Source of the DNA: Nitrososphaerota archaeon
GTDB lineage: Archaea; Thermoproteota; Nitrososphaeria; Nitrososphaerales; Nitrosopumilaceae
Assembly (NCBI GenBank): GCA_016872015.1
Contig: VHBK01000003.1
Coordinates: forward strand, 1-58,165
DNA length: 58,165 nucleotides
Direction of reading: 5' to 3'
Position 1 is the stretch's first letter; every line of letters begins with the position of its first letter. Both the position numbers and the translations under genes were made by a program. Shown here piece by piece: positions 1-58,165 of this stretch. The notes below the pieces were generated by a model. That model made no database searches and had not been told where the DNA came from. It saw nothing but the letters and a program-made list of their open reading frames with translations.

Positions 1-513
1 GCATGACGTGTACAATACCAAAAGGGGAATCCCATAGTTTCTAAAAGTCAAAATCACGGTTGCGTCTGTTCCTATAATAGAGCCTGCCAAAAACTTGGGC
101 ATGTCATTTTCATACATTAGTTTCTCAAATGATACGTCAGTTGCAAGGCCGTATGTTTTTGCGTCCTTGGAGTCGGTGCTTTGTGTGTCTACCCCGCTTG
201 GCACAATTACTTTGCCGATTTTATTTTTTTTGCAAAATTGGGCAACAGATGAGACAAACTCGACTGCTACTTCGGGAAAAATTGGAATGTCAGATATTAT
301 TGCGTAAATGTTGTCTTTGCGATAAATTCGAATTGGGCTGAGAATCTCGCCGTTTTCCACAAATAGTGTTGGCGGCAAGTCTGGGTGGCTGATATCGCCA
401 ACTAGCCTCATTTTTAGGTGTGATATCAGGTATGATATGGTAAATGTGCCTATTAGGCCGTTTCCTGGAAAGCCGAGAAGTAGGACTTTGTTTATAGGCC
501 TTTTTGCCGTCAT
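1..513 (-). CDS. PAC2-family (proteasome assembly chaperone-like) protein, 3' part cut by window edge
   Basis: Reverse frame from ATG at 513 reads MTAKRPINKVLLLGFPGNGLIGTFTISYLISHLKMRLVGDISHPDLPP..., typical PAC2 N-terminus; ATGA overlap with the next gene. Confidence 0.7.
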   Translation of the reverse strand, partial: MTAKRPINKVLLLGFPGNGLIGTFTISYLISHLKMRLVGDISHPDLPPTLFVENGEILSPIRIYRKDNIYAIISDIPIFPEVAVEFVSSVAQFCKKNKIGKVIVPSGVDTQSTDSKDAKTYGLATDVSFEKLMYENDMPKFLAGSIIGTDATVILTFRNYGIPLLVLYTSC

Positions 514-1658
514 GGTGTTATTTTTCTGACGCTAAGCTTGTAGCGTTTTTTTGCCCTCTTTGAGAGCAAGCGCATCAGCCTGCCAGAGATTTCATCAAAG
601 ACTTTGCTCAGATCATATCCAGTCCTTGAAAACATGTACCTTTGATGTGGTGTTATGATTGTTGTAGAGACATCATAGTTGTATCTGCTTCCAGTGCCGT
701 GGTGCTTTTTTACATAAACTTTGGCCTCTTGCACATCTGGATAGACTCGCTGGAGTTTCTCCAGTGTCTTTGTGAATTTTTCCGCAATTATTCCAGAATT
801 GTCTTCCTTTGGCATTCCTACAATAAAGAGCGGAATTTTGCTTTTGACCCTTGTGCTAAGCAAGTTCAAAATGTCCCTATACGTTATGATTCCTTGAAGC
901 TGGTCCCACAATGACACAAGACAAAATGTCGTGTCTGCATGAAGCATTTCATCCAATATTTTGTTTAGGTCATCCATCGGTGCACAGCTTGCCATCTTGT
1001 TTGTGCCAAGATTGCCAACAGGAGATTCCAGTCTGTTTATTTTTTTAGATCCAATGTCTGCCTTTCCCACTCGTTCCGATGGAAGTATAGTATACAGCAT
1101 GTGATGCGATGTAAGAACTTGGGAAATCTTGTCCTTTTTTACCACTGGTAGGTGATCCAGTCTTTTGTTGCTCATCAACATTCTTGCCGTGCTCAATAAC
1201 GTGCTGTTTTCTATTACCAGAGGATTTGCTGTAAAAATCTGGTTTGCCTTTATCCACTTGTTGTCAAGGCCTGCCACTAGCTTGAGTATGTCTCTTGCAT
1301 ATACAACACCAATGAGCTCATCGTTTTCCACTACCGGCGCTGAGCGAATTCTGTTATGGGTCAGAATATTTACTGCCTTTTCTATGGTATCGCCCTTTTG
1401 CAGGCTCGAAATTGGATGCAGAAACGACCTTACCTTCATGTGTGCAATGTCTTTTCCCAGAAGCAAATCCCGCGTGTTTACGTTTAGCGTTACGTGTTTT
1501 TCCCTGCAAAACGCATCAAAGGAATTGTTGTGTATTATAGCATTGATTGCCTCAGAGACAGTCGAGTCCGGCTGTATTACTAGGGGTTTTTCAATTAAGG
1601 AATCAATCTTTTTTTGCATTATTTGCGAAAAGTGATCATGGATTACATCTAGGCTCAT
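510..1658 (-). CDS. Multi-CBS protein with C-terminal HPF/S30AE-like domain
   Basis: Repeated CBS patterns (SAPVVENDELIGVVYARDIL, LPVVKKDKI); C-terminus GSRYNYDVSTTIITPHQRYMFSRTGYDLSKVFDEISGRLMRLLSKRAKKR. Confidence 0.75.
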   Translation of the reverse strand: MSLDVIHDHFSQIMQKKIDSLIEKPLVIQPDSTVSEAINAIIHNNSFDAFCREKHVTLNVNTRDLLLGKDIAHMKVRSFLHPISSLQKGDTIEKAVNILTHNRIRSAPVVENDELIGVVYARDILKLVAGLDNKWIKANQIFTANPLVIENSTLLSTARMLMSNKRLDHLPVVKKDKISQVLTSHHMLYTILPSERVGKADIGSKKINRLESPVGNLGTNKMASCAPMDDLNKILDEMLHADTTFCLVSLWDQLQGIITYRDILNLLSTRVKSKIPLFIVGMPKEDNSGIIAEKFTKTLEKLQRVYPDVQEAKVYVKKHHGTGSRYNYDVSTTIITPHQRYMFSRTGYDLSKVFDEISGRLMRLLSKRAKKRYKLSVRKITP

Positions 1659-1712
1659 GAAATTGCTCCCAGCAAATCACAAATTAAACAAATGATACAA
1701 TTTCCATCTCTG

Positions 1713-1730
1713 ATATTCAGCGGTGAGATT
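1713..1730. promoter_or_regulatory. Stress-island palindrome, degenerate copy (ATATTCAG-cg-GTGAGATT)
   Basis: Immediately upstream of TATATTTAAAA and CBS gene start 1773. Confidence 0.45.
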
Positions 1731-1772
1731 CTTGTATCTATATTTAAAAAACTGTAAGACAACCAAATACCA

Positions 1773-2624
1773 GTGAAGCTGAAAAACCCAAGCATAACCC
1801 AAGTAATCAGAAATGCAGTAACTGTAACTGATGGTATGACCCTGCTTGAGGCGCGCGAAGTTTTGCTAAAGCACCGAGTTGGGCGGCTACCAGTTTTGGA
1901 TAAAAACAAAGAACCAGTTGGCATCATAACGGAAAAAGACTTTGTTAGGGCAATCTACAAGTTTAGTGGAAAGCAAGTAAGCAAAATTCTGGTTCGCGAC
2001 TTTATGTCAAAAGACTTGATCACAATAACAAAAAATAACACAATTATTGATTGCGCCAGACTGATGCAGTCACACAAGATAAGCTCTGTTTTGGTCCTAG
2101 AAAAAAACAGATTGGCCGGAATCATAACAAAGACAGACCTTGCGTCCGTGTTTTTGACCCAGTCAGCAGAACCACTACATGTCTCAGACATAATGACCAG
2201 TGACGTCATAACAGTAATGCCTGCCGACTCGTTATTACTGGTGGAAAGCCTCCTAGTAAAACACAAAATCTCTAGAATAGTCGTACAGCGCAACAAAAAG
2301 CCAGTTGGAATCATAACAAATCGCGACTTTATTCCAGCAAAGATGCCCAAGTGGATCAGGGACTTTGCAGACCCAAAGGAAGTGGAAAAATACCAGCTAA
2401 ACCCAAATCCAGACGAATTCAGGATGAATCAATTATCCTACATTTTGTCATTTAGGGCAGAAGATATCATGACCCCAAACCCAGTCACAATAAATTCCGA
2501 CGACCAAGTCTCCTCTGCAGTATTAATCATGATACGAAATGGAATCAGCGGCTTGCCAGTTCTCAAAAAGTCGCTTTTGTGCGGAATAATAACAAAATCA
2601 GATATTGTAAAGGCTGTTGCCTAG
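1773..2624 (+). CDS. CBS-domain protein (two CBS pairs)
   Basis: Four CBS repeats (GRLPVLDKNKEPVGIITEKDFVRA, SGLPVLKKSLLCGIITKSDIVKA); GTG start. Confidence 0.9.
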   Translation: MKLKNPSITQVIRNAVTVTDGMTLLEAREVLLKHRVGRLPVLDKNKEPVGIITEKDFVRAIYKFSGKQVSKILVRDFMSKDLITITKNNTIIDCARLMQSHKISSVLVLEKNRLAGIITKTDLASVFLTQSAEPLHVSDIMTSDVITVMPADSLLLVESLLVKHKISRIVVQRNKKPVGIITNRDFIPAKMPKWIRDFADPKEVEKYQLNPNPDEFRMNQLSYILSFRAEDIMTPNPVTINSDDQVSSAVLIMIRNGISGLPVLKKSLLCGIITKSDIVKAVA

Positions 2625-3127
2625 TATACAGTTACTAGTCCCACTCGCCACGGGTGTATTGTGCAGAAATAATGATACACACCAGACTCTGTAAACTTGT
2701 ACGCAAAGCGCTCACCAGTCTTTAGGGCCTTGCTGTTAAAGAGTGACACGACATTTCCCTTTTCGTCCTGGCTTTGGACGGTATGATGAATGTTGTCATC
2801 GTTTATCCACACCACTGTTGTTCCGCTTGTTACCTGCAAGTTCAATGGAATGTAAAATCCCGCATTGCCTACCTCTGCGTTGCCATTTGGAATCACTACA
2901 TTTGCAACACCAGATGCAGGTTTGGCTGCAGGCTTTGCTTCTACTTGAATTATGTTTTTCTCTATTAGGAATTTAATAGCATTGAGAAATTCCGTGTCAG
3001 TTATCTTGCCTTCTGTCCAGAATTTTGCAGTGTTTTTGACCCAGTCGGGCACAGATTCAGCATGTGCAAGATTTGCGGCAAACAAAAATACTACAAAGAT
3101 AGAAAAGAATGCAATTTTATTATTCAA
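2621..3127 (-). CDS. Secreted cupredoxin (plastocyanin-like blue copper) protein
   Basis: Signal peptide; GTTVVWINDDNIHHTVQS...YHYFCTIHPWRVG copper ligand pattern. Confidence 0.9.
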   Translation of the reverse strand: MNNKIAFFSIFVVFLFAANLAHAESVPDWVKNTAKFWTEGKITDTEFLNAIKFLIEKNIIQVEAKPAAKPASGVANVVIPNGNAEVGNAGFYIPLNLQVTSGTTVVWINDDNIHHTVQSQDEKGNVVSLFNSKALKTGERFAYKFTESGVYHYFCTIHPWRVGLVTVY

Positions 3128-3168
3128 TAAATAAACATTGGAAAACTAGATTATAACATCAAAAGGTG

Positions 3169-3186
3169 AAGTTCAGCTTCGATAAT
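3169..3186. promoter_or_regulatory. Stress-island palindrome, degenerate copy (AAGTTCAG-ct-TCGATAAT)
   Basis: Upstream of cupredoxin promoter (minus strand). Confidence 0.4.
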
Positions 3187-3188
3187 TA

Positions 3189-3944
3189 CTATCCTTCAGA
3201 TGCAGATTTTCCGCCATCTATGTTCAGTATGGTTCCAGTAATCCACCTGGCATCATCTGACGCCAGAAATATTGCTGCCTTGGAGACATCTTCTGGATCA
3301 CCAATTTTGTTTAGTGGTTGGCGCTCTTCGAGTACTTTGCGTGCCTGTGGGTCTTCGAGGTACGGCTTGATCATGCCTGCATTTATGATTCCAAGATTTA
3401 GGCAATTGCATCGAATGTTTTTTCTTGCATATTCAACTGCAATGGATTTTGTAAACATGGAAACTGCCGCCTTGGTAGCTGAATATACCGCCAGATGAAC
3501 CCGTGGGATTGCACGCTCACTGGATATAGAGCCGATATTTATGATAGAGCCGCTCTTGTTGTCAAGCATTTTGGATATGGCTGCTTTAGTGATGTTCAGT
3601 GTTCCTAGGATGTTTGTGTTTATGAGATCGGAAATGTCCGAGTCCTTCATTTGATGAAAATGAATTGCGTCGTTTATTTTTGCGGCATTATTGACTAGGA
3701 TGTCGATTTTACCGTACTGGCCTACTACTTGGTCTATTGTGCTGAGAACCTGAGAATTGTTCATAATATCGCACGCCATCGATACGGCATTTCCATTAAT
3801 TGATGCGCGGGCCTTTTCCAGGGATTTTAGGTTGCGCCCAAGCATTACAACTGTAGCGCCTTCTTCTGCAAATCTTTTGGACATGTCTGCGCCAATGTCG
3901 CTTGATGCGCCCGTAATTATTGCGATTTTGTTTTTGAGTTTCAT
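3189..3944 (-). CDS. SDR-family short-chain dehydrogenase
   Basis: TGASSDIG, NNAA, YSATKAA motifs. Confidence 0.92.
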   Translation of the reverse strand: MKLKNKIAIITGASSDIGADMSKRFAEEGATVVMLGRNLKSLEKARASINGNAVSMACDIMNNSQVLSTIDQVVGQYGKIDILVNNAAKINDAIHFHQMKDSDISDLINTNILGTLNITKAAISKMLDNKSGSIINIGSISSERAIPRVHLAVYSATKAAVSMFTKSIAVEYARKNIRCNCLNLGIINAGMIKPYLEDPQARKVLEERQPLNKIGDPEDVSKAAIFLASDDARWITGTILNIDGGKSASEG

Positions 3945-3982
3945 GGTTTTATTTACACCAAATTATCTTAAATCAGTTGTGC

Positions 3983-4420
3983 TCACTTGACTAACAACAC
4001 TGGTACGGGGGATTTGTGCAAGACATAATTCGATACGCTTCCCAAAAAGACCTCCCTTACTGCGCTGCGTCCACGCGAGCCAATCACAATTAGATCAATT
4101 TTGTTGCTTTTGGCGTACTTTAGTATCATATAGCCAGGCGTGCCGTTTGCGATGATTTTGCTTGGATAAACATTGTTTTTTCTGCAGACTAGTTCTGCCT
4201 TTTTTAGCACGGATTCGGCAAATTTGCGCTCCTCGATTTGGCACTTGATAGGATCTATTGTCTGGACCTCTATGCTTGGAAAGACAGAAACCGAATACAT
4301 TATGGTAAGCTCGGCTCCAGACTTTTTTGCAAGAAATATTGCGGCATCTAGTGCCCTAAACGAGTTATCAGAGCCATCAAGCGGTACCAGGATTTTCTTT
4401 GGTGCAAACAACAATACCAT
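3983..4420 (-). CDS. Universal stress protein (UspA family)
   Basis: ILVPLDGSDNSFRAL...IVIGSRGRSAVREVFLGSVSNYVLHKSPVPVLLVK. Confidence 0.95.
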   Translation of the reverse strand: MVLLFAPKKILVPLDGSDNSFRALDAAIFLAKKSGAELTIMYSVSVFPSIEVQTIDPIKCQIEERKFAESVLKKAELVCRKNNVYPSKIIANGTPGYMILKYAKSNKIDLIVIGSRGRSAVREVFLGSVSNYVLHKSPVPVLLVK

Positions 4421-4452
4421 TCACAATCAAAATTACATAAATCTCAAGCCAG

Positions 4453-4483
4453 ATTATCAGGCATGAGTTTCAGTCCTGAGAAT
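4453..4483. promoter_or_regulatory. Two overlapping palindrome copies (ATTATCAG-gc-ATGAGTTT; AGTTTCAG-tc-CTGAGAAT)
   Basis: Between divergent USP (4420-) and phosphoribosyltransferase (4526+). Confidence 0.6.
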
Positions 4484-4525
4484 TAACCGACAAGGTCATA
4501 ATCATATCATGCAAATTACATTTCA

Positions 4526-4936
4526 TTGGACAAAGTATACGACTACAAAAACTGGAGCGAGATAGAATCTGCAACTGCAAAGCTAGTATCAAAGCTACAA
4601 GAAAAAAAATTCAAGACAATCTCCACTATCAGTAGGGGAGGACTAGTTCCGGCAAGGCTGGTAGCAGACAGGCTAGGAATAAAACAAATTCTAGTCGATG
4701 GCGAGTCGATACCAGAAGACTCGCTTTTTGTAGATGACATCTATGATTCCGGTGAGACATTTAGAAAAATAATACAAAGGGCGGAAAACCCAGACGAGTT
4801 GGTCTTTGCTACAATATACGCAAGAAGAAAAGACTATCCAAAGCAGCTAGTCTATGCAGAGCTGACGCGAGACACAGAATACATTGTGTATCCATGGGAC
4901 AGATTTGAGCACGGAATGCCCTACGAGGCACACTAA
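4526..4936 (+). CDS. Phosphoribosyltransferase-family protein
   Basis: STISRGGLVPARLVADRLG and SLFVDDIYDSGETF PRPP loop; TTG start. Confidence 0.88.
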   Translation: MDKVYDYKNWSEIESATAKLVSKLQEKKFKTISTISRGGLVPARLVADRLGIKQILVDGESIPEDSLFVDDIYDSGETFRKIIQRAENPDELVFATIYARRKDYPKQLVYAELTRDTEYIVYPWDRFEHGMPYEAH

Positions 4937-5371
4937 TTATTGCGGCTTCATTCGCAATAGTATTTGTTCAGTTATTCTTCGCATCTCCGAATCAGAGCCT
5001 GCGCTGCACAATCTAACAATGTCAGAGGTCGTGATCATTCCGACTAGAACATTGTTTTGAACAGCTGGCATTCGGTGAATCTTTCTTGTTTTCATAAGCT
5101 GTGCTGCGTCCCAGACAGAGTCGTCTGGATTTACTACAACCACCGGAGACGACATTACATCCTTGACGCTAGTTGTGTATGGTTTTCCCTTTGCAACTAC
5201 CCTCCTAGTCATGTCGCGCTCTGTTATTATTCCGGTGACAATTCCATTTTCCAGCACCACTATTGCGCCAATTGATGCGTCATCCATCATTTTTGCAGCA
5301 TCCTGAACAGTCATGGAAGAATCAATAGAGATGACGTTTTTTTTCATCACGTCTCGAACTAGTTCTGACAT
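4937..5371 (-). CDS. CBS-domain pair protein
   Basis: Two CBS repeats, 144 aa. Confidence 0.92.
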   Translation of the reverse strand: MSELVRDVMKKNVISIDSSMTVQDAAKMMDDASIGAIVVLENGIVTGIITERDMTRRVVAKGKPYTTSVKDVMSSPVVVVNPDDSVWDAAQLMKTRKIHRMPAVQNNVLVGMITTSDIVRLCSAGSDSEMRRITEQILLRMKPQ

Positions 5372-5412
5372 GAGCAGAAATTCCAGTCTGCTACTTAAAA
5401 GATCAGAACATG

Positions 5413-5430
5413 ATTATCAGAACTGAATTA
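5413..5430. promoter_or_regulatory. Stress-island palindrome (ATTATCAG-aa-CTGAATTA)
   Basis: Upstream of CBS gene 4937-5371 promoter (minus strand). Confidence 0.55.
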
Positions 5431-5491
5431 GCAAAATCAGGTTTGGTTTTTCTCTGATCTGTTAAATAGTAATGTTGCATAACCACTAAAG

Positions 5492-5863
5492 TTGGGAATA
5501 CTGGAAAATCTTTACGAGTTTGAGGCAAAAAAGGCAAAAGAATCCCTGAACATGCTCCTAATAGACAGGAGCAACGAATTCAAGGAGCTTGCAAAGGGGA
5601 TGGGAATTCCGACTACGTCACCAAGCTGGGAGCAGATAATTCTCAAGTTTTGTCTTGACTTTAATGAGTGCTTTCATTTTATAACAACGCCCGAAGGCCC
5701 AAACGATGCTGTTGAGGATGGCCACAACAAGATTCATCAATGCATGACATTGATTCGACAGATTGCTCGAGGAAAAACAAGCATGATAGAGATAACTCAT
5801 CTACAAAACGTGGCATACACTCTAGCAGAAGAATTCAAAACAATCTACAAAAGACTCAGCTAG
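5492..5863 (+). CDS. Conserved hypothetical protein
   Basis: Open 123-aa frame with TATA box (GTTAAATAG) upstream. Confidence 0.6.
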   Translation: MGILENLYEFEAKKAKESLNMLLIDRSNEFKELAKGMGIPTTSPSWEQIILKFCLDFNECFHFITTPEGPNDAVEDGHNKIHQCMTLIRQIARGKTSMIEITHLQNVAYTLAEEFKTIYKRLS

Positions 5864-6138
5864 GGCAAAACAGAGATCTGGTTTTCAATTAGATTACGGT
5901 ATGTCCAGTCAAGCAGTTCCTTTTTTGTGTGTGACCACTTGAGGTGCCCTGCATATTCTGTCTTGTTCTTGATTAGCCTTGGATACGCACCAAGAGGACA
6001 TTTCTCAAAATTATCCACCACATATGCAATTATTTTCTCTCTGTGTCCTGCAAGATGGATTAGCCATTGCTTTTTGTCTGCGTAAATTGGTCTTGGATTG
6101 TCACAAAAAATGCAAGACGCCGTATGATGCATGCTCAT
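5860..6138 (-). CDS. Hypothetical protein with Cys/His zinc-finger-like motifs
   Basis: SCIFCDN...HLAGHRE...HLKWSH pattern. Confidence 0.6.
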   Translation of the reverse strand: MSMHHTASCIFCDNPRPIYADKKQWLIHLAGHREKIIAYVVDNFEKCPLGAYPRLIKNKTEYAGHLKWSHTKKELLDWTYRNLIENQISVLP

Positions 6139-6147
6139 TGTATCATA

Positions 6148-6627
6148 TTACCATTGCAAGTCAGCTGCCCTTAGCGATTCGTTGTTTGCGTCAACCATAA
6201 CTGGCGAGTCTGCAAGCTCGTTTGGGTTCAGAGAAAAAACAAGTTTTGCAGAAAACTTGACAATGTTTGGGCGTCGGTTTTTTGCCTGCCTTAGGATTCT
6301 TTGCCTGTGCAATCTAGTCAGTCTGTCGATTATGGTCATGGTCATTTGCGATTTTATTTTTCTGTCAGTGACAAGAGCTGCTTTGCCCTTTAGCTGATAG
6401 CCAATCAGTTTTTTCTTGTCAAATATCGCTATGCTGCACCAGGAATTTTTTGATACATTTCGAAATGTTTTGTGTTGAAATATTTCAAGCCAGTAAATTG
6501 CACCATTTTGGTCAACATGAAATGCAGTTCTCGGAGAAACATTTGCAATTCCTCGATGAGATGTACCAACGACGAGAATTTTTTCTTTTGCAATTAACTG
6601 CTTTACTTTGTCAGGAATTGACGACAC
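6148..6627 (-). CDS. Pyridoxamine 5'-phosphate oxidase-like FMN-binding protein
   Basis: ILVVGTSHRGIANVSPRTAFHVDQNGAIYWLEIF... Confidence 0.7.
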   Translation of the reverse strand: MSSIPDKVKQLIAKEKILVVGTSHRGIANVSPRTAFHVDQNGAIYWLEIFQHKTFRNVSKNSWCSIAIFDKKKLIGYQLKGKAALVTDRKIKSQMTMTIIDRLTRLHRQRILRQAKNRRPNIVKFSAKLVFSLNPNELADSPVMVDANNESLRAADLQW

Positions 6628-6667
6628 GCTTGTGTTTGTGTAGTTTTTTTAATAAAATCAAGACTTG

Positions 6668-6685
6668 ATTATCAGACTTGATACC
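6668..6685. promoter_or_regulatory. Stress-island palindrome (ATTATCAG-ac-TTGATACC)
   Basis: Upstream of TTTTATTAAAAA promoter of 6148-6627 (minus strand). Confidence 0.55.
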
Positions 6686-7143
6686 TATTTTACAATCAAA
6701 ACCGAACACAGTGAGTGATTTGCAATTTTTGAAGAAATAGAACCCAAGAGGAACTTTACAACTGCACCTAGGCCTTTGCTGCCAATTACGATCAGGTCGG
6801 TCTTGGATTCCTTTGAATATTTGACAATTTCGCCTGCAACGTTTCCTTCCTTTGTCATTATTTTGGATTTGACTCCCTCCTGATCTGTTATTTTTTGCGC
6901 CCTTTCTATTACCTCCTTTGCATATTTGCGAAGAATCTCAGTATATTCAGAGCCTGCCAAAATATCGGATTTTCTGGTCTTGTCAATTACATGGATAAGG
7001 GTAAGCCCGGCGTCATACGACTTTGCCATGTCGCAGGCAGTTCGTATTGCCTTTTCAGAGTATTTTGAGCCGTCACAGCAAACAAGAATTTGTGAGAAAG
7101 GGCCTTTCATTTTTGCATCAACTAGTTCACACAAAAAATGCAT
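6685..7143 (-). CDS. Universal stress protein
   Basis: ILVCCDGSKYSEKAI...LIVIGSKGLGAVVKFLLGSISSKIANHSLCSVLIVK. Confidence 0.95.
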   Translation of the reverse strand: MHFLCELVDAKMKGPFSQILVCCDGSKYSEKAIRTACDMAKSYDAGLTLIHVIDKTRKSDILAGSEYTEILRKYAKEVIERAQKITDQEGVKSKIMTKEGNVAGEIVKYSKESKTDLIVIGSKGLGAVVKFLLGSISSKIANHSLCSVLIVK

Positions 7144-7329
7144 TTAACAATTTAGCAGATTTTTAAAACTGAAAAAGACGAGAATGCATACACGTCATAC
7201 CAAAGTATGTTCGTCTAGGTTATTACACCTTACATTCCCGTCCCGCGTGCAAGACGAATCTTGCACGATGTCAATACGTGAAAAAATAGTTAAACGGTCT
7301 GCACGATTACCAAGGCTGAAAATCGACCA

Positions 7330-7347
7330 GTTACTACCATTGATAAT
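7330..7347. promoter_or_regulatory. Half-degenerate palindrome (GTTACTAC-ca-TTGATAAT)
   Basis: Upstream of TTTAAATTAAAA and USP start 7389. Confidence 0.4.
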
Positions 7348-7388
7348 CTAAGCAAGATGTTTAAATTAAAATAGAAAAATCACTCTAC

Positions 7389-7814
7389 ATGGAAAATAAA
7401 ATTAAAAGAATTCTAGTACCAATGGACGGATCAAAGACCTCCTTTAGAGCGTTAGATGAGGCAATTGGGGTGGCTCGCGCATGTCATGCAACAATTTTAG
7501 GAGTTCATTCTGTTGCGTTTTTGCCAGCAGAGTTCATGCCAGCTGTGGCTCCTTACAAGATTTATCAAAAAAAGGAGGCAGGCAAATTCATGGAAAACGC
7601 CAAGCTCAGAGCTGCAAAGCACGGAATTTTGTTCTCTTATGCCATAACATATGGCAGCCCAGTTGAGCAGATTCTTGCAATTGCCAAAAAGAAAAAGGCA
7701 GATCTCATAGTAATTGGCGCAAGAGGAAAAGGTCGAGTGTCTGAGCTTTTCTTAGGAAGCGTCTCAAATGCAGTATTACACAAATCAAGCGTACCGGTTC
7801 TAATAGTAAAATAA
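7389..7814 (+). CDS. Universal stress protein
   Basis: ILVPMDGSKTSFRAL...IVIGARGKGRVSELFLGSVSNAVLHKSSVPVLIVK. Confidence 0.95.
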   Translation: MENKIKRILVPMDGSKTSFRALDEAIGVARACHATILGVHSVAFLPAEFMPAVAPYKIYQKKEAGKFMENAKLRAAKHGILFSYAITYGSPVEQILAIAKKKKADLIVIGARGKGRVSELFLGSVSNAVLHKSSVPVLIVK

Positions 7815-7816
7815 CC

Positions 7817-8278
7817 ATGTATCAGAAAATACTAGTCCCCTTTGATGGCTCCAAGTACTCTAAAAAATCACTTGACCAAGCAATAGAGATAGCCAAGGCC
7901 ATGAATGGGATTATCTATTTGTGCACCGTGGTAAGTGTAAGCCCGGTTGTTCCCCCAGGCTCACTTTTGGGACTAGTAAAGAGCGTATCCAAGGGAGACT
8001 TGCAAAAAATACTACTCAGTTCTGCAAAAAGAGAGGCAGAAAACATGGAGCGGAAGCAAATCGCATATTGTAAATCAAAAGGAATTGCAGCCCACTACAA
8101 AACCATTATTGATGGAAATATAGTAGAAGAAATTCTGCGAGTTGCCAAAAAGAAATCAGTTGATCTCATAGTTATTGGAAGTCAGGGCTTGCATGGAATT
8201 GGCAAGATCAAAACACTTGGAAGCGTCAGTAGAAAGGTTTCTGAGCTTGCGCACTGTCCTGTTTTGATTGTAAGATAA
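7817..8278 (+). CDS. Universal stress protein
   Basis: ILVPFDGSKYSKKSL...LIVIGSQGLHGIGKIKTLGSVSRKVSELAHCPVLIVR. Confidence 0.95.
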   Translation: MYQKILVPFDGSKYSKKSLDQAIEIAKAMNGIIYLCTVVSVSPVVPPGSLLGLVKSVSKGDLQKILLSSAKREAENMERKQIAYCKSKGIAAHYKTIIDGNIVEEILRVAKKKSVDLIVIGSQGLHGIGKIKTLGSVSRKVSELAHCPVLIVR

Positions 8279-8914
8279 TCATTTTCTGTATTTTTGCAAA
8301 ATGTTTTGGACTATTTGGTCCGGTATCTGATCAAACTTGCGATAAAACTGCCCTACTGAAGAGAACTCCATTGGTATTTCTATTGCGACAATCTGGATTC
8401 CAAATCTTTTGATTACCTCGTGCGTTGTGTATGGTATCACAGGCGTTACTAAAATTATCTGCCGCGTCTTTTTTTTCTCCAGCCACTTGAGTATAACAGA
8501 TACTGTGGCACCTGTTGCTATTCCATCATCAACTAGCAGTATTGTTTTGCCTTCCAAGGAATAGCTGGTGTGCCCCCTATAAGCCTGGATTTGCCTTGTG
8601 ACTTCGGCTTTCTTTTTGTTTATTTCCTCCTGAAATCTGGGATCGTCAGAGTATCGATCCCAATCGTGCCCATAGAATAACACGCCATCAAATGTAACAG
8701 AACCTATTGCATATTCCGGATAGTCCGGAGGGGTGATTTTTTTAGCAATTATCACATCAAGCGGCAATCCAAGAATTCTTGCTATTTCATCCCCAACAAT
8801 TACTCCGCCGCGGGGAATGGCAAGAACCATGCAGTCCTTGCCTTGTACTAGTGATTCGAGTTTTTCTGCTAACAGTTTTCCTGCGTGATGCCTGTCATGG
8901 ATGTGGATAGTCAA
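8279..8914 (-). CDS. Phosphoribosyltransferase (Rv0571c-like)
   Basis: DRHHAGKLLAEKL...AIPRGGVIVGDEIA...ILLVDDGIATGATV; TTG start at 8914 avoids overlap with the CBS gene. Confidence 0.85.
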   Translation of the reverse strand: MTIHIHDRHHAGKLLAEKLESLVQGKDCMVLAIPRGGVIVGDEIARILGLPLDVIIAKKITPPDYPEYAIGSVTFDGVLFYGHDWDRYSDDPRFQEEINKKKAEVTRQIQAYRGHTSYSLEGKTILLVDDGIATGATVSVILKWLEKKKTRQIILVTPVIPYTTHEVIKRFGIQIVAIEIPMEFSSVGQFYRKFDQIPDQIVQNILQKYRK

Positions 8915-8921
8915 TACAAGC

Positions 8922-9788
8922 CTAGGCCTCTTTTGCCAAAGCAGAGACAATGTCGGATTTTGTGACGATTCCTACCAGCCTTCCTGCTTTGACAACAGGG
9001 ATTCCGCTTATTCCGTACCTATACATGACAAGTGCTGCCAAAGAGATATCATCTGTTGGCTCTATTGTGACTGGGTTTTTGCTCATAATGTCTTCTGCCC
9101 TAAATGTCAGAGTGTAGTTTAGTTGGTTCACATTGAACTGGCTTGGGATATGACTATACCAGACATCTCTTAGCTCATTAGTATCGGTAAATGTTCCAAG
9201 TCTGTTTGGGATTCTTGCCGGAATAAAATCCCTATACGTTATGATTCCAACCAGCTTTTGATTTCTCATTACTGGAACGCGAGAGATTTTGTTGTTGATC
9301 AGAATGCTTTCGACTATGAACAAAGAGTCTCCTGTAGAGACAGTTACCACCTTGTCTGTCATGATTTGAGAGATTTTGATTTGTTCTGATTGCTGGATTA
9401 GAAAATTAAAGATAAGATCTGTCTTGGTAACGATTCCCTCCATGGATTCGTCATCTCTCAGTATGACAAGGGAGCTGATGTCGTATTGCTTCATTAGTTT
9501 GGCGCAATGATAGATAGAGTCACTTTTCTTTGCAGTGATAAGACCCTTTGACATCAAGTCTTGTACTCGAAGCGAGCCAAGAGGCTTGCTGTCCAACGGA
9601 TACAATGAGCGTATTATGTCTTTTTCAGTAATAATTGCAATTGGAGAGAATTTTTTATCAATTACTACAAGACGCCCAATTCTGTATTTTTGAATGACTT
9701 CTATTGCATTAAGAATACTGGTTTGCGGGGTGATTGTGATTGCCTTTTTTATCAGAGCACTTCGTAAGCCTGGGTTTGGCAGCTTCAT
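8922..9788 (-). CDS. CBS-domain protein (two CBS pairs), paralogue of 1773-2624
   Basis: Same architecture: LNPGLRSALIKKAITITPQTS...GISGIPVVKAGRLVGIVTKSDIVSALA. Confidence 0.92.
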   Translation of the reverse strand: MKLPNPGLRSALIKKAITITPQTSILNAIEVIQKYRIGRLVVIDKKFSPIAIITEKDIIRSLYPLDSKPLGSLRVQDLMSKGLITAKKSDSIYHCAKLMKQYDISSLVILRDDESMEGIVTKTDLIFNFLIQQSEQIKISQIMTDKVVTVSTGDSLFIVESILINNKISRVPVMRNQKLVGIITYRDFIPARIPNRLGTFTDTNELRDVWYSHIPSQFNVNQLNYTLTFRAEDIMSKNPVTIEPTDDISLAALVMYRYGISGIPVVKAGRLVGIVTKSDIVSALAKEA

Positions 9789-9797
9789 TATGTCTCG

Positions 9798-10220
9798 CTA
9801 TTTTACTATTAGAACCGGAATTGGGGACTTGTGCACAACATAGTGAGAAACACTGCCTAGGATGAACTCCTTTACGTTGCTTTGGCCGCGAGAGCCCATC
9901 ACAATTAGGTCTGCTTTTTTGTTTTTCGCAAAAGAGACCAGCTTGAATCCCTCGTTTCCGCACAGGATTTTCTCATAGAATAGTACGCCGTTTTTTGCGC
10001 ACCGCAGTTTTGCGTTCTCTAGAATCTTTTTGCCTGCGTCGGCAAGTGCCTTGCCAAGCTTTGACTTTGGTTTTGCCACATTAACTGAGAAAAGCGGAAT
10101 AACAAATACGCCAGTAATCACTCCCTGGCCTTGCCTTGCAAGATTGATTGCGTGATCTAGCGCCTTGGAGGATGAATTTGATCCATCCAGTGCTACCATG
10201 ATGTTTTTGAGTTCTGCCAA
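9798..10220 (-). CDS. Universal stress protein
   Basis: IMVALDGSNSSSKAL...LIVMGSRGQSNVKEFILGSVSHYVVHKSPIPVLIVK. Confidence 0.95.
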   Translation of the reverse strand: MAELKNIMVALDGSNSSSKALDHAINLARQGQGVITGVFVIPLFSVNVAKPKSKLGKALADAGKKILENAKLRCAKNGVLFYEKILCGNEGFKLVSFAKNKKADLIVMGSRGQSNVKEFILGSVSHYVVHKSPIPVLIVK

Positions 10221-10263
10221 GCTGTGTTATCTGGTATTTTATCTAAATTAAAAAGACATGTTG

Positions 10264-10294
10264 ATTATCCATTTTGATTTTCAGCGTTGATAAT
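10264..10294. promoter_or_regulatory. Two overlapping palindrome copies (ATTATCCA-tt-TTGATTTT; ATTTTCAG-cg-TTGATAAT)
   Basis: Between divergent USP (10220-) and CBS (10337+). Confidence 0.65.
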
Positions 10295-10336
10295 TCGCTT
10301 TTGATCTATTATAGATGAGAACTATGTTATGATGTA

Positions 10337-10795
10337 ATGGCGCAAACCCAGCCCACAATCCTAGTCAAGGATATCATGACAAAATCTCTCATAATGGTAG
10401 ATTCTTCTGCTACCGTAAATGAGGCTGCCAAAATGATGGAAAAAGCAAAGGTTGGCTCGGTAATAGTAACTGAGAAAAACACTCCAATCGGAATAATGAC
10501 AGACAGGGATTTTGCAATTACAATAGCTGCTCATGCATATCCAATTCACACCAAGGTAAAGCAGGTAATGTCGTCGCCTTTGATTCACATAAGATCAGAC
10601 GATGAAGTCTGGACTGCAGCTGATCTAATGTATTCAAGAAAGATACGAAGATTACCAGTACTAGACGAGGATGAGTTGCTTGGAATTGTCAGTGCATCGG
10701 ATTTTGTAAAATTGTACACTGTCTGCAACAGGGAAGACACAAGAAAGATGTACTTTCATGCACTAACCAAGATTTTTGATGAAAGTGTTAGCTGA
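10337..10795 (+). CDS. CBS-domain pair protein
   Basis: VKDIMTKSLIMVDSSATVNEAAKMM...IRRLPVLDEDELLGIVSASDFVKL. Confidence 0.93.
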   Translation: MAQTQPTILVKDIMTKSLIMVDSSATVNEAAKMMEKAKVGSVIVTEKNTPIGIMTDRDFAITIAAHAYPIHTKVKQVMSSPLIHIRSDDEVWTAADLMYSRKIRRLPVLDEDELLGIVSASDFVKLYTVCNREDTRKMYFHALTKIFDESVS

Positions 10796-11483
10796 TCAAA
10801 TGTGCAAGTAGGTTTCCTATCAAATACGCAGCAGTTGCGGCAATTCCACCCACAAGCAATGTCACAAGACCTGATCTTACTAGCGATTTTTTGACAATCT
10901 TGCCCTTGATTACACCAATTAGGAAAAACGCCACACTAGTAGATATTACAGAATAGGTAAAGCTTTCAGAATTCAGATGCATTCCAGCAAGATAAATGAA
11001 CAAAAACGGAATCAGTGGAATTATTCCAATTATTACAAAGCCAAACATGGTGCTTGCTGCAGTGTCAAGTGGCCTTCTGCCGTCTTCTATTAGGCCTAGC
11101 TCTTCTTTCATCATGGTATCAACCCAGACTTTTTTTCTTGCAGTGATTACCTTTACTATTTCCTCTAATAGTTCTGCTGTGAATCCCTTTTTTGCGTAAA
11201 TGTCGCGAATCTCCTGGCGTTCTGTTTCTTCCATGTTTTCTATTTCCCATTCTTCGCGCGCTCGCTCTTTTTGGATGTATTCTGCTCGCGCCTTTGACGC
11301 CTGATAATTGCCGACTGCCATTGAAAATCCGTCTGCAAACAAGTTAGCAAAGCCCAAAATCACCACAATCATTGGAGACAATGACGCACCTATTGCGCCT
11401 GCCACAATAGCAAATGTAGTTACCGAGCCATCAAAGGAGCCATAAATAAAATCCTCAAAGTGCCACTTCATGGTATAATACAA
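10788..11483 (-). CDS. VIT1/CCC1-family (DUF125) metal transporter-like membrane protein
   Basis: FIYGSFDGSVTTFAIVAGAIGASLSP...GFANLFADGFSMAVGNYQASKA. Confidence 0.9.
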   Translation of the reverse strand: MYYTMKWHFEDFIYGSFDGSVTTFAIVAGAIGASLSPMIVVILGFANLFADGFSMAVGNYQASKARAEYIQKERAREEWEIENMEETERQEIRDIYAKKGFTAELLEEIVKVITARKKVWVDTMMKEELGLIEDGRRPLDTAASTMFGFVIIGIIPLIPFLFIYLAGMHLNSESFTYSVISTSVAFFLIGVIKGKIVKKSLVRSGLVTLLVGGIAATAAYLIGNLLAHLIS

Positions 11484-11533
11484 CCAAAATCAAGTTAATA
11501 AGAAATAGAAAAAAATCAAAAATGATAATTGAG

Positions 11534-12341
11534 CTAGAATAATTTTCTAATGTTTCCTAGCTCTTCTTTGATGGATTCTATTGTAGAATCGATGTCTTCT
11601 GCAGATTGGCCTGTGTTAATTGCGTGTCTGAGATCAAGTCTTAACATTAGCTCTACTTTGCCCATTAGAGATGGGTCTTTGTCTGCAACTGCGCCTTCAA
11701 TGTACTCGTAATTCTCCAAGTATGCCTCTGTTGCTGTTGCTAGTGCACCAGTCGAGTCTCCTTCGTGGTATTTTGTGGAAACTTGGTCAAGTAGATCTTC
11801 GATATTATCAATTGTCTTGAGAACATCAGCCTGTTTTGTGATTGGTGTTCCCATCATCATTGGACTCATCATCATGCCAGAGCCCATCATCCCTTGGTTC
11901 ATCATGCCTTGTCCCATTCCTGGATTCATCATGTTTGGTCCCATCATGCCAGTCATGTTCATCATTTGCATCATTTGTTGCATGTGTTGTGGGTCTCGTA
12001 GCATCATTTGATGCATTTGGTTTACTGTTGCCGGATCCATCATCATTTGGCCCATCATGTTTTGCATGAGTAGGATCATTCATCATCATTTGATGCATTT
12101 GCTGCATGTGCTCGGGATTGTTCATCATGGTATCATGCATCTTTTGCATTGCCTGAGGATCTACCATCATTTGGTTCATCCACTCATTCATGAGTTGAGG
12201 ATCTGACATCATTTGCGACATCATTTGTTGGCGAGTCAGCGTTACACTGCTAGGACTGGACTGAAATACTGCATATCCCACTCCTAGTCCTGCAAAGAAA
12301 ACTCCGACTGCTATACCAACCAATATTGCTTGGCTTGCCAT
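11534..12341 (-). pseudogene. Met-rich secreted/membrane-anchored protein split by a frameshift near 12065-12068 (putative copper binding)
   Basis: N-terminal frame (MASQAILVGIAVGVFF...NPEHMQQMHQMMMNDPTH) and C-terminal frame (QNMMGQMMMDPATVNQMHQMMLRDPQHMQQMM...) carry the same Met-rich repeat and meet at CATG. Confidence 0.75.
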
Positions 12342-12382
12342 GAAGCGAAAAATCTCATTTATCTATATACAATCAGTACACA

Positions 12383-12400
12383 ATTCCCAGTTCTGATAAT
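12383..12400. promoter_or_regulatory. Stress-island palindrome (ATTCCCAG-tt-CTGATAAT)
   Basis: Upstream of Met-rich gene promoter (minus strand). Confidence 0.6.
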
Positions 12401-12408
12401 TCCTTCAA

Positions 12409-12426
12409 ATTATCAGCTTTGAGATT
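12409..12426. promoter_or_regulatory. Stress-island palindrome (ATTATCAG-ct-TTGAGATT)
   Basis: Upstream of thermosome promoter. Confidence 0.6.
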
Positions 12427-12467
12427 TGTCTTTATTCCATAAATACGATTTTTTTCATTTTGATGTC

Positions 12468-14105
12468 ATGTCCTCAATTCAGACGACATCTGAGGGAATT
12501 CCAGTAATAGTCCTAAAGGAGGGCTCCAAGCAATCCCGTGGAAAGGACGCCCAAAAAAACAACATAAATGCAGCCAAGCTGATAGCAGAGATCATCGCAT
12601 CCAGTCTTGGCCCCAGAGGCATGGACAAAATGCTAGTTGATTCCATTGGCGATATCACCATTACAAATGATGGAGCTACCATCCTCAAGGAAATTGATGT
12701 CCAGCATCCTGCGGCAAAAATGATGGTCGAGGTTGCAAAAGCAACTGATTCCGAAGTAGGCGACGGCACAACTTCTGCAGTAGTAATTGCAGGCGCTCTT
12801 CTAGAAAAGGCAGAAGGACTAATTGACAATGACATTCATCCAGTAATCATTGCAGACGGCTACAAAAAGGCGGCAAAAAAGGCAATCTCGTTTTTGGGTG
12901 AGATTGCAAAAAAAGTAGACATTTCTGACAAGCAGACATTTGAAAAAGTTGCTCGAACCTCTATGCTCACAAAGCTAGTTGCAGTGGAAGCAGCTGATCT
13001 GGCAAAGATAGTAGTAGATGCAGTCATATCAATAATGGAAGAAAAGGACGGGGGCTACAGGGCAAACATTTCAAACGTTAAAGTAGAAAAAAAGACAGGC
13101 GGCTCTATTTCTGATAGCCAGCTGATCAACGGCATAGTATTGGACAAAGAAATAGTAAACAACAACATGCCAAAGAAAATCCAAGATGCAAAAATTGCCC
13201 TGGTTTCTGCTCCACTTGAAATTGAGAAAACAGAGTTTGAGGCAAAAATCAACATCTCGACTCCAAACCAAATAAAGTCATTCATGGAAGAAGAAAATCA
13301 AATTCTCAAAGAAATGGTAGAAAAAATAAAGAACACCGGCGCAAACGTTGTGCTTTGCCAAAAGGGAATAGATGACATAGTCCAGCATTATTTGGCAAAG
13401 GCAGGAATTTTGGCAGTGCGGCGAATCAAGGAATCCGACATGGCAAAGCTTGCAAAAGCAACTGGGGCAAGAATTGTCGGAAACGTAAATGACCTAACAG
13501 AAAAAGACCTAGGAGCTGCACAAAACGTAGAGGAAAAGCAGATAGAAGATGACAACTGGACATATGTAGAGGGCTGCAAAAATCCAAAGGCAGTCACATT
13601 TTTGGTCCGCGGAGGCTCGCAACGAGTAGTAGATGAGGTAGAGCGGGCAATCCATGATGCACTGATGGTCGTAAAGGACGTAATAGAGCGACCATATTTT
13701 GTGCCTGGAGGAGGTTCACCTGAGGCATATTTGGCGACAAAGCTTCGAGTCTGGGCCCAGTCGCTTTCTGGACGGGAGCAGCTTGCAGTGGAGAAATTTG
13801 CCGAAGCCCTAGAGTCAATTCCAATTTCACTTGCACGAAATTCCGGCATGAACCCAATTGACGCAATAACGCAGCTTAGGGCAAAGCAGAGTGCCGGAGA
13901 AAAATACACCGGAGTGGACGCAGTAAACGGAATAATTGGCGACATTGAAAAAATCGACGTCCTAGAGCCAATCAAGGTAAAAGAGCAAGTAATCAAATCC
14001 GCAACAGAAACTGCAAACATGATTCTGCGAATAGACAATGTGGTAGCAGTGTCCAGGGCCTCACCCCCACCACAGATGCCAGGCCAGCCGCCTGGAATGT
14101 ACTAG
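12468..14105 (+). CDS. Thermosome subunit (group II chaperonin)
   Basis: LGPRGMDKMLVDSIGDITITNDGATILKEIDVQHPAAKM...VGDGTTSAVV. Confidence 0.98.
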   Translation: MSSIQTTSEGIPVIVLKEGSKQSRGKDAQKNNINAAKLIAEIIASSLGPRGMDKMLVDSIGDITITNDGATILKEIDVQHPAAKMMVEVAKATDSEVGDGTTSAVVIAGALLEKAEGLIDNDIHPVIIADGYKKAAKKAISFLGEIAKKVDISDKQTFEKVARTSMLTKLVAVEAADLAKIVVDAVISIMEEKDGGYRANISNVKVEKKTGGSISDSQLINGIVLDKEIVNNNMPKKIQDAKIALVSAPLEIEKTEFEAKINISTPNQIKSFMEEENQILKEMVEKIKNTGANVVLCQKGIDDIVQHYLAKAGILAVRRIKESDMAKLAKATGARIVGNVNDLTEKDLGAAQNVEEKQIEDDNWTYVEGCKNPKAVTFLVRGGSQRVVDEVERAIHDALMVVKDVIERPYFVPGGGSPEAYLATKLRVWAQSLSGREQLAVEKFAEALESIPISLARNSGMNPIDAITQLRAKQSAGEKYTGVDAVNGIIGDIEKIDVLEPIKVKEQVIKSATETANMILRIDNVVAVSRASPPPQMPGQPPGMY

Positions 14106-14921
14106 TTGAAAAAGATCATAATCATAAAGGCAAACGGGCAGAGGGCAGAATTTGATCCAAACAAGGTCATAACAACATGCATCAGAGCAGGCGCAGATCC
14201 GTCGATTGCAAAGCAAATTGCAAGACAGGTCCACTCTAAAGTTCGCTATGGAATGACTACAAAGGAGATCTACAAAATCGTGCTGCGGTTCTTATCAGAG
14301 AATGCAACGCCGGCCATAAAACAAAGATACCGCCTAAAGGAATCTATAATGAGGCTTGGCCCTGCAGGCTTTTCCTTTGAATACTATGTGGGGCAAATCT
14401 TGCGACACTATGGATACAAGGTTCTATCAGTTGGCTCAAAAATCCAAGGAAGATGCGTCATACATGAAGTAGATCTATTCCTAGAGTCAAGCGATGAGAA
14501 AAAATGGCTAGTAGAATGCAAGTATCATAATTTTCCTGGTAGATATACTGGCCTCAAAGAATCACTGTACACCCACGCACGATTTTTGGACCTTGCAGAC
14601 AGGTTTGATTGTGAGATGCTAGTGTGCAATACCAAGGTCTCGCCAGAGGCAATAACATATGCAACATGCATAGGCCAAAAGCTTCTCTCGTGGAGGTTTC
14701 CATCACAGATGGGCCTAGAGAAAATGATTGAGGAAAAAAAGCTCTATCCAATTACTATTTTGGGCCCAAGCAAAAGGGAGCTGGAAATACTATCAAAAAG
14801 CAACATGATGATAGCAAAGGACCTGCTCGATATTGACATTTACGAGTTTGCGCAAAAAACAAGGCTTTCAATCAAAAGACTTGTTGCCATGCAGCGCCTA
14901 ACAAACCAGATAATCAGCTAA
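14106..14921 (+). CDS. ATP-cone domain fused to Mrr/PD-(D/E)XK nuclease-like domain
   Basis: N-terminal ATP-cone-like IIIIKANGQRAEFDPNKVITTCIRAGAD; C-terminal HEVDLFLESSDEKKWLVECKYH nuclease signature; TTG start. Confidence 0.8.
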   Translation: MKKIIIIKANGQRAEFDPNKVITTCIRAGADPSIAKQIARQVHSKVRYGMTTKEIYKIVLRFLSENATPAIKQRYRLKESIMRLGPAGFSFEYYVGQILRHYGYKVLSVGSKIQGRCVIHEVDLFLESSDEKKWLVECKYHNFPGRYTGLKESLYTHARFLDLADRFDCEMLVCNTKVSPEAITYATCIGQKLLSWRFPSQMGLEKMIEEKKLYPITILGPSKRELEILSKSNMMIAKDLLDIDIYEFAQKTRLSIKRLVAMQRLTNQIIS

Positions 14922-15835
14922 TTTAGAAATTTTTCTACTTGTGCGATATTGTTTTGGATGATACCTGCTGATTTGTGCAATTGCTCTCTTTCTTGTGGCG
15001 TAATAGAAATTTCATGGATTTGCGCAATTCCGTCTTTGGTTATTGTGACTGGAACTCCCATGCACAAGTCTTTGGTATCATACTGCCCATCAAGCGATAC
15101 CGATGCGGCAATTTCTAACGGCTGATTTTTGATTATTCCATTTATGACATCAAACGTGTTTTTTGCAATTCCGTAAACGGAGCTTCCTTTGTAGTCTCGC
15201 AGTGATTTCCAATAAGACCTAACAGATGTAGTTATTCGCAACTTTTGTTGCTCATCTAAAATATCATCCACTAGAGTGCTACCAAATTTGGCGCAAGAAA
15301 AAATTGGAACCATGGAATCATCGTGCTCGCCCATTACTAGTGCATCTTTTATTTGGGATTGGTCTGTGCCAAACTCTTTTGCCAATAAATATCGGAATCT
15401 TGCAGAGTCCAGGCTTGATGCTACGCCAAGAACATTTTTTGAGGCTAGATTTGCTCTTTTTTGCACTAGATACGTCATCACATCCACTGGATTTGTAATG
15501 ACTAGTACCTTTGATGACGGTGCAAATTCCGAGATCTTGTACGCTATTTCGGTAATCATTTTTGCCTGATCAAGCATTACATCGCTTCGTGTTATGATGT
15601 GAGATGCAACACTTGCCGCAATGACACAGACATTGGAATTTTTTATTTTGGAATAATCCGATGTGCCAGAAACAGAGATTGTGGAATTTTTTGGTATTGC
15701 ATTTGTGATGTCTAGGGCTTCGCCTATTGCCTTTTTCTCATCTCGATTTACTAGTACAAGATCATCTAGGCCGGAAGAGCCGCACAAAAAGGCAATCGTA
15801 GAGCCAACTTTACCTGCGCCAATTATTGATATCAT
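14918..15835 (-). CDS. mdh: Malate/lactate dehydrogenase family
   Basis: MISIIGAGKVGSTIAFLCG...VITNPVDVMTYL...MGEHDDSMVP. Confidence 0.93.
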   Translation of the reverse strand: MISIIGAGKVGSTIAFLCGSSGLDDLVLVNRDEKKAIGEALDITNAIPKNSTISVSGTSDYSKIKNSNVCVIAASVASHIITRSDVMLDQAKMITEIAYKISEFAPSSKVLVITNPVDVMTYLVQKRANLASKNVLGVASSLDSARFRYLLAKEFGTDQSQIKDALVMGEHDDSMVPIFSCAKFGSTLVDDILDEQQKLRITTSVRSYWKSLRDYKGSSVYGIAKNTFDVINGIIKNQPLEIAASVSLDGQYDTKDLCMGVPVTITKDGIAQIHEISITPQEREQLHKSAGIIQNNIAQVEKFLN

Positions 15836-15836
15836 T

Positions 15837-16292
15837 TTATTCTGTTAGGCCCACTCGCTTTATCTGAATTGTGCCTAGGAGTTGCTTTGTCTCTGCAATG
15901 TCATAATACTGGTAGACTACTTCCTTTTTGCTTTGTATTATTATAGTGTCTTCTTGGCCTGGCTCGAGCAGCTTTGTCTTGACTCCAATTGGATCAACAT
16001 AAAACAAATGCGGCTTTGTGTCGGCATTTTTCACAGTCAAAATATATGCAAATTCCGTTCGAGATATCAGATCTGGGTTTGTGCCAGAGTTTCCTATTGT
16101 ACCAACAACTACTGTTTTGCCATCAATGTTTCTAAATTCCAAGGTTTGCTTGATCTCTTCTGGAAAGAAAATGTTGACGTGCCGTACGTTTCCCTGGCCT
16201 GCAAATAAAACAATACCACCAAATGCCGCAATTGCAACAACCAATGCGATTACGACAAACCTTTTTTCGCTGCTCACAAGGTATGATTTCAA
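15837..16292 (-). CDS. Membrane-anchored hypothetical protein
   Basis: N-terminal TM helix then beta-rich domain, 151 aa. Confidence 0.65.
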   Translation of the reverse strand: MKSYLVSSEKRFVVIALVVAIAAFGGIVLFAGQGNVRHVNIFFPEEIKQTLEFRNIDGKTVVVGTIGNSGTNPDLISRTEFAYILTVKNADTKPHLFYVDPIGVKTKLLEPGQEDTIIIQSKKEVVYQYYDIAETKQLLGTIQIKRVGLTE

Positions 16293-16356
16293 ATTATGCT
16301 ATTTGTAATGCAAATATAATTTTCAAAAATGAGATTCAAAAATAAAAAAAAGGAAA

Positions 16357-16626
16357 CTAGTTTCCTTTGTTTGTGCTTTTTCGAGAGCCTGTGCCCCTGT
16401 TTGTGACTCGCACCATTCCTTCTGTTGATGGTCGTGCCCGTGGTGCAGGAAGGTCTTTGAGTGCTACAGTTTTGTTGCCCCTACCCAGAGAAAGCGTAAC
16501 ATTCTTGCCAACTTTTGCTAGCTTTTCTTGTTGGGCTTTTCTGTATTCGTCTCCTGCCCAATTTTGGGAGGAAATATCTGCCTCTCGCTTGCCGGTTCCG
16601 CGTCCTGTAACTTTGGTTACTTTCAT
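16357..16626 (-). CDS. Small basic hypothetical protein (89 aa)
   Basis: MKVTKVTGRGTGKREADISSQNW..., TATA TCTAAATAAT upstream. Confidence 0.65.
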   Translation of the reverse strand: MKVTKVTGRGTGKREADISSQNWAGDEYRKAQQEKLAKVGKNVTLSLGRGNKTVALKDLPAPRARPSTEGMVRVTNRGTGSRKSTNKGN

Positions 16627-16786
16627 GGTGTGATTTAGCTTGCAAATTATTTAGAAACTAGGTACACACTGCATTGCAAAGCAAGAATGGAAGGAAGGCG
16701 AAGAAAGCAATTGGGGAAACAGGAATCAGCTACTCCTCCCTTCCAATGGCATAGTTTGGCGTTTTTTCTATTTAATGAGGGTCTTG

Positions 16787-16804
16787 ATTTTCAGCCCTGA
16801 TAAT
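16787..16804. promoter_or_regulatory. Best palindrome copy (ATTTTCAG-cc-CTGATAAT)
   Basis: Upstream of APC permease (16850+) and of a minus-strand TATA at ~16767-16776. Confidence 0.65.
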
Positions 16805-16849
16805 GCAATCACCACTAGACATAAAGCAATTTGATTTTGGAAAAATGCA

Positions 16850-18136
16850 ATGGCCGAGCTAAAGCGCCACTTGGGACTATTCCACACCACAATGTATGGT
16901 GTTGGCCTAATTTTGGGTGCAGGAATCTATGCGTTAATTGGAGATGCGGCAGGCCAGGCAGGAAACTCTGTTTGGATTTCATTTGTTCTTGCCGCAATTT
17001 CTGCCGTCTTTACTGGATTAAGCTATGCAGAATTGTCATCAATGTACCCAAAGGCAGCTGCGGAATACTTGTTTGTAAAAAATGCATTTAAGAACAATTT
17101 TGTTGCATTTTTGGTCGGCTGGTTGACACTCTTTGTTGCAGTAATATCGGCTGCGGCAATTGCACTTGGGTTTGGCGGATACTTTACGCAATTATTCCAA
17201 ATTCCGATTGTGCTGGCAGCCGTTTTAATTATTGCAATATTGACATTTGTGAATTATTTTGGAATTCGCGAGTCCTCATCGATGAATATTGTATTTACCA
17301 TAATAGAAGCGGCCGGTCTTGCCATTGTGATTTGGGCAGGCATGACCATCACTGGGGTAGAGATTGATTATTTTGAAATGCCGCATGGCTTTTCAGGCAT
17401 ATTTTCTGCTTTTACACTCGTGTTTTTTGCCTATATAGGATTTGAAAATATAGCAAACATTGCAGAGGAGATAAAAAATCCAAGAAAAGTTCTGCCTCGG
17501 GCAATAATTTTGGCAGTATCCATTACCGCCATTGTGTACATTTTGGTCTCTATTTCTGCAGTGCGAGTATTAGATTGGCAGGCGCTAGATGCATCTTTTG
17601 CGCCTCTGTCCGATGTGATAAAAACAGCATTGGGTCAAGAATGGGGTTTTGGGATTTTGATCATAGCTCTTTTTGCCACAACAAACACGGTTCTGATAAT
17701 GCTTGTATCAGGGTCTAGAATTTTGTACGGCGTATCAGTGGACAAGGCACTGCCCGCAATATTTTCTGCAATTCACCAAAAAAGAAAGACACCGTGGATT
17801 GCAGTGATTTTGATTGGTTCACTGTCTGTTGGATTTGTCTTTGTTGGAGACATTGGAACTGTGGCAAACATTTCTGTCTTTGCTATAATCATGGTCTTTG
17901 TGTTGGTGAATCTGTCGTTAATTTGGTTGCGCTACAAGGAGCCAAATGCGGATCGACAATTCAAGTCGCCAGGAAATATTGGCAAGTTTCCCATTTTGGC
18001 CGCATTGGGAATTATAACACCAATTCTTGGAATTATTCAGTTTGATTCGTTTGTTATTTTGATGGGCCTAGGAGTAGTAGCTAGTGGTGCATTATTCTAT
18101 TTCATCTACAACAAAATAAAAAAAGAAAAGATCTGA
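16850..18136 (+). CDS. APC-family amino acid permease
   Basis: GVGLILGAGIYALIGDAAGQAG...multiple TM helices. Confidence 0.95.
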   Translation: MAELKRHLGLFHTTMYGVGLILGAGIYALIGDAAGQAGNSVWISFVLAAISAVFTGLSYAELSSMYPKAAAEYLFVKNAFKNNFVAFLVGWLTLFVAVISAAAIALGFGGYFTQLFQIPIVLAAVLIIAILTFVNYFGIRESSSMNIVFTIIEAAGLAIVIWAGMTITGVEIDYFEMPHGFSGIFSAFTLVFFAYIGFENIANIAEEIKNPRKVLPRAIILAVSITAIVYILVSISAVRVLDWQALDASFAPLSDVIKTALGQEWGFGILIIALFATTNTVLIMLVSGSRILYGVSVDKALPAIFSAIHQKRKTPWIAVILIGSLSVGFVFVGDIGTVANISVFAIIMVFVLVNLSLIWLRYKEPNADRQFKSPGNIGKFPILAALGIITPILGIIQFDSFVILMGLGVVASGALFYFIYNKIKKEKI

Positions 18137-18955
18137 TCATTTCAGATACTTGTCAATTACGCCAGAAAACACGGATGCGGGTTGAGGTCCAGAAATTTTC
18201 TCTGTCGCACCGTTGGGGCCAACAATTAGAAATGTTGGAGTCCCTTGAGCTCCCGCAGAAGATGCGATTGCCAAGTTGTGCTTGATTCTATCCGAATATT
18301 TGGCAGAATCTAGGCACGAATCAAACTTTGTTGAATCCAGGCCTACCTCTGTGGCAAATTTCTTCAGGTTTGCATTGTTTGCCCATCCGCTTCCGATTCC
18401 TCCCTGGCTTGAATAGAGCTTGTTGTGATATTGCCAGTACTTTCCCTACTCGTCTGCGCAATATGACGCAATTACTGCAGAATCCGAGTCTGGGCCCAAA
18501 AACGACAGATCAACAAAGACCAGATTTGCCTTGCCAGGCGCAATATATTGCGACTCTATTGTTGGCTTTTCCTTTGTAAACCAGGAATAACACTTGGGGC
18601 ACTGATAATCACCAAATTCTATTATGGTCACCTTGGCGTAAGCTGAGCCCTGAATTGGGGACGCCATGGAAACGTCAATTCCGCCAATCATCTTTGGCTT
18701 GTCTGACATTTTGTGGTCTGCCATTTTGTCTGTCATTTTCTTGTCTGTCATCTTTTTCTTGGTTGTTTTCTTTTTGATGTCTTTCTTTTTGTCATCCATT
18801 TTCTTGTCTTTCTTTTTGTCAGCCATCTTTTCTGACATTTTTTTCTCCGTCATTTTGTCAGAACTGGATGGTTTTTCTTCCATTGCGGTTGCGTGTGATG
18901 TTACAAGCAACAAAGCTAGCGCAATCGAGAAGACAAACGCAAGTATTGTTTTCAT
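18137..18955 (-). pseudogene. DsbA-family thiol-disulfide oxidoreductase with in-frame amber codon at 18446-18448
   Basis: Signal peptide + K/M-rich linker + FGDYQCPKCYSWF...SYCADE*GKYWQYHNKLYSSQGGIGSGW...GTPTFLIVGPNG...DKYLK*; frame open on both sides of TAG. Confidence 0.85.
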
Positions 18956-19101
18956 TGTACCTCAGAGCCGGAATTTTGCATTTAATCATTTTTCCAGATC
19001 TGGGCTAGATTTGGGAAAACGCTTTAGTAATTTTTTGATACATATAACATTGATTCGGTTCAAGACTGAGTTATTCAATCAGTTCCTTTTCCCCCACAGT
19101 T

Positions 19102-19578
19102 TTGAATCGAATCTTTGGTAATAATTTTCCAAAGATCACAAAACTAGGCTCGATTTTCGGAAATAATGGCAAGGCTTTAATCTGGTTTTTCGAGGTTTGC
19201 AGCTTGGGAGAGAACTTGAATCGTCAGCACAGCCCACTGGAAATATGCAATCACATCATAACACTTGATGAATCCATTAGATTTGTAGGGCGAATCAAGG
19301 ACAAAAAAGTAGTCGCATTTGCAAGAAACACAACAAAGGCTCCGCTATTAGACTCGGAGCTAGGCAACATGGCGCATTACTGGGCATCAATTAAGGCAGG
19401 AGTCGAAGAAATGTTTGACGGACCATTGGGCAAAACAAACTGGATGATTACCGCAAAAGAACGGGTAAAGCTAGTCACACTATTCCTAGATGACGGCCTG
19501 CTGATATTTTCACTAGAGGTGGACTCTGACCATGACACAATAATTAAGCAAATCCAAGGCCTGAACCTTTCATTATAG
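19102..19578 (+). CDS. Thaumarchaeal conserved hypothetical (DUF6659-like); true start may be internal (~19215)
   Basis: LDESIRFVGRIKDKKVVAFARN...; resembles 30477-30881 product. Confidence 0.55.
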   Translation: MNRIFGNNFPKITKLGSIFGNNGKALIWFFEVCSLGENLNRQHSPLEICNHIITLDESIRFVGRIKDKKVVAFARNTTKAPLLDSELGNMAHYWASIKAGVEEMFDGPLGKTNWMITAKERVKLVTLFLDDGLLIFSLEVDSDHDTIIKQIQGLNLSL

Positions 19579-19608
19579 TTATTCTAAACAAGTTTGTTAT
19601 ATACAAGT

Positions 19609-19627
19609 ATGTCATAATATATGACAT
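19609..19627. promoter_or_regulatory. Perfect inverted repeat ATGTCATA-ATA-TATGACAT overlapping start of 19626 gene
   Basis: 8-3-8 palindrome ~10 nt downstream of TTGTTATATACAAG TATA box. Confidence 0.55.
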
Positions 19628-19904
19628 GGCCACACAGTCACCGCTACAATCCCACACTCCAACTCTGAAAACAATTGAGATGATAGAGAGAGTTCTTGCC
19701 GAGGGAAAAGAATTTAGCTCAAGAAACAAGCTTTCAAGGGCACTACCAAAGCAGGTTCAACCAAAGACAATTGATGCCGTCTTGAACTATCTAGAGAGGT
19801 CAAACAAGGTCATGCGAGACAAAAAAGGTGCCATACTGTGGATCTTTGCAGAAGATAGTCCAAAGCTGATGAAGCTGCACAAGAAATCTACTGCACTGAA
19901 ATAA
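19626..19904 (+). CDS. Small winged-helix-like hypothetical protein
   Basis: SSRNKLSRALPKQVQPKTIDAVLNYLERSNKVMRDKKGAILWIF; strong TATA box upstream. Confidence 0.65.
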   Translation: MATQSPLQSHTPTLKTIEMIERVLAEGKEFSSRNKLSRALPKQVQPKTIDAVLNYLERSNKVMRDKKGAILWIFAEDSPKLMKLHKKSTALK

Positions 19905-19953
19905 TCAATGATCTAATTCTAATTTAGCTAGATCAAAAAAAAGAAAAAAAGGA

Positions 19954-21207
19954 TTATGGTTGTGTTGCGTATCCGCGCTGCATTAGAATTCCTGCAGTTC
20001 CTTCAGACACACATATTGCGTTGCCGTTAGATTTTTTGAGTAACAGTTGTAGGCCTTCGTTGCACTGGACTTGGCTTGGTTCGATTCCCTTTTCCATTTG
20101 CTTTAGTGGTGCCATTGCTGGTCCATCGCTGGAATCATCCATGGTGTCTTCCATAGTATCATCCATGGAATCTAGGACTACCTCTACAAACGGACAGTTG
20201 ACGATGAATCCTCCAAGTGCTGTGGTTAGCTCCTCGTTTGATGCAGCCTCTGTGATTTCTGCTGTTGTGGTCAGAAACGGTGCAGATTCTGCGTCAGCCC
20301 AGGTTGCCATCTGGATTCTCCAAAATGGAGAATAGAATTCGTCGCCTTCCTGTGTTGAGCCTATACTTGCCTGGAATCCTGCTGGACCTGTGCCTGTAAT
20401 GCCGTTTGTGAAAACATACAGATCAGATGCCGCAGATGACACCAGCGTATTGCCTATTTTCTCAACGTGTATGACACCTAGCATCTCTGCTACTTCCGGT
20501 GATGATGCATCAGTTGCAATATAGTAGATTGTAGAGCCGTCTGGTCCAAATCCTCTGTGTGCAACAAATGTTACCACCATGTTTTCTGTGTCAATTTCTA
20601 GGACTTGGCCACCGCCGTATGGGGTGTCGTCACCTAGTTCTGGGTTTTCACGAATTGGCAGTGCACCGCCCTCCCATTGGATGAATGGGCAGTTCACTAT
20701 TACTCCGGTTTCCTCTATTGACAGCTCACCTGCCTGTTGTGCTGCAATGATTTCATCTTCTGATGTCAGCTCTCTTGGAGAAGATTCTTCAGTCCAAGTT
20801 ACATGCAGTACAGACCATGCAGGACTATACTCTGGATCTCCTGGTTGCGAGTCTGCAACGTTTGGCTGGAATCCGGCTGGGCCTGGACCCTCAACGCCGT
20901 TTGTAAACTCGTAGATTTGTGCAAGAGCGTCTGCTGGTGTGTTTTTGAGTGCTGGTGTGTATACTACTCTAAATCCCGTTAGCTCGCTTAGATGATCAGC
21001 TACTTCCTCATGTGATGCCTCTGTTGTGATATAGAATACTTCGTTGCCATCTGCATATCCCATGATTAGTGGGATTTCAAGCGGAACCGATGTATCTGAG
21101 AGTTCTTGCACTGCAGCGCTCGCTGTTAGTGCAGAACCTGAGAAGAGCATCGCAATGCCAAATAGCATAGCAACTAACTTTAGCTTGTCAGGTTGAGTTA
21201 TTCTCAT
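19954..21207 (-). CDS. Secreted protein with two tandem homologous domains and C-terminal Cys-containing tail
   Basis: Signal peptide; repeated FTNG(V/I)xGxGPAGFQ...YSPxWxxxxxTW...G(V/F)IVNCPF units. Confidence 0.85.
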   Translation of the reverse strand: MRITQPDKLKLVAMLFGIAMLFSGSALTASAAVQELSDTSVPLEIPLIMGYADGNEVFYITTEASHEEVADHLSELTGFRVVYTPALKNTPADALAQIYEFTNGVEGPGPAGFQPNVADSQPGDPEYSPAWSVLHVTWTEESSPRELTSEDEIIAAQQAGELSIEETGVIVNCPFIQWEGGALPIRENPELGDDTPYGGGQVLEIDTENMVVTFVAHRGFGPDGSTIYYIATDASSPEVAEMLGVIHVEKIGNTLVSSAASDLYVFTNGITGTGPAGFQASIGSTQEGDEFYSPFWRIQMATWADAESAPFLTTTAEITEAASNEELTTALGGFIVNCPFVEVVLDSMDDTMEDTMDDSSDGPAMAPLKQMEKGIEPSQVQCNEGLQLLLKKSNGNAICVSEGTAGILMQRGYATQP

Positions 21208-21251
21208 GTTTTAGAACGGGTCCACTTTAGATAATAAAACTTGTTCCAGAT

Positions 21252-21488
21252 CTAGACTGAGAAATCCGAATAAAACATGTTGTCGTCTGGAAACATCGAT
21301 ATTCCAATGGCCAGTGGAATTAGGAACAATCCAATTCCAATTGCTGTAAGTATTATGCCAAGCCACAGGCAGCTTTTTGCCCTTTTTGGGTCATCGTCCT
21401 TTATCACAAAATACGCAATCACTCCACCAATGACATTAAACAATATTGGCAGCAAAAACCACCAAGCGCTTCTGCATTTTACTTCCAT
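21252..21488 (-). CDS. Small membrane protein (two TM helices)
   Basis: WWFLLPILFNVIGGVIAYFVIKDDDPKRAKSCLWLGIILTAIGIGLFLIP. Confidence 0.7.
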   Translation of the reverse strand: MEVKCRSAWWFLLPILFNVIGGVIAYFVIKDDDPKRAKSCLWLGIILTAIGIGLFLIPLAIGISMFPDDNMFYSDFSV

Positions 21489-21526
21489 GATATGATCACC
21501 AAGTCTGATCTAAAAAACATTAGTCA

Positions 21527-22855
21527 TCACAGATACTTGTCTAGTGGGAATTTTTTTGCGCCAGAGATTTTTGCTATTTCAAATCCCTCTTGGCGCTTGT
21601 CCAGTGGTCTTGTTGCATCGATTCCTAGCTTGGCAGTGAGTAGATTTTTCTGATCACTTGATGGGTCAAGGCTAGAGCCGCGCACCTTTTCTATTATGGC
21701 AAGGTTTCTGTCTGCTTGGAATCGTGTAGCCATTGCATATTCTACTTGGATTGGATCGGTTGGGTCAATATCATCATCAACTACGGTTACCATTTTCAGG
21801 GATCGATGGGCTGCAAATGTTTCTGCGATTGCCTTTTTGCCGTCGTCCTTGTTCTTCTTTGATATCTGCACTACTGCATGAAGCCAGTTGCATCCACCAT
21901 CGGACATTACAACTTGTTTTGTTTGTGGAATTTTCTTTTTGACGTCTCGGTTCAGCTTGGATTCAATTGGCATACCCATTAGCAGTCGGTGTTCTGCAAA
22001 TCCTGCCAAGATATCATGGAATATTGCATTGTTCCTATAGTAGAGATTTTCCAGCTCAAAGACCGGCTGTGCTCGGACAAAATCATAAGTCCTTAACATT
22101 TCCACCATCCACTCCTTGTGGGTTTTATCAGAGAGAATTTTGCCCTCCATTACAATTTCTGTTCCAGATGGGACCATTCTTCCAGAATATGGTAGCTTGG
22201 TCAGTGTCAGCTTGCCGCCAAGAATTGTATTTGCTATATCAAGTTCGTCTTCTCCCCATTCTGCCTGATATGCACCTGCAATGGACACTGCTGGATGGAC
22301 GCCGACTGTAATTGCTACTTTGAGGTCCTCGCCATGCTCTTTTGCATCCATAAATGAGCGATGCAGGTGTCTGCCTTCCACCATTCGAATGGAAAAGTGA
22401 GTCTTGTCTATTGGCATTAGTCTATGAAATGACGAGTTTTGCGTCTTTTTCTCATAGTTTTGCGAGTAAATTATAGAGGATGTGATGAATGGTCCTGATT
22501 CTTTTTCAAAATGGGTCACTATAGGAAGTATGGACAGGTCGTGCGATTTGTTCTCAAAGAACTTGCCTGCAGATGATACCTTGGGCTTTTTTGCATGAGA
22601 AATAGCAGTGATTACCTTTTGGTGAATGGTACTTTCAGTGCCAGAGACTGCCTTTGCAAATCTCGCCCGATTACCAACCAGATTTGCAACGAGTCTCAGC
22701 TTGCTTTCTTTGATGTTTTCAAATAGAATTGCGTTTGCACCATCTACCTGGGCAGTAAGCGATGCAATTTCAAATTTAGTAGAGACCTTTTTGGATATTG
22801 TGTGTAGCTGGCCCATCTTTTTTACTAGAGCAATGTAGCTACGAAGGTCCGTCAT
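21527..22855 (-). CDS. UbiD-family decarboxylase
   Basis: 442 aa; HFSIRMVEGRHLH, AEWGEDELDIANTILGGKL, FAEHRLLMGMPIE. Confidence 0.9.
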   Translation of the reverse strand: MTDLRSYIALVKKMGQLHTISKKVSTKFEIASLTAQVDGANAILFENIKESKLRLVANLVGNRARFAKAVSGTESTIHQKVITAISHAKKPKVSSAGKFFENKSHDLSILPIVTHFEKESGPFITSSIIYSQNYEKKTQNSSFHRLMPIDKTHFSIRMVEGRHLHRSFMDAKEHGEDLKVAITVGVHPAVSIAGAYQAEWGEDELDIANTILGGKLTLTKLPYSGRMVPSGTEIVMEGKILSDKTHKEWMVEMLRTYDFVRAQPVFELENLYYRNNAIFHDILAGFAEHRLLMGMPIESKLNRDVKKKIPQTKQVVMSDGGCNWLHAVVQISKKNKDDGKKAIAETFAAHRSLKMVTVVDDDIDPTDPIQVEYAMATRFQADRNLAIIEKVRGSSLDPSSDQKNLLTAKLGIDATRPLDKRQEGFEIAKISGAKKFPLDKYL

Positions 22856-23184
22856 TTCCTTATTGCCTCCGTTATCTTCTCAATTAGAACCTTGCTTGGG
22901 CCTGTACCAAGTTCTTTTTGTGCAGACAGCGATACAACACAAATGCCGCGAACCTCGGATGCCATCTTTTGCGATATCAGCTTTAGAAACATCAGGTCAG
23001 CTCGTATTGGTATTATCTCAGATGATACTGGTGTAGGACCTGTTGCAATTGATATGATCATACCTCCGATCCGCATCGGACCTTCAGAAATTGAAATGAA
23101 AAAAGCGTTTTCGTACTTTAAGATTTTGACATCGAATTTCCGATTTTCTGTTTCCACAGTTACACTGTGGTCAGAACTTGACAT
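22852..23184 (-). CDS. Hypothetical protein, possible PAC4/PSMG4-like fold
   Basis: YENAFFISISEGPMRIGGMIISIA...PVSSEIIP...FLKLISQKMASEVRGICVVSLSAQKELG; 4-nt overlap with ubiD-like gene. Confidence 0.55.
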   Translation of the reverse strand: MSSSDHSVTVETENRKFDVKILKYENAFFISISEGPMRIGGMIISIATGPTPVSSEIIPIRADLMFLKLISQKMASEVRGICVVSLSAQKELGTGPSKVLIEKITEAIRK

Positions 23185-23201
23185 TAAATGCCAGATGAGA
23201 C

Positions 23202-23609
23202 TTATGCCTTTATTGCTATCGCTTCTTCTGGGGCAGTCTCAACTGAAACAGTTTTGGAAGCCTTGGTTGCTCTTGGCTTTCTAGTTGTAGTTTTAGCGGT
23301 TTTTGCTTTTGCTCTTGCCTTTTTTGGCTTGGCCTCTACAGCTATTGGCTCTACTACCTCGACAGTCTCTTCAACGGTATTGATTCCGGTAGCTTCTTGA
23401 GCTTCGGCTTCAACTCTGGCGCGCAGCTTGGCCTTGTACTTGAGATTTCGTGGTTTTGTTCTCAGTCTGTATCCACAGCACGGGCACCATAGTCCTTCCC
23501 ATTTGATGAAGATTTCACAAATTTGACAACGTCTTTGACCTGAAGCATAACGTCCAGTTCCTACTGGCTTTTGCGCCTTGTATCTGGAGCATATTCCTTT
23601 ACATGTCAT
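23202..23609 (-). CDS. Thaumarchaeal double zinc-ribbon protein with Ala/Lys-rich tail
   Basis: MTCKGICSRYKA...RYASGQRRCQICEIFIKWEGLWCPCCGYRLRTKPR. Confidence 0.85.
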   Translation of the reverse strand: MTCKGICSRYKAQKPVGTGRYASGQRRCQICEIFIKWEGLWCPCCGYRLRTKPRNLKYKAKLRARVEAEAQEATGINTVEETVEVVEPIAVEAKPKKARAKAKTAKTTTRKPRATKASKTVSVETAPEEAIAIKA

Positions 23610-23840
23610 ATTTTGTCATCATAGTATAGGAATCGTAAATATTTAAGCATGGATCCATATTTTTTACATGGTTTTTTGGAAAAGATTGTAAGAATTGTAA
23701 GCGATCTTGGCGATCAGCTTGATCAATTTGACAAAAACTTGAAAAGTTGTATAAATATCTAACGATTTTTTTACGCATGAGATAATATGTGCTTGGAGCC
23801 TGAATTTGGGTTGTTTTTGAGTGTTTTTTTATTTTAGATC

Positions 23841-24410
23841 CTATCCCATGCGTGACAATGGCAACACAAAGTGCCTATATCCTTCCCTTTGTGCAATGAA
23901 CCTAGCAGAAAGCATGTCGCGCTTGCCACGCTTGTTATAGTTTTTGATTTTTTTGGTTGTCTTTCTCTCATCTACAAATTCCAGCTCAAAGTGCGAGCAG
24001 AATTTGAGGTTTAGCTGAGTGGTGATTTGCTTTGCTACCTGCATGTTGCCGTTTCCAATTCGCACTAGCTTGCGCTCTGCTCTAAGGCCTCCAAGGATTT
24101 TTGCAACATGGGATGCTAGATCTTCTGGTGAAGTGTACAGTCCTCGTTCTATTTCCTTGCCAAAATAGCTAACAGATATTCCTATTCGCTGCCCCGGATC
24201 TATTCCAATTAGCAGTTCTGACTGGTTTAGGCCGGAATCTAGCTTTTCTATAATAATTCCCTGGATTACTGTTGGGTCTTGCTGAAGAATCTCTTCGTTT
24301 AGGATTTGTTGGCTTGCAAATCTTGGGGATTCGCCCTCTGTTGTAAATATGAGGTTTCCCTGATATGTTGGGATCTGATCTGGTATGATAGAATCATATT
24401 CCAAGTTCAA
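23841..24410 (-). CDS. RuvC/YqgF-like RNase H-fold protein; reading frame probably extends upstream
   Basis: ELLIGIDPGQRIGISV...FVDERKTTKKI...RGKRDMLSARFIAQREG. Confidence 0.6.
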   Translation of the reverse strand: MNLEYDSIIPDQIPTYQGNLIFTTEGESPRFASQQILNEEILQQDPTVIQGIIIEKLDSGLNQSELLIGIDPGQRIGISVSYFGKEIERGLYTSPEDLASHVAKILGGLRAERKLVRIGNGNMQVAKQITTQLNLKFCSHFELEFVDERKTTKKIKNYNKRGKRDMLSARFIAQREGYRHFVLPLSRMG

Positions 24411-24526
24411 AAACTTGAGCGCTTTTACAAACTGAAAGTAGGATCTACCCTGGGTGGTGGCAATACCAATACGACATTGTTGTATGGTGCTGATACTGTT
24501 TGTGATAGAATAAGCGATTTAAGGGT

Positions 24527-24901
24527 TTACGGCTTGAGAATTGTTGACACTACGCTGTCAACTGCTTCATTAAATTTAGAGTCAATTGTTGCTCGGGTTT
24601 TGTCCAGCTTTGCCGCACCGTCTGCTGCTATTTTCTTTGCCTGGCTTTCTGCTCTTGCTCGGGTTTCAGAGATCATGGCTTCTGCCTCTTGCATTGCCAT
24701 TTGTGTGACCTTTTCTCTAAGGGAGTCGATCTCTTTTTGGGCGCGTGCGTTTAGACCTTTTTTCATGTCTGCCACTTTTACGTTTAGTGAGTCCAGATCG
24801 TCTTCTAGCTCTGCTAGCGACTTGATAATTTTGCTTACCTTGGAATCTGCAACTACGCTCTGAGTGGGTGCGTCCTTCATATAGCTAAAACCCGCCTGCA
24901 C
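24527..24901 (-). CDS. Coiled-coil protein resembling A-type ATPase stalk subunit H/E
   Basis: Long Ala/Glu/Lys-rich helix: LREKVTQMAMQEAEAMISETRARAESQAKKIAADGAAKL. Confidence 0.5.
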   Translation of the reverse strand: MQAGFSYMKDAPTQSVVADSKVSKIIKSLAELEDDLDSLNVKVADMKKGLNARAQKEIDSLREKVTQMAMQEAEAMISETRARAESQAKKIAADGAAKLDKTRATIDSKFNEAVDSVVSTILKP

Positions 24902-24916
24902 GGCTAATTAAATTCT

Positions 24917-25261
24917 TCATTTTGTAGTAAGAAGCAAGATTGCCCGAGATAGATCGCCGCCGGTCTCCTTGAGAGCGTTTGCTGCCACCTCTGGTGTGAC
25001 ATTTGCTTGGCTGCAAATTAGCATGATATCGTCTTCTGAGAAAATCGGAGTTTCTAGCTCCTTTTCCTCATAGGAATCTGCAATTACCTGAAAAATGGAA
25101 TTGTCCTTTGACTTCATTTCTGTTACTGCTGGTTTTGCAATTATGATTTCTTTTTTGTCTGTTTTTATTATTACTTCTTGGACGTTGCTGAGCTCCTTCA
25201 TGTCTAGGCCCATCCTGTCCAGCATTCTTCGCATTTCGCGATTTCCGCCTCCGCGCATCAT
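24917..25261 (-). CDS. nac: Nascent polypeptide-associated complex protein (archaeal NAC with UBA)
   Basis: NREMRRMLDRMGLDMKELSNVQEVIIKTDKKEIIIAKP...EDDIMLICSQANVTPEVAANALKETGGDLSRAILLL. Confidence 0.93.
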   Translation of the reverse strand: MMRGGGNREMRRMLDRMGLDMKELSNVQEVIIKTDKKEIIIAKPAVTEMKSKDNSIFQVIADSYEEKELETPIFSEDDIMLICSQANVTPEVAANALKETGGDLSRAILLLTTK

Positions 25262-25731
25262 GTCTTTTTTTGCTCCAAACTATTTTTTAAACTATCTCGC
25301 ACCTTGATCGCAACTCCCCGCTTTAGTGTGCCCATCATCTCTGAATTTACAATTGCGCGCCCCACCGCAATTACCTCATCTTTGTATAATACCGGAACGT
25401 CTGCGCCAATGAGGATGTTTTTGCCTGCCCAGGTGACATGCTTGCAGAAAACCGACTTGCCATCCCGAACAAATGGCGCAGAATCATCATTTATCTCGAT
25501 GCAGTTTTGGCGGAACTTTTTGTTCTTTAGCAGAATCTGTGCAAAATACGGCGAGATTGCCAGGCCACCGTCGATTCGCAAAGTGCAAAGCAGTTTTTTG
25601 TTGTAGTATACTTCTCGTATTCTGCCTGTCTTTTTGGAAAATGTCATCTCTATTTCTTTGGGCAAATTCTTTGATATTCCGTTTCCAAAGAGCGCATCAA
25701 TTGTATGCTTTAGCTTGACTACTGGGTCCAA
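25258..25731 (-). CDS. PUA-domain RNA-binding protein
   Basis: PFVRDGKSVFCKHVTWAGKNILIGADVPVLYKDEVIAVGRAIVNSEMM. Confidence 0.85.
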   Translation of the reverse strand: MDPVVKLKHTIDALFGNGISKNLPKEIEMTFSKKTGRIREVYYNKKLLCTLRIDGGLAISPYFAQILLKNKKFRQNCIEINDDSAPFVRDGKSVFCKHVTWAGKNILIGADVPVLYKDEVIAVGRAIVNSEMMGTLKRGVAIKVRDSLKNSLEQKKT

Positions 25732-25769
25732 TGATTATTCTTGTATAATTCCATTAATATGTCAAAATG

Positions 25770-27422
25770 CTATTTTGGTAGAGATATTGTAAAGATCGTC
25801 GGCTTGTTCTTTACGTAAATTGTTCCACCATGTTGCTCTATGATGTTTTTGACAGTTGCAAGGCCAAGACCGGTTCCCTTTGGCTTGGTAGTAAATAATG
25901 GCTCGAATATTTTTGATAATATTTCTTCAGGAATTTCAGGTCCCGAGTTTTCAATTTCTATTGTAAAGAACCTGTCCTGATCATTTACCCTGATGTTTAT
26001 TGTTCCTTCGCTGTCCATTGCCTGAATTGCATTTGTCATAATGTTTGCGATTGCTACTTCGAGCTTTTCTGCATCACATTTTATTATATAATCAGATTCT
26101 GGCAGATTTAGTATCATAGTAGAAGGTTTTTCTATTCTGTCAGCAACTAGTGAGATGATTTTTTTGATCGAGTTCTCTTTGATTTGGAGAGGTGTTGTCC
26201 TAACAAAGTCTAGTGTGTCGCTGACCTGATAGTTGATTTTTGATGCAGCTCGCTCTATTCTGTCTAGCTGGGATATCATTTTCTCATCAAGTGCTTTGTT
26301 GTTTTTTGCTATCTCGACTGTATTTTTTATAACAGATATTGGATTTCTGATATCATGTGCAAGTCTGCTTGCAAGCTGTCCCACTGCAGAGAGTTTTTCG
26401 CTTTTGACTAGGTCCTCGTTTAGCTTGGTTATTCTGTTGATGTATCGCTGGTTTGAGCGAATTGCAATGAACGCAAATGTGCTCATAGATACTCCTATTG
26501 CCGGCACCGCAACCATGACCATAGTCTCAAATTCAGTAAATGCTCTGATTCGGCTAAATTCCACTACCCATGCCCTATGCCCAAAGTCAATCTGCGTTGA
26601 TTTACTCCAGGAATCATCTAGTGCGTCTTTTTTGGAATCATAGAGCAGGTTTTCCTCAGATTTTGCAGTGTCGTAAATTTTAATTCTAATGTCGTCATGT
26701 TGTATTTCACTCAGACTAGGAAGTATCGCATTGAATAGATCATATGTTCTAAATGCAACATAAACGAATCCTTGTAGAGCTGCTTGTTTTTCTTCAACTG
26801 ATTCGTTTGGCATGTTATTTTTGTACACTGGTAAGAACATCAAAAAGCCCGGTTGCACCTCACCTCCTATTTCCTGTACCAAGGTTACTTTGCCGGTAAT
26901 TGTTGCAGTGTTGGTATCGCATGCCTTTTCTAGAGCTGCTCGTCTCACAGGCTCTGTGAACATGTCATAGCCAAATGCTTGAAGGTTTCTAGTGTTGACT
27001 GGTTCTACATAGATAATAGAATGATATGTCTCCCTTGGTGTGTCCGGTCTAACTGTATAGTTCGGATATGCGGATCTCATTTCTTGGACGTGTTTTTCTA
27101 AATCCTCAGAGTTGCCTACTTTTTGTGAATAGCCCACAACTTGCACTCCTGGAAATCTGTTGTCTATTTGTTGATTTTTTACAAAAATTTGCCATTCATT
27201 TTCTGTGATTCCATTTGAGCTTATGAAGAGCCCCCGTGTGGCAAAGAGGACTTGTTCATAGTTTACAAGTCTGTTTTGTATTGATGCGGTTAGATCCTTT
27301 GCAATCAGATCAAATTCATTGTCTTTTTGAATCAAGATATAGCTGTAAAACAACCCAAGTATTGCAAATGTGATAAACAGAGAGCTACCAAGCGCAATAA
27401 AATCAAAATGCCTACTGTGCAT
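25770..27422 (-). CDS. CHASE-domain sensor histidine kinase
   Basis: N-terminal TM + CHASE-like domain ([13 protein letters not shown]...YHSIIYVEP), [18 protein letters not shown]-box, [18 protein letters not shown]. Confidence 0.92.
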
Positions 27423-27556
27423 AGTTCTTGATCTTTAGAATCGAGATATTGTAAATAGGTATTATCATATGATGGCAAGTTTGTAAAATATACGTCTGGG
27501 CTTGTGAGTATATATCACAGGACACATCTATATAGATAAATCAAATTCATGTAGTT

Positions 27557-28603
27557 ATGTCAGAGCGAGAAGAGACACGCCGAATACAATTTACCGGCAA
27601 GTCCTCCTATATAGTATCATTACCAAAGCAGTGGATTATGGAGCTGGGCCTAAAGCAAGGAGACCAAATAACCATAACTAGAGAGGGAAGATCAGCACTC
27701 AAAATAATTCCTTCAAAGGAGCAGACAAAGGCAACATCTGGCGAAGAGGCAGTCCTAGAGATAACGCGTGAAGACAACAATGCGGCAATTGTTCGCAAGC
27801 TGGTGTCACTTTATTTTCTTGGCTACAAGACAATTCAGATAAAGCCCAAAGGAGACAGATTACAACCAGGCCAGAGGACTGCAATCAAGTCAGCAGTCAA
27901 GGGAATGCTGATGGGTGCAGAAATCATCTCAGATTCTGTTGATGGCATTACAATCCAGGTTTTGGTAAACTTGCTAGAGTTGACAGTAGACGGCGCCTTT
28001 AAGCGAATGCTGCACTTGGCAAAATCAATGCTCAAGGATGCATTACTTGCGGTAAAAGAGGCAAACTTGGAGCTTGCAAAAGAGGTAATCGATTCTGATG
28101 ATGAAGTTGACAGATTTGGATTTTATATAATTCGCCAGCTAAAGATCGCAATACAAAACGAGTACATGCTACGAGAAATGGGATTTGCAAACGCGCGACA
28201 ATGCCTTGGATACAGACTGATTGTCAAAAACATAGAGAGGACTGGTGACCACGCAGTACTCATTGCCAAGGACTTGTTGGAATTCAAAAAATCAGTAAGA
28301 GAGGACGCAATGGAGAAAATCGAGGACCTAAACGACTTTGCAACATCAGTCTTGGACCAGGCATGCTTGGCATTATTCAAAGAAGACTTTGCCCAAGCAG
28401 AAAAGGCAATTGAAAAGGCATCAGAACTATCAAAATACGAAAAAAGGATAATCGAATCTGTCAAGGCAATAAAAGACGAAGAAGAGGCCTACAGAATAAG
28501 GAGAATGACGGAAAACATCGCCAGGATTGCGGAATACGCATCAGACATTGCAGAAATCGTACTGAACATGAATGTAGAAAAGTTGTTAAGAAAACGACCA
28601 TAG
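27557..28603 (+). CDS. AbrB/SpoVT + PhoU domain phosphate-uptake regulator-like protein
   Basis: [32 protein letters not shown] then PhoU-like helices. Confidence 0.88.
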
Positions 28604-28616
28604 CCGGAATTGTACA

Positions 28617-29747
28617 ATGTTAAGCGCTATTCTAATCACATACGACGATGAAGATGCCATAAGGGAGGCCTACGGTCTTTGCGAAGCAGCAGGCTACAAA
28701 GTAGACAAGCTTGTTCGCCAGAAATTTCTCAACAAGGCAAGATACGGAATCGGTGAAGGCAAAATGCTAGAGATAAAGGAAATCTCAGACAGGATAAAAC
28801 CAGATGTTCTAATATATGATGAAATTCTCAAGCCAAGTCAGAACTACAATCTGGCATCAAAGCTCAAAATCAACATTCTAGACAGAGAATCCCTTATTTT
28901 GGAAATCTTTGAGAGGCGTGCCACCAGTGCAGAATCTCACTTGCAAATCAAGCTAGCCCAGTTTCGATATGAAATGTCAAGGGCAAAGGAAAAGGTTAGG
29001 CTGGCAAAGCAGGGCGAGCAGCCAGGATTCATGGGAATTGGCATGTACGAAGTCGACTCGTATTACAACGACATTCAAAATAGAATGAAGTCAGTAAAAT
29101 CAAAGCTGGAAAAGATGGGAAAACAACGAGCACTGCACCGAGAGGCAAGAAGGCGAGTCGGACTCAAGACAATATCGCTTGCAGGATATACTTCAGCTGG
29201 CAAGACAACCCTGTTTAATTTGCTAACAGGCGAGACAAAGCAGGAAAGCCCGGAATTATTCACAACACTATCGACTACAACACGAAAAGTCCTAATCGAA
29301 AAGGATCCAGTCCTGATTTCAGATACTGTAGGATTCATCTCTAAATTGCCAGCATATATGATTGAAGCCTTCAAGTCAACTCTTGAGGAGCTCAAGTACG
29401 CCGAAGTAGTGATTGTGGTAATTGACATTTCTGATTCAGAGATGGAGCTGCGCAAAAAATATCGAAGCTGCCTCAAAACCATGGCTGACTTGGATGTGGA
29501 CCAAGAACGCGTGATCTATGCCCTAAACAAGTCGGACCTCGCAGAGCCAGACCAAATACTCCAAAAGGCAGAATTCATTGGACTAACAAACAGCAAAAAA
29601 TGGGTTCCAGTATCTGCTGTGACCCAGCAAAATATTCCAAAGTTATTGGAGCTGGTCAAAAAAATGATCTCTGCTCCCCCACAGCAAATAAAAGAAATCC
29701 CAAGAAAACAAGACCTATCAAAGTTTTATGAACAAGATGACGATTGA
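28617..29747 (+). CDS. hflX: HflX-family GTPase
   Basis: [20 protein letters not shown]...[14 protein letters not shown]...ALNKSDLA. Confidence 0.95.
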
Positions 29748-30264
29748 AGTATTACGAATAGGACAAAGACTAGTCCGTGATGACCGAGTCACAACCCATG
29801 TCGCTCTGGTGTCGCGCGCATTTGGTGCCAAAAAAATCTATATGAATGAGATAAACCCAGAAATCAAAGAAACTCTCTTCAAAGTAAACAAGTCTTGGGG
29901 AAGCGACTTTGAGCTAGAATACATTGAAAACTGGCGGACGCTGCTAAAAACAAAGAAAAAGAATGGAGTAAAAATAGTCCACCTTACCATGTATGGCCAA
30001 AACATCAATTCCGTTCAGGCAAAAATTGCAAAGGAAAAGCAAATTCTGATTGTGGTAGGTGCTGAGAAGGTTCCGCGTGATGTCTATGAAAATGCTGACT
30101 ATAACGTGGCGGTTGGAAATCAACCCCATTCAGAGATCAGTGCATTAGCAATAGTACTAGATAGAATTCAGGGCGGAGCTCAGTTTGATTCCAAATTTGA
30201 TGGCGGTAGACTACAAATCATACCATCAGAAAAAGGCAAGCAAGTGGTTTCAAAAAAATCCTAG
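29728..30264 (+). CDS. trm56: tRNA (cytidine(56)-2'-O)-methyltransferase
   Basis: [32 protein letters not shown]...[34 protein letters not shown]. Confidence 0.93.
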
Positions 30265-30365
30265 CTTGGTTGGACCCATCCGCCGCAAGACGAGCAGATA
30301 AGCATTCCCTCTTCGTCTTCGTATGTCGGAGATCCTGGAGGGCATTCGCATTTTGAGATTTCCAT
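30261..30365 (-). CDS. 34-aa zinc-ribbon miniprotein (not in ORF track)
   Basis: [34 protein letters not shown]. Confidence 0.55.
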   Translation of the reverse strand: MEISKCECPPGSPTYEDEEGMLICSSCGGWVQPS

Positions 30366-30476
30366 GGCATAATTCTGGGTTTAAAGTTATTTTAGGAATG
30401 CCAGCAAAAAATCAAACAAATGTATAGTGTTTTGTGTTTATTTGCTCAAAATACAAAGGGTTTGCTGCGAAATTCG

Positions 30477-30881
30477 CTATTTTTCGGCAAGCCTTGCCTG
30501 CTCTACACTAAAGACATCAATCACATGAGAAGCTAAGCCCTCAATGTCAAGGCACCTATCCGCAGAAATCAGCAGAGTCATCTTTGCGATTGGGAAGGGA
30601 AAGCTCAGCAGAATTATCTTATCTCTCCTTGCAGCTAAATAGTTGATTGGTCCTAGCTCTTTATCCAGTTCGTGTCGAAGCGATATTTGCGAGATAAACT
30701 CCATGAAATGGTGCAGTTTTGTCTTGTCATCTTCTAGCGGAATGAGGCCTTCCTTGAATCCTCCTGCCACTAGCTTGCCATATTCATCCAGAATTCCTGC
30801 AAATCGTATGTCCTTTTCCAGTGTCAGTCTCTTGCATTTTTCATCATATGTGGGATAGCGGATTTTGCTTACAAGCGACAT
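30477..30881 (-). CDS. Thaumarchaeal conserved hypothetical (DUF6659-like)
   Basis: LEKDIRFAGILDEYGKLVAGGFKEGLIPLEDDKTKLHHFMEF. Confidence 0.7.
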   Translation of the reverse strand: MSLVSKIRYPTYDEKCKRLTLEKDIRFAGILDEYGKLVAGGFKEGLIPLEDDKTKLHHFMEFISQISLRHELDKELGPINYLAARRDKIILLSFPFPIAKMTLLISADRCLDIEGLASHVIDVFSVEQARLAEK

Positions 30882-30885
30882 TGTA

Positions 30886-31119
30886 TTACCCCCATAATGT
30901 CAGAGTTGATCTGATCCGATCTATTGAGCGAATTTTCCCAGTAACGACTTGTTTGATCATATTATCTGATGGCGCCTCTACTTTGGCAACAATATCGTAT
31001 GCACCAAAGACGCCGTGAGTTTCTTTGATCTTTTTGATTGACTTTAGCTCAGATAGCACCCGTTCTTCTGATCCAAGATCACAGTTTATCAAAACATAAG
31101 CGTACGACATTACACTCAC
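30886..31119 (-). CDS. Lrp/AsnC ligand-binding (RAM) domain-only protein
   Basis: AYVLINCDLGSEERVLSELKSIKKIKETHGVFGAYDIVAKVEAPSDNMIKQVV. Confidence 0.88.
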   Translation of the reverse strand: MSVMSYAYVLINCDLGSEERVLSELKSIKKIKETHGVFGAYDIVAKVEAPSDNMIKQVVTGKIRSIDRIRSTLTLWG

Positions 31120-31257
31120 CTATGGAATGTGCTTTTTGCAATAGCACTTAAGATCAGCACACTCTTTTAGTGCGCTGATGTATTCTGTCATTGTCTTTTT
31201 TTCTATTCCGCAGAAGCAAACTTCTGCCTCATCGCCGCATTTCACACAGTAGCTCAT
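31120..31257 (-). CDS. 45-aa Cys-rich miniprotein (not in ORF track)
   Basis: MSYCVKCGDEAEVCFCGIEKKTMTEYISALKECADLKCYCKKHIP*; 7 Cys; stop abuts start of 30886-31119 gene. Confidence 0.6.
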   Translation of the reverse strand: MSYCVKCGDEAEVCFCGIEKKTMTEYISALKECADLKCYCKKHIP

Positions 31258-31457
31258 GATTACATTACGCATCAAACATATTTATCATAAATCATTAATT
31301 TACAAAGAATTTATTACATAATACAATAATAAACCAAACAAATATTCATAATTTCTCTAAATCAATGAACAAAACCAGATAACTGTAAAGCCAAACCACG
31401 CCTAAGCGCACAAAACAAAAGAAAACACATGATCATGCTTTAGTGCCATGGTTGTGA

Positions 31458-31580
31458 TATTGCATCAGAGAAGCTGACGCAATAGCCAATTGACCTGTTA
31501 CCCAACATTGGTTTGCCGGTGGAACATACTGCTTCTGCCCAAAGCAAAGGATGTTGAATCCCCCAAGTCAGCTTCCTACT
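31458..31580 (+). ncRNA. Candidate structured RNA upstream of tfe
   Basis: Local hairpin 31458-31484; long-range 9-bp helix 31470-31478/31567-31575; inner stems TGCTT/AAGCA, AACAT/ATGTT, CCAAT/ATTGG; no ORF. Confidence 0.4.
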
Positions 31581-31622
31581 TTTCTTCGCAGATATTAAAT
31601 ATGCAAATCAAGTTCTGGAATC

Positions 31623-32138
31623 ATGGTCGAGTCCTACGAAGACCCATTTGTTAGAATTTCTGCAATGATTGGCGGAGATGAATACCTCAAAGTTGCACGT
31701 GCTTTGCTCAAGGCAGAAGATGCAACTGACGAAGAAATAGCAAGCTCAACAGGCCTGAGAATCAACATGGTAAGAAAGGTTCTCTATGACTTGTTTGGCA
31801 AAGCACTGATCACAGGAATTCGCGTCAAGGACGAGCGAAAGGGCTGGTTCGTATACAGATGGCGCTCAAGAAAGGACGAGGTCGAAAATTTCATTGAAAA
31901 CCAAAAGAAAAAAATCAATGAGCGACTGCAGCAAAGACTAGACTATGAAAACTCGTCACAATTCTATCATTGTGGAAACGAGGACTGTCCAAGAATTACA
32001 TTTGAGACTGCCCTGGAACAGTTCTTCAAGTGCCCAAGATGCAATGGTGTGGTAAATCTCAAGAAAAACGACAAGCTCAAAAAAGCATTAGAATCAAAGA
32101 TTACAGATATCCGAAACGATATGCGTCGTCAGATATAG
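31623..32138 (+). CDS. tfe: Transcription initiation factor TFE (alpha)
   Basis: Winged helix plus YHCGNEDCPRITFETALEQFFKCPRCNGVV zinc ribbon. Confidence 0.96.
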   Translation: MVESYEDPFVRISAMIGGDEYLKVARALLKAEDATDEEIASSTGLRINMVRKVLYDLFGKALITGIRVKDERKGWFVYRWRSRKDEVENFIENQKKKINERLQQRLDYENSSQFYHCGNEDCPRITFETALEQFFKCPRCNGVVNLKKNDKLKKALESKITDIRNDMRRQI

Positions 32139-32779
32139 TGTAGAATAACTTCGTTGTTTTGACGCCTAATTTTGTGCAATTTCAGCCTCAGGGATTTTGA
32201 TATTTTTGAGAATCCATCTCCCTCTACCAGTGTCTTTGCGTTTGTTCCTCCAACCAGATATGGCGTGATTGTAACTAGTATCTCATCTACTAGTCCCTGA
32301 TTTACAAAGTCCCAGTTCGTGGTTCCGCCACCTTCTAGCAGAATGGTTTTGATTTTTGTCTTGTACAGGAATTGCAAAAGTGGTTTTAGCTCGACTCTGG
32401 ATTTTCCTGCTATTACAACATCTACTGGGAATCTTCCAAGCCTTGCCAAGTTTTTGCGCGATGCTTTTTTTGATACAGCTATGATGGTTGGGATTTGATA
32501 TGAAGTCTGGATTATTTTGGAGCTGGTCGGAATCTGGCCCAGAGAGTCCAAAACTATTCGAATTGGGTTTTTGCCTTTAACATGTCTCACAGTCAGCATT
32601 GGATTGTCCTGAAGGATGGTGTTTTTGCCAACAAGTATGGCATCTACTTGAGAGCGCAACTTGTGGACGCGCTTTGTGTCTATTTTAGACGATAGTGCCG
32701 AGTCTCCAGTCCTAGTAGCTATTTTGCCGTCAAGTGATATTGCGGCAGACAAGATAACGTGTGGCCTAGAGCTTGCCAT
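32129..32779 (-). CDS. RibD C-terminal-type reductase (2,5-diamino-6-ribosylaminopyrimidinone 5'-phosphate reductase)
   Basis: VILSAAISLDGKIATRTGDSALSSKIDTKRVHKLRSQVDAILVGKNTILQDNPMLTVR. Confidence 0.93.
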   Translation of the reverse strand: MASSRPHVILSAAISLDGKIATRTGDSALSSKIDTKRVHKLRSQVDAILVGKNTILQDNPMLTVRHVKGKNPIRIVLDSLGQIPTSSKIIQTSYQIPTIIAVSKKASRKNLARLGRFPVDVVIAGKSRVELKPLLQFLYKTKIKTILLEGGGTTNWDFVNQGLVDEILVTITPYLVGGTNAKTLVEGDGFSKISKSLRLKLHKIRRQNNEVILHYI

Positions 32780-33941
32780 GGATTATTTTGCCTCCAATCA
32801 TTACTGCAGAAATTGCGGTTTCATTTGCCCTGTGAACAATGCTTGCATGCGGATTGTGCATCGGTTCCAGATCCAGCGAATGCTTGTCAAAGAAAATTCC
32901 GTCTGCCAAAAATCCAGGCAAAATTGAGCCTATTTTCTTGCCAAGGATTATTCCGCCGTTTACTGTTGCCATTTTGAGTATTTCCTTTGGGTCTATTCTT
33001 TTTTGGTATAATCCCATGTGTGTCTTCCAGAGATAGTCCATTTCACGAAACATGTCTGGCGAGTTTATCATTACATTGTCGGTTCCAATTCCCACTGTAC
33101 AACCTGCTTTTGCCATTGCCTCAAAGTTTGGAATTCCCTCTGCCAGAGATGAGTTTGCCCTAGGGCAAATTACAATTCCATTTGTCTTTTTTGCCGCCAG
33201 CTTGAGATCAGCCATACCAGCAAACGTCATGTGCACTAGAAAGTGCGGCTTTAGCTGCAATGCTCTGGATGTCTCTGTTTTGTTGGTAATTTTTTTGGAT
33301 ACTGCCATGCTCTCTCTAGTCTCAGAGCTGTGGATTGCCCTGAGTTTTTTTGTCCTGGAATAGTATTGTAAGGCAGAGTCGCTGTTTTCATTTGCTCCAG
33401 AAATTCCTAGCCCATCAGAATTCTTTACTACTTGGGACAGTATCTTTTTTGCATCAAAAGTTAGTGGTAGATTTTTTTTGATCTGTGTCTTGTCGTGGTA
33501 TGATTCCACTCGACCAAGAATTATTCCCCTAATTGGAATTTCTTGTAATGCTTGTTTTAGCAGTGAAACACCTTCAGGGCCGCCCTCCCTAAAATCAACA
33601 AATGTGGTAATTCCTTTTTTGATCATGGAATGGCAAGAATTTTTCATAAACGATATCAGATGATCAGGTTTGGTTTGCCTCAGAATTCTCTGTTTTGCCC
33701 CCAAAACCGGGTGGATTTTGCTGTCTACAGAGCCTGCAAGAGTTACGTCTTTTGCTATGGAATCGCCAATGTGCGTGTGCATGTTGATAAATCCAGGCAC
33801 CAAAAGCAGCCCCTCACAATCAACTGCTTTGCCATTTTTTTGGCCCAGCTTGCCGAATTTGTCGCCTAATACTGGAAGGTTAGCAGAATGGATGTACTTT
33901 AGGTCCCGGCCATAAAGAACGCTGAGATTTTTTAAAAGCAT
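32766..33941 (-). CDS. Amidohydrolase-superfamily hydrolase/deaminase within riboflavin cluster
   Basis: PGFINMHTHIGDS (HxH), AIHSSETRES (HxxE), FLVHMTFAG, TVGIGTDNVMINSPD. Confidence 0.88.
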   Translation of the reverse strand: MLLKNLSVLYGRDLKYIHSANLPVLGDKFGKLGQKNGKAVDCEGLLLVPGFINMHTHIGDSIAKDVTLAGSVDSKIHPVLGAKQRILRQTKPDHLISFMKNSCHSMIKKGITTFVDFREGGPEGVSLLKQALQEIPIRGIILGRVESYHDKTQIKKNLPLTFDAKKILSQVVKNSDGLGISGANENSDSALQYYSRTKKLRAIHSSETRESMAVSKKITNKTETSRALQLKPHFLVHMTFAGMADLKLAAKKTNGIVICPRANSSLAEGIPNFEAMAKAGCTVGIGTDNVMINSPDMFREMDYLWKTHMGLYQKRIDPKEILKMATVNGGIILGKKIGSILPGFLADGIFFDKHSLDLEPMHNPHASIVHRANETAISAVMIGGKIIHGKL

Positions 33942-34687
33942 GACAGCTCATAGATTTCTGGTTTTTCTTTTTTGGCGTCGCGGATTTCCCGTATAGTATC
34001 AAGGGATTTTGTTGCAAGCTTGACTGCTTCTCTTGCTGTTCTACCAGTTCCTATTCCACAGTTAAAGGTCACGTCAAACTCCTTTTTTGCTATATCGAGG
34101 AATTCCTGTGCATTTTTCTTTGCATCGCCAGATGTTACCACCATGAAATTGTCTCCTCCCATAAAAAACGCCAGGGATTTTTTTGCCAAAAAGAACTTGG
34201 ACATTTTTGCATAAATGCCAAAAATGGTAGATGAGATCTCGTATGGAGACTTTACCTTTCTTTGTGAAGTAATGTTTTCTACATCAAAGTGCATTATAGT
34301 GACCTTTTGATCTGCATGTCCATTTACAAATCCAAAGATGCTGTGATCTTTGTCTAATATTATTGGGGTTTTTTTGCCCTCGTATGCCTTGAGATTTGCA
34401 TCAAAGGGATTGTCGGCATATCCAATTGACATGGACAGCTTGAGCGACGAGACTTGCTCTAGCTTTTGTTGGATTTCAATGTGGTCTGCCAAGGTCAAGC
34501 CGTTTGTTATTACAAAAAACTCGTCAAATCGATTTGAGAATACAAGGCAGTTTTTCTCTGAGAATAGTTTTTGGATTTCTTTGTATAGATTTGCCTGGAG
34601 CATTTGCAATTCGTGCTCTCTATCAGAGCCCAAAGTAAGGGTCCACGGGCCATATTCTGTTATTTTGATTATAGTAAGCTGGATCAT
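33932..34687 (-). CDS. arfA: GTP cyclohydrolase III
   Basis: MIQLTIIKITEYGPWTLTLGSDREHELQMLQANLYKEIQ...FFMGGDNFMVV...GIGTGRTAREAVKLAT. Confidence 0.94.
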   Translation of the reverse strand: MIQLTIIKITEYGPWTLTLGSDREHELQMLQANLYKEIQKLFSEKNCLVFSNRFDEFFVITNGLTLADHIEIQQKLEQVSSLKLSMSIGYADNPFDANLKAYEGKKTPIILDKDHSIFGFVNGHADQKVTIMHFDVENITSQRKVKSPYEISSTIFGIYAKMSKFFLAKKSLAFFMGGDNFMVVTSGDAKKNAQEFLDIAKKEFDVTFNCGIGTGRTAREAVKLATKSLDTIREIRDAKKEKPEIYELSCF

Positions 34688-35097
34688 TGCAGTTTCTCAA
34701 GTTCTTGCGCCAGCTTGAACACTGCCTCTACTGCGCGCTCAGAGACTGGCCTGATTCGTGCGTATGCATGTCTCTCCTGCATCCCAGGACCAGATATTCC
34801 AAGGGAGACTGGTTTTTTGTGCCTAAGTGAGAGTTCAGTTAGAGATTTTGCAGTACTGTGAGAAATGACCTCATCGTGCTTTGTCTGACCCTTGATTATT
34901 GTACCAAGTGTGACTACGCCGTCGACGTCTTTTTTTGATAATAATGCATCTACTATTATTGGCATATCATAGGCACCTGGAACTTTGCAGGAATATTTTA
35001 TTGTGATTTTGAGTTCTTTTGCCTTTTCTTCGGCTACTGCCAACATTCGGGATGTTATCTCGTCGTTGAATTCCGCAGTGACTATTGCAATATTCAT
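34684..35097 (-). CDS. ribH: 6,7-dimethyl-8-ribityllumazine synthase
   Basis: VPGAYDMPIIVDALLSKKDVDGVVTLGTIIKGQTKHDEVI. Confidence 0.95.
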   Translation of the reverse strand: MNIAIVTAEFNDEITSRMLAVAEEKAKELKITIKYSCKVPGAYDMPIIVDALLSKKDVDGVVTLGTIIKGQTKHDEVISHSTAKSLTELSLRHKKPVSLGISGPGMQERHAYARIRPVSERAVEAVFKLAQELEKLQ

Positions 35098-35772
35098 CTA
35101 GTACACCTTTGAGAATTCCAGTAATTCTTTGCCATCAATGAATGGGATGGCGTGTTCTTTGGCAAACTTTTGCGCCTTTTCCGGAGTGAGTGCAGAATAT
35201 GTCTGCCCGTCCATCATCTCGCATATGGCAGTAACTGGGATAAGATTTGCTAGCTGTGCCAAATATACAGACATTTCCGTATGGCCTTGCCTTTTTGCAA
35301 GCAATCCATTTGAGGCCAAAAGCAACGGTACGTGTCCAGGTGTGGCAAAAGAAGTAATGAACTGGTTTTTGGCATCATCAGAGTGATATAGTTGCGCCAT
35401 TTCTTTTATGGTCAGGGCTCTGTCCTTGTCAGTTATACCAGTGTAGGTCTTTTTGTGATTAATTGAAATTGAAAATGTTGGGTGATCTCCATATGGAGCT
35501 GTGCCCATTATCATTTTCTTAGAATCAGAATCGATATCATCAGACTGTGATAGAATGTTGTGCATGTATTGTAAATTTAGCGATTTTGCAAAAGAGTCTT
35601 CTATTGCCAGGCAAATTAGGCCCCCAGCGTTTTGTCGCATTCGTGAGATATGCTCTGGTGTGATAAACTGGGCTGCCACCACCATGTCTACTTCATTTTC
35701 TCTTTTTCCTGAGTCATAGAGCAATACGAACTCGCCTCGTCTTAATGATGAAATTGCCTCATCTAGTGTCAT
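35098..35772 (-). CDS. ribB: 3,4-dihydroxy-2-butanone 4-phosphate synthase
   Basis: REFVLLYDSGKRENEVDMVVAAQFITPEHISRMRQNAGGLICLA; GHTEMSVYLA. Confidence 0.93.
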   Translation of the reverse strand: MTLDEAISSLRRGEFVLLYDSGKRENEVDMVVAAQFITPEHISRMRQNAGGLICLAIEDSFAKSLNLQYMHNILSQSDDIDSDSKKMIMGTAPYGDHPTFSISINHKKTYTGITDKDRALTIKEMAQLYHSDDAKNQFITSFATPGHVPLLLASNGLLAKRQGHTEMSVYLAQLANLIPVTAICEMMDGQTYSALTPEKAQKFAKEHAIPFIDGKELLEFSKVY

Positions 35773-35845
35773 AATATAAAATTGGTTTTGGTATAATAAT
35801 AAAGTTTACTAGTAAATTAGTAATTACCATTTTTTTGGTAGAAAA

Positions 35846-36436
35846 TCATTCCTGTTTTAGGAGATATTTGCCCAAAATGTCGGTTTCAATATTAATCTTG
35901 TCGCCTACTTTTCTTGTTGAAAAATTTGTAACATCAATTGTATGCGGTATCAGACAAACTGACGCGAGATTTTTTTTCACATCGACTACTGTCAGACTGA
36001 TTCCATCAATTGCAATAGAGCCCTTTTGCACAACAAAGCGCGCCAGATTTTTTGGAATCTCAAACCAGATCTGCACTTCCTTTGGCTTTTTTTCAATTTT
36101 TTTTATTATCCCTACGCCATCCACATGTCCCAGCACAAAGTGGCCTTCCAGTCGCTCGCCTACCTTGAGGCTTCGCTCAATGTTTACAATTCCGCCTACT
36201 TTGAGATTGCCAAGATCTGTCTTTTTTGTGGTTTCTTCGATCATCTCAAAGTTGCATTTTGATTTGTCAATTTTGGTAACTGTCAGGCATACTCCGTTTA
36301 GCGCTACGCTTTGACCCAGCTTGAGGCCCTTGGAGTTTTTGCCAAGATCAACTGTCATTTTTATGGCGCTGCGATTTTTGGTGTTTTGTTTTATGTCTAA
36401 AACTTTGCCGATTCCTTCAACTATTCCTGTGAACAA
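35846..36436 (-). CDS. ribE: Riboflavin synthase, bacterial/eukaryotic (alpha-chain) type
   Basis: MFTGIVEGIGKV...SVALNGVCLTV...GHFVLGHVDGVG...GSIAIDGISLTV duplicated lumazine-binding fold. Confidence 0.95.
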   Translation of the reverse strand: MFTGIVEGIGKVLDIKQNTKNRSAIKMTVDLGKNSKGLKLGQSVALNGVCLTVTKIDKSKCNFEMIEETTKKTDLGNLKVGGIVNIERSLKVGERLEGHFVLGHVDGVGIIKKIEKKPKEVQIWFEIPKNLARFVVQKGSIAIDGISLTVVDVKKNLASVCLIPHTIDVTNFSTRKVGDKINIETDILGKYLLKQE

Positions 36437-36510
36437 TTACTGGAATTGTAGTACTACGGTATAAAATGATTCAGGCAAGCCTTAAAAATAAAACCAAATC
36501 CAGTTTTTAC

Positions 36511-37112
36511 ATGGATACATTTGAGACAATAGAGCAAGTCGCTCGATTAAGAATTTTGATCCAAACCATACTATACCAAGACGAGAAATAGACAAAATTC
36601 TCTCTGCTGCAATACTATCGCCAACATCGTATAATATCCAGAACTGGCGCTTTGTTGTAATTACAGACAGAGAAACCAAGGCAAAAATGCGTGCTGCCTC
36701 GTGGAACCAGGCTCAGGTCTCTGACGCATCAGTTGTGATTGTTTTGTGCGCAGACTTGCTTGCATGGAAAAAAGACCCTGCCAGATACTGGAAGAATGCC
36801 CCCAAAACAACCCAGGACTATTTGGTTCCTGCAATAATAGAGGCATATGAGGGAAATGAATCGTTCCAGAGAGACGAGGCAATCAGGTCTTGCGGAATGG
36901 CAGCCCAGACAATAATGCTTGCGGCAAAGGCAATGAATTATGATTCCTGCCCAATGATTGGTTTTGTGCCAGAAGAGGTTGCAAAAATAATCAACCTGCC
37001 TTCAGACCATACAATAGTAATGATGGTAGTAGTTGGCAAGGCGCTAAAACCAGCAAACCAAAGGGGCGGACAGCTTCCGCTGGAACAAGTATCAGTAAAT
37101 GATCATTTCTAA
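36511..37112 (+). pseudogene. Nitroreductase-family protein with 1-nt frameshift at ~36535-36537
   Basis: MDTFETIEQ | SRSIKNFDPNHTIPRREIDKILSAAILSPTSYNIQNWRFVVITD...; frame change between the two halves of the N-terminal motif. Confidence 0.82.
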
Positions 37113-37147
37113 CTAAAATTTTTACACGACAAACCCGTGATTGTATT

Positions 37148-38011
37148 ATGGCATTAATGGAAAAGATTCTCTTTGGTGTTGCAAAACAATGGATTGCAGG
37201 AGATACCATTAATGACGCATTGAACGCTGCTCAAGTATCTTACAAAAATGGCATGAGTGTCATAATAAACAAGCTAGGCGAATACCATACATCAAAAAAT
37301 ATCATAGAAAACACCATCTCCGAATACAAGACCATAATGAGCTCATTTAGAAAGTGGAAGGTAAGTGGTGCAATTTCTGTAAAACCGACCCAAATAGGCC
37401 TGATGAAAAGCAAAAAGGAATGCCTGGCTAATTTAGAAATTCTTATTCGAGCTGCATCGCAATCCCAGACATTTGTCTGGCTAGACATGGAGTCATCTGA
37501 TCACACAGACGAGACAATCCAGATTTACGAAAATTTGCTCGCAAGATACGAAAGACTAGGTATTGCCATTCAGGCAAATTTGACGCGAAGTGAGGGCGAC
37601 CTAGCAGATCTGCTCTCAATTGGAGGCAAAATACGCCTAGTCAAAGGCGCCTATAGAGAAAACACAAATGTTGCCCTCAAGTCAAAGGAAAAAATCGACC
37701 AGAATTATCTGAGATTAATGAAAATTTTATTCGAGTCAGGCAACGAGTTTGGGATTGCCACGCATGATTATACAATGATCAGTTCCGCAATAACACTTGC
37801 AAAAAAGCATGAAAAGAAATTCGAGTTCCAAATGCTTCGAGGAATTCGAGATGAGCTAAAACCAGATCTAATCAAAAAGGGATTCGCATTATCTGAATAC
37901 ATCCCATATGGGACAAACTGGCTTCCCTATTCCATTAGGCGCCTAAAGGAAAGAAAGAGAAACATTTTGCTTTTGGGCAGCTCATTTTTCTCACAAAAAA
38001 TGGGCACGTAG
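37148..38011 (+). CDS. Proline dehydrogenase
   Basis: WLDMESSDHTDETIQIYENLLARY...RLVKGAYREN...IATHD...FEFQMLRGIRDEL...YIPYGTNWLPYSIRRLKERKRN. Confidence 0.94.
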   Translation: MALMEKILFGVAKQWIAGDTINDALNAAQVSYKNGMSVIINKLGEYHTSKNIIENTISEYKTIMSSFRKWKVSGAISVKPTQIGLMKSKKECLANLEILIRAASQSQTFVWLDMESSDHTDETIQIYENLLARYERLGIAIQANLTRSEGDLADLLSIGGKIRLVKGAYRENTNVALKSKEKIDQNYLRLMKILFESGNEFGIATHDYTMISSAITLAKKHEKKFEFQMLRGIRDELKPDLIKKGFALSEYIPYGTNWLPYSIRRLKERKRNILLLGSSFFSQKMGT

Positions 38012-38057
38012 AAATCATACTTGAATGTTATATAGAAAAAATTCTCTTTTTGGAATA

Positions 38058-38915
38058 ATGAAGACAACAGGAATCATCTTGATTCTACTTGTTGCAACGC
38101 TGGCACTGCCTTTGGGGAACTCTTTTGCCGAACCAGCCAATCCGCCAACAAATCTAGTTGCCCAAAGTGTCTCCAGCACGCAGATCAACTTGTCATGGAA
38201 CGCACCAGTCAATTCCACGCAAAGCCTAGTCAACGGCTACAAAATAGAGCGGGATGCAGGATGCTTAGGAACATTTTCTGTTCTGGCATCAAACCACACC
38301 TCCACTAAATACAACAACACAGGCCTTGCACCAGCAAAATGCTATGCATACAAGGTATTTGCGCTAAATCCATCCGGTACTAGCGCATCATCAAATATTG
38401 CTCAGCCAGCAACACCATCAGCACCATCTACAAACCAGACCAAGCCAACTGACAGTCTAGACCAAAAGGTATCAGATTTTGTCCACAAACGAAACGAGCT
38501 ACTCAAAAAACAACGAGAAGAAACACTCAAGCTAATCCGAGAGTGTCATGATAGAGCAAACAACGCAACCGATACAGCACGAAAACAAATCATGGAAGAC
38601 TGCCGCGAATCGATGAAGACTCTAAAGGACAAGTACAAGGATGTAAGAGAACAATTCAGGGAAGAATTCAAGACCTTCAAAAAAGACGCAAAATCCCTCC
38701 TAAAAGAGGCAAAAAAGACAGGACTCGTCACCAAAAAAGACATCCGTGAGGCAAAACACGAAATTCGAGACTTTGAAAACGACACAAAACGTGAGTACAA
38801 GGAACTAAAGCACGAAATCAAAGACATACGCAAGGATCTCAAAATGGAGCTAAAAGAGCACAAAAAGGAACAAAAGAAAAACAAGCATCACGACGATGAT
38901 AAAGATGACGACTGA
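38058..38915 (+). CDS. Secreted fibronectin type III domain + charged coiled coil + His/Asp tail
   Basis: Signal peptide; PANPPTNLVAQSVSSTQINLSWNAPV...GYKIERD; E/K-rich helix; KKNKHHDDDKDDD. Confidence 0.85.
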   Translation: MKTTGIILILLVATLALPLGNSFAEPANPPTNLVAQSVSSTQINLSWNAPVNSTQSLVNGYKIERDAGCLGTFSVLASNHTSTKYNNTGLAPAKCYAYKVFALNPSGTSASSNIAQPATPSAPSTNQTKPTDSLDQKVSDFVHKRNELLKKQREETLKLIRECHDRANNATDTARKQIMEDCRESMKTLKDKYKDVREQFREEFKTFKKDAKSLLKEAKKTGLVTKKDIREAKHEIRDFENDTKREYKELKHEIKDIRKDLKMELKEHKKEQKKNKHHDDDKDDD

Positions 38916-39007
38916 TCCTTTTTCTTATTTTTAGAATCAACAAACTAGCTTAATCGTTATCATACTAGCTGAGCAGACCCTATCAATTAGAGTACCATAG
39001 CATAATC

Positions 39008-39136
39008 ATGAAAACAACACATTGGGCTTTTGAAGTTCGAGCCCCATTCAAGCGCGTCATGGCTTGGGACGTCCTTTTCTTTGTCCTAGGCATTGGCGTA
39101 GGTGCCGGAGTCGGCGCATTCCTAGCCACAAGCTAG
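39008..39136 (+). CDS. 42-aa single-TM miniprotein (not in ORF track)
   Basis: MKTTHWAFEVRAPFKRVMAWDVLFFVLGIGVGAGVGAFLATS*. Confidence 0.55.
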   Translation: MKTTHWAFEVRAPFKRVMAWDVLFFVLGIGVGAGVGAFLATS

Positions 39137-39140
39137 GAAT
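39118..39140 (+). terminator. Hairpin followed by T-run between convergent genes
   Basis: ATTCCTAGC-CACAA-GCTAGGAAT perfect 9-bp stem followed by TTTTTTCT. Confidence 0.6.
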
Positions 39141-39145
39141 TTTTT

Positions 39146-39979
39146 CTATTCTTTTAGCTTGGATTCCTGGAATATTTCAGATTCGTACCAGTTATACCGG
39201 AAATAGTCGAGGCACCACTCGTGAAACATTGCGTCTGTGCTGTAAAAGAGTTCTGTCAGGTCTGCCTCGCCTTCGGCATTTGGGAATGATACGCTTGCTT
39301 CCTTTTCGTTGAGTACTATTAGAGTCTGGATTGTCTTTTTCATCTTTCTCTTAACTAGGCCTTTTTCTATTAGACTATCATAGTTGAGCTTGGCAAGCAG
39401 TTTTTTTCTTCCCTTTGGTACTACTGTAGATTCAGAGAGAATATAGTTGAATTTTACTCCCTTTGCGATTTGCTTTACCTTTGGCTCAATTATATCCAGT
39501 GGAATTTCAGTTAGAATTTCGTATATGTACTGGTTTGCGTTTTTGTAAATTGACTTCCATTGTTCCAGTACCTTAGAGACTCCCTTGACGTGGGTAAAAT
39601 TGGCAAGCTGTCCAATCCTCATGATAAACTTGGGTGTAATGTCGCCAAAGTTGTGATCTTCAAAATATTTCCTGTTTCTTGACAAAAATATTATAGACGG
39701 TGTCTGAGAGCAGATGGTTTTTCCGTATGTTGTAAGGGTGTAGTATCCATCCATGTTTTTTGCAATAAATCCACCATCCTCCAGTCTTGCAAAGTTTCGG
39801 TGAACCTCCTGAACTGTGGCGCCGATTTCCTTTGCCATGTTTGTTATCTTTGATTTTTTCTCCAATAGTTTGAATATTATCTGAAGTCGCTGCTGGCTAG
39901 ATAATTCCAAAAAGTTGTTTGCAGCCTCTTCGTACAGGTCCACCATTGTATCGTCTAGGCACAAGTTGGTAAAAAACAA
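39146..39979 (-). CDS. Winged-helix transcriptional regulator
   Basis: LSSQQRLQIIFKLLEKKSKITNMAKEIGATVQEVHRNFARLEDGGFIAKN. Confidence 0.85.
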   Translation of the reverse strand: MFFTNLCLDDTMVDLYEEAANNFLELSSQQRLQIIFKLLEKKSKITNMAKEIGATVQEVHRNFARLEDGGFIAKNMDGYYTLTTYGKTICSQTPSIIFLSRNRKYFEDHNFGDITPKFIMRIGQLANFTHVKGVSKVLEQWKSIYKNANQYIYEILTEIPLDIIEPKVKQIAKGVKFNYILSESTVVPKGRKKLLAKLNYDSLIEKGLVKRKMKKTIQTLIVLNEKEASVSFPNAEGEADLTELFYSTDAMFHEWCLDYFRYNWYESEIFQESKLKE

Positions 39980-39998
39980 TAGGGATTATTTGTTATAG

Positions 39999-40019
39999 AA
40001 CTGTTAGCACTAGACAGTT
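39999..40019. promoter_or_regulatory. Operator-like AACTGT-TAGCACTAG-ACAGTT containing GCACTAGAC
   Basis: Between divergent wHTH regulator and CarH-like gene. Confidence 0.6.
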
Positions 40020-40062
40020 TTTTTGGCATTATTTATTAGATTGAAGCCGAGATTTTGTCTTG

Positions 40063-40896
40063 ATGGTCTATTTGCGAACAAAAACAGTCAAAGGCGAGCG
40101 CTATTTGTATTTGGTAAAATCAGTCTGGGACCCAAAAAAGAACACATCCAAGCAAGAGACCATCAAATATTTGGGAAAATCATCAGAAGTAACAAAACAA
40201 GACATACCGTTTGAGTACAGAAACGACCCAAAGGTAGTTGCGTTTTTGGCATCAGATGAAGCAATGGATCTTGACAAAAGAGACGAAATGCTTTCCAAGC
40301 TTCAAGACCAGCTCTTCAAGTTATTTATGAGAGGAGATCTGGAAGGCGCACTAGGACTGTACTCTGACTATCGCTCAACATCTGGAACTACAAACTTTTT
40401 TGAGAGAATTCTCACACCAGTGATGTACCAGGTAGGCGAGCTCTGGGCAAAAAACAAAATAAGTATTGCAGACGAGCATGTCTGCAGTAATATCGCAAAC
40501 AGTTTGATTAGAATTATCTTTAGCAAAAATGAGAGGGCGCCAACCAAAAAGAAAATTCTGATCTGCACTCCAGAAGGAGAACATCATAATTTAGGGCCAA
40601 GCATTTTGGAGTCACATCTCTCGTGTAGTGGGTTTAGGGTCTTTAATTTGGCGCCATCAGAGCCACACGAATCCATAGTGAGATTTATTGAATCATCAAA
40701 GCCAGATGCCATACTTGTATCTATTACATTAACAGACAACATCAGACCCGGGCAACGACTGATCAAAAAAATAAAGGAAAAATTTGACATTCCAATATTT
40801 GTTGGTGGTCAGGCAGTAAAGGACCAAAATATTAGCCTAGATGCGCAAATAATCCGAGAATCTAGCCTCAAAAGCCTGCCAAAACTCATCAATTAA
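40063..40896 (+). CDS. CarH-like B12-binding sensor with non-MerR N-terminal domain
   Basis: GELWAKNKISIADEHV (Wx9EH), CTPEGEHHNLG (ExHxxG), IFVGGQAV; N-terminus VYLRTKTVKGERYLYLVKSVWDPKKNTSKQETIKYLGK. Confidence 0.82.
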   Translation: MVYLRTKTVKGERYLYLVKSVWDPKKNTSKQETIKYLGKSSEVTKQDIPFEYRNDPKVVAFLASDEAMDLDKRDEMLSKLQDQLFKLFMRGDLEGALGLYSDYRSTSGTTNFFERILTPVMYQVGELWAKNKISIADEHVCSNIANSLIRIIFSKNERAPTKKKILICTPEGEHHNLGPSILESHLSCSGFRVFNLAPSEPHESIVRFIESSKPDAILVSITLTDNIRPGQRLIKKIKEKFDIPIFVGGQAVKDQNISLDAQIIRESSLKSLPKLIN

Positions 40897-40935
40897 TCCC
40901 AAAAGTAATTTTTAGTACAAAGACAGATTCCACTT

Positions 40936-41868
40936 GTGGGCAAATTTACCAAGGTAGAGCCATCCTATATCTCCAAGGACGGCTGCCGCCTTGTTTGGGA
41001 GGGAATTGATGAGGACGATTCCGATGTGGTAGTACTAAACAAAGACGAGCTAGACTCACTGACAGAGATTTTGGCAAAAAACTCTACTGGTAAGGTAGAG
41101 CTGGAAGATGAGTTTAGCACAATTCTGATAAACACGGATCTAGTCCAGTTTCGCCTAAAGGACTCCAAATATTTAGAGGCAAAGACTAGTACAATGACAA
41201 AAGCCATATTAGAATACAAAAAGGTCCCGCACACTCCAAAGATAATCAAGGTTTATCCTAAAGAATTCCTGCCCTCAATCCAAATAGAAAAGGAAGATGA
41301 AGGTAATCAGCTCAAGGCAGTCCTAAAATCAAAGCCAAAAAAAGGAATTCCGCAATCAGACTTGTTTCGCGTAATGTCAACTAGGCGCTCTACTAGAAAC
41401 TTTGACTCTTCCAAAGTAGTAGAACAATGGCAAGTAGACAAAATCTTGGCAGCTGCAGATACTGCTCCCACTGCAGGAAACTTTCAGGGCTTTGAGGTGT
41501 TTTACATCAAAAACAAGGAAGTAAAGCGAAGACTGGTCGAGGCTGCAAACAAACAGCCCTTTGTGAATGCGCCAGTGGTATTGGTGTTTTGTATGGACCC
41601 ATCCCGAGTCAAGATAAATTTCCCCCCGGAAATTCTGGCAAAATTCTCGCTGCAGGACGCAACACTGGCAGCTGCGTATTCCCAGCTTGCCGCCTCTGCC
41701 CTTGGCTTGAGCTCAATTTGGATTGGAATGATTGATGAGGAAAAAGTAAAGCAGATTCTCGGAACCAAGCTTAGACCGTCATCCATATTGTGCATTGGTT
41801 ATCCACAAAAGAGCAGGCCTCCAAAGTCCAGACGAAAGCTAAAGGACTTGGTACGAGTAATAGAGTAA
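40936..41868 (+). CDS. Nitroreductase-family protein with N-terminal extension
   Basis: MSTRRSTRNFDSSKVVEQWQVDKILAAADTAPTAGNFQGFEVFYI; GTG start. Confidence 0.9.
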   Translation: MGKFTKVEPSYISKDGCRLVWEGIDEDDSDVVVLNKDELDSLTEILAKNSTGKVELEDEFSTILINTDLVQFRLKDSKYLEAKTSTMTKAILEYKKVPHTPKIIKVYPKEFLPSIQIEKEDEGNQLKAVLKSKPKKGIPQSDLFRVMSTRRSTRNFDSSKVVEQWQVDKILAAADTAPTAGNFQGFEVFYIKNKEVKRRLVEAANKQPFVNAPVVLVFCMDPSRVKINFPPEILAKFSLQDATLAAAYSQLAASALGLSSIWIGMIDEEKVKQILGTKLRPSSILCIGYPQKSRPPKSRRKLKDLVRVIE

Positions 41869-41870
41869 AA

Positions 41871-42071
41871 TCAAGATTTCATACGATGTCTTGCCTTTGA
41901 GCGGAGCCTAGAACCACAGCACGGACAGTTTATCGAATCAACTTGGAGATACATCGAGCAATACGTGCATCTTTTTTGGCCCAGGTCATATCGGAATCCA
42001 TTTTGTGTTCTTTGTGCCTTGAAACTAGTGCAAAAGCCCTTGCATGACGTAGACATGGATTGATCGTCCAA
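41871..42071 (-). CDS. Thaumarchaeal zinc-ribbon protein (paralogue of 23202-23609)
   Basis: CKGFCTSFKA...RYDLGQKRCTYCSMYLQVDSINCPCCGSRLRSKAR. Confidence 0.88.
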   Translation of the reverse strand: MDDQSMSTSCKGFCTSFKAQRTQNGFRYDLGQKRCTYCSMYLQVDSINCPCCGSRLRSKARHRMKS

Positions 42072-42102
42072 GATTTTTATTTAAACGCGGGCCAACTTTG
42101 TT

Positions 42103-42114
42103 GTCTAGTGCCAA
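42103..42114 (-). promoter_or_regulatory. GCACTAGAC element (TTGGCACTAGAC on minus strand)
   Basis: Upstream of GTTTAAATAAAA promoter of zinc-ribbon gene 42071-. Confidence 0.55.
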
Positions 42115-42135
42115 TACTATTCCCACAAGAAAAAA

Positions 42136-42147
42136 TTAGCACTAGAC
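42136..42147 (+). promoter_or_regulatory. GCACTAGAC element (TTAGCACTAGAC)
   Basis: Upstream of GTTTATATAATA promoter of 42195+. Confidence 0.55.
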
Positions 42148-42194
42148 TAGAATTTTATCACTAGTTTATATAATAAAATTGCAAAACTCACTCA

Positions 42195-42947
42195 ATGAAA
42201 CAACAATTAACGCAAAATAATGCAATCAAACTTGTAGCTCTAGTAATTGCAGCTAGTCTGATTCTTAGTGTTACACTATCTACTAGTGCATTTGCTGAAG
42301 AAAAGAAAGACAAGAAAAAAGACTCAAAGAAAGATTCCAAAAAGGATGCAAAAAAAGAAAATAAGAAAACTGTAAAAAAGACAGAGACAAAAAAGACTCA
42401 AACCAAACCAATCATCGCTAATGTAACACAGCCAGCATCAGCTCCTGTTGATCCAATGCAAGAAAAGCTAGCAGCCTGCAAAGCAAAGGAAACACAGCGA
42501 GAGCAATATGAATGCGAAAAGGCACTCAAGGCAAACTCTGGAGATGCGGCATTCAAGGCAAAGGCAACCAAGACCACAATCGGCCCAATTACATTCTACT
42601 ATGCAGGGGCAACAGTGGAAAAAAGCAGTAACAAAGACATTGTCAACCTCAAGTTCCTAGTTGAAAACACTGGCTCCAAAGATAACATCTCTCTGTATTG
42701 TACAGGTCCTGCGGCGTGCAATTATGACGTATCTGATGGCACTACGACATTCAAGTACTCATCACAAGATTTTACCAACGGCCAAATTGTCCTAAAGCCA
42801 GGGGCATCTAGGACATTTAACATGCTCTTTGGTCCAGCAATTGGTTATGGAAGCTATGTCGACTTCAAGTTTGAACCAACAAAGCAGTACACGTTCAATG
42901 TTAAAGAGCCGTGGGGTTCTGGAAATATTCCACTGAACCTAAAATAA
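42195..42947 (+). CDS. Secreted Lys-rich hypothetical protein
   Basis: Signal peptide, EEKKDKKKDSKKDSKKDAKKENKK linker, C-terminal beta-rich domain. Confidence 0.8.
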   Translation: MKQQLTQNNAIKLVALVIAASLILSVTLSTSAFAEEKKDKKKDSKKDSKKDAKKENKKTVKKTETKKTQTKPIIANVTQPASAPVDPMQEKLAACKAKETQREQYECEKALKANSGDAAFKAKATKTTIGPITFYYAGATVEKSSNKDIVNLKFLVENTGSKDNISLYCTGPAACNYDVSDGTTTFKYSSQDFTNGQIVLKPGASRTFNMLFGPAIGYGSYVDFKFEPTKQYTFNVKEPWGSGNIPLNLK

Positions 42948-42971
42948 CCCCTTTTTCTTCCCATATCATCT

Positions 42972-43805
42972 TTGAATCAAAAGATTACGATAAACCCCCT
43001 TGACGTACTATTATGGAATGGCAGACATTCCGGAAAAGACATTGTCAATATCTATTCCAAGTTCGGCCCAATGATGCAGGTTGGCGCAGACACAAAAATG
43101 CTCAACTTTGGCTTGTGGAAAAACGCTACTGCATTGCCTGATGCGCAAAGGGAAATGTCAGAATATGCATCCGAGTTTGGCGAGTTTGGATCCGCAAAAA
43201 AAATCCTAGATGTCGGCAGCGGGTTTTGCATTCCTGCCACAATATGGAAGGAAAAATTTTCACATCTTGACATTTTTTGCATGGACTTGAATTTCTTGGA
43301 GCTAAAAAACGGCAGCAACCATGTAATATCTCAGATAAACTCTTCCTCTGGCGATATTCCATTTTCCGATGAGTCATTTGACAGGATTATAGCTCTGGAA
43401 TCTGCTCAACACTTTGTGCTGGAAAAATTCTTTGAAGAGTCAAGGCGAGTCTTGACTAGTAATGGCAAGCTAATACTTGCAATTCCCGTTACAACTGATC
43501 CGTCATTATTCAGGCTTGGAATACTAAGCATAACATGGCTTTCAAAAAAATACACCAAATCTCACGTCCTAGATGCAATAAGGCAGGCCGGATTTCGCCT
43601 CAAAAAAGAAGAATCTGTAGGGGAATTGGTGTATGCACCATTTGCAAATTATTACATACAAAACAGAAAGACCCTCAAAGAAAAACTAGTCACCACATAT
43701 TCTGGAAATGTAGAAAGCCTGGTCTTCAAGTCCATGAAAAAAATGAAGGACCTCTCAGAGAATAAAGTAATTGACTATCTGTTTTTGAGCCTGGAAAAGG
43801 CCTAG
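42972..43805 (+). CDS. Class I SAM-dependent methyltransferase
   Basis: ILDVGSGFCIPATIW...GDIPFSDESFDRIIALESAQHF; TTG start. Confidence 0.9.
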   Translation: MNQKITINPLDVLLWNGRHSGKDIVNIYSKFGPMMQVGADTKMLNFGLWKNATALPDAQREMSEYASEFGEFGSAKKILDVGSGFCIPATIWKEKFSHLDIFCMDLNFLELKNGSNHVISQINSSSGDIPFSDESFDRIIALESAQHFVLEKFFEESRRVLTSNGKLILAIPVTTDPSLFRLGILSITWLSKKYTKSHVLDAIRQAGFRLKKEESVGELVYAPFANYYIQNRKTLKEKLVTTYSGNVESLVFKSMKKMKDLSENKVIDYLFLSLEKA

Positions 43806-43871
43806 CTGGAAATTTTCTGCGCAAACTTGACAGATATTGCGCCTGCTGCCACAAAATAAAGCTTCAATTAA

Positions 43872-44729
43872 TTATTTTTGCGCCAGCTCTAAAAGTGCCT
43901 TTGCTTGCTTGTAGTGCACTTCATCAATCATTTTGCCGTCCACTACAGTAGCGCCTTTTCCTTTTTTCGTAGACTCTTCATAGACTGTGCAGACCTTTGC
44001 TGCCCATTCTATTTCAGATTTGTTTGGTGCAAACAGATCATGTGCTGGAATGATTTGATCAGGATGTATGATGGATTTTCCGGAATAGCCAAGGCTTTTT
44101 CCAATGATACAATCTTGCCTTAGGCCTTCTACATCCTTGAGGTCCTGCCAAATTGCATCTATTGCCAGAACTCCTGCTGCCCGTGCATCAACTGGAATTT
44201 TTGCCCGGGAATATTTTGCACCTTCTGGCTGCTTTGTGTATTCAATTTTTAGATCATTTAGCAAATCAAAGACGCCAAATACTACTGCTGGAATTCTCTT
44301 GCTGCTTTTTGCAATGTCATATGTGTTCACTATGCCTTCGGCAGATTCTATTGATGGAATTACAAAAATGGGCTTTAGCTTTCGCTTCTTTTCCAGTGTT
44401 GTTATAATTTTGATAATTTTGCCTAGTTCTCGGGAATTGTTTACCTTTGGTATCACAATTCCATCAAGGCCTTTGTGGACTATTTCGGCCAAATCATCTG
44501 GGATTTTGCCAGATATTGGCGAGTTTGTCCTGACATAGACGGAACTCGAATAGCTGTTTCGCGACTTTAGTGCCTCCTTGATCAGGTTTCGGGCTGTTTT
44601 TTTCTCAGAATCAGGCACGGAATCCTCCAAGTCAAAGCAGACAATGTCTGCTGGAGAAGACTTGGATTTTTCTAAAAAGCGAGGATTATTCCCAGGTACA
44701 AATAGGAGGCTGCGGTAAAGCCTTGCCAA
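43872..44729 (-). CDS. HpcH/HpaI aldolase, CitE-like (citrate/malyl-CoA lyase family)
   Basis: RSLLFVPGNNPRFLEKSKSSPADIVCFDLEDSVPDSEK...IHPDQI. Confidence 0.93.
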   Translation of the reverse strand: MARLYRSLLFVPGNNPRFLEKSKSSPADIVCFDLEDSVPDSEKKTARNLIKEALKSRNSYSSSVYVRTNSPISGKIPDDLAEIVHKGLDGIVIPKVNNSRELGKIIKIITTLEKKRKLKPIFVIPSIESAEGIVNTYDIAKSSKRIPAVVFGVFDLLNDLKIEYTKQPEGAKYSRAKIPVDARAAGVLAIDAIWQDLKDVEGLRQDCIIGKSLGYSGKSIIHPDQIIPAHDLFAPNKSEIEWAAKVCTVYEESTKKGKGATVVDGKMIDEVHYKQAKALLELAQK

Positions 44730-44733
44730 AAAT

Positions 44734-45813
44734 TTAGACGCCTTCTGGCTTCATCAGGATTTTGCCAAAGAGGCCTTTTCCTGTCAACATCTTTGTGTGG
44801 GCTTCGGCTGCCTGCTCAAAGGAATAAACAGAATCAATGACTGATTTTATTTTGCCTTTGCCCATCCAATATAGGCCATCATCTAGTTCTGCTTTTGTTC
44901 CCTGTGTTGAACCGAGAATGTTTGTTCCCTTGAAGAAGATGTGTCGAAGGTCTGTCTTTGCATCATAGCCAGTTGTTGCACCACAGGATACCAGTGTTGC
45001 ACCATATTTTAGCAATGTCAGTTGTTGGTTCCAATGTGTTTCTCCGATGTGATCAAATGATACATCGATTCCCGGTACTCCGCCAGATGATTTTGCAATT
45101 TCTTTGGTAATCTTGAATACTTCTTTGCTCCAGTCTGGGTTTCTGTGATCTACTGCATAGTCTGCACCCAGTTGTCTACACTTGTCTAACTTGTCGCCAG
45201 ATGCGGTTGCAATTACTGTGCATCCATATAGTTTTGCGATTTGTATACCAAACGAGCCGACACCAGAACCTCCACCCATAATCAGTACGGTTTGTCCTGG
45301 CTTGATTTTGGCTCTGCCAACTAGCATATGCCATGATGTTAACAATGTCATTGATGCAGCTGCTGCTTGATCATACGATACTCCCTCTGGAATCTTTGAT
45401 ACGTTTACTTCTGGCAAGTGAGTGATTTCTTGATATGCACCCCAGGTCGGACCAGTCTGGAAGCCCCAGATTGTTCTTCTGGTGCAGTCAAATTCGCGTC
45501 CGTCAGTACATGCCTTGCATACTCTACATGACATGTTTGAATGGGATACGACTTTGTCGCCTACTTTGATGTCAATGACATCTTCACCTACTGCAATTAC
45601 GTCGCCTGCGGCATCAGAGCCTGAAACATGTGGTAATGGAACCGCAACGGGTACGCCTCTCATTCCCCAAATATCGTTATAGTTCAGAGCAGCTGCCTTG
45701 ACCTTGAATACAACCTCGTTTGGTTTTGGTTTTGGTTCTGCAATGTCTTTTACTTTGAGAATTCGTGCATAATTATCATCTGGTGCATATTCATCATAAA
45801 CTACTGCCTTCAT
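44734..45813 (-). CDS. Zinc-binding alcohol dehydrogenase/MDR-family reductase
   Basis: PHVSGSDAAGDVIAVGEDV...CRVCKACTDG...VLIMGGGSGVGSFGIQIAKL. Confidence 0.93.
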   Translation of the reverse strand: MKAVVYDEYAPDDNYARILKVKDIAEPKPKPNEVVFKVKAAALNYNDIWGMRGVPVAVPLPHVSGSDAAGDVIAVGEDVIDIKVGDKVVSHSNMSCRVCKACTDGREFDCTRRTIWGFQTGPTWGAYQEITHLPEVNVSKIPEGVSYDQAAAASMTLLTSWHMLVGRAKIKPGQTVLIMGGGSGVGSFGIQIAKLYGCTVIATASGDKLDKCRQLGADYAVDHRNPDWSKEVFKITKEIAKSSGGVPGIDVSFDHIGETHWNQQLTLLKYGATLVSCGATTGYDAKTDLRHIFFKGTNILGSTQGTKAELDDGLYWMGKGKIKSVIDSVYSFEQAAEAHTKMLTGKGLFGKILMKPEGV

Positions 45814-45849
45814 GTGTTTTGGGTCAGTAAACCCCTAATTATATTTTAT

Positions 45850-46125
45850 TTAGCGTCGCTCTATTTTGAAGTCGCGCTTTGGTTGTTGTGTAGACTGGAG
45901 TATTTGCTTTAGCTGCTCATCAGATATTTGCGATCGGATCTTTCCCTGCGATGCCATGCCAATCAGATAATTTTCTACTAGTGCCGCAAGCTCTGGCTTT
46001 ACCATTCTAACGTTGGTCAGTCGTAGTCTTGCTTCTGGGGAAAGTAATTGCTTTAGTACTATTTCTTTTTGCGCCAGAATTTCTTCGTCGCTTGGCCGGT
46101 TTTGGTCTCCTTGATCATAGCTCAA
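45850..46125 (-). CDS. PDCD5-family DNA-binding protein
   Basis: LSPEARLRLTNVRMVKPELAALVENYLIGMASQGKIRSQISDEQLKQIL. Confidence 0.92.
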   Translation of the reverse strand: MSYDQGDQNRPSDEEILAQKEIVLKQLLSPEARLRLTNVRMVKPELAALVENYLIGMASQGKIRSQISDEQLKQILQSTQQPKRDFKIERR

Positions 46126-46134
46126 AGGACATCA

Positions 46135-46587
46135 CTAGGAATAGATTTTGAGTAATGGATTTTGTACTGCAAGCTCGTCTAGGATTTCAGATGCTAGTCT
46201 ATCTAGCTTTTTCATTCCTGCATGAGTAACTACACGGCCCTTGCCTTGCACTTTTTCGACATAGCCAAGCTTTTCTAGTTCCTGAATTGCATTTCGTATA
46301 ATAGCGCCACCTGCGTCTCTGTGGTGTGAAAATGCATATCCTACTGCCTTGTTTCCGCCGTAATCGATTCTAAGGTCGTTCACGCCGATTGGTCCGTGCA
46401 GGTATATTTTTCTAAATACAGATGCGCATCTAGTGTACCACCATTCGCGGTCTTGTGGAGGTCGCACTGCGTGTGAGCCTGTCTTGACATATGAAGCCCA
46501 TTCTGGCTTGCCGATGTTTTCGGACTTTAGCATTGCAGCTAGTCTTGATATTAGAACATCTGCTGGTACGTCGTAGGCTTTTGCCAT
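46135..46587 (-). CDS. rps19e: 30S ribosomal protein S19e
   Basis: YDVPADVLISRLAAML...EWWYTRCASVFRKIYLHGPIGVNDLRIDYGG. Confidence 0.97.
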   Translation of the reverse strand: MAKAYDVPADVLISRLAAMLKSENIGKPEWASYVKTGSHAVRPPQDREWWYTRCASVFRKIYLHGPIGVNDLRIDYGGNKAVGYAFSHHRDAGGAIIRNAIQELEKLGYVEKVQGKGRVVTHAGMKKLDRLASEILDELAVQNPLLKIYS

Positions 46588-46618
46588 GTGAAAGTCAACC
46601 TTTCAAATCGTCTTATAA

Positions 46619-46924
46619 TCATTTAGGTCGAGCAATTACCTTGCGATAGGTGTGATTGCAGAATTTGCATGTGATTCTGATTGATTTTAGGGTCGATCTA
46701 CCCATTCTTATTCGGCTGGTCCCAGGTGGAATAAACGACTTGCATTTTTTGCAAAACTGCATTCTGATTTCATATGGAAGTACGACTTTGTATTTGGTGC
46801 TGATTTTTTTGGCAAGGCCTGCCTGCCTTTGGGCAAGCTCCGGGTTTTGTGAAATGTTGGACTGGGCCTCTTTTACTAGAATTTGAATTCTCTCCAGAGC
46901 AATTTGCTTTGGGTCATACTTCAT
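46619..46924 (-). CDS. rnp4: Ribonuclease P protein component 4 (Rpp21)
   Basis: ALERIQILVKEAQ...YEIRMQFCKKCKSFIPPGTSRIRMGRS...CKFCNHTYRK. Confidence 0.93.
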   Translation of the reverse strand: MKYDPKQIALERIQILVKEAQSNISQNPELAQRQAGLAKKISTKYKVVLPYEIRMQFCKKCKSFIPPGTSRIRMGRSTLKSIRITCKFCNHTYRKVIARPK

Positions 46925-46985
46925 TGTATAGTGGTATAATCATATTCTTAATATGGCTGCGCAATTCCTTTTTTAAAATCGACAC

Positions 46986-48008
46986 ATGCAGACTAGAATT
47001 CTCAAGGTAAATTCAAAAAATCCCGGCTTATCGCAGATTAGGCAAGCTTCCAAAATTATACAAACTGGAAGGCTTGTTGCATTTCCAACAGAAACAGTCT
47101 ATGGCCTTGGTGCAAATGCACTAGATTCCAAGGCAGTCAAAAAAATCTTTGAAGCAAAGGGCAGGCCGTCTGATAATCCACTAATTGTGCACATTTCAGA
47201 TGTTGCAGACCTTGGAATTTTGTCTGATGACATACCAAAGACGGCATTTGATCTAATTGATAGGTTTTGGCCAGGACCGCTGACTCTAGTGCTCAAAAAA
47301 TCCAAAATTGTACCAAAAATAACAACTGGCTGCCTAGACACAGTCGCAATACGAATGCCAAAAAACAAAATCGCTCTGGAATTAATTAGGCATTGTGGCA
47401 CTCCAATAGCTGCGCCTTCTGCCAATGTTGCAGGCAAACCCAGCCCCACTAGAGCACAACATGTCATAGATGATCTTTCTGGCAAAATAAGCATGATACT
47501 TGATGGGGGTCCGACAAAAATAGGAATAGAATCCACAGTAATTGATCTTTCCAGAAAAACCCCAATGTTGCTCAGACCTGGCGGTGTGACACTGGAACAG
47601 CTGCAAAAGGTCTTGAGCAAAATTGCAATCCACCCAATCATTCATGGCAAGAAAACAAAAACAATACACCGCTCACCTGGAATGAAGTACAGGCATTACT
47701 CCCCAAGGGCAAAAATAATTCTCATAGAAGGACAAAAATCCAAAGTTAACAAAAAAATTTCACAATTGTTACAATCATACAAAAAGCAGGGACTACGGGT
47801 GGGAATTTTGGGCACAAATATCAAATCAGACATGACAATAACTCAGGGCAGTCAGCAAAAAATTGCTGCCAATTTGTTTAGGTCGTTTAGGGAATTTGAC
47901 GCTAAAAAAATCGACATCATTCTAGCTCAGGGAACAAGCAAGAAGGGCCTTGGCCTAGGGATAATGAACCGGCTTGGCAAAGCTGCCTATAGAAAAATCA
48001 CTGTCTAG
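46986..48008 (+). CDS. Threonylcarbamoyl-AMP synthase (Sua5/YwlC, YrdC domain)
   Basis: GRLVAFPTETVYGLGANALDSKAVKKIFEAKGRPSDNPLIVHI. Confidence 0.96.
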   Translation: MQTRILKVNSKNPGLSQIRQASKIIQTGRLVAFPTETVYGLGANALDSKAVKKIFEAKGRPSDNPLIVHISDVADLGILSDDIPKTAFDLIDRFWPGPLTLVLKKSKIVPKITTGCLDTVAIRMPKNKIALELIRHCGTPIAAPSANVAGKPSPTRAQHVIDDLSGKISMILDGGPTKIGIESTVIDLSRKTPMLLRPGGVTLEQLQKVLSKIAIHPIIHGKKTKTIHRSPGMKYRHYSPRAKIILIEGQKSKVNKKISQLLQSYKKQGLRVGILGTNIKSDMTITQGSQQKIAANLFRSFREFDAKKIDIILAQGTSKKGLGLGIMNRLGKAAYRKITV

Positions 48009-48423
48009 CTTTTTGGTTTAGAGATTCTATTCTGCCTTTGTACTTTTCCTTGTAGGTTGCCCTGCATGTGGTACAGCAGAAAAATCGCTCAAAATCTGCT
48101 ATCTTTAGCGGCTGTGGCTTGCCAGAAATTGGACCATTACACAAATCACAGGTCATGTTAAGTATCATGTTTTTTGTAATTTTGGCAGGCCTAGGCTTTG
48201 TCTTAATGTCTAGCTTCTTTTCGGTTTTGGGCTCCAACAATCCATGATCCAGTACAGGTGACACTGACTTTATCAGGCCGACGTTAACTAGTCGCTCGTA
48301 TCTTGCCTGAACTGTTGGTGTGCTGACCTTGATTTCGCGAGATATTTGTCTAAATGACTTTCTACCATCCTGCATCAGTGATTGTATTATTGCAACATCA
48401 ATATCGTCTAGCTGGTATGGCAT
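47998..48423 (-). CDS. Lrp/AsnC-type HTH fused to TRASH metal-binding domain
   Basis: LDDIDVAIIQSLMQDGRKSFRQISREIKVSTPTVQARYERL...CDLCNGPISG...FFCCTTCRATYKEKY. Confidence 0.9.
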   Translation of the reverse strand: MPYQLDDIDVAIIQSLMQDGRKSFRQISREIKVSTPTVQARYERLVNVGLIKSVSPVLDHGLLEPKTEKKLDIKTKPRPAKITKNMILNMTCDLCNGPISGKPQPLKIADFERFFCCTTCRATYKEKYKGRIESLNQKARQ

Positions 48424-48450
48424 TGTATAAAAAAATGGAATAATAGGATA

Positions 48451-48927
48451 TTAGTTTTCTAGTGTTGCGCGTAACATCCATGCGGTCTTTTCGTGTTTTT
48501 CTAATAGCTGTGTGAGAAAGTCTTCAGTTCCATCATCGTCTACGTCGTAGCATATTTTGATTCCTTTTCGCAGGCTTCGAATTACTGTTTCATGGTCTGC
48601 AAGCAGATTTGCAATCATTGTCTTTGCAAGTGGGTATTTTCCCGGATGCTCCTTGAGTGTTGCGAATTTTACAAATTCTGCCAGTGTTGCAGGAGTTTTG
48701 GCACCTAGTGCACGGATTCGCTCTGCAACATCGTCAATGTCTTCATCTATTGCTGAATATTGTTTTTCGAATAGTTCATGGTATTGTGCAAAGTCTTCTC
48801 CTGTGACGTTCCAGTGATAGTTTCTTGTCTTGGTATACAGAACGTATTGGTCTGATAAAACACCAGATAGTACTGCGACTACCTTTTGTCGTGTATTTGG
48901 GGAAAGGCCGATGTTTACTTTGTCCAT
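48451..48927 (-). CDS. dps: Dps-family ferritin-like DNA-protecting protein
   Basis: DQYVLYTKTRNYHWNVTGEDFAQYHELFEKQYSAIDEDIDDVAERIRALG. Confidence 0.95.
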   Translation of the reverse strand: MDKVNIGLSPNTRQKVVAVLSGVLSDQYVLYTKTRNYHWNVTGEDFAQYHELFEKQYSAIDEDIDDVAERIRALGAKTPATLAEFVKFATLKEHPGKYPLAKTMIANLLADHETVIRSLRKGIKICYDVDDDGTEDFLTQLLEKHEKTAWMLRATLEN

Positions 48928-48997
48928 TGTAAGTAATTGTCAGATATGATATACAACGTTTCCTGACATTATCAAAAATTAGAATGACTAAATCAGG

Positions 48998-49070
48998 TGC
49001 GGCCGCCGGGATTTGAACCCGGGTAACGGGATTGGAAGTCCAGCGTACTACCAGGCTATACTACGGCCGC
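48998..49070 (-). tRNA. tRNA-Gly(TCC)
   Basis: GCGGCCG/CGGCCGC acceptor, loop CTTCCAA, T-arm CCGGG-TTCAAAT-CCCGG, discriminator A, 73 nt. Confidence 0.92.
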
Positions 49071-49092
49071 ACAAAATGAGGTCGCCTTGCGC

Positions 49093-49761
49093 CTACATAA
49101 AAATGGTTTTTTCATATTCGTACAAAGTTCGGGCAACCGCGACATGTGCTTCCAGCGGGTTTTCATCGACTGAATACAGTGAGTCGATGCTTTTCTTTGT
49201 AGAATCAAAAAACTCGCCTTTTGGAAATCCGCCAATGACTAGGCAGGTCTCGTCTGTGCACATTTTTGCCACAGACTCGTAGCTGCTCTTTTTGCCTTCA
49301 GAAGACAATCCAATTACCTGGTCCGGCTCTATTGCGTCAATCAGATCAGAAAAACTCATGTTTTGGATTTCAAATAATTTTTGGTCGTCTGACTTGATTA
49401 CTTTCTTCTCAAACAGCTGCTCCATTATTCCCGCAAATCTGTGATATGATTTTGGGAACCGCACTCGCTCGCCCACCGTGATTACTTTATCATCTATGGT
49501 ATGCACATAGACAGAGACTTCGTCTTCCTGGTACAGTGGTATTGTACATGCTTCAAGCAGGCAAAAATGCACTAGATCTGGTCGTCCCCGCTTTATCTCA
49601 TTTTTTAGGCCCTTCATTGCCCCAAAGTGCCACGAATTATCAAGCAAGATTTCAGACGGCTTTTTGTCCATCTTTCTGCAATATGCAGTAATAGCGTTGT
49701 GGCGGTACAATTCCTTGGGGACTAGTTCCAGTGAGGCCTCTGCAATTACTAGAGATAGCAT
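49093..49761 (-). CDS. nep1: rRNA small subunit pseudouridine N1-methyltransferase Nep1/Emg1
   Basis: LVIAEASLELVP...ILLDNSWHFGAMKGLKNEIKRGRPDLVHFCLLEACTIP...LVIGGFPKGEF. Confidence 0.95.
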   Translation of the reverse strand: MLSLVIAEASLELVPKELYRHNAITAYCRKMDKKPSEILLDNSWHFGAMKGLKNEIKRGRPDLVHFCLLEACTIPLYQEDEVSVYVHTIDDKVITVGERVRFPKSYHRFAGIMEQLFEKKVIKSDDQKLFEIQNMSFSDLIDAIEPDQVIGLSSEGKKSSYESVAKMCTDETCLVIGGFPKGEFFDSTKKSIDSLYSVDENPLEAHVAVARTLYEYEKTIFM

Positions 49762-49762
49762 T

Positions 49763-50869
49763 TTAGCTAGCGCCGATTTGCTTTTTCAGCTCGCCCCATC
49801 CAGATTTTGCGGAATCGTCTGTTTTTAGCAATCCTGCATTGCAGATATAGTTACCAAGTCTTTCTCGGACATACTGGTCGTTATTTGTTAGAGACACCTG
49901 AGATTCGGAGAATTTCTGGTCTATTATGCAAGAGCCGTCTGGCCTATCATAGATTCTATACCAGTTGAAGAACTCTATTTTTGATTGGTTTTCCCTATAG
50001 AATTCATATGCAGTTTTGATAAATTCCGCCTGGCTTGATTCGGATCCTCCAATGGTATCTGCAGTACTCCAGCTCAGCTCAAAGAACGCAACCTGGTTGT
50101 TTGGCACCATATCCAGTGCTTTTTGCAGATCAGCTTTTGCCTGTTCTGGTGTTTTGGTGATGTCGTTTATTCTGTCTACTGGAAGATACGTAAACGCAAC
50201 AAAGTCGCCAGTGTCTGCAAATTCAGAAACATAGCTAGTTAGGTTTTTGTTCAGTACGTTGTTTAGAGAAAACGCATTTCCCATTTTGATGTCTGGGTGT
50301 TTTTGCTTTAATTCATTGTAAATATTGTTAAATGATTCCCGATACAGATTCACGCTGCCGTCTGCATCATCAAAGTAAGAGTCCAGTTCTGCACCAATTA
50401 TTACAGTATCAATTGCGCCGTCATATCTGCTAAGAATCGCATCTATAGTTGTAGTTGCCTTTGTTTCCAGCGAGGTTCCAAATCCAGGTGTTCCCATCCA
50501 TGTCGGATATGGCCCTATTGTTCTGCCATTTACTATGGAAAAGTACAGTGTTGTCTGCATTCCATTGTTCTTGTTTAGGCTCATCAAAACGTCAGTGTCT
50601 CGGAAATTGTATTTTTCCCGCTCTGGCTCGACATGATTCCAAAACAGGTACAGATTCGTCCTGCCTGCTCCAGACTCATCAGCCCGAGAATAGGTCTTTT
50701 TGATTTGGTCCAGCGTTACTTGTTGCGTTGGTGTGTTTACTATTATTCCCAGCTTGTCGTTTTTTTGTGGTACAACAAAGACATCTCCTTGTGGGATACT
50801 AGACGATACAAGCAGGGCCGTAATGGCAGCTATTCCTATTCCTATTACGATGAATATTTTCTTGTCCAC
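49763..50869 (-). CDS. Membrane-anchored TIM-barrel/glycoside hydrolase-like hypothetical protein
   Basis: N-terminal TM; TNLYLFWNHVEPEREKYNFRDTDVLMSLNKNNGMQTTLYFSI; DTVIIGAELDSYF. Confidence 0.7.
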   Translation of the reverse strand: MDKKIFIVIGIGIAAITALLVSSSIPQGDVFVVPQKNDKLGIIVNTPTQQVTLDQIKKTYSRADESGAGRTNLYLFWNHVEPEREKYNFRDTDVLMSLNKNNGMQTTLYFSIVNGRTIGPYPTWMGTPGFGTSLETKATTTIDAILSRYDGAIDTVIIGAELDSYFDDADGSVNLYRESFNNIYNELKQKHPDIKMGNAFSLNNVLNKNLTSYVSEFADTGDFVAFTYLPVDRINDITKTPEQAKADLQKALDMVPNNQVAFFELSWSTADTIGGSESSQAEFIKTAYEFYRENQSKIEFFNWYRIYDRPDGSCIIDQKFSESQVSLTNNDQYVRERLGNYICNAGLLKTDDSAKSGWGELKKQIGAS

Positions 50870-50913
50870 AAAAGGGAATTGAAAAAAGTGATAATAAAAG
50901 AATTAGGCTGGTG

Positions 50914-53583
50914 TTATCCAGACGTACATCCAGAGAATCCGCATTCAATGCAGATGCTGCATCCTTCTACGAACACTAGTGCGTTCTTGCAGGATGGGCA
51001 AAGCATTTCCTCAGATACTTCTTCTTTTGCTACTTGTTCTAGTAGTGGTTCTTCTGGGATTTTGAGCTGCAGTGCATTGTTCACCTGTGTTCGGATGTAG
51101 TTGTTTTTGATGTTCTTTGCAATGAACTCATTTAGGAATGAGCTTGCAACAACGTCAAATGTCTTTTCTGCGTTCTCGCTAGTCATGTGCAAGACTTGGG
51201 TGTGTCTAGAGCCGTCTCTATACACAGTGATGCCTTTGAGGCCAAGCTCATGCGCTAGAAGATATGCAGCCTTGACATCTTCTGCTGAAACATCATGCGG
51301 CATGTTGATTGTTTTTGCTATGGCATTTCCAATCCATTCCTGCCATACTGCCTGGGCCATCAAATGATCAGACCAGTGAATGTCCATTGCAGTGACGAAA
51401 ATGTTTTGAATCCATTCTGGAACTTCCTTTAGTCCTCGAACAGAGCCATAGTTGTCTGCAATTTTTGCCAGTAATTCTTCAGAGTACAGGCCGTTTTCTC
51501 TAAGGACGTTTTCGAATATTTTGTTGGTGTAGAAGAATCGTCCCACTGTTACGCGTTTTTCAAACACCAGAGCAAATGTTGGCTCCATTCCGTTGGAGCA
51601 GTCCGCAATCATGGATAGTGTTCCTGTTGGTGCAACTGTTGTGGTCAGAACGTTTCGGATTCCGTGCTTTTGGATTTTTGTGATTAGTGCATCCCAGTCG
51701 TAATAGTGCTCGCCTTTTGGCTTTTCATAGTATCCAGAGACTGGAATCTTGCCTTCTGGGAATTCAGTTTTTGAACACAGATCAAACTCTCCACGAGATT
51801 TTGCCAGCGCTACGCTTTCCTCCATGGAGTAATACGTGAGTGCTTCAGCTAGCTTGTACTGGAATTCATATCCTTCCTTGGAATTGTATGGGATTCTTAG
51901 TTTGTATAGGAGATCTGCTACGCCCATTACACCCAATCCTATTCTTCTAGATTCTTTTGATGCCTGATCGATCTCTGGAACTGGATAGTGATTCATGTCA
52001 ATGACATTGTCCAGGAATTTGGTTGTCTTTCGGATGGTCTCTTCATATCTTTGCCAGTCAAACTCGTATTGGCCGTCTGCCTTTCTTTTGACCAAGTTTG
52101 CCAAGTTGATAGAACCTAGATTGCAGGACTCGTATGGGTACAAGCTTTGTTCTCCGCATGGGTTGGTTGCCCTCAGTGGTCCACCTCTTGCCTTTGCAAA
52201 GACATTGTACTTGTTGATATTATCAAAGAATATCAGACCAGGCTCTGCGCTCTTCCATGCAGATAGTGCGATTAGGTCGATTAGCTGGTGTGCATTGATT
52301 TCCTTTACCGGTGCTCTATCTCTTGGGCTTCGCAGTGTGTATTTGCCATCAGCACTATCTACTAGTGCAGACCAAAAGTCCTCCCAGACTCCAACTGAGA
52401 CATTAAAGTTCTCCAAGATTCCGTCTTTGGTCTTGTTTGTGATGAATTTCTCAATGTCTGGGTGCCATGCTTCAAGGATTCCCATGTTTGCACCACGTCG
52501 CTTTCCACCTTGCTTTACTACTTCGGTGACAGTATTGATGATGTTCATGAAAGAGACTGGTCCTGATGCAACACCAGAAGTTGATGCAACAATGTCTCCT
52601 TCGTGCCTTAGGTCAGAATAGTTGATTCCAACTCCTCCGCCAGACTTGAATATGAGTGCGGCATCAGATGTTGACTTCATTATATCTCCCATGTCGTCAG
52701 GCATGCCAAGCACAAAGCAGGCAGACAATTGTCCTAGTCTTGCGCCTGCATTCATCATTGTTGGAGAGTTTGGCAAAAAGTCCTGCTCTGTCATCAGAGT
52801 GTGATATTCTGTTATTCTATCGGCATATTGCTCAAATTTCTTTGCTGCAAGCAATGTCAATACTTCTTTGAAGCTCTTTTTCATTTGGCCGCGCTTTGCC
52901 AGATACACGTATTGGTTGATCAGTCCGCGGAAATGATATTTGTTCAGATAGTACTGGCCTATCTTGAATTTGTAATCAAAGTCGTCCAGTTTTGCCAGGT
53001 ATTTTCTTGCTTCTTCTGCGTCCTGGTGGGCCCCGCCCTCTCTGACATATAATTCCGAGTCATAGAGAATGTCACCAACACCAACTAGAATTGCAACTCG
53101 CTCAAACATTTGGCTTGGCGATTCTGTGATTTCGTTTTTGTTGTTTCGTAATAGATATCTTGATGCCAGAACTCGTAAGCAGTTTAGATCAAATGATTTT
53201 GCTACATAGTCCAAGTTTTTAGTATTGAGAACCTTCATCTTGTCCTCTCGTACCTTGCGACGTTCGTGTCGGTACAGAATGTAGGCTTTGGCAATTTCCC
53301 CATAGCCCTTTTCTATTAGTGTCGACTCGACCATGTCCTGAACATCCTCGACGGATGGCGGGCTGGATGCCGAAAATCCCTGCTGGATTAGCTTGTCCAA
53401 AACTCCGCTGGTCAGCTCGTCAGCTATTTTGCGGTCTGGCTGGCCGTTTGCCACCAGAGCCTTGTAGATCGCATTTGTGATCTTTTCTTTATTAAATGCG
53501 GTAATTCGTCCGTCACGCTTCTTTACGTCAACGATCGAACTTTCAATTTGAGAAAAATCTGTTGTCATATTGTCTCCCCTCAC
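50914..53583 (-). CDS. nrdJ: Adenosylcobalamin-dependent ribonucleotide reductase (start probably 53568)
   Basis: ATP-cone VKKRDGRITAFNKEKITNAIYKAL; LPNSPTMMNAGARLGQLSACFVLGMPDDMGDI; TNPCGEQSLYPYESCNLGSINL; C-terminal CPSCKNALVFVEGCSICIECGFSGC. Confidence 0.96.
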   Translation of the reverse strand: MRGDNMTTDFSQIESSIVDVKKRDGRITAFNKEKITNAIYKALVANGQPDRKIADELTSGVLDKLIQQGFSASSPPSVEDVQDMVESTLIEKGYGEIAKAYILYRHERRKVREDKMKVLNTKNLDYVAKSFDLNCLRVLASRYLLRNNKNEITESPSQMFERVAILVGVGDILYDSELYVREGGAHQDAEEARKYLAKLDDFDYKFKIGQYYLNKYHFRGLINQYVYLAKRGQMKKSFKEVLTLLAAKKFEQYADRITEYHTLMTEQDFLPNSPTMMNAGARLGQLSACFVLGMPDDMGDIMKSTSDAALIFKSGGGVGINYSDLRHEGDIVASTSGVASGPVSFMNIINTVTEVVKQGGKRRGANMGILEAWHPDIEKFITNKTKDGILENFNVSVGVWEDFWSALVDSADGKYTLRSPRDRAPVKEINAHQLIDLIALSAWKSAEPGLIFFDNINKYNVFAKARGGPLRATNPCGEQSLYPYESCNLGSINLANLVKRKADGQYEFDWQRYEETIRKTTKFLDNVIDMNHYPVPEIDQASKESRRIGLGVMGVADLLYKLRIPYNSKEGYEFQYKLAEALTYYSMEESVALAKSRGEFDLCSKTEFPEGKIPVSGYYEKPKGEHYYDWDALITKIQKHGIRNVLTTTVAPTGTLSMIADCSNGMEPTFALVFEKRVTVGRFFYTNKIFENVLRENGLYSEELLAKIADNYGSVRGLKEVPEWIQNIFVTAMDIHWSDHLMAQAVWQEWIGNAIAKTINMPHDVSAEDVKAAYLLAHELGLKGITVYRDGSRHTQVLHMTSENAEKTFDVVASSFLNEFIAKNIKNNYIRTQVNNALQLKIPEEPLLEQVAKEEVSEEMLCPSCKNALVFVEGCSICIECGFSGCTSG

Positions 53584-53782
53584 TAGGTATAATCGGTTTG
53601 GATATAACCGTGACGCCGAAAAGTTTCAGATTTTAGCTCAACAACTTTTACACCGTTCCAAGAATTTTCGTTTTGGTCATTCGTGATTCCAAAAACGATT
53701 TGCGTTATTTTTGAAAGTGATCGACTCTTCAAGGAGGGATAACTTTTATTCCACAGAAATGAAGTTTGCGATTTTCAGATTC

Positions 53783-55882
53783 TTAGCTGATGATGTATGG
53801 GGATTTGCAGGAGGGGCATTTCTCAAAGAGCTTTTCGTCCTTGAAGCCACAGTTGCCGCAGATAGGAACGTCCTTGCTTGGTCTAAAGGAGCCGATCAGA
53901 TCACCTGCCTTTTCTATTGTCTTTTTGATGTCTTCTACCTTGGAGTCACGCTCAAAGCGCATCTGTACCAGCAAGCCTCCGTTTAGTATTTTGGCGGTCT
54001 TGTTGGCGTCTGTAATTTTCTCAGATTTTGCGCTCAGCGAGTCTAGTTCCGAGCCTAAAATGATGACTCCCTGTGAATAGCCACCGCTTTCTAGGGATTT
54101 GAGAACCGACATTTTGCCGTATTTTTCTCCGTCAAGCGAGCCAAATCTAGGCGTACCGTCAGATTCTGTCATGGTTACAATAACCGAGTCGCCCATTTCC
54201 TTGCCCTTTTTCTCTGCTACATCGACTGCTGTCTGCAGGACTTTGTATAGTATTTCGTGGCCTTCCTTGTCGTCTGAATAGCCCAATATGTTAAAGACAG
54301 CCTCCTTTAGGCCTACAAGATTTACAACCAGTCCGACTGAGCTTCTCTGCATGTATTGCGTGTTTGCCGCAAGAACTGGATTTAGTCCGCGTCTGGTCAG
54401 ATCGGAGATGTCTTTTTTGCGCAAAGACATTGCAGCGAGTGCTGGCTTCATTAGTAATGCAAGTCTTGCTCTAAAGTAAGTCTCGTCCTTGTTTGACTCA
54501 AACGCAAGTCTTGGCAAGTTTATTGTCAATGATTGCAAGTTGATCGATGATGTGCTGTTCTTTGCCTTGATTCTTGTAATTCCGCTGTACGAGGTCTCGT
54601 CTTTAGAGAAGAGAACTTTGCCACCAATAGATATGATTTCAGAAACAGTTTGTGAAACATCAGAGACTTTACCTGCAGAATAATCAATGACTAGTCCAAC
54701 TTGCGGTACTGGAGTCATCTTGACATAGTTCTTGTATGCATTCAGTACTGCTGCTACAACCTTGGGCTCTGCACCTAATTGAATTCTAAATGAGACCAGT
54801 GTTGGTTCTTTTGTGTATTTGGATGCGGTGGAAGAGGTGATCAGTGAGCCGACCAGCTTTTCTTCTAGTTCTGTTATGTTCTTTGCATGTTTTACGCAAA
54901 GTTGCACTAGTCCATCCAGAATTATTTCCTTTGATGCTTCCTTTGAGGCCAAAGATATGATCATTGACAGAGACGACATTAGGTTGTCCAGTGTCTTGAC
55001 TGTCGCAATTCTGCTAACTCCTAGGAATTTACCTTTGAGATCAATTCCATCTTCGATGAGTTCTTTAAGATTAAAGAAGATCGTATCAGGAAGTAATGAC
55101 CAGATTCCCGGATTTGAAATGTGAATGTCGCCTGAGAGATGCGAGTCTGCAACGTCTTTTGGTAGTGCGTTTAGCAGTAGATTTTCTGCAAAGATTGTTT
55201 GGCCAGACTTGAAGAATAGTCCCTGTGCACCATTGTCAATATTGTCGACATTTGTGAGCATTTCCTGAATGTCAAAGACAGGCATGCCCAGGCGTGCTAG
55301 CTTGTTGCGGTATTCCTCGTGTCCGTGTTCGAGTAGCACAGAATTTACCATTTCACGAATGAGTGAGCCTGTAAGATAGGTTGTCTGGTATTTGTAAATG
55401 CGATTTTCCACTTCTTCGGTGATTTTTTGAGCTAATTCTAGTGGAAGGCTTCCCTCTCGGACCAAGGACTGGATTATTTTGTGAGAGTTAAATTCCTCAA
55501 TTGACTCGTGTGAAGTCCTAACATACATTTTGCCTGATTCAATAATAGAGCGCTCTTCAATTTGGCGAGCCAAGCTAAGTACTAGTTTGCCAAGATTTGT
55601 AATGGTGTAGCGTCTCTCGGACTTGTTTAGTGCGACAAGGGACTGCCTTAGTAGTTTTCTCAAGTGATATGCAAATTTGCCGCTTTCCTTTTTGGACTTG
55701 AATCCAGCAAGCGACTTTAGCTCAGAATATGTTAGTGGGCCCTTGGAGTTTAGAATTCTTAGAATATCAATTCTGTTTGGACTTGCCATGACAGAGAAGA
55801 TCATTCTTACACGTTTTGATGTAGATTGTAAAATTCCTCCAGACTTTTTGGGATCGATCATCCCAGCAGCCTCAATACTCAT
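53783..55882 (-). CDS. HTH + ATP-cone + degenerate NrdD-like domain + zinc ribbon protein
   Basis: RVRMIFSVMASPNRIDILRILNSKG...; MYVRTSHESIEEFNSHKIIQSLVREG; DSHLSGDIHISNPGIWSLLPDTIFFNLKELIEDG; CGNCGFKDEKLFEKCPSCKS. Confidence 0.85.
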   Translation of the reverse strand: MSIEAAGMIDPKKSGGILQSTSKRVRMIFSVMASPNRIDILRILNSKGPLTYSELKSLAGFKSKKESGKFAYHLRKLLRQSLVALNKSERRYTITNLGKLVLSLARQIEERSIIESGKMYVRTSHESIEEFNSHKIIQSLVREGSLPLELAQKITEEVENRIYKYQTTYLTGSLIREMVNSVLLEHGHEEYRNKLARLGMPVFDIQEMLTNVDNIDNGAQGLFFKSGQTIFAENLLLNALPKDVADSHLSGDIHISNPGIWSLLPDTIFFNLKELIEDGIDLKGKFLGVSRIATVKTLDNLMSSLSMIISLASKEASKEIILDGLVQLCVKHAKNITELEEKLVGSLITSSTASKYTKEPTLVSFRIQLGAEPKVVAAVLNAYKNYVKMTPVPQVGLVIDYSAGKVSDVSQTVSEIISIGGKVLFSKDETSYSGITRIKAKNSTSSINLQSLTINLPRLAFESNKDETYFRARLALLMKPALAAMSLRKKDISDLTRRGLNPVLAANTQYMQRSSVGLVVNLVGLKEAVFNILGYSDDKEGHEILYKVLQTAVDVAEKKGKEMGDSVIVTMTESDGTPRFGSLDGEKYGKMSVLKSLESGGYSQGVIILGSELDSLSAKSEKITDANKTAKILNGGLLVQMRFERDSKVEDIKKTIEKAGDLIGSFRPSKDVPICGNCGFKDEKLFEKCPSCKSPYIIS

Positions 55883-55944
55883 GGTTAGGCTTAAGATCAG
55901 TACTAAATAAGACTTGTGAAGTTTCTAAAAACAAACTTTACGGA

Positions 55945-56106
55945 TCAGTTTTTGGAAACGTCGATCGAAAATTCGGAGGTAGACAGGGTCTGACCGCAGG
56001 ACGGGCACTTGGAATTGTAGTGTTTCATCACATCCTTGACGGACTTTAGCATTTTCATGTTTGATATTTTTGATCCGCACTTGCCGCAGGTTACATCTAC
56101 TGACAT
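55945..56106 (-). CDS. 53-aa zinc-ribbon miniprotein (not in ORF track)
   Basis: MSVDVTCGKCGSKISNMKMLKSVKDVMKHYNSKCPSCGQTLSTSEFSIDVSKN*. Confidence 0.65.
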   Translation of the reverse strand: MSVDVTCGKCGSKISNMKMLKSVKDVMKHYNSKCPSCGQTLSTSEFSIDVSKN

Positions 56107-56176
56107 AGAGATCAGAGATTGGCAAAACTATTAAGAATCTTTTTTGATTTTTGCGATTAATTTGGTGAAAAACGAT

Positions 56177-56542
56177 TTACTGTTTTTCTAGAAGAATGCC
56201 GCGATCATCATAGCCCGTTATTTTGATCTTGGCGCCAACTGGAAGTTGTGCAGGAGAGGCAATTCCACCCAAAAAGCCGGAAATTCGAATCTCATATCCA
56301 TCTATTTTCATTACAACCCAAGCATATGGGGTGTATTTTTCAAAGCCTGCTGGAGGAACCGTGATTATGGTATATGTGGCAACTATACCTATTCCATCCA
56401 GAATTTTGTTCTCAAAGCCCTTTGCGCCGCAGTTTTGGCAGAAATATACGGTTGCCAGATGCAAATGACCGCATTTTGTGCATTTTTTGGTTAGAACCCT
56501 GCCTGACTTGACAGCATCTATGAATTCTTGCTTCATCGTCAA
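56177..56542 (-). CDS. DUF35 OB-fold/zinc-ribbon protein (thiolase partner)
   Basis: CTKCGHLHLATVYFCQNCGAKGFENKILDGIGIVATYTIITVPPAGFEKYTPYAWVVMKIDG. Confidence 0.93.
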   Translation of the reverse strand: MTMKQEFIDAVKSGRVLTKKCTKCGHLHLATVYFCQNCGAKGFENKILDGIGIVATYTIITVPPAGFEKYTPYAWVVMKIDGYEIRISGFLGGIASPAQLPVGAKIKITGYDDRGILLEKQ

Positions 56543-56548
56543 GGCTGA

Positions 56549-57703
56549 TTACACGCTTTGGAAAATGTGAACTGCGCAGCTGGCTCCAGTTGCGCCAAAG
56601 TTGTGGGTCAAGCCGATTTTTGCGTCCTGAACGGTGCGCTCACCTGCTTTACCTGTTAATTGCTCAAATACTTCAACTACTTGTCCTACGCCTGTTGCGC
56701 CAATTGGGTGGCCTTTTGATTTTAGGCCGCCTGATGGATTGATTGCAATGTCACCTTTCATGGAAGTTCTACCCTCTCGCACTGCTTGTACTCCTTGGCC
56801 CTTCTCAAAGAATCCCAGATCTTCCGTGTCCACGATTTCTGCAATTGTAAAGCAGTCGTGCACTTCGGCAAAATCAATGTCTTTTGCGGTAATTCCAGCC
56901 ATCTTGTATGCTGCCTGAGCAGCTAGTTTTGTGCTGGGTATGGTAGTCATATGATCTCTGCCTTGTAGGGTTGCAGGTGATCCACCCCTTCCCGAACCAA
57001 TAACATTAACATAATTCTTGGAATGCTCTTTGGCGAATTTTTCACTGCACAATATTACTGCGCTTGCACCATCAGAGAATGGACAACAGTCGTATAGTTT
57101 TAGTGGGCTTGCTACCACTGCCGAGTTTAGTACATCATCAACTGTAATTTTCTTTCGAAGGTGCGCCTTTGGGTTTAGCAAGCCATTTTCATGGTTTTTT
57201 ACTGCTACACGTGCGAGGTCTTCTTCTGTTGCCTTGAACTCAGTCAGATATGCGCGAGCCATTGACGCAAATAATCCTGGGAATGATGCACCTGCACCAC
57301 CCTCATAAAAGAAATCAGAGCAATATGAAAAGTAGGTTGTAGTCCATTCAGTGCCAGTGTGAGTTACCTTTTCTGTTCCGGCAACTAGTACTGCATCGTA
57401 AAATCCAGCCGCGACATTGGCAAATGCCTCTCTAAATGATACCGAGCCGGATCCGCATGCAGATTCAATTGACAGTGATGGTTTTTCTGGAATTCCAAGG
57501 TTGCTCATTACAACTGGGCCTAGGTGTACCTGCTTGTCTGCCACGCCAAAGACATTAGAGATGTAGCCTGCCTGGATCTCTTTAGGATCGATTCCTGCGC
57601 TCTCTATAGCTCCAACTGATGCCTGAATTGTAATATCGGTAATGCTGTCTTCTAATTTTCCATATTTGGTGCTACCAGCGCCAAGAACGCAGACCTTTTC
57701 CAC
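56549..57703 (-). CDS. Thiolase-family protein (acetyl-CoA acetyltransferase/SCP2-like)
   Basis: SIESACGSGSVSFREAFANVAAG; AEVHDCFTIAEI; NPSGGLKSKGHPIGATG. Confidence 0.95.
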   Translation of the reverse strand: MEKVCVLGAGSTKYGKLEDSITDITIQASVGAIESAGIDPKEIQAGYISNVFGVADKQVHLGPVVMSNLGIPEKPSLSIESACGSGSVSFREAFANVAAGFYDAVLVAGTEKVTHTGTEWTTTYFSYCSDFFYEGGAGASFPGLFASMARAYLTEFKATEEDLARVAVKNHENGLLNPKAHLRKKITVDDVLNSAVVASPLKLYDCCPFSDGASAVILCSEKFAKEHSKNYVNVIGSGRGGSPATLQGRDHMTTIPSTKLAAQAAYKMAGITAKDIDFAEVHDCFTIAEIVDTEDLGFFEKGQGVQAVREGRTSMKGDIAINPSGGLKSKGHPIGATGVGQVVEVFEQLTGKAGERTVQDAKIGLTHNFGATGASCAVHIFQSV

Positions 57704-57751
57704 GACAGTTTTCGACCAAGTCCATATAAAAATTCTTCATGAAATATCATA

Positions 57752-58165
57752 GTGTTGCTAAAACAAAAGCTGACCCTAGCTCTCAAGCCCAAAAAACTTG
57801 GCAAGATCCGAGTCACAAAAAACAAAATAACCAAGCTCCAAACAGAGATGCGCCAGTACTATGACGCAAACTCCTTTTTGTCATGGTCTGCAAGCAAGAA
57901 AAAGTACGTGATTTTGGGATCAAACGAGCCAAAAAACGGACTGGTACCATGTCCCAATTGCAAAATAGGCAAACTTATGGTTATTCGGTCAAGAAAGACT
58001 AAGAAGAGATTCATGGGGTGCTCTAATTACTATAATGGCTGCAAGGCCTCATCGCCAATGCTCCAAAAGGCAATGATCTATGCTACAAAATCTGCATGTC
58101 CAGAGTGCCAGTGGCCCATGATACTATACCGATATTCCAGAAAGCAAAAATGGCTAAAGCAGTGT
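57752..58165 (+). CDS. Topoisomerase IA-type zinc-finger protein, cut by window edge
   Basis: GTG start; LVPCPNCKIGKLMVIRSRKTKKRFMGCSNYYNGCKASSPM...ACPECQWPMILYR. Confidence 0.7.
   Translation, partial: MLLKQKLTLALKPKKLGKIRVTKNKITKLQTEMRQYYDANSFLSWSASKKKYVILGSNEPKNGLVPCPNCKIGKLMVIRSRKTKKRFMGCSNYYNGCKASSPMLQKAMIYATKSACPECQWPMILYRYSRKQKWLKQC

Follow-up and report, generated by a model that had tools for sequence, protein, structure and literature searches.

An 18-bp palindrome, in half-site form ATTATCAG-N2-CTGATAAT, recurs upstream of genes in the 58,165-nucleotide stretch of archaeal DNA analysed here (the window), which belongs to a 1.3 Mb genome whose named relatives, N. chungbukensis MY2 among them, place it in the genus Candidatus Nitrosotenuis. 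With a probability of about 80%, we read it as the site of a putative dimeric DNA-binding protein that controls, by upstream activation, a regulon of the Nitrosopumilaceae that extends, more sparsely, to some further families of the order. The consensus of the element, from a matrix of 105 sites that is somewhat flattering because the sites were picked by score, is ATTnTCA-N4-TGAnAAT, with the gene-proximal half being the stronger one. Gene regulation in ammonia-oxidizing archaea is little understood, yet these organisms are major nitrifiers in sea and soil, and a defined cis-element that is family-wide and has more than ten kinds of target provides a concrete handle on it and predicts which genes respond together. 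Both the element and its regulon are real, well conserved and apparently undescribed; the first-pass annotation had not recognised the palindrome as a described archaeal box, and no description of the motif was found among openly licensed papers.

The copies were scored over the 16 half-site bases, and the CBS, USP, phosphoribosyltransferase-like, PNPOx-like, thermosome and permease genes next to them were assigned by Pfam. Two overlapping palindromes, 13 bp apart, at 1700 (12/16) and 1713 (11/16; together 1700..1730) lie between divergent CBS-domain genes, 510-1658 (-) and 1773-2624 (+), their centres being 50 and 51 bp away from the start codons of these genes. A copy at 3169..3186 (11/16) stands at -50 of the cupredoxin gene 2621-3127, and overlapping palindromes at 4453 (12/16) and 4466 (13/16; together 4453..4483) lie between the divergent USP gene 3983-4420 (-) and phosphoribosyltransferase-like gene 4526-4936 (+), the centre of 4466 being 54 and 51 bp from their respective starts. 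Further copies occur at 5413..5430 (12/16), -50 of the CBS gene 4937-5371 (-), and at 6668..6685 (13/16), -49 of the PNPOx-like FMN-protein gene 6148-6627 (-). Among three USP genes, 6685-7143 (-), 7389-7814 (+) and 7817-8278 (+), the second is preceded by palindromes at 7306 (13/16, at -74) and 7330 (11/16, at -50; together 7306..7347). The overlapping pair at 10264 (11/16) and 10277 (14/16; together 10264..10294) separates the divergent USP gene 9798-10220 (-) and CBS gene 10337-10795 (+), at 52 and 51 bp from their respective starts. The copy at 12383..12400 (14/16) is at -50 of a Met-rich protein gene (start 12341), and that at 12409..12426 (13/16) is at -52 of an extra thermosome (TCP-1/cpn60) gene, 12470-14105 (+), which starts at about 12470 and is a separate paralog from the housekeeping thermosomes found in relatives. 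The best copy, 15/16, is found at 16787..16804, -54 of the APC-type amino acid permease gene 16850-18136 (+). All the copies reported in the first-pass annotation were recovered at their coordinates and with their scores, its top three (16787, then 10277 and 12383) included, and those at 7306 and 1700 are additions to its list. The four copies at 11/16 would be weak taken singly but are supported by their orthologous positions.

In the 1321 intergenic bases of the 1-17 kb stretch, ten sites score at least 12/16 and six at least 13/16, against dinucleotide-shuffle means of 0.21 (maximum 2) and 0.01, respectively, and no site reaches either threshold in the 16.8 kb of coding DNA there. Over the whole window, seven matches with at most three mismatches were found, where whole-window shuffles averaged 0.44 and never exceeded 2. 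Past about 17 kb no convincing copy had been noticed at first reading apart from weak variants and, in agreement with this, the intergenic DNA from 17 to 58 kb holds three sites at 12/16 (0.46 expected) and none at 13 or above. A weak variant there (48968..48985, 12/16) lies at -49 of a Dps-like gene, 48451-48927, with another at 48936. Searches of 41 related genomes for the exact pattern ATTNTCANNNNTGANAAT returned 142 sites versus 3 for the reversed control (about 50-fold), namely 89 versus 1 in the genus, 30 versus 0 in the rest of the family and 23 versus 2 in other families of the order; these genome-wide counts are pattern searches. In the stretches fetched, 105 of 124 exact sites are in intergenic DNA, which makes up 13.5% of the bases. 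Failure to exceed a null model had been set beforehand as one refuting outcome and, in the form in which this was run, both the shuffles and the reversed control are far below the observed counts.

The position of the palindrome in the promoter is nearly constant. It had been placed just upstream of the TATA/BRE region, and this is borne out: most centres are separated by 49-54 bp from the start codon of the gene concerned, and the site matrix shows a TATA-like block on the gene side of the centre, at a distance of 21-27 bp. In this matrix the TATA is variable and the BRE columns are low in information; a weak BRE or TATA, if that is what they reflect, would make recruitment limiting, as in regulons of the TFB-RF1/Ptr2 type. 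A start codon is present at 46-56 bp for 66 of the 124 exact sites fetched, or for 47 when only the longest-ORF start is taken, without choosing among starts. The distances of exact sites peak at 48-52 bp, and a second peak, at 59-85 bp, is explained only in part by divergent neighbours. In the divergent gaps of about 114 bp (1700/1713 and 10264/10277), overlapping palindromes 13 bp apart are each at about -50 of one gene; in the gap of about 104 bp a single palindrome (4466), at -54/-51, serves both genes, with the second copy, 4453, still present; and the 12383/12409 pair serves two divergent genes across a 128-bp gap. The 13-bp offset of the doublets is thus due to the need of two divergent genes for a site at -50 each. 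A 13-bp tandem-repeat unit, TGATTATCAGNNC, was also considered, but in the pooled matrix its outer TGA letters are far less conserved than the inner TCA/TGA, and the 18-bp palindrome is therefore to be preferred as the unit.

The gene cluster is syntenic across the genus, with the palindrome at orthologous positions in most genomes, and the check on orthologous promoters proposed at the outset gave a clear outcome, in that sister species retain both the site and its distance. In particular, the 1700/1713 doublet is kept in L046-L048 and is a single site in L049 and L050; the equivalent of 3169 scores 13/16 at the same place in L046; that of 5413 is at the same place in every genus genome having the region, with scores of 11-13; that of 6668 is kept at 48-50 bp in nine relatives, in one of them at 10/16; and that of 7330 scores 13-14/16 at 51-54 bp in L047 and L050-L056. 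At the cupredoxin promoter a recognisable site is lost in L048 and L049, and likewise at some other orthologous positions. The promoter of the CBS gene 10337-10795 was compared in 42 orthologs of the family, mostly from Nitrosotenuis, Nitrosopumilus and Nitrosarchaeum and aligned on the motif itself: all keep TGATTTTCA-N4-TG, then AnAnT, together with the upstream ATTnTC half-site (that of 10264), most letters of which are 93-100% conserved, with variation in the N4 spacer and in the linker. The cluster is arranged differently in other genera, and the site is still found at about -45 to -54 of CBS, USP and APC genes. The paralogous CBS genes and the housekeeping thermosomes examined are without the site, and the extra, cluster-located thermosome has it in another genus too.

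These data bear directly on the possibility that AT-rich intergenic DNA produced the repeats by chance, or that duplicated CBS and USP genes brought their promoters along. It is true that many targets come from two paralogous families and that the sites are AT-rich; however, composition is excluded as the cause because the shuffles and the reversed pattern fall so far short. In addition, families with no relation to one another (thermosome, PII, PRPP synthetase, SAM synthetase, APC permease and PNPOx) carry the site at about -50, many CBS and thermosome paralogs do not, and the half-sites stay where the N4 spacer varies. This explanation, to which we would assign almost no probability, is already refuted.

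Outside the cluster of the window, the targets recognised by pattern alone include PII, Amt, SAM synthetase, BFN nuclease, USP and CBS genes, a PRPP synthetase gene that diverges from one for a nitroreductase and, in another family, a thermosome, several of these names being assignments by eye from the sequences. Near-exact copies in the window's own genome precede a PII gene (50 bp), an SLC13-type transporter (52 bp) and a CBS-like gene (49 bp), and Hsp20 genes in relatives have weaker copies at -49 to -51. The first-pass annotation had spoken of a stress regulon: the regulon is upheld by the enrichment and the conserved position, and the word stress does not cover all of it, as genes for PII, Amt, PRPP synthetase, SAM synthetase and an APC permease also carry the site. 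The target set points to energy, nitrogen or protein stress as what the regulon may respond to and, given the near-constant distance of about 50 bases before these genes, Candidatus Nitrosotenuis and its ammonia-oxidizing relatives appear to switch their stress, energy and nitrogen genes together via one putative regulator. Furthermore, the element ties large, unexplained sets of USP and CBS genes to PII, Amt and chaperones.

As to the mechanism, a candidate dimeric factor would bind the palindrome about 50 bp upstream of the start codons of genes that are, presumably, mostly leaderless. Since the site is directly upstream of BRE/TATA, the bound factor would most likely be an activator that recruits TFB or TBP; divergent genes would be controlled from one common site where the gap is about 104 bp and from two overlapping sites where it is about 114 bp. 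An activator had been proposed from the position, which is indeed the one used by archaeal activators, upstream of BRE/TATA; activation itself is what we infer from it.

Several known systems share single traits with this element. In Ptr2-type archaeal activators the site is also upstream of BRE, with other sequences and other targets than here. The Fur box holds the hexamers GATAAT and ATTATC, arranged as GATAAT-GATAAT-N-ATTATC; the hexamers are common to the two sites, but their order (here ATTnTC outward to GAnAAT) and spacing are opposite, and the targets here are not iron-uptake genes. NrpR of methanogens controls nitrogen genes, PII and Amt included, like those found as targets here, but its operator, GGTA-N6-TACC, is unlike our site. 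EarA, too, has its activator site upstream of BRE, with different sequences and targets (PMC5512572). In the TFB-RF1 (PF1088) regulon of Pyrococcus and Thermococcus a palindrome is likewise located directly upstream of BRE/TATA, at a conserved distance, it is kept in related species, and the factor is an activator (PMC5937170). Published archaeal activators bind upstream of BRE/TATA, and the footprint of TFB-RF1, an activator in vitro, spans -47 to -70 relative to the translation start (PMC5937170). Its motif, TCTGAANTTCAGA, is 13 nt long and differs from the palindrome described here and from its site matrix; furthermore, that regulon has two known operons and a known factor, whereas here there are more than ten kinds of target and the factor is a candidate. 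Two traits of an upstream activator-site regulon, a palindrome directly upstream of BRE/TATA at a fixed distance and its conservation at orthologous promoters, are present, and the fixed -50 position fits a TFB-RF1-like mode of activation. In kind, the element is to be grouped with the known archaeal upstream activator sites; its size, breadth and target set look new for ammonia-oxidizing archaea.

The same position could in principle belong to the operator of a repressor or dual regulator, with the genes being released under stress. Many archaeal regulators are repressors, and Phr, which controls the heat-shock genes of Pyrococcus furiosus and is the best structural match of the candidate factor R1 (see below), represses them (PMC5937170). 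However, a repressor usually has its site across BRE/TATA or the start site, and the Phr operator is within or downstream of the core promoter, whereas the palindrome has its centre at a fixed -50, outside the core promoter and upstream of TATA; we consider this possibility improbable and retain upstream activation as the preferred reading.

Candidates for the factor were sought among small DNA-binding proteins encoded near the cluster in relatives. The most likely factor, with a chance somewhat short of even, is R1, a winged-helix protein of about 110 aa encoded beside the cluster in relatives and close to it in many genomes. Its AF2 model is a winged helix (pLDDT 83) with Phr, an ArsR-type winged-helix protein, as the best PDB match (TM 0.67, 16% identity), and it matches many other winged-helix proteins almost as well. 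Exact sites number 3.66 per Mb in genomes with R1 versus 0.66 in those without it (p = 2.6e-7, from a test that ignores phylogeny and optimistic given the relatedness of the genomes and a threshold set once the data were known), and outside the family the rank correlation between R1 and the motif is 0.76. R1 promoters carry a conserved TGCA-repeat element, TGCAnTGCAnTGCA, found in the fetched DNA almost only before R1-family genes. Autoregulation of R1 through the palindrome was considered and rejected, being confined to G125 and one G007 paralog, with the main R1 orthologs mostly lacking the palindrome in their own promoters. In the co-occurrence test any gene of the cluster would correlate with site density as R1 does.

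Two arrangements may account for these elements: either R1 binds the palindrome and is itself controlled via the TGCA-repeat, or R1 binds the TGCA-repeat and a ribbon-helix-helix (RHH, CopG-like) protein of about 195 aa, encoded next to R1, binds the palindrome. In the latter, R1 would bind only its own promoter, an autoregulation for which the near-restriction of the TGCA element to R1-family genes is expected. RHH orthologs, 59-99% identical, are present in nearly all motif-rich family members, and the RHH gene of G034 and G005, located after a CBS gene with a -48/-49 site, looks like part of the regulon. On the other hand, no close ortholog was found in G007, a 79% complete genome with 6 exact sites, nor in genomes outside the family, which still have sites and in which the RHH rank correlation, 0.41, is not significant; the RHH model is poor (pLDDT 64), and an 18-bp palindrome with inner TCA-N4-TGA would suit a winged-helix dimer. 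The palindrome carried by the R1-family genes of G125 and the G007 paralog also favours R1 as its binder, and we regard RHH as a tentative, rather doubtful choice. Two other candidates were rejected. The distribution of the Lrp-TRASH-like regulator (47998-48423, beside the Dps-like gene) does not follow the sites, since G070, with no cluster and one exact site, has it at 89% identity and genomes with several sites, such as G111, G005 and G003, have no ortholog; HTH_45 winged-helix proteins have the site upstream of two genes each in G082 and G076 and of none in the window's own genome and G034.

More speculatively, and on balance unlikely, the whole could form the general energy/nitrogen-status regulon of ammonia-oxidizing archaea, in which R1, as a small Phr-like activator itself under the neighbouring RHH via the TGCA-repeat, would jointly induce adenylate-sensing CBS and USP proteins, PII and Amt, chaperones and PRPP synthesis; if true, this would be an archaeal counterpart of the bacterial general stress response. 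Both candidate regulators can be tested as purified proteins, without genetics. No R1 or RHH ortholog was found in the window's own assembly. In G034 the two genes are located about 1-2.5 kb beyond the equivalent of the window's left edge, where the window's contig begins.

A second conserved palindrome-like element, TGCAnTGCAnTGCA, is located at about –40 to –58 of the genes encoding winged-helix proteins of the R1 family, with copies in DNA stretches fetched from related genomes (L047:52-83, L097:14812-14843 and the R1 promoters in L357-L374). In the fetched DNA it is almost absent outside the promoters of this family, and it is probably an operator, recognised either by R1 or by the ribbon-helix-helix protein encoded beside it. 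In two related genomes, G034 and G082, TFB-like genes adjoin PII genes in the extended cluster (L096:12671-13579 and L098:7495-8394), and these are candidates for a dedicated TFB that might recognise the core promoters of the regulon.

The thermosome encoded at 12470-14105 of the window is an extra paralog within the stress cluster, sharing 77% identity with a thermosome of G005, a genome from another genus, versus 60-65% with the housekeeping thermosomes of the relatives. Only housekeeping-type thermosomes are matched in G070, a 1.2 Mb, 98% complete genome of the same genus as the window, which also contains two CBS matches only and one exact site; the whole cluster, together with the regulon, has apparently been lost there.

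At 47998-48927 of the window lies a Dps-like gene preceded by weak palindromes at –49 and –17; the gene after it encodes a fusion of an Lrp-type winged helix with a TRASH-like metal domain rich in cysteines. The exact palindrome at 1501 of L121, from the related genome G116, lies between the genes for a small TRASH-like protein (49 bp away) and a divergent copper P-type ATPase-like protein (61 bp away), a hint that one branch of the regulon may deal with metals. In another family of the order (G124, L114:6607), an exact palindrome is found 52 bp upstream of a gene judged by eye to be amoC-like, a single case that could be due to chance.

Finally, the small conserved protein encoded at 5860-6138 of the window gave no Pfam match and displays a Cys/His spacing resembling that of C2H2 zinc fingers; its gene apparently forms one operon with the PNPOx gene.
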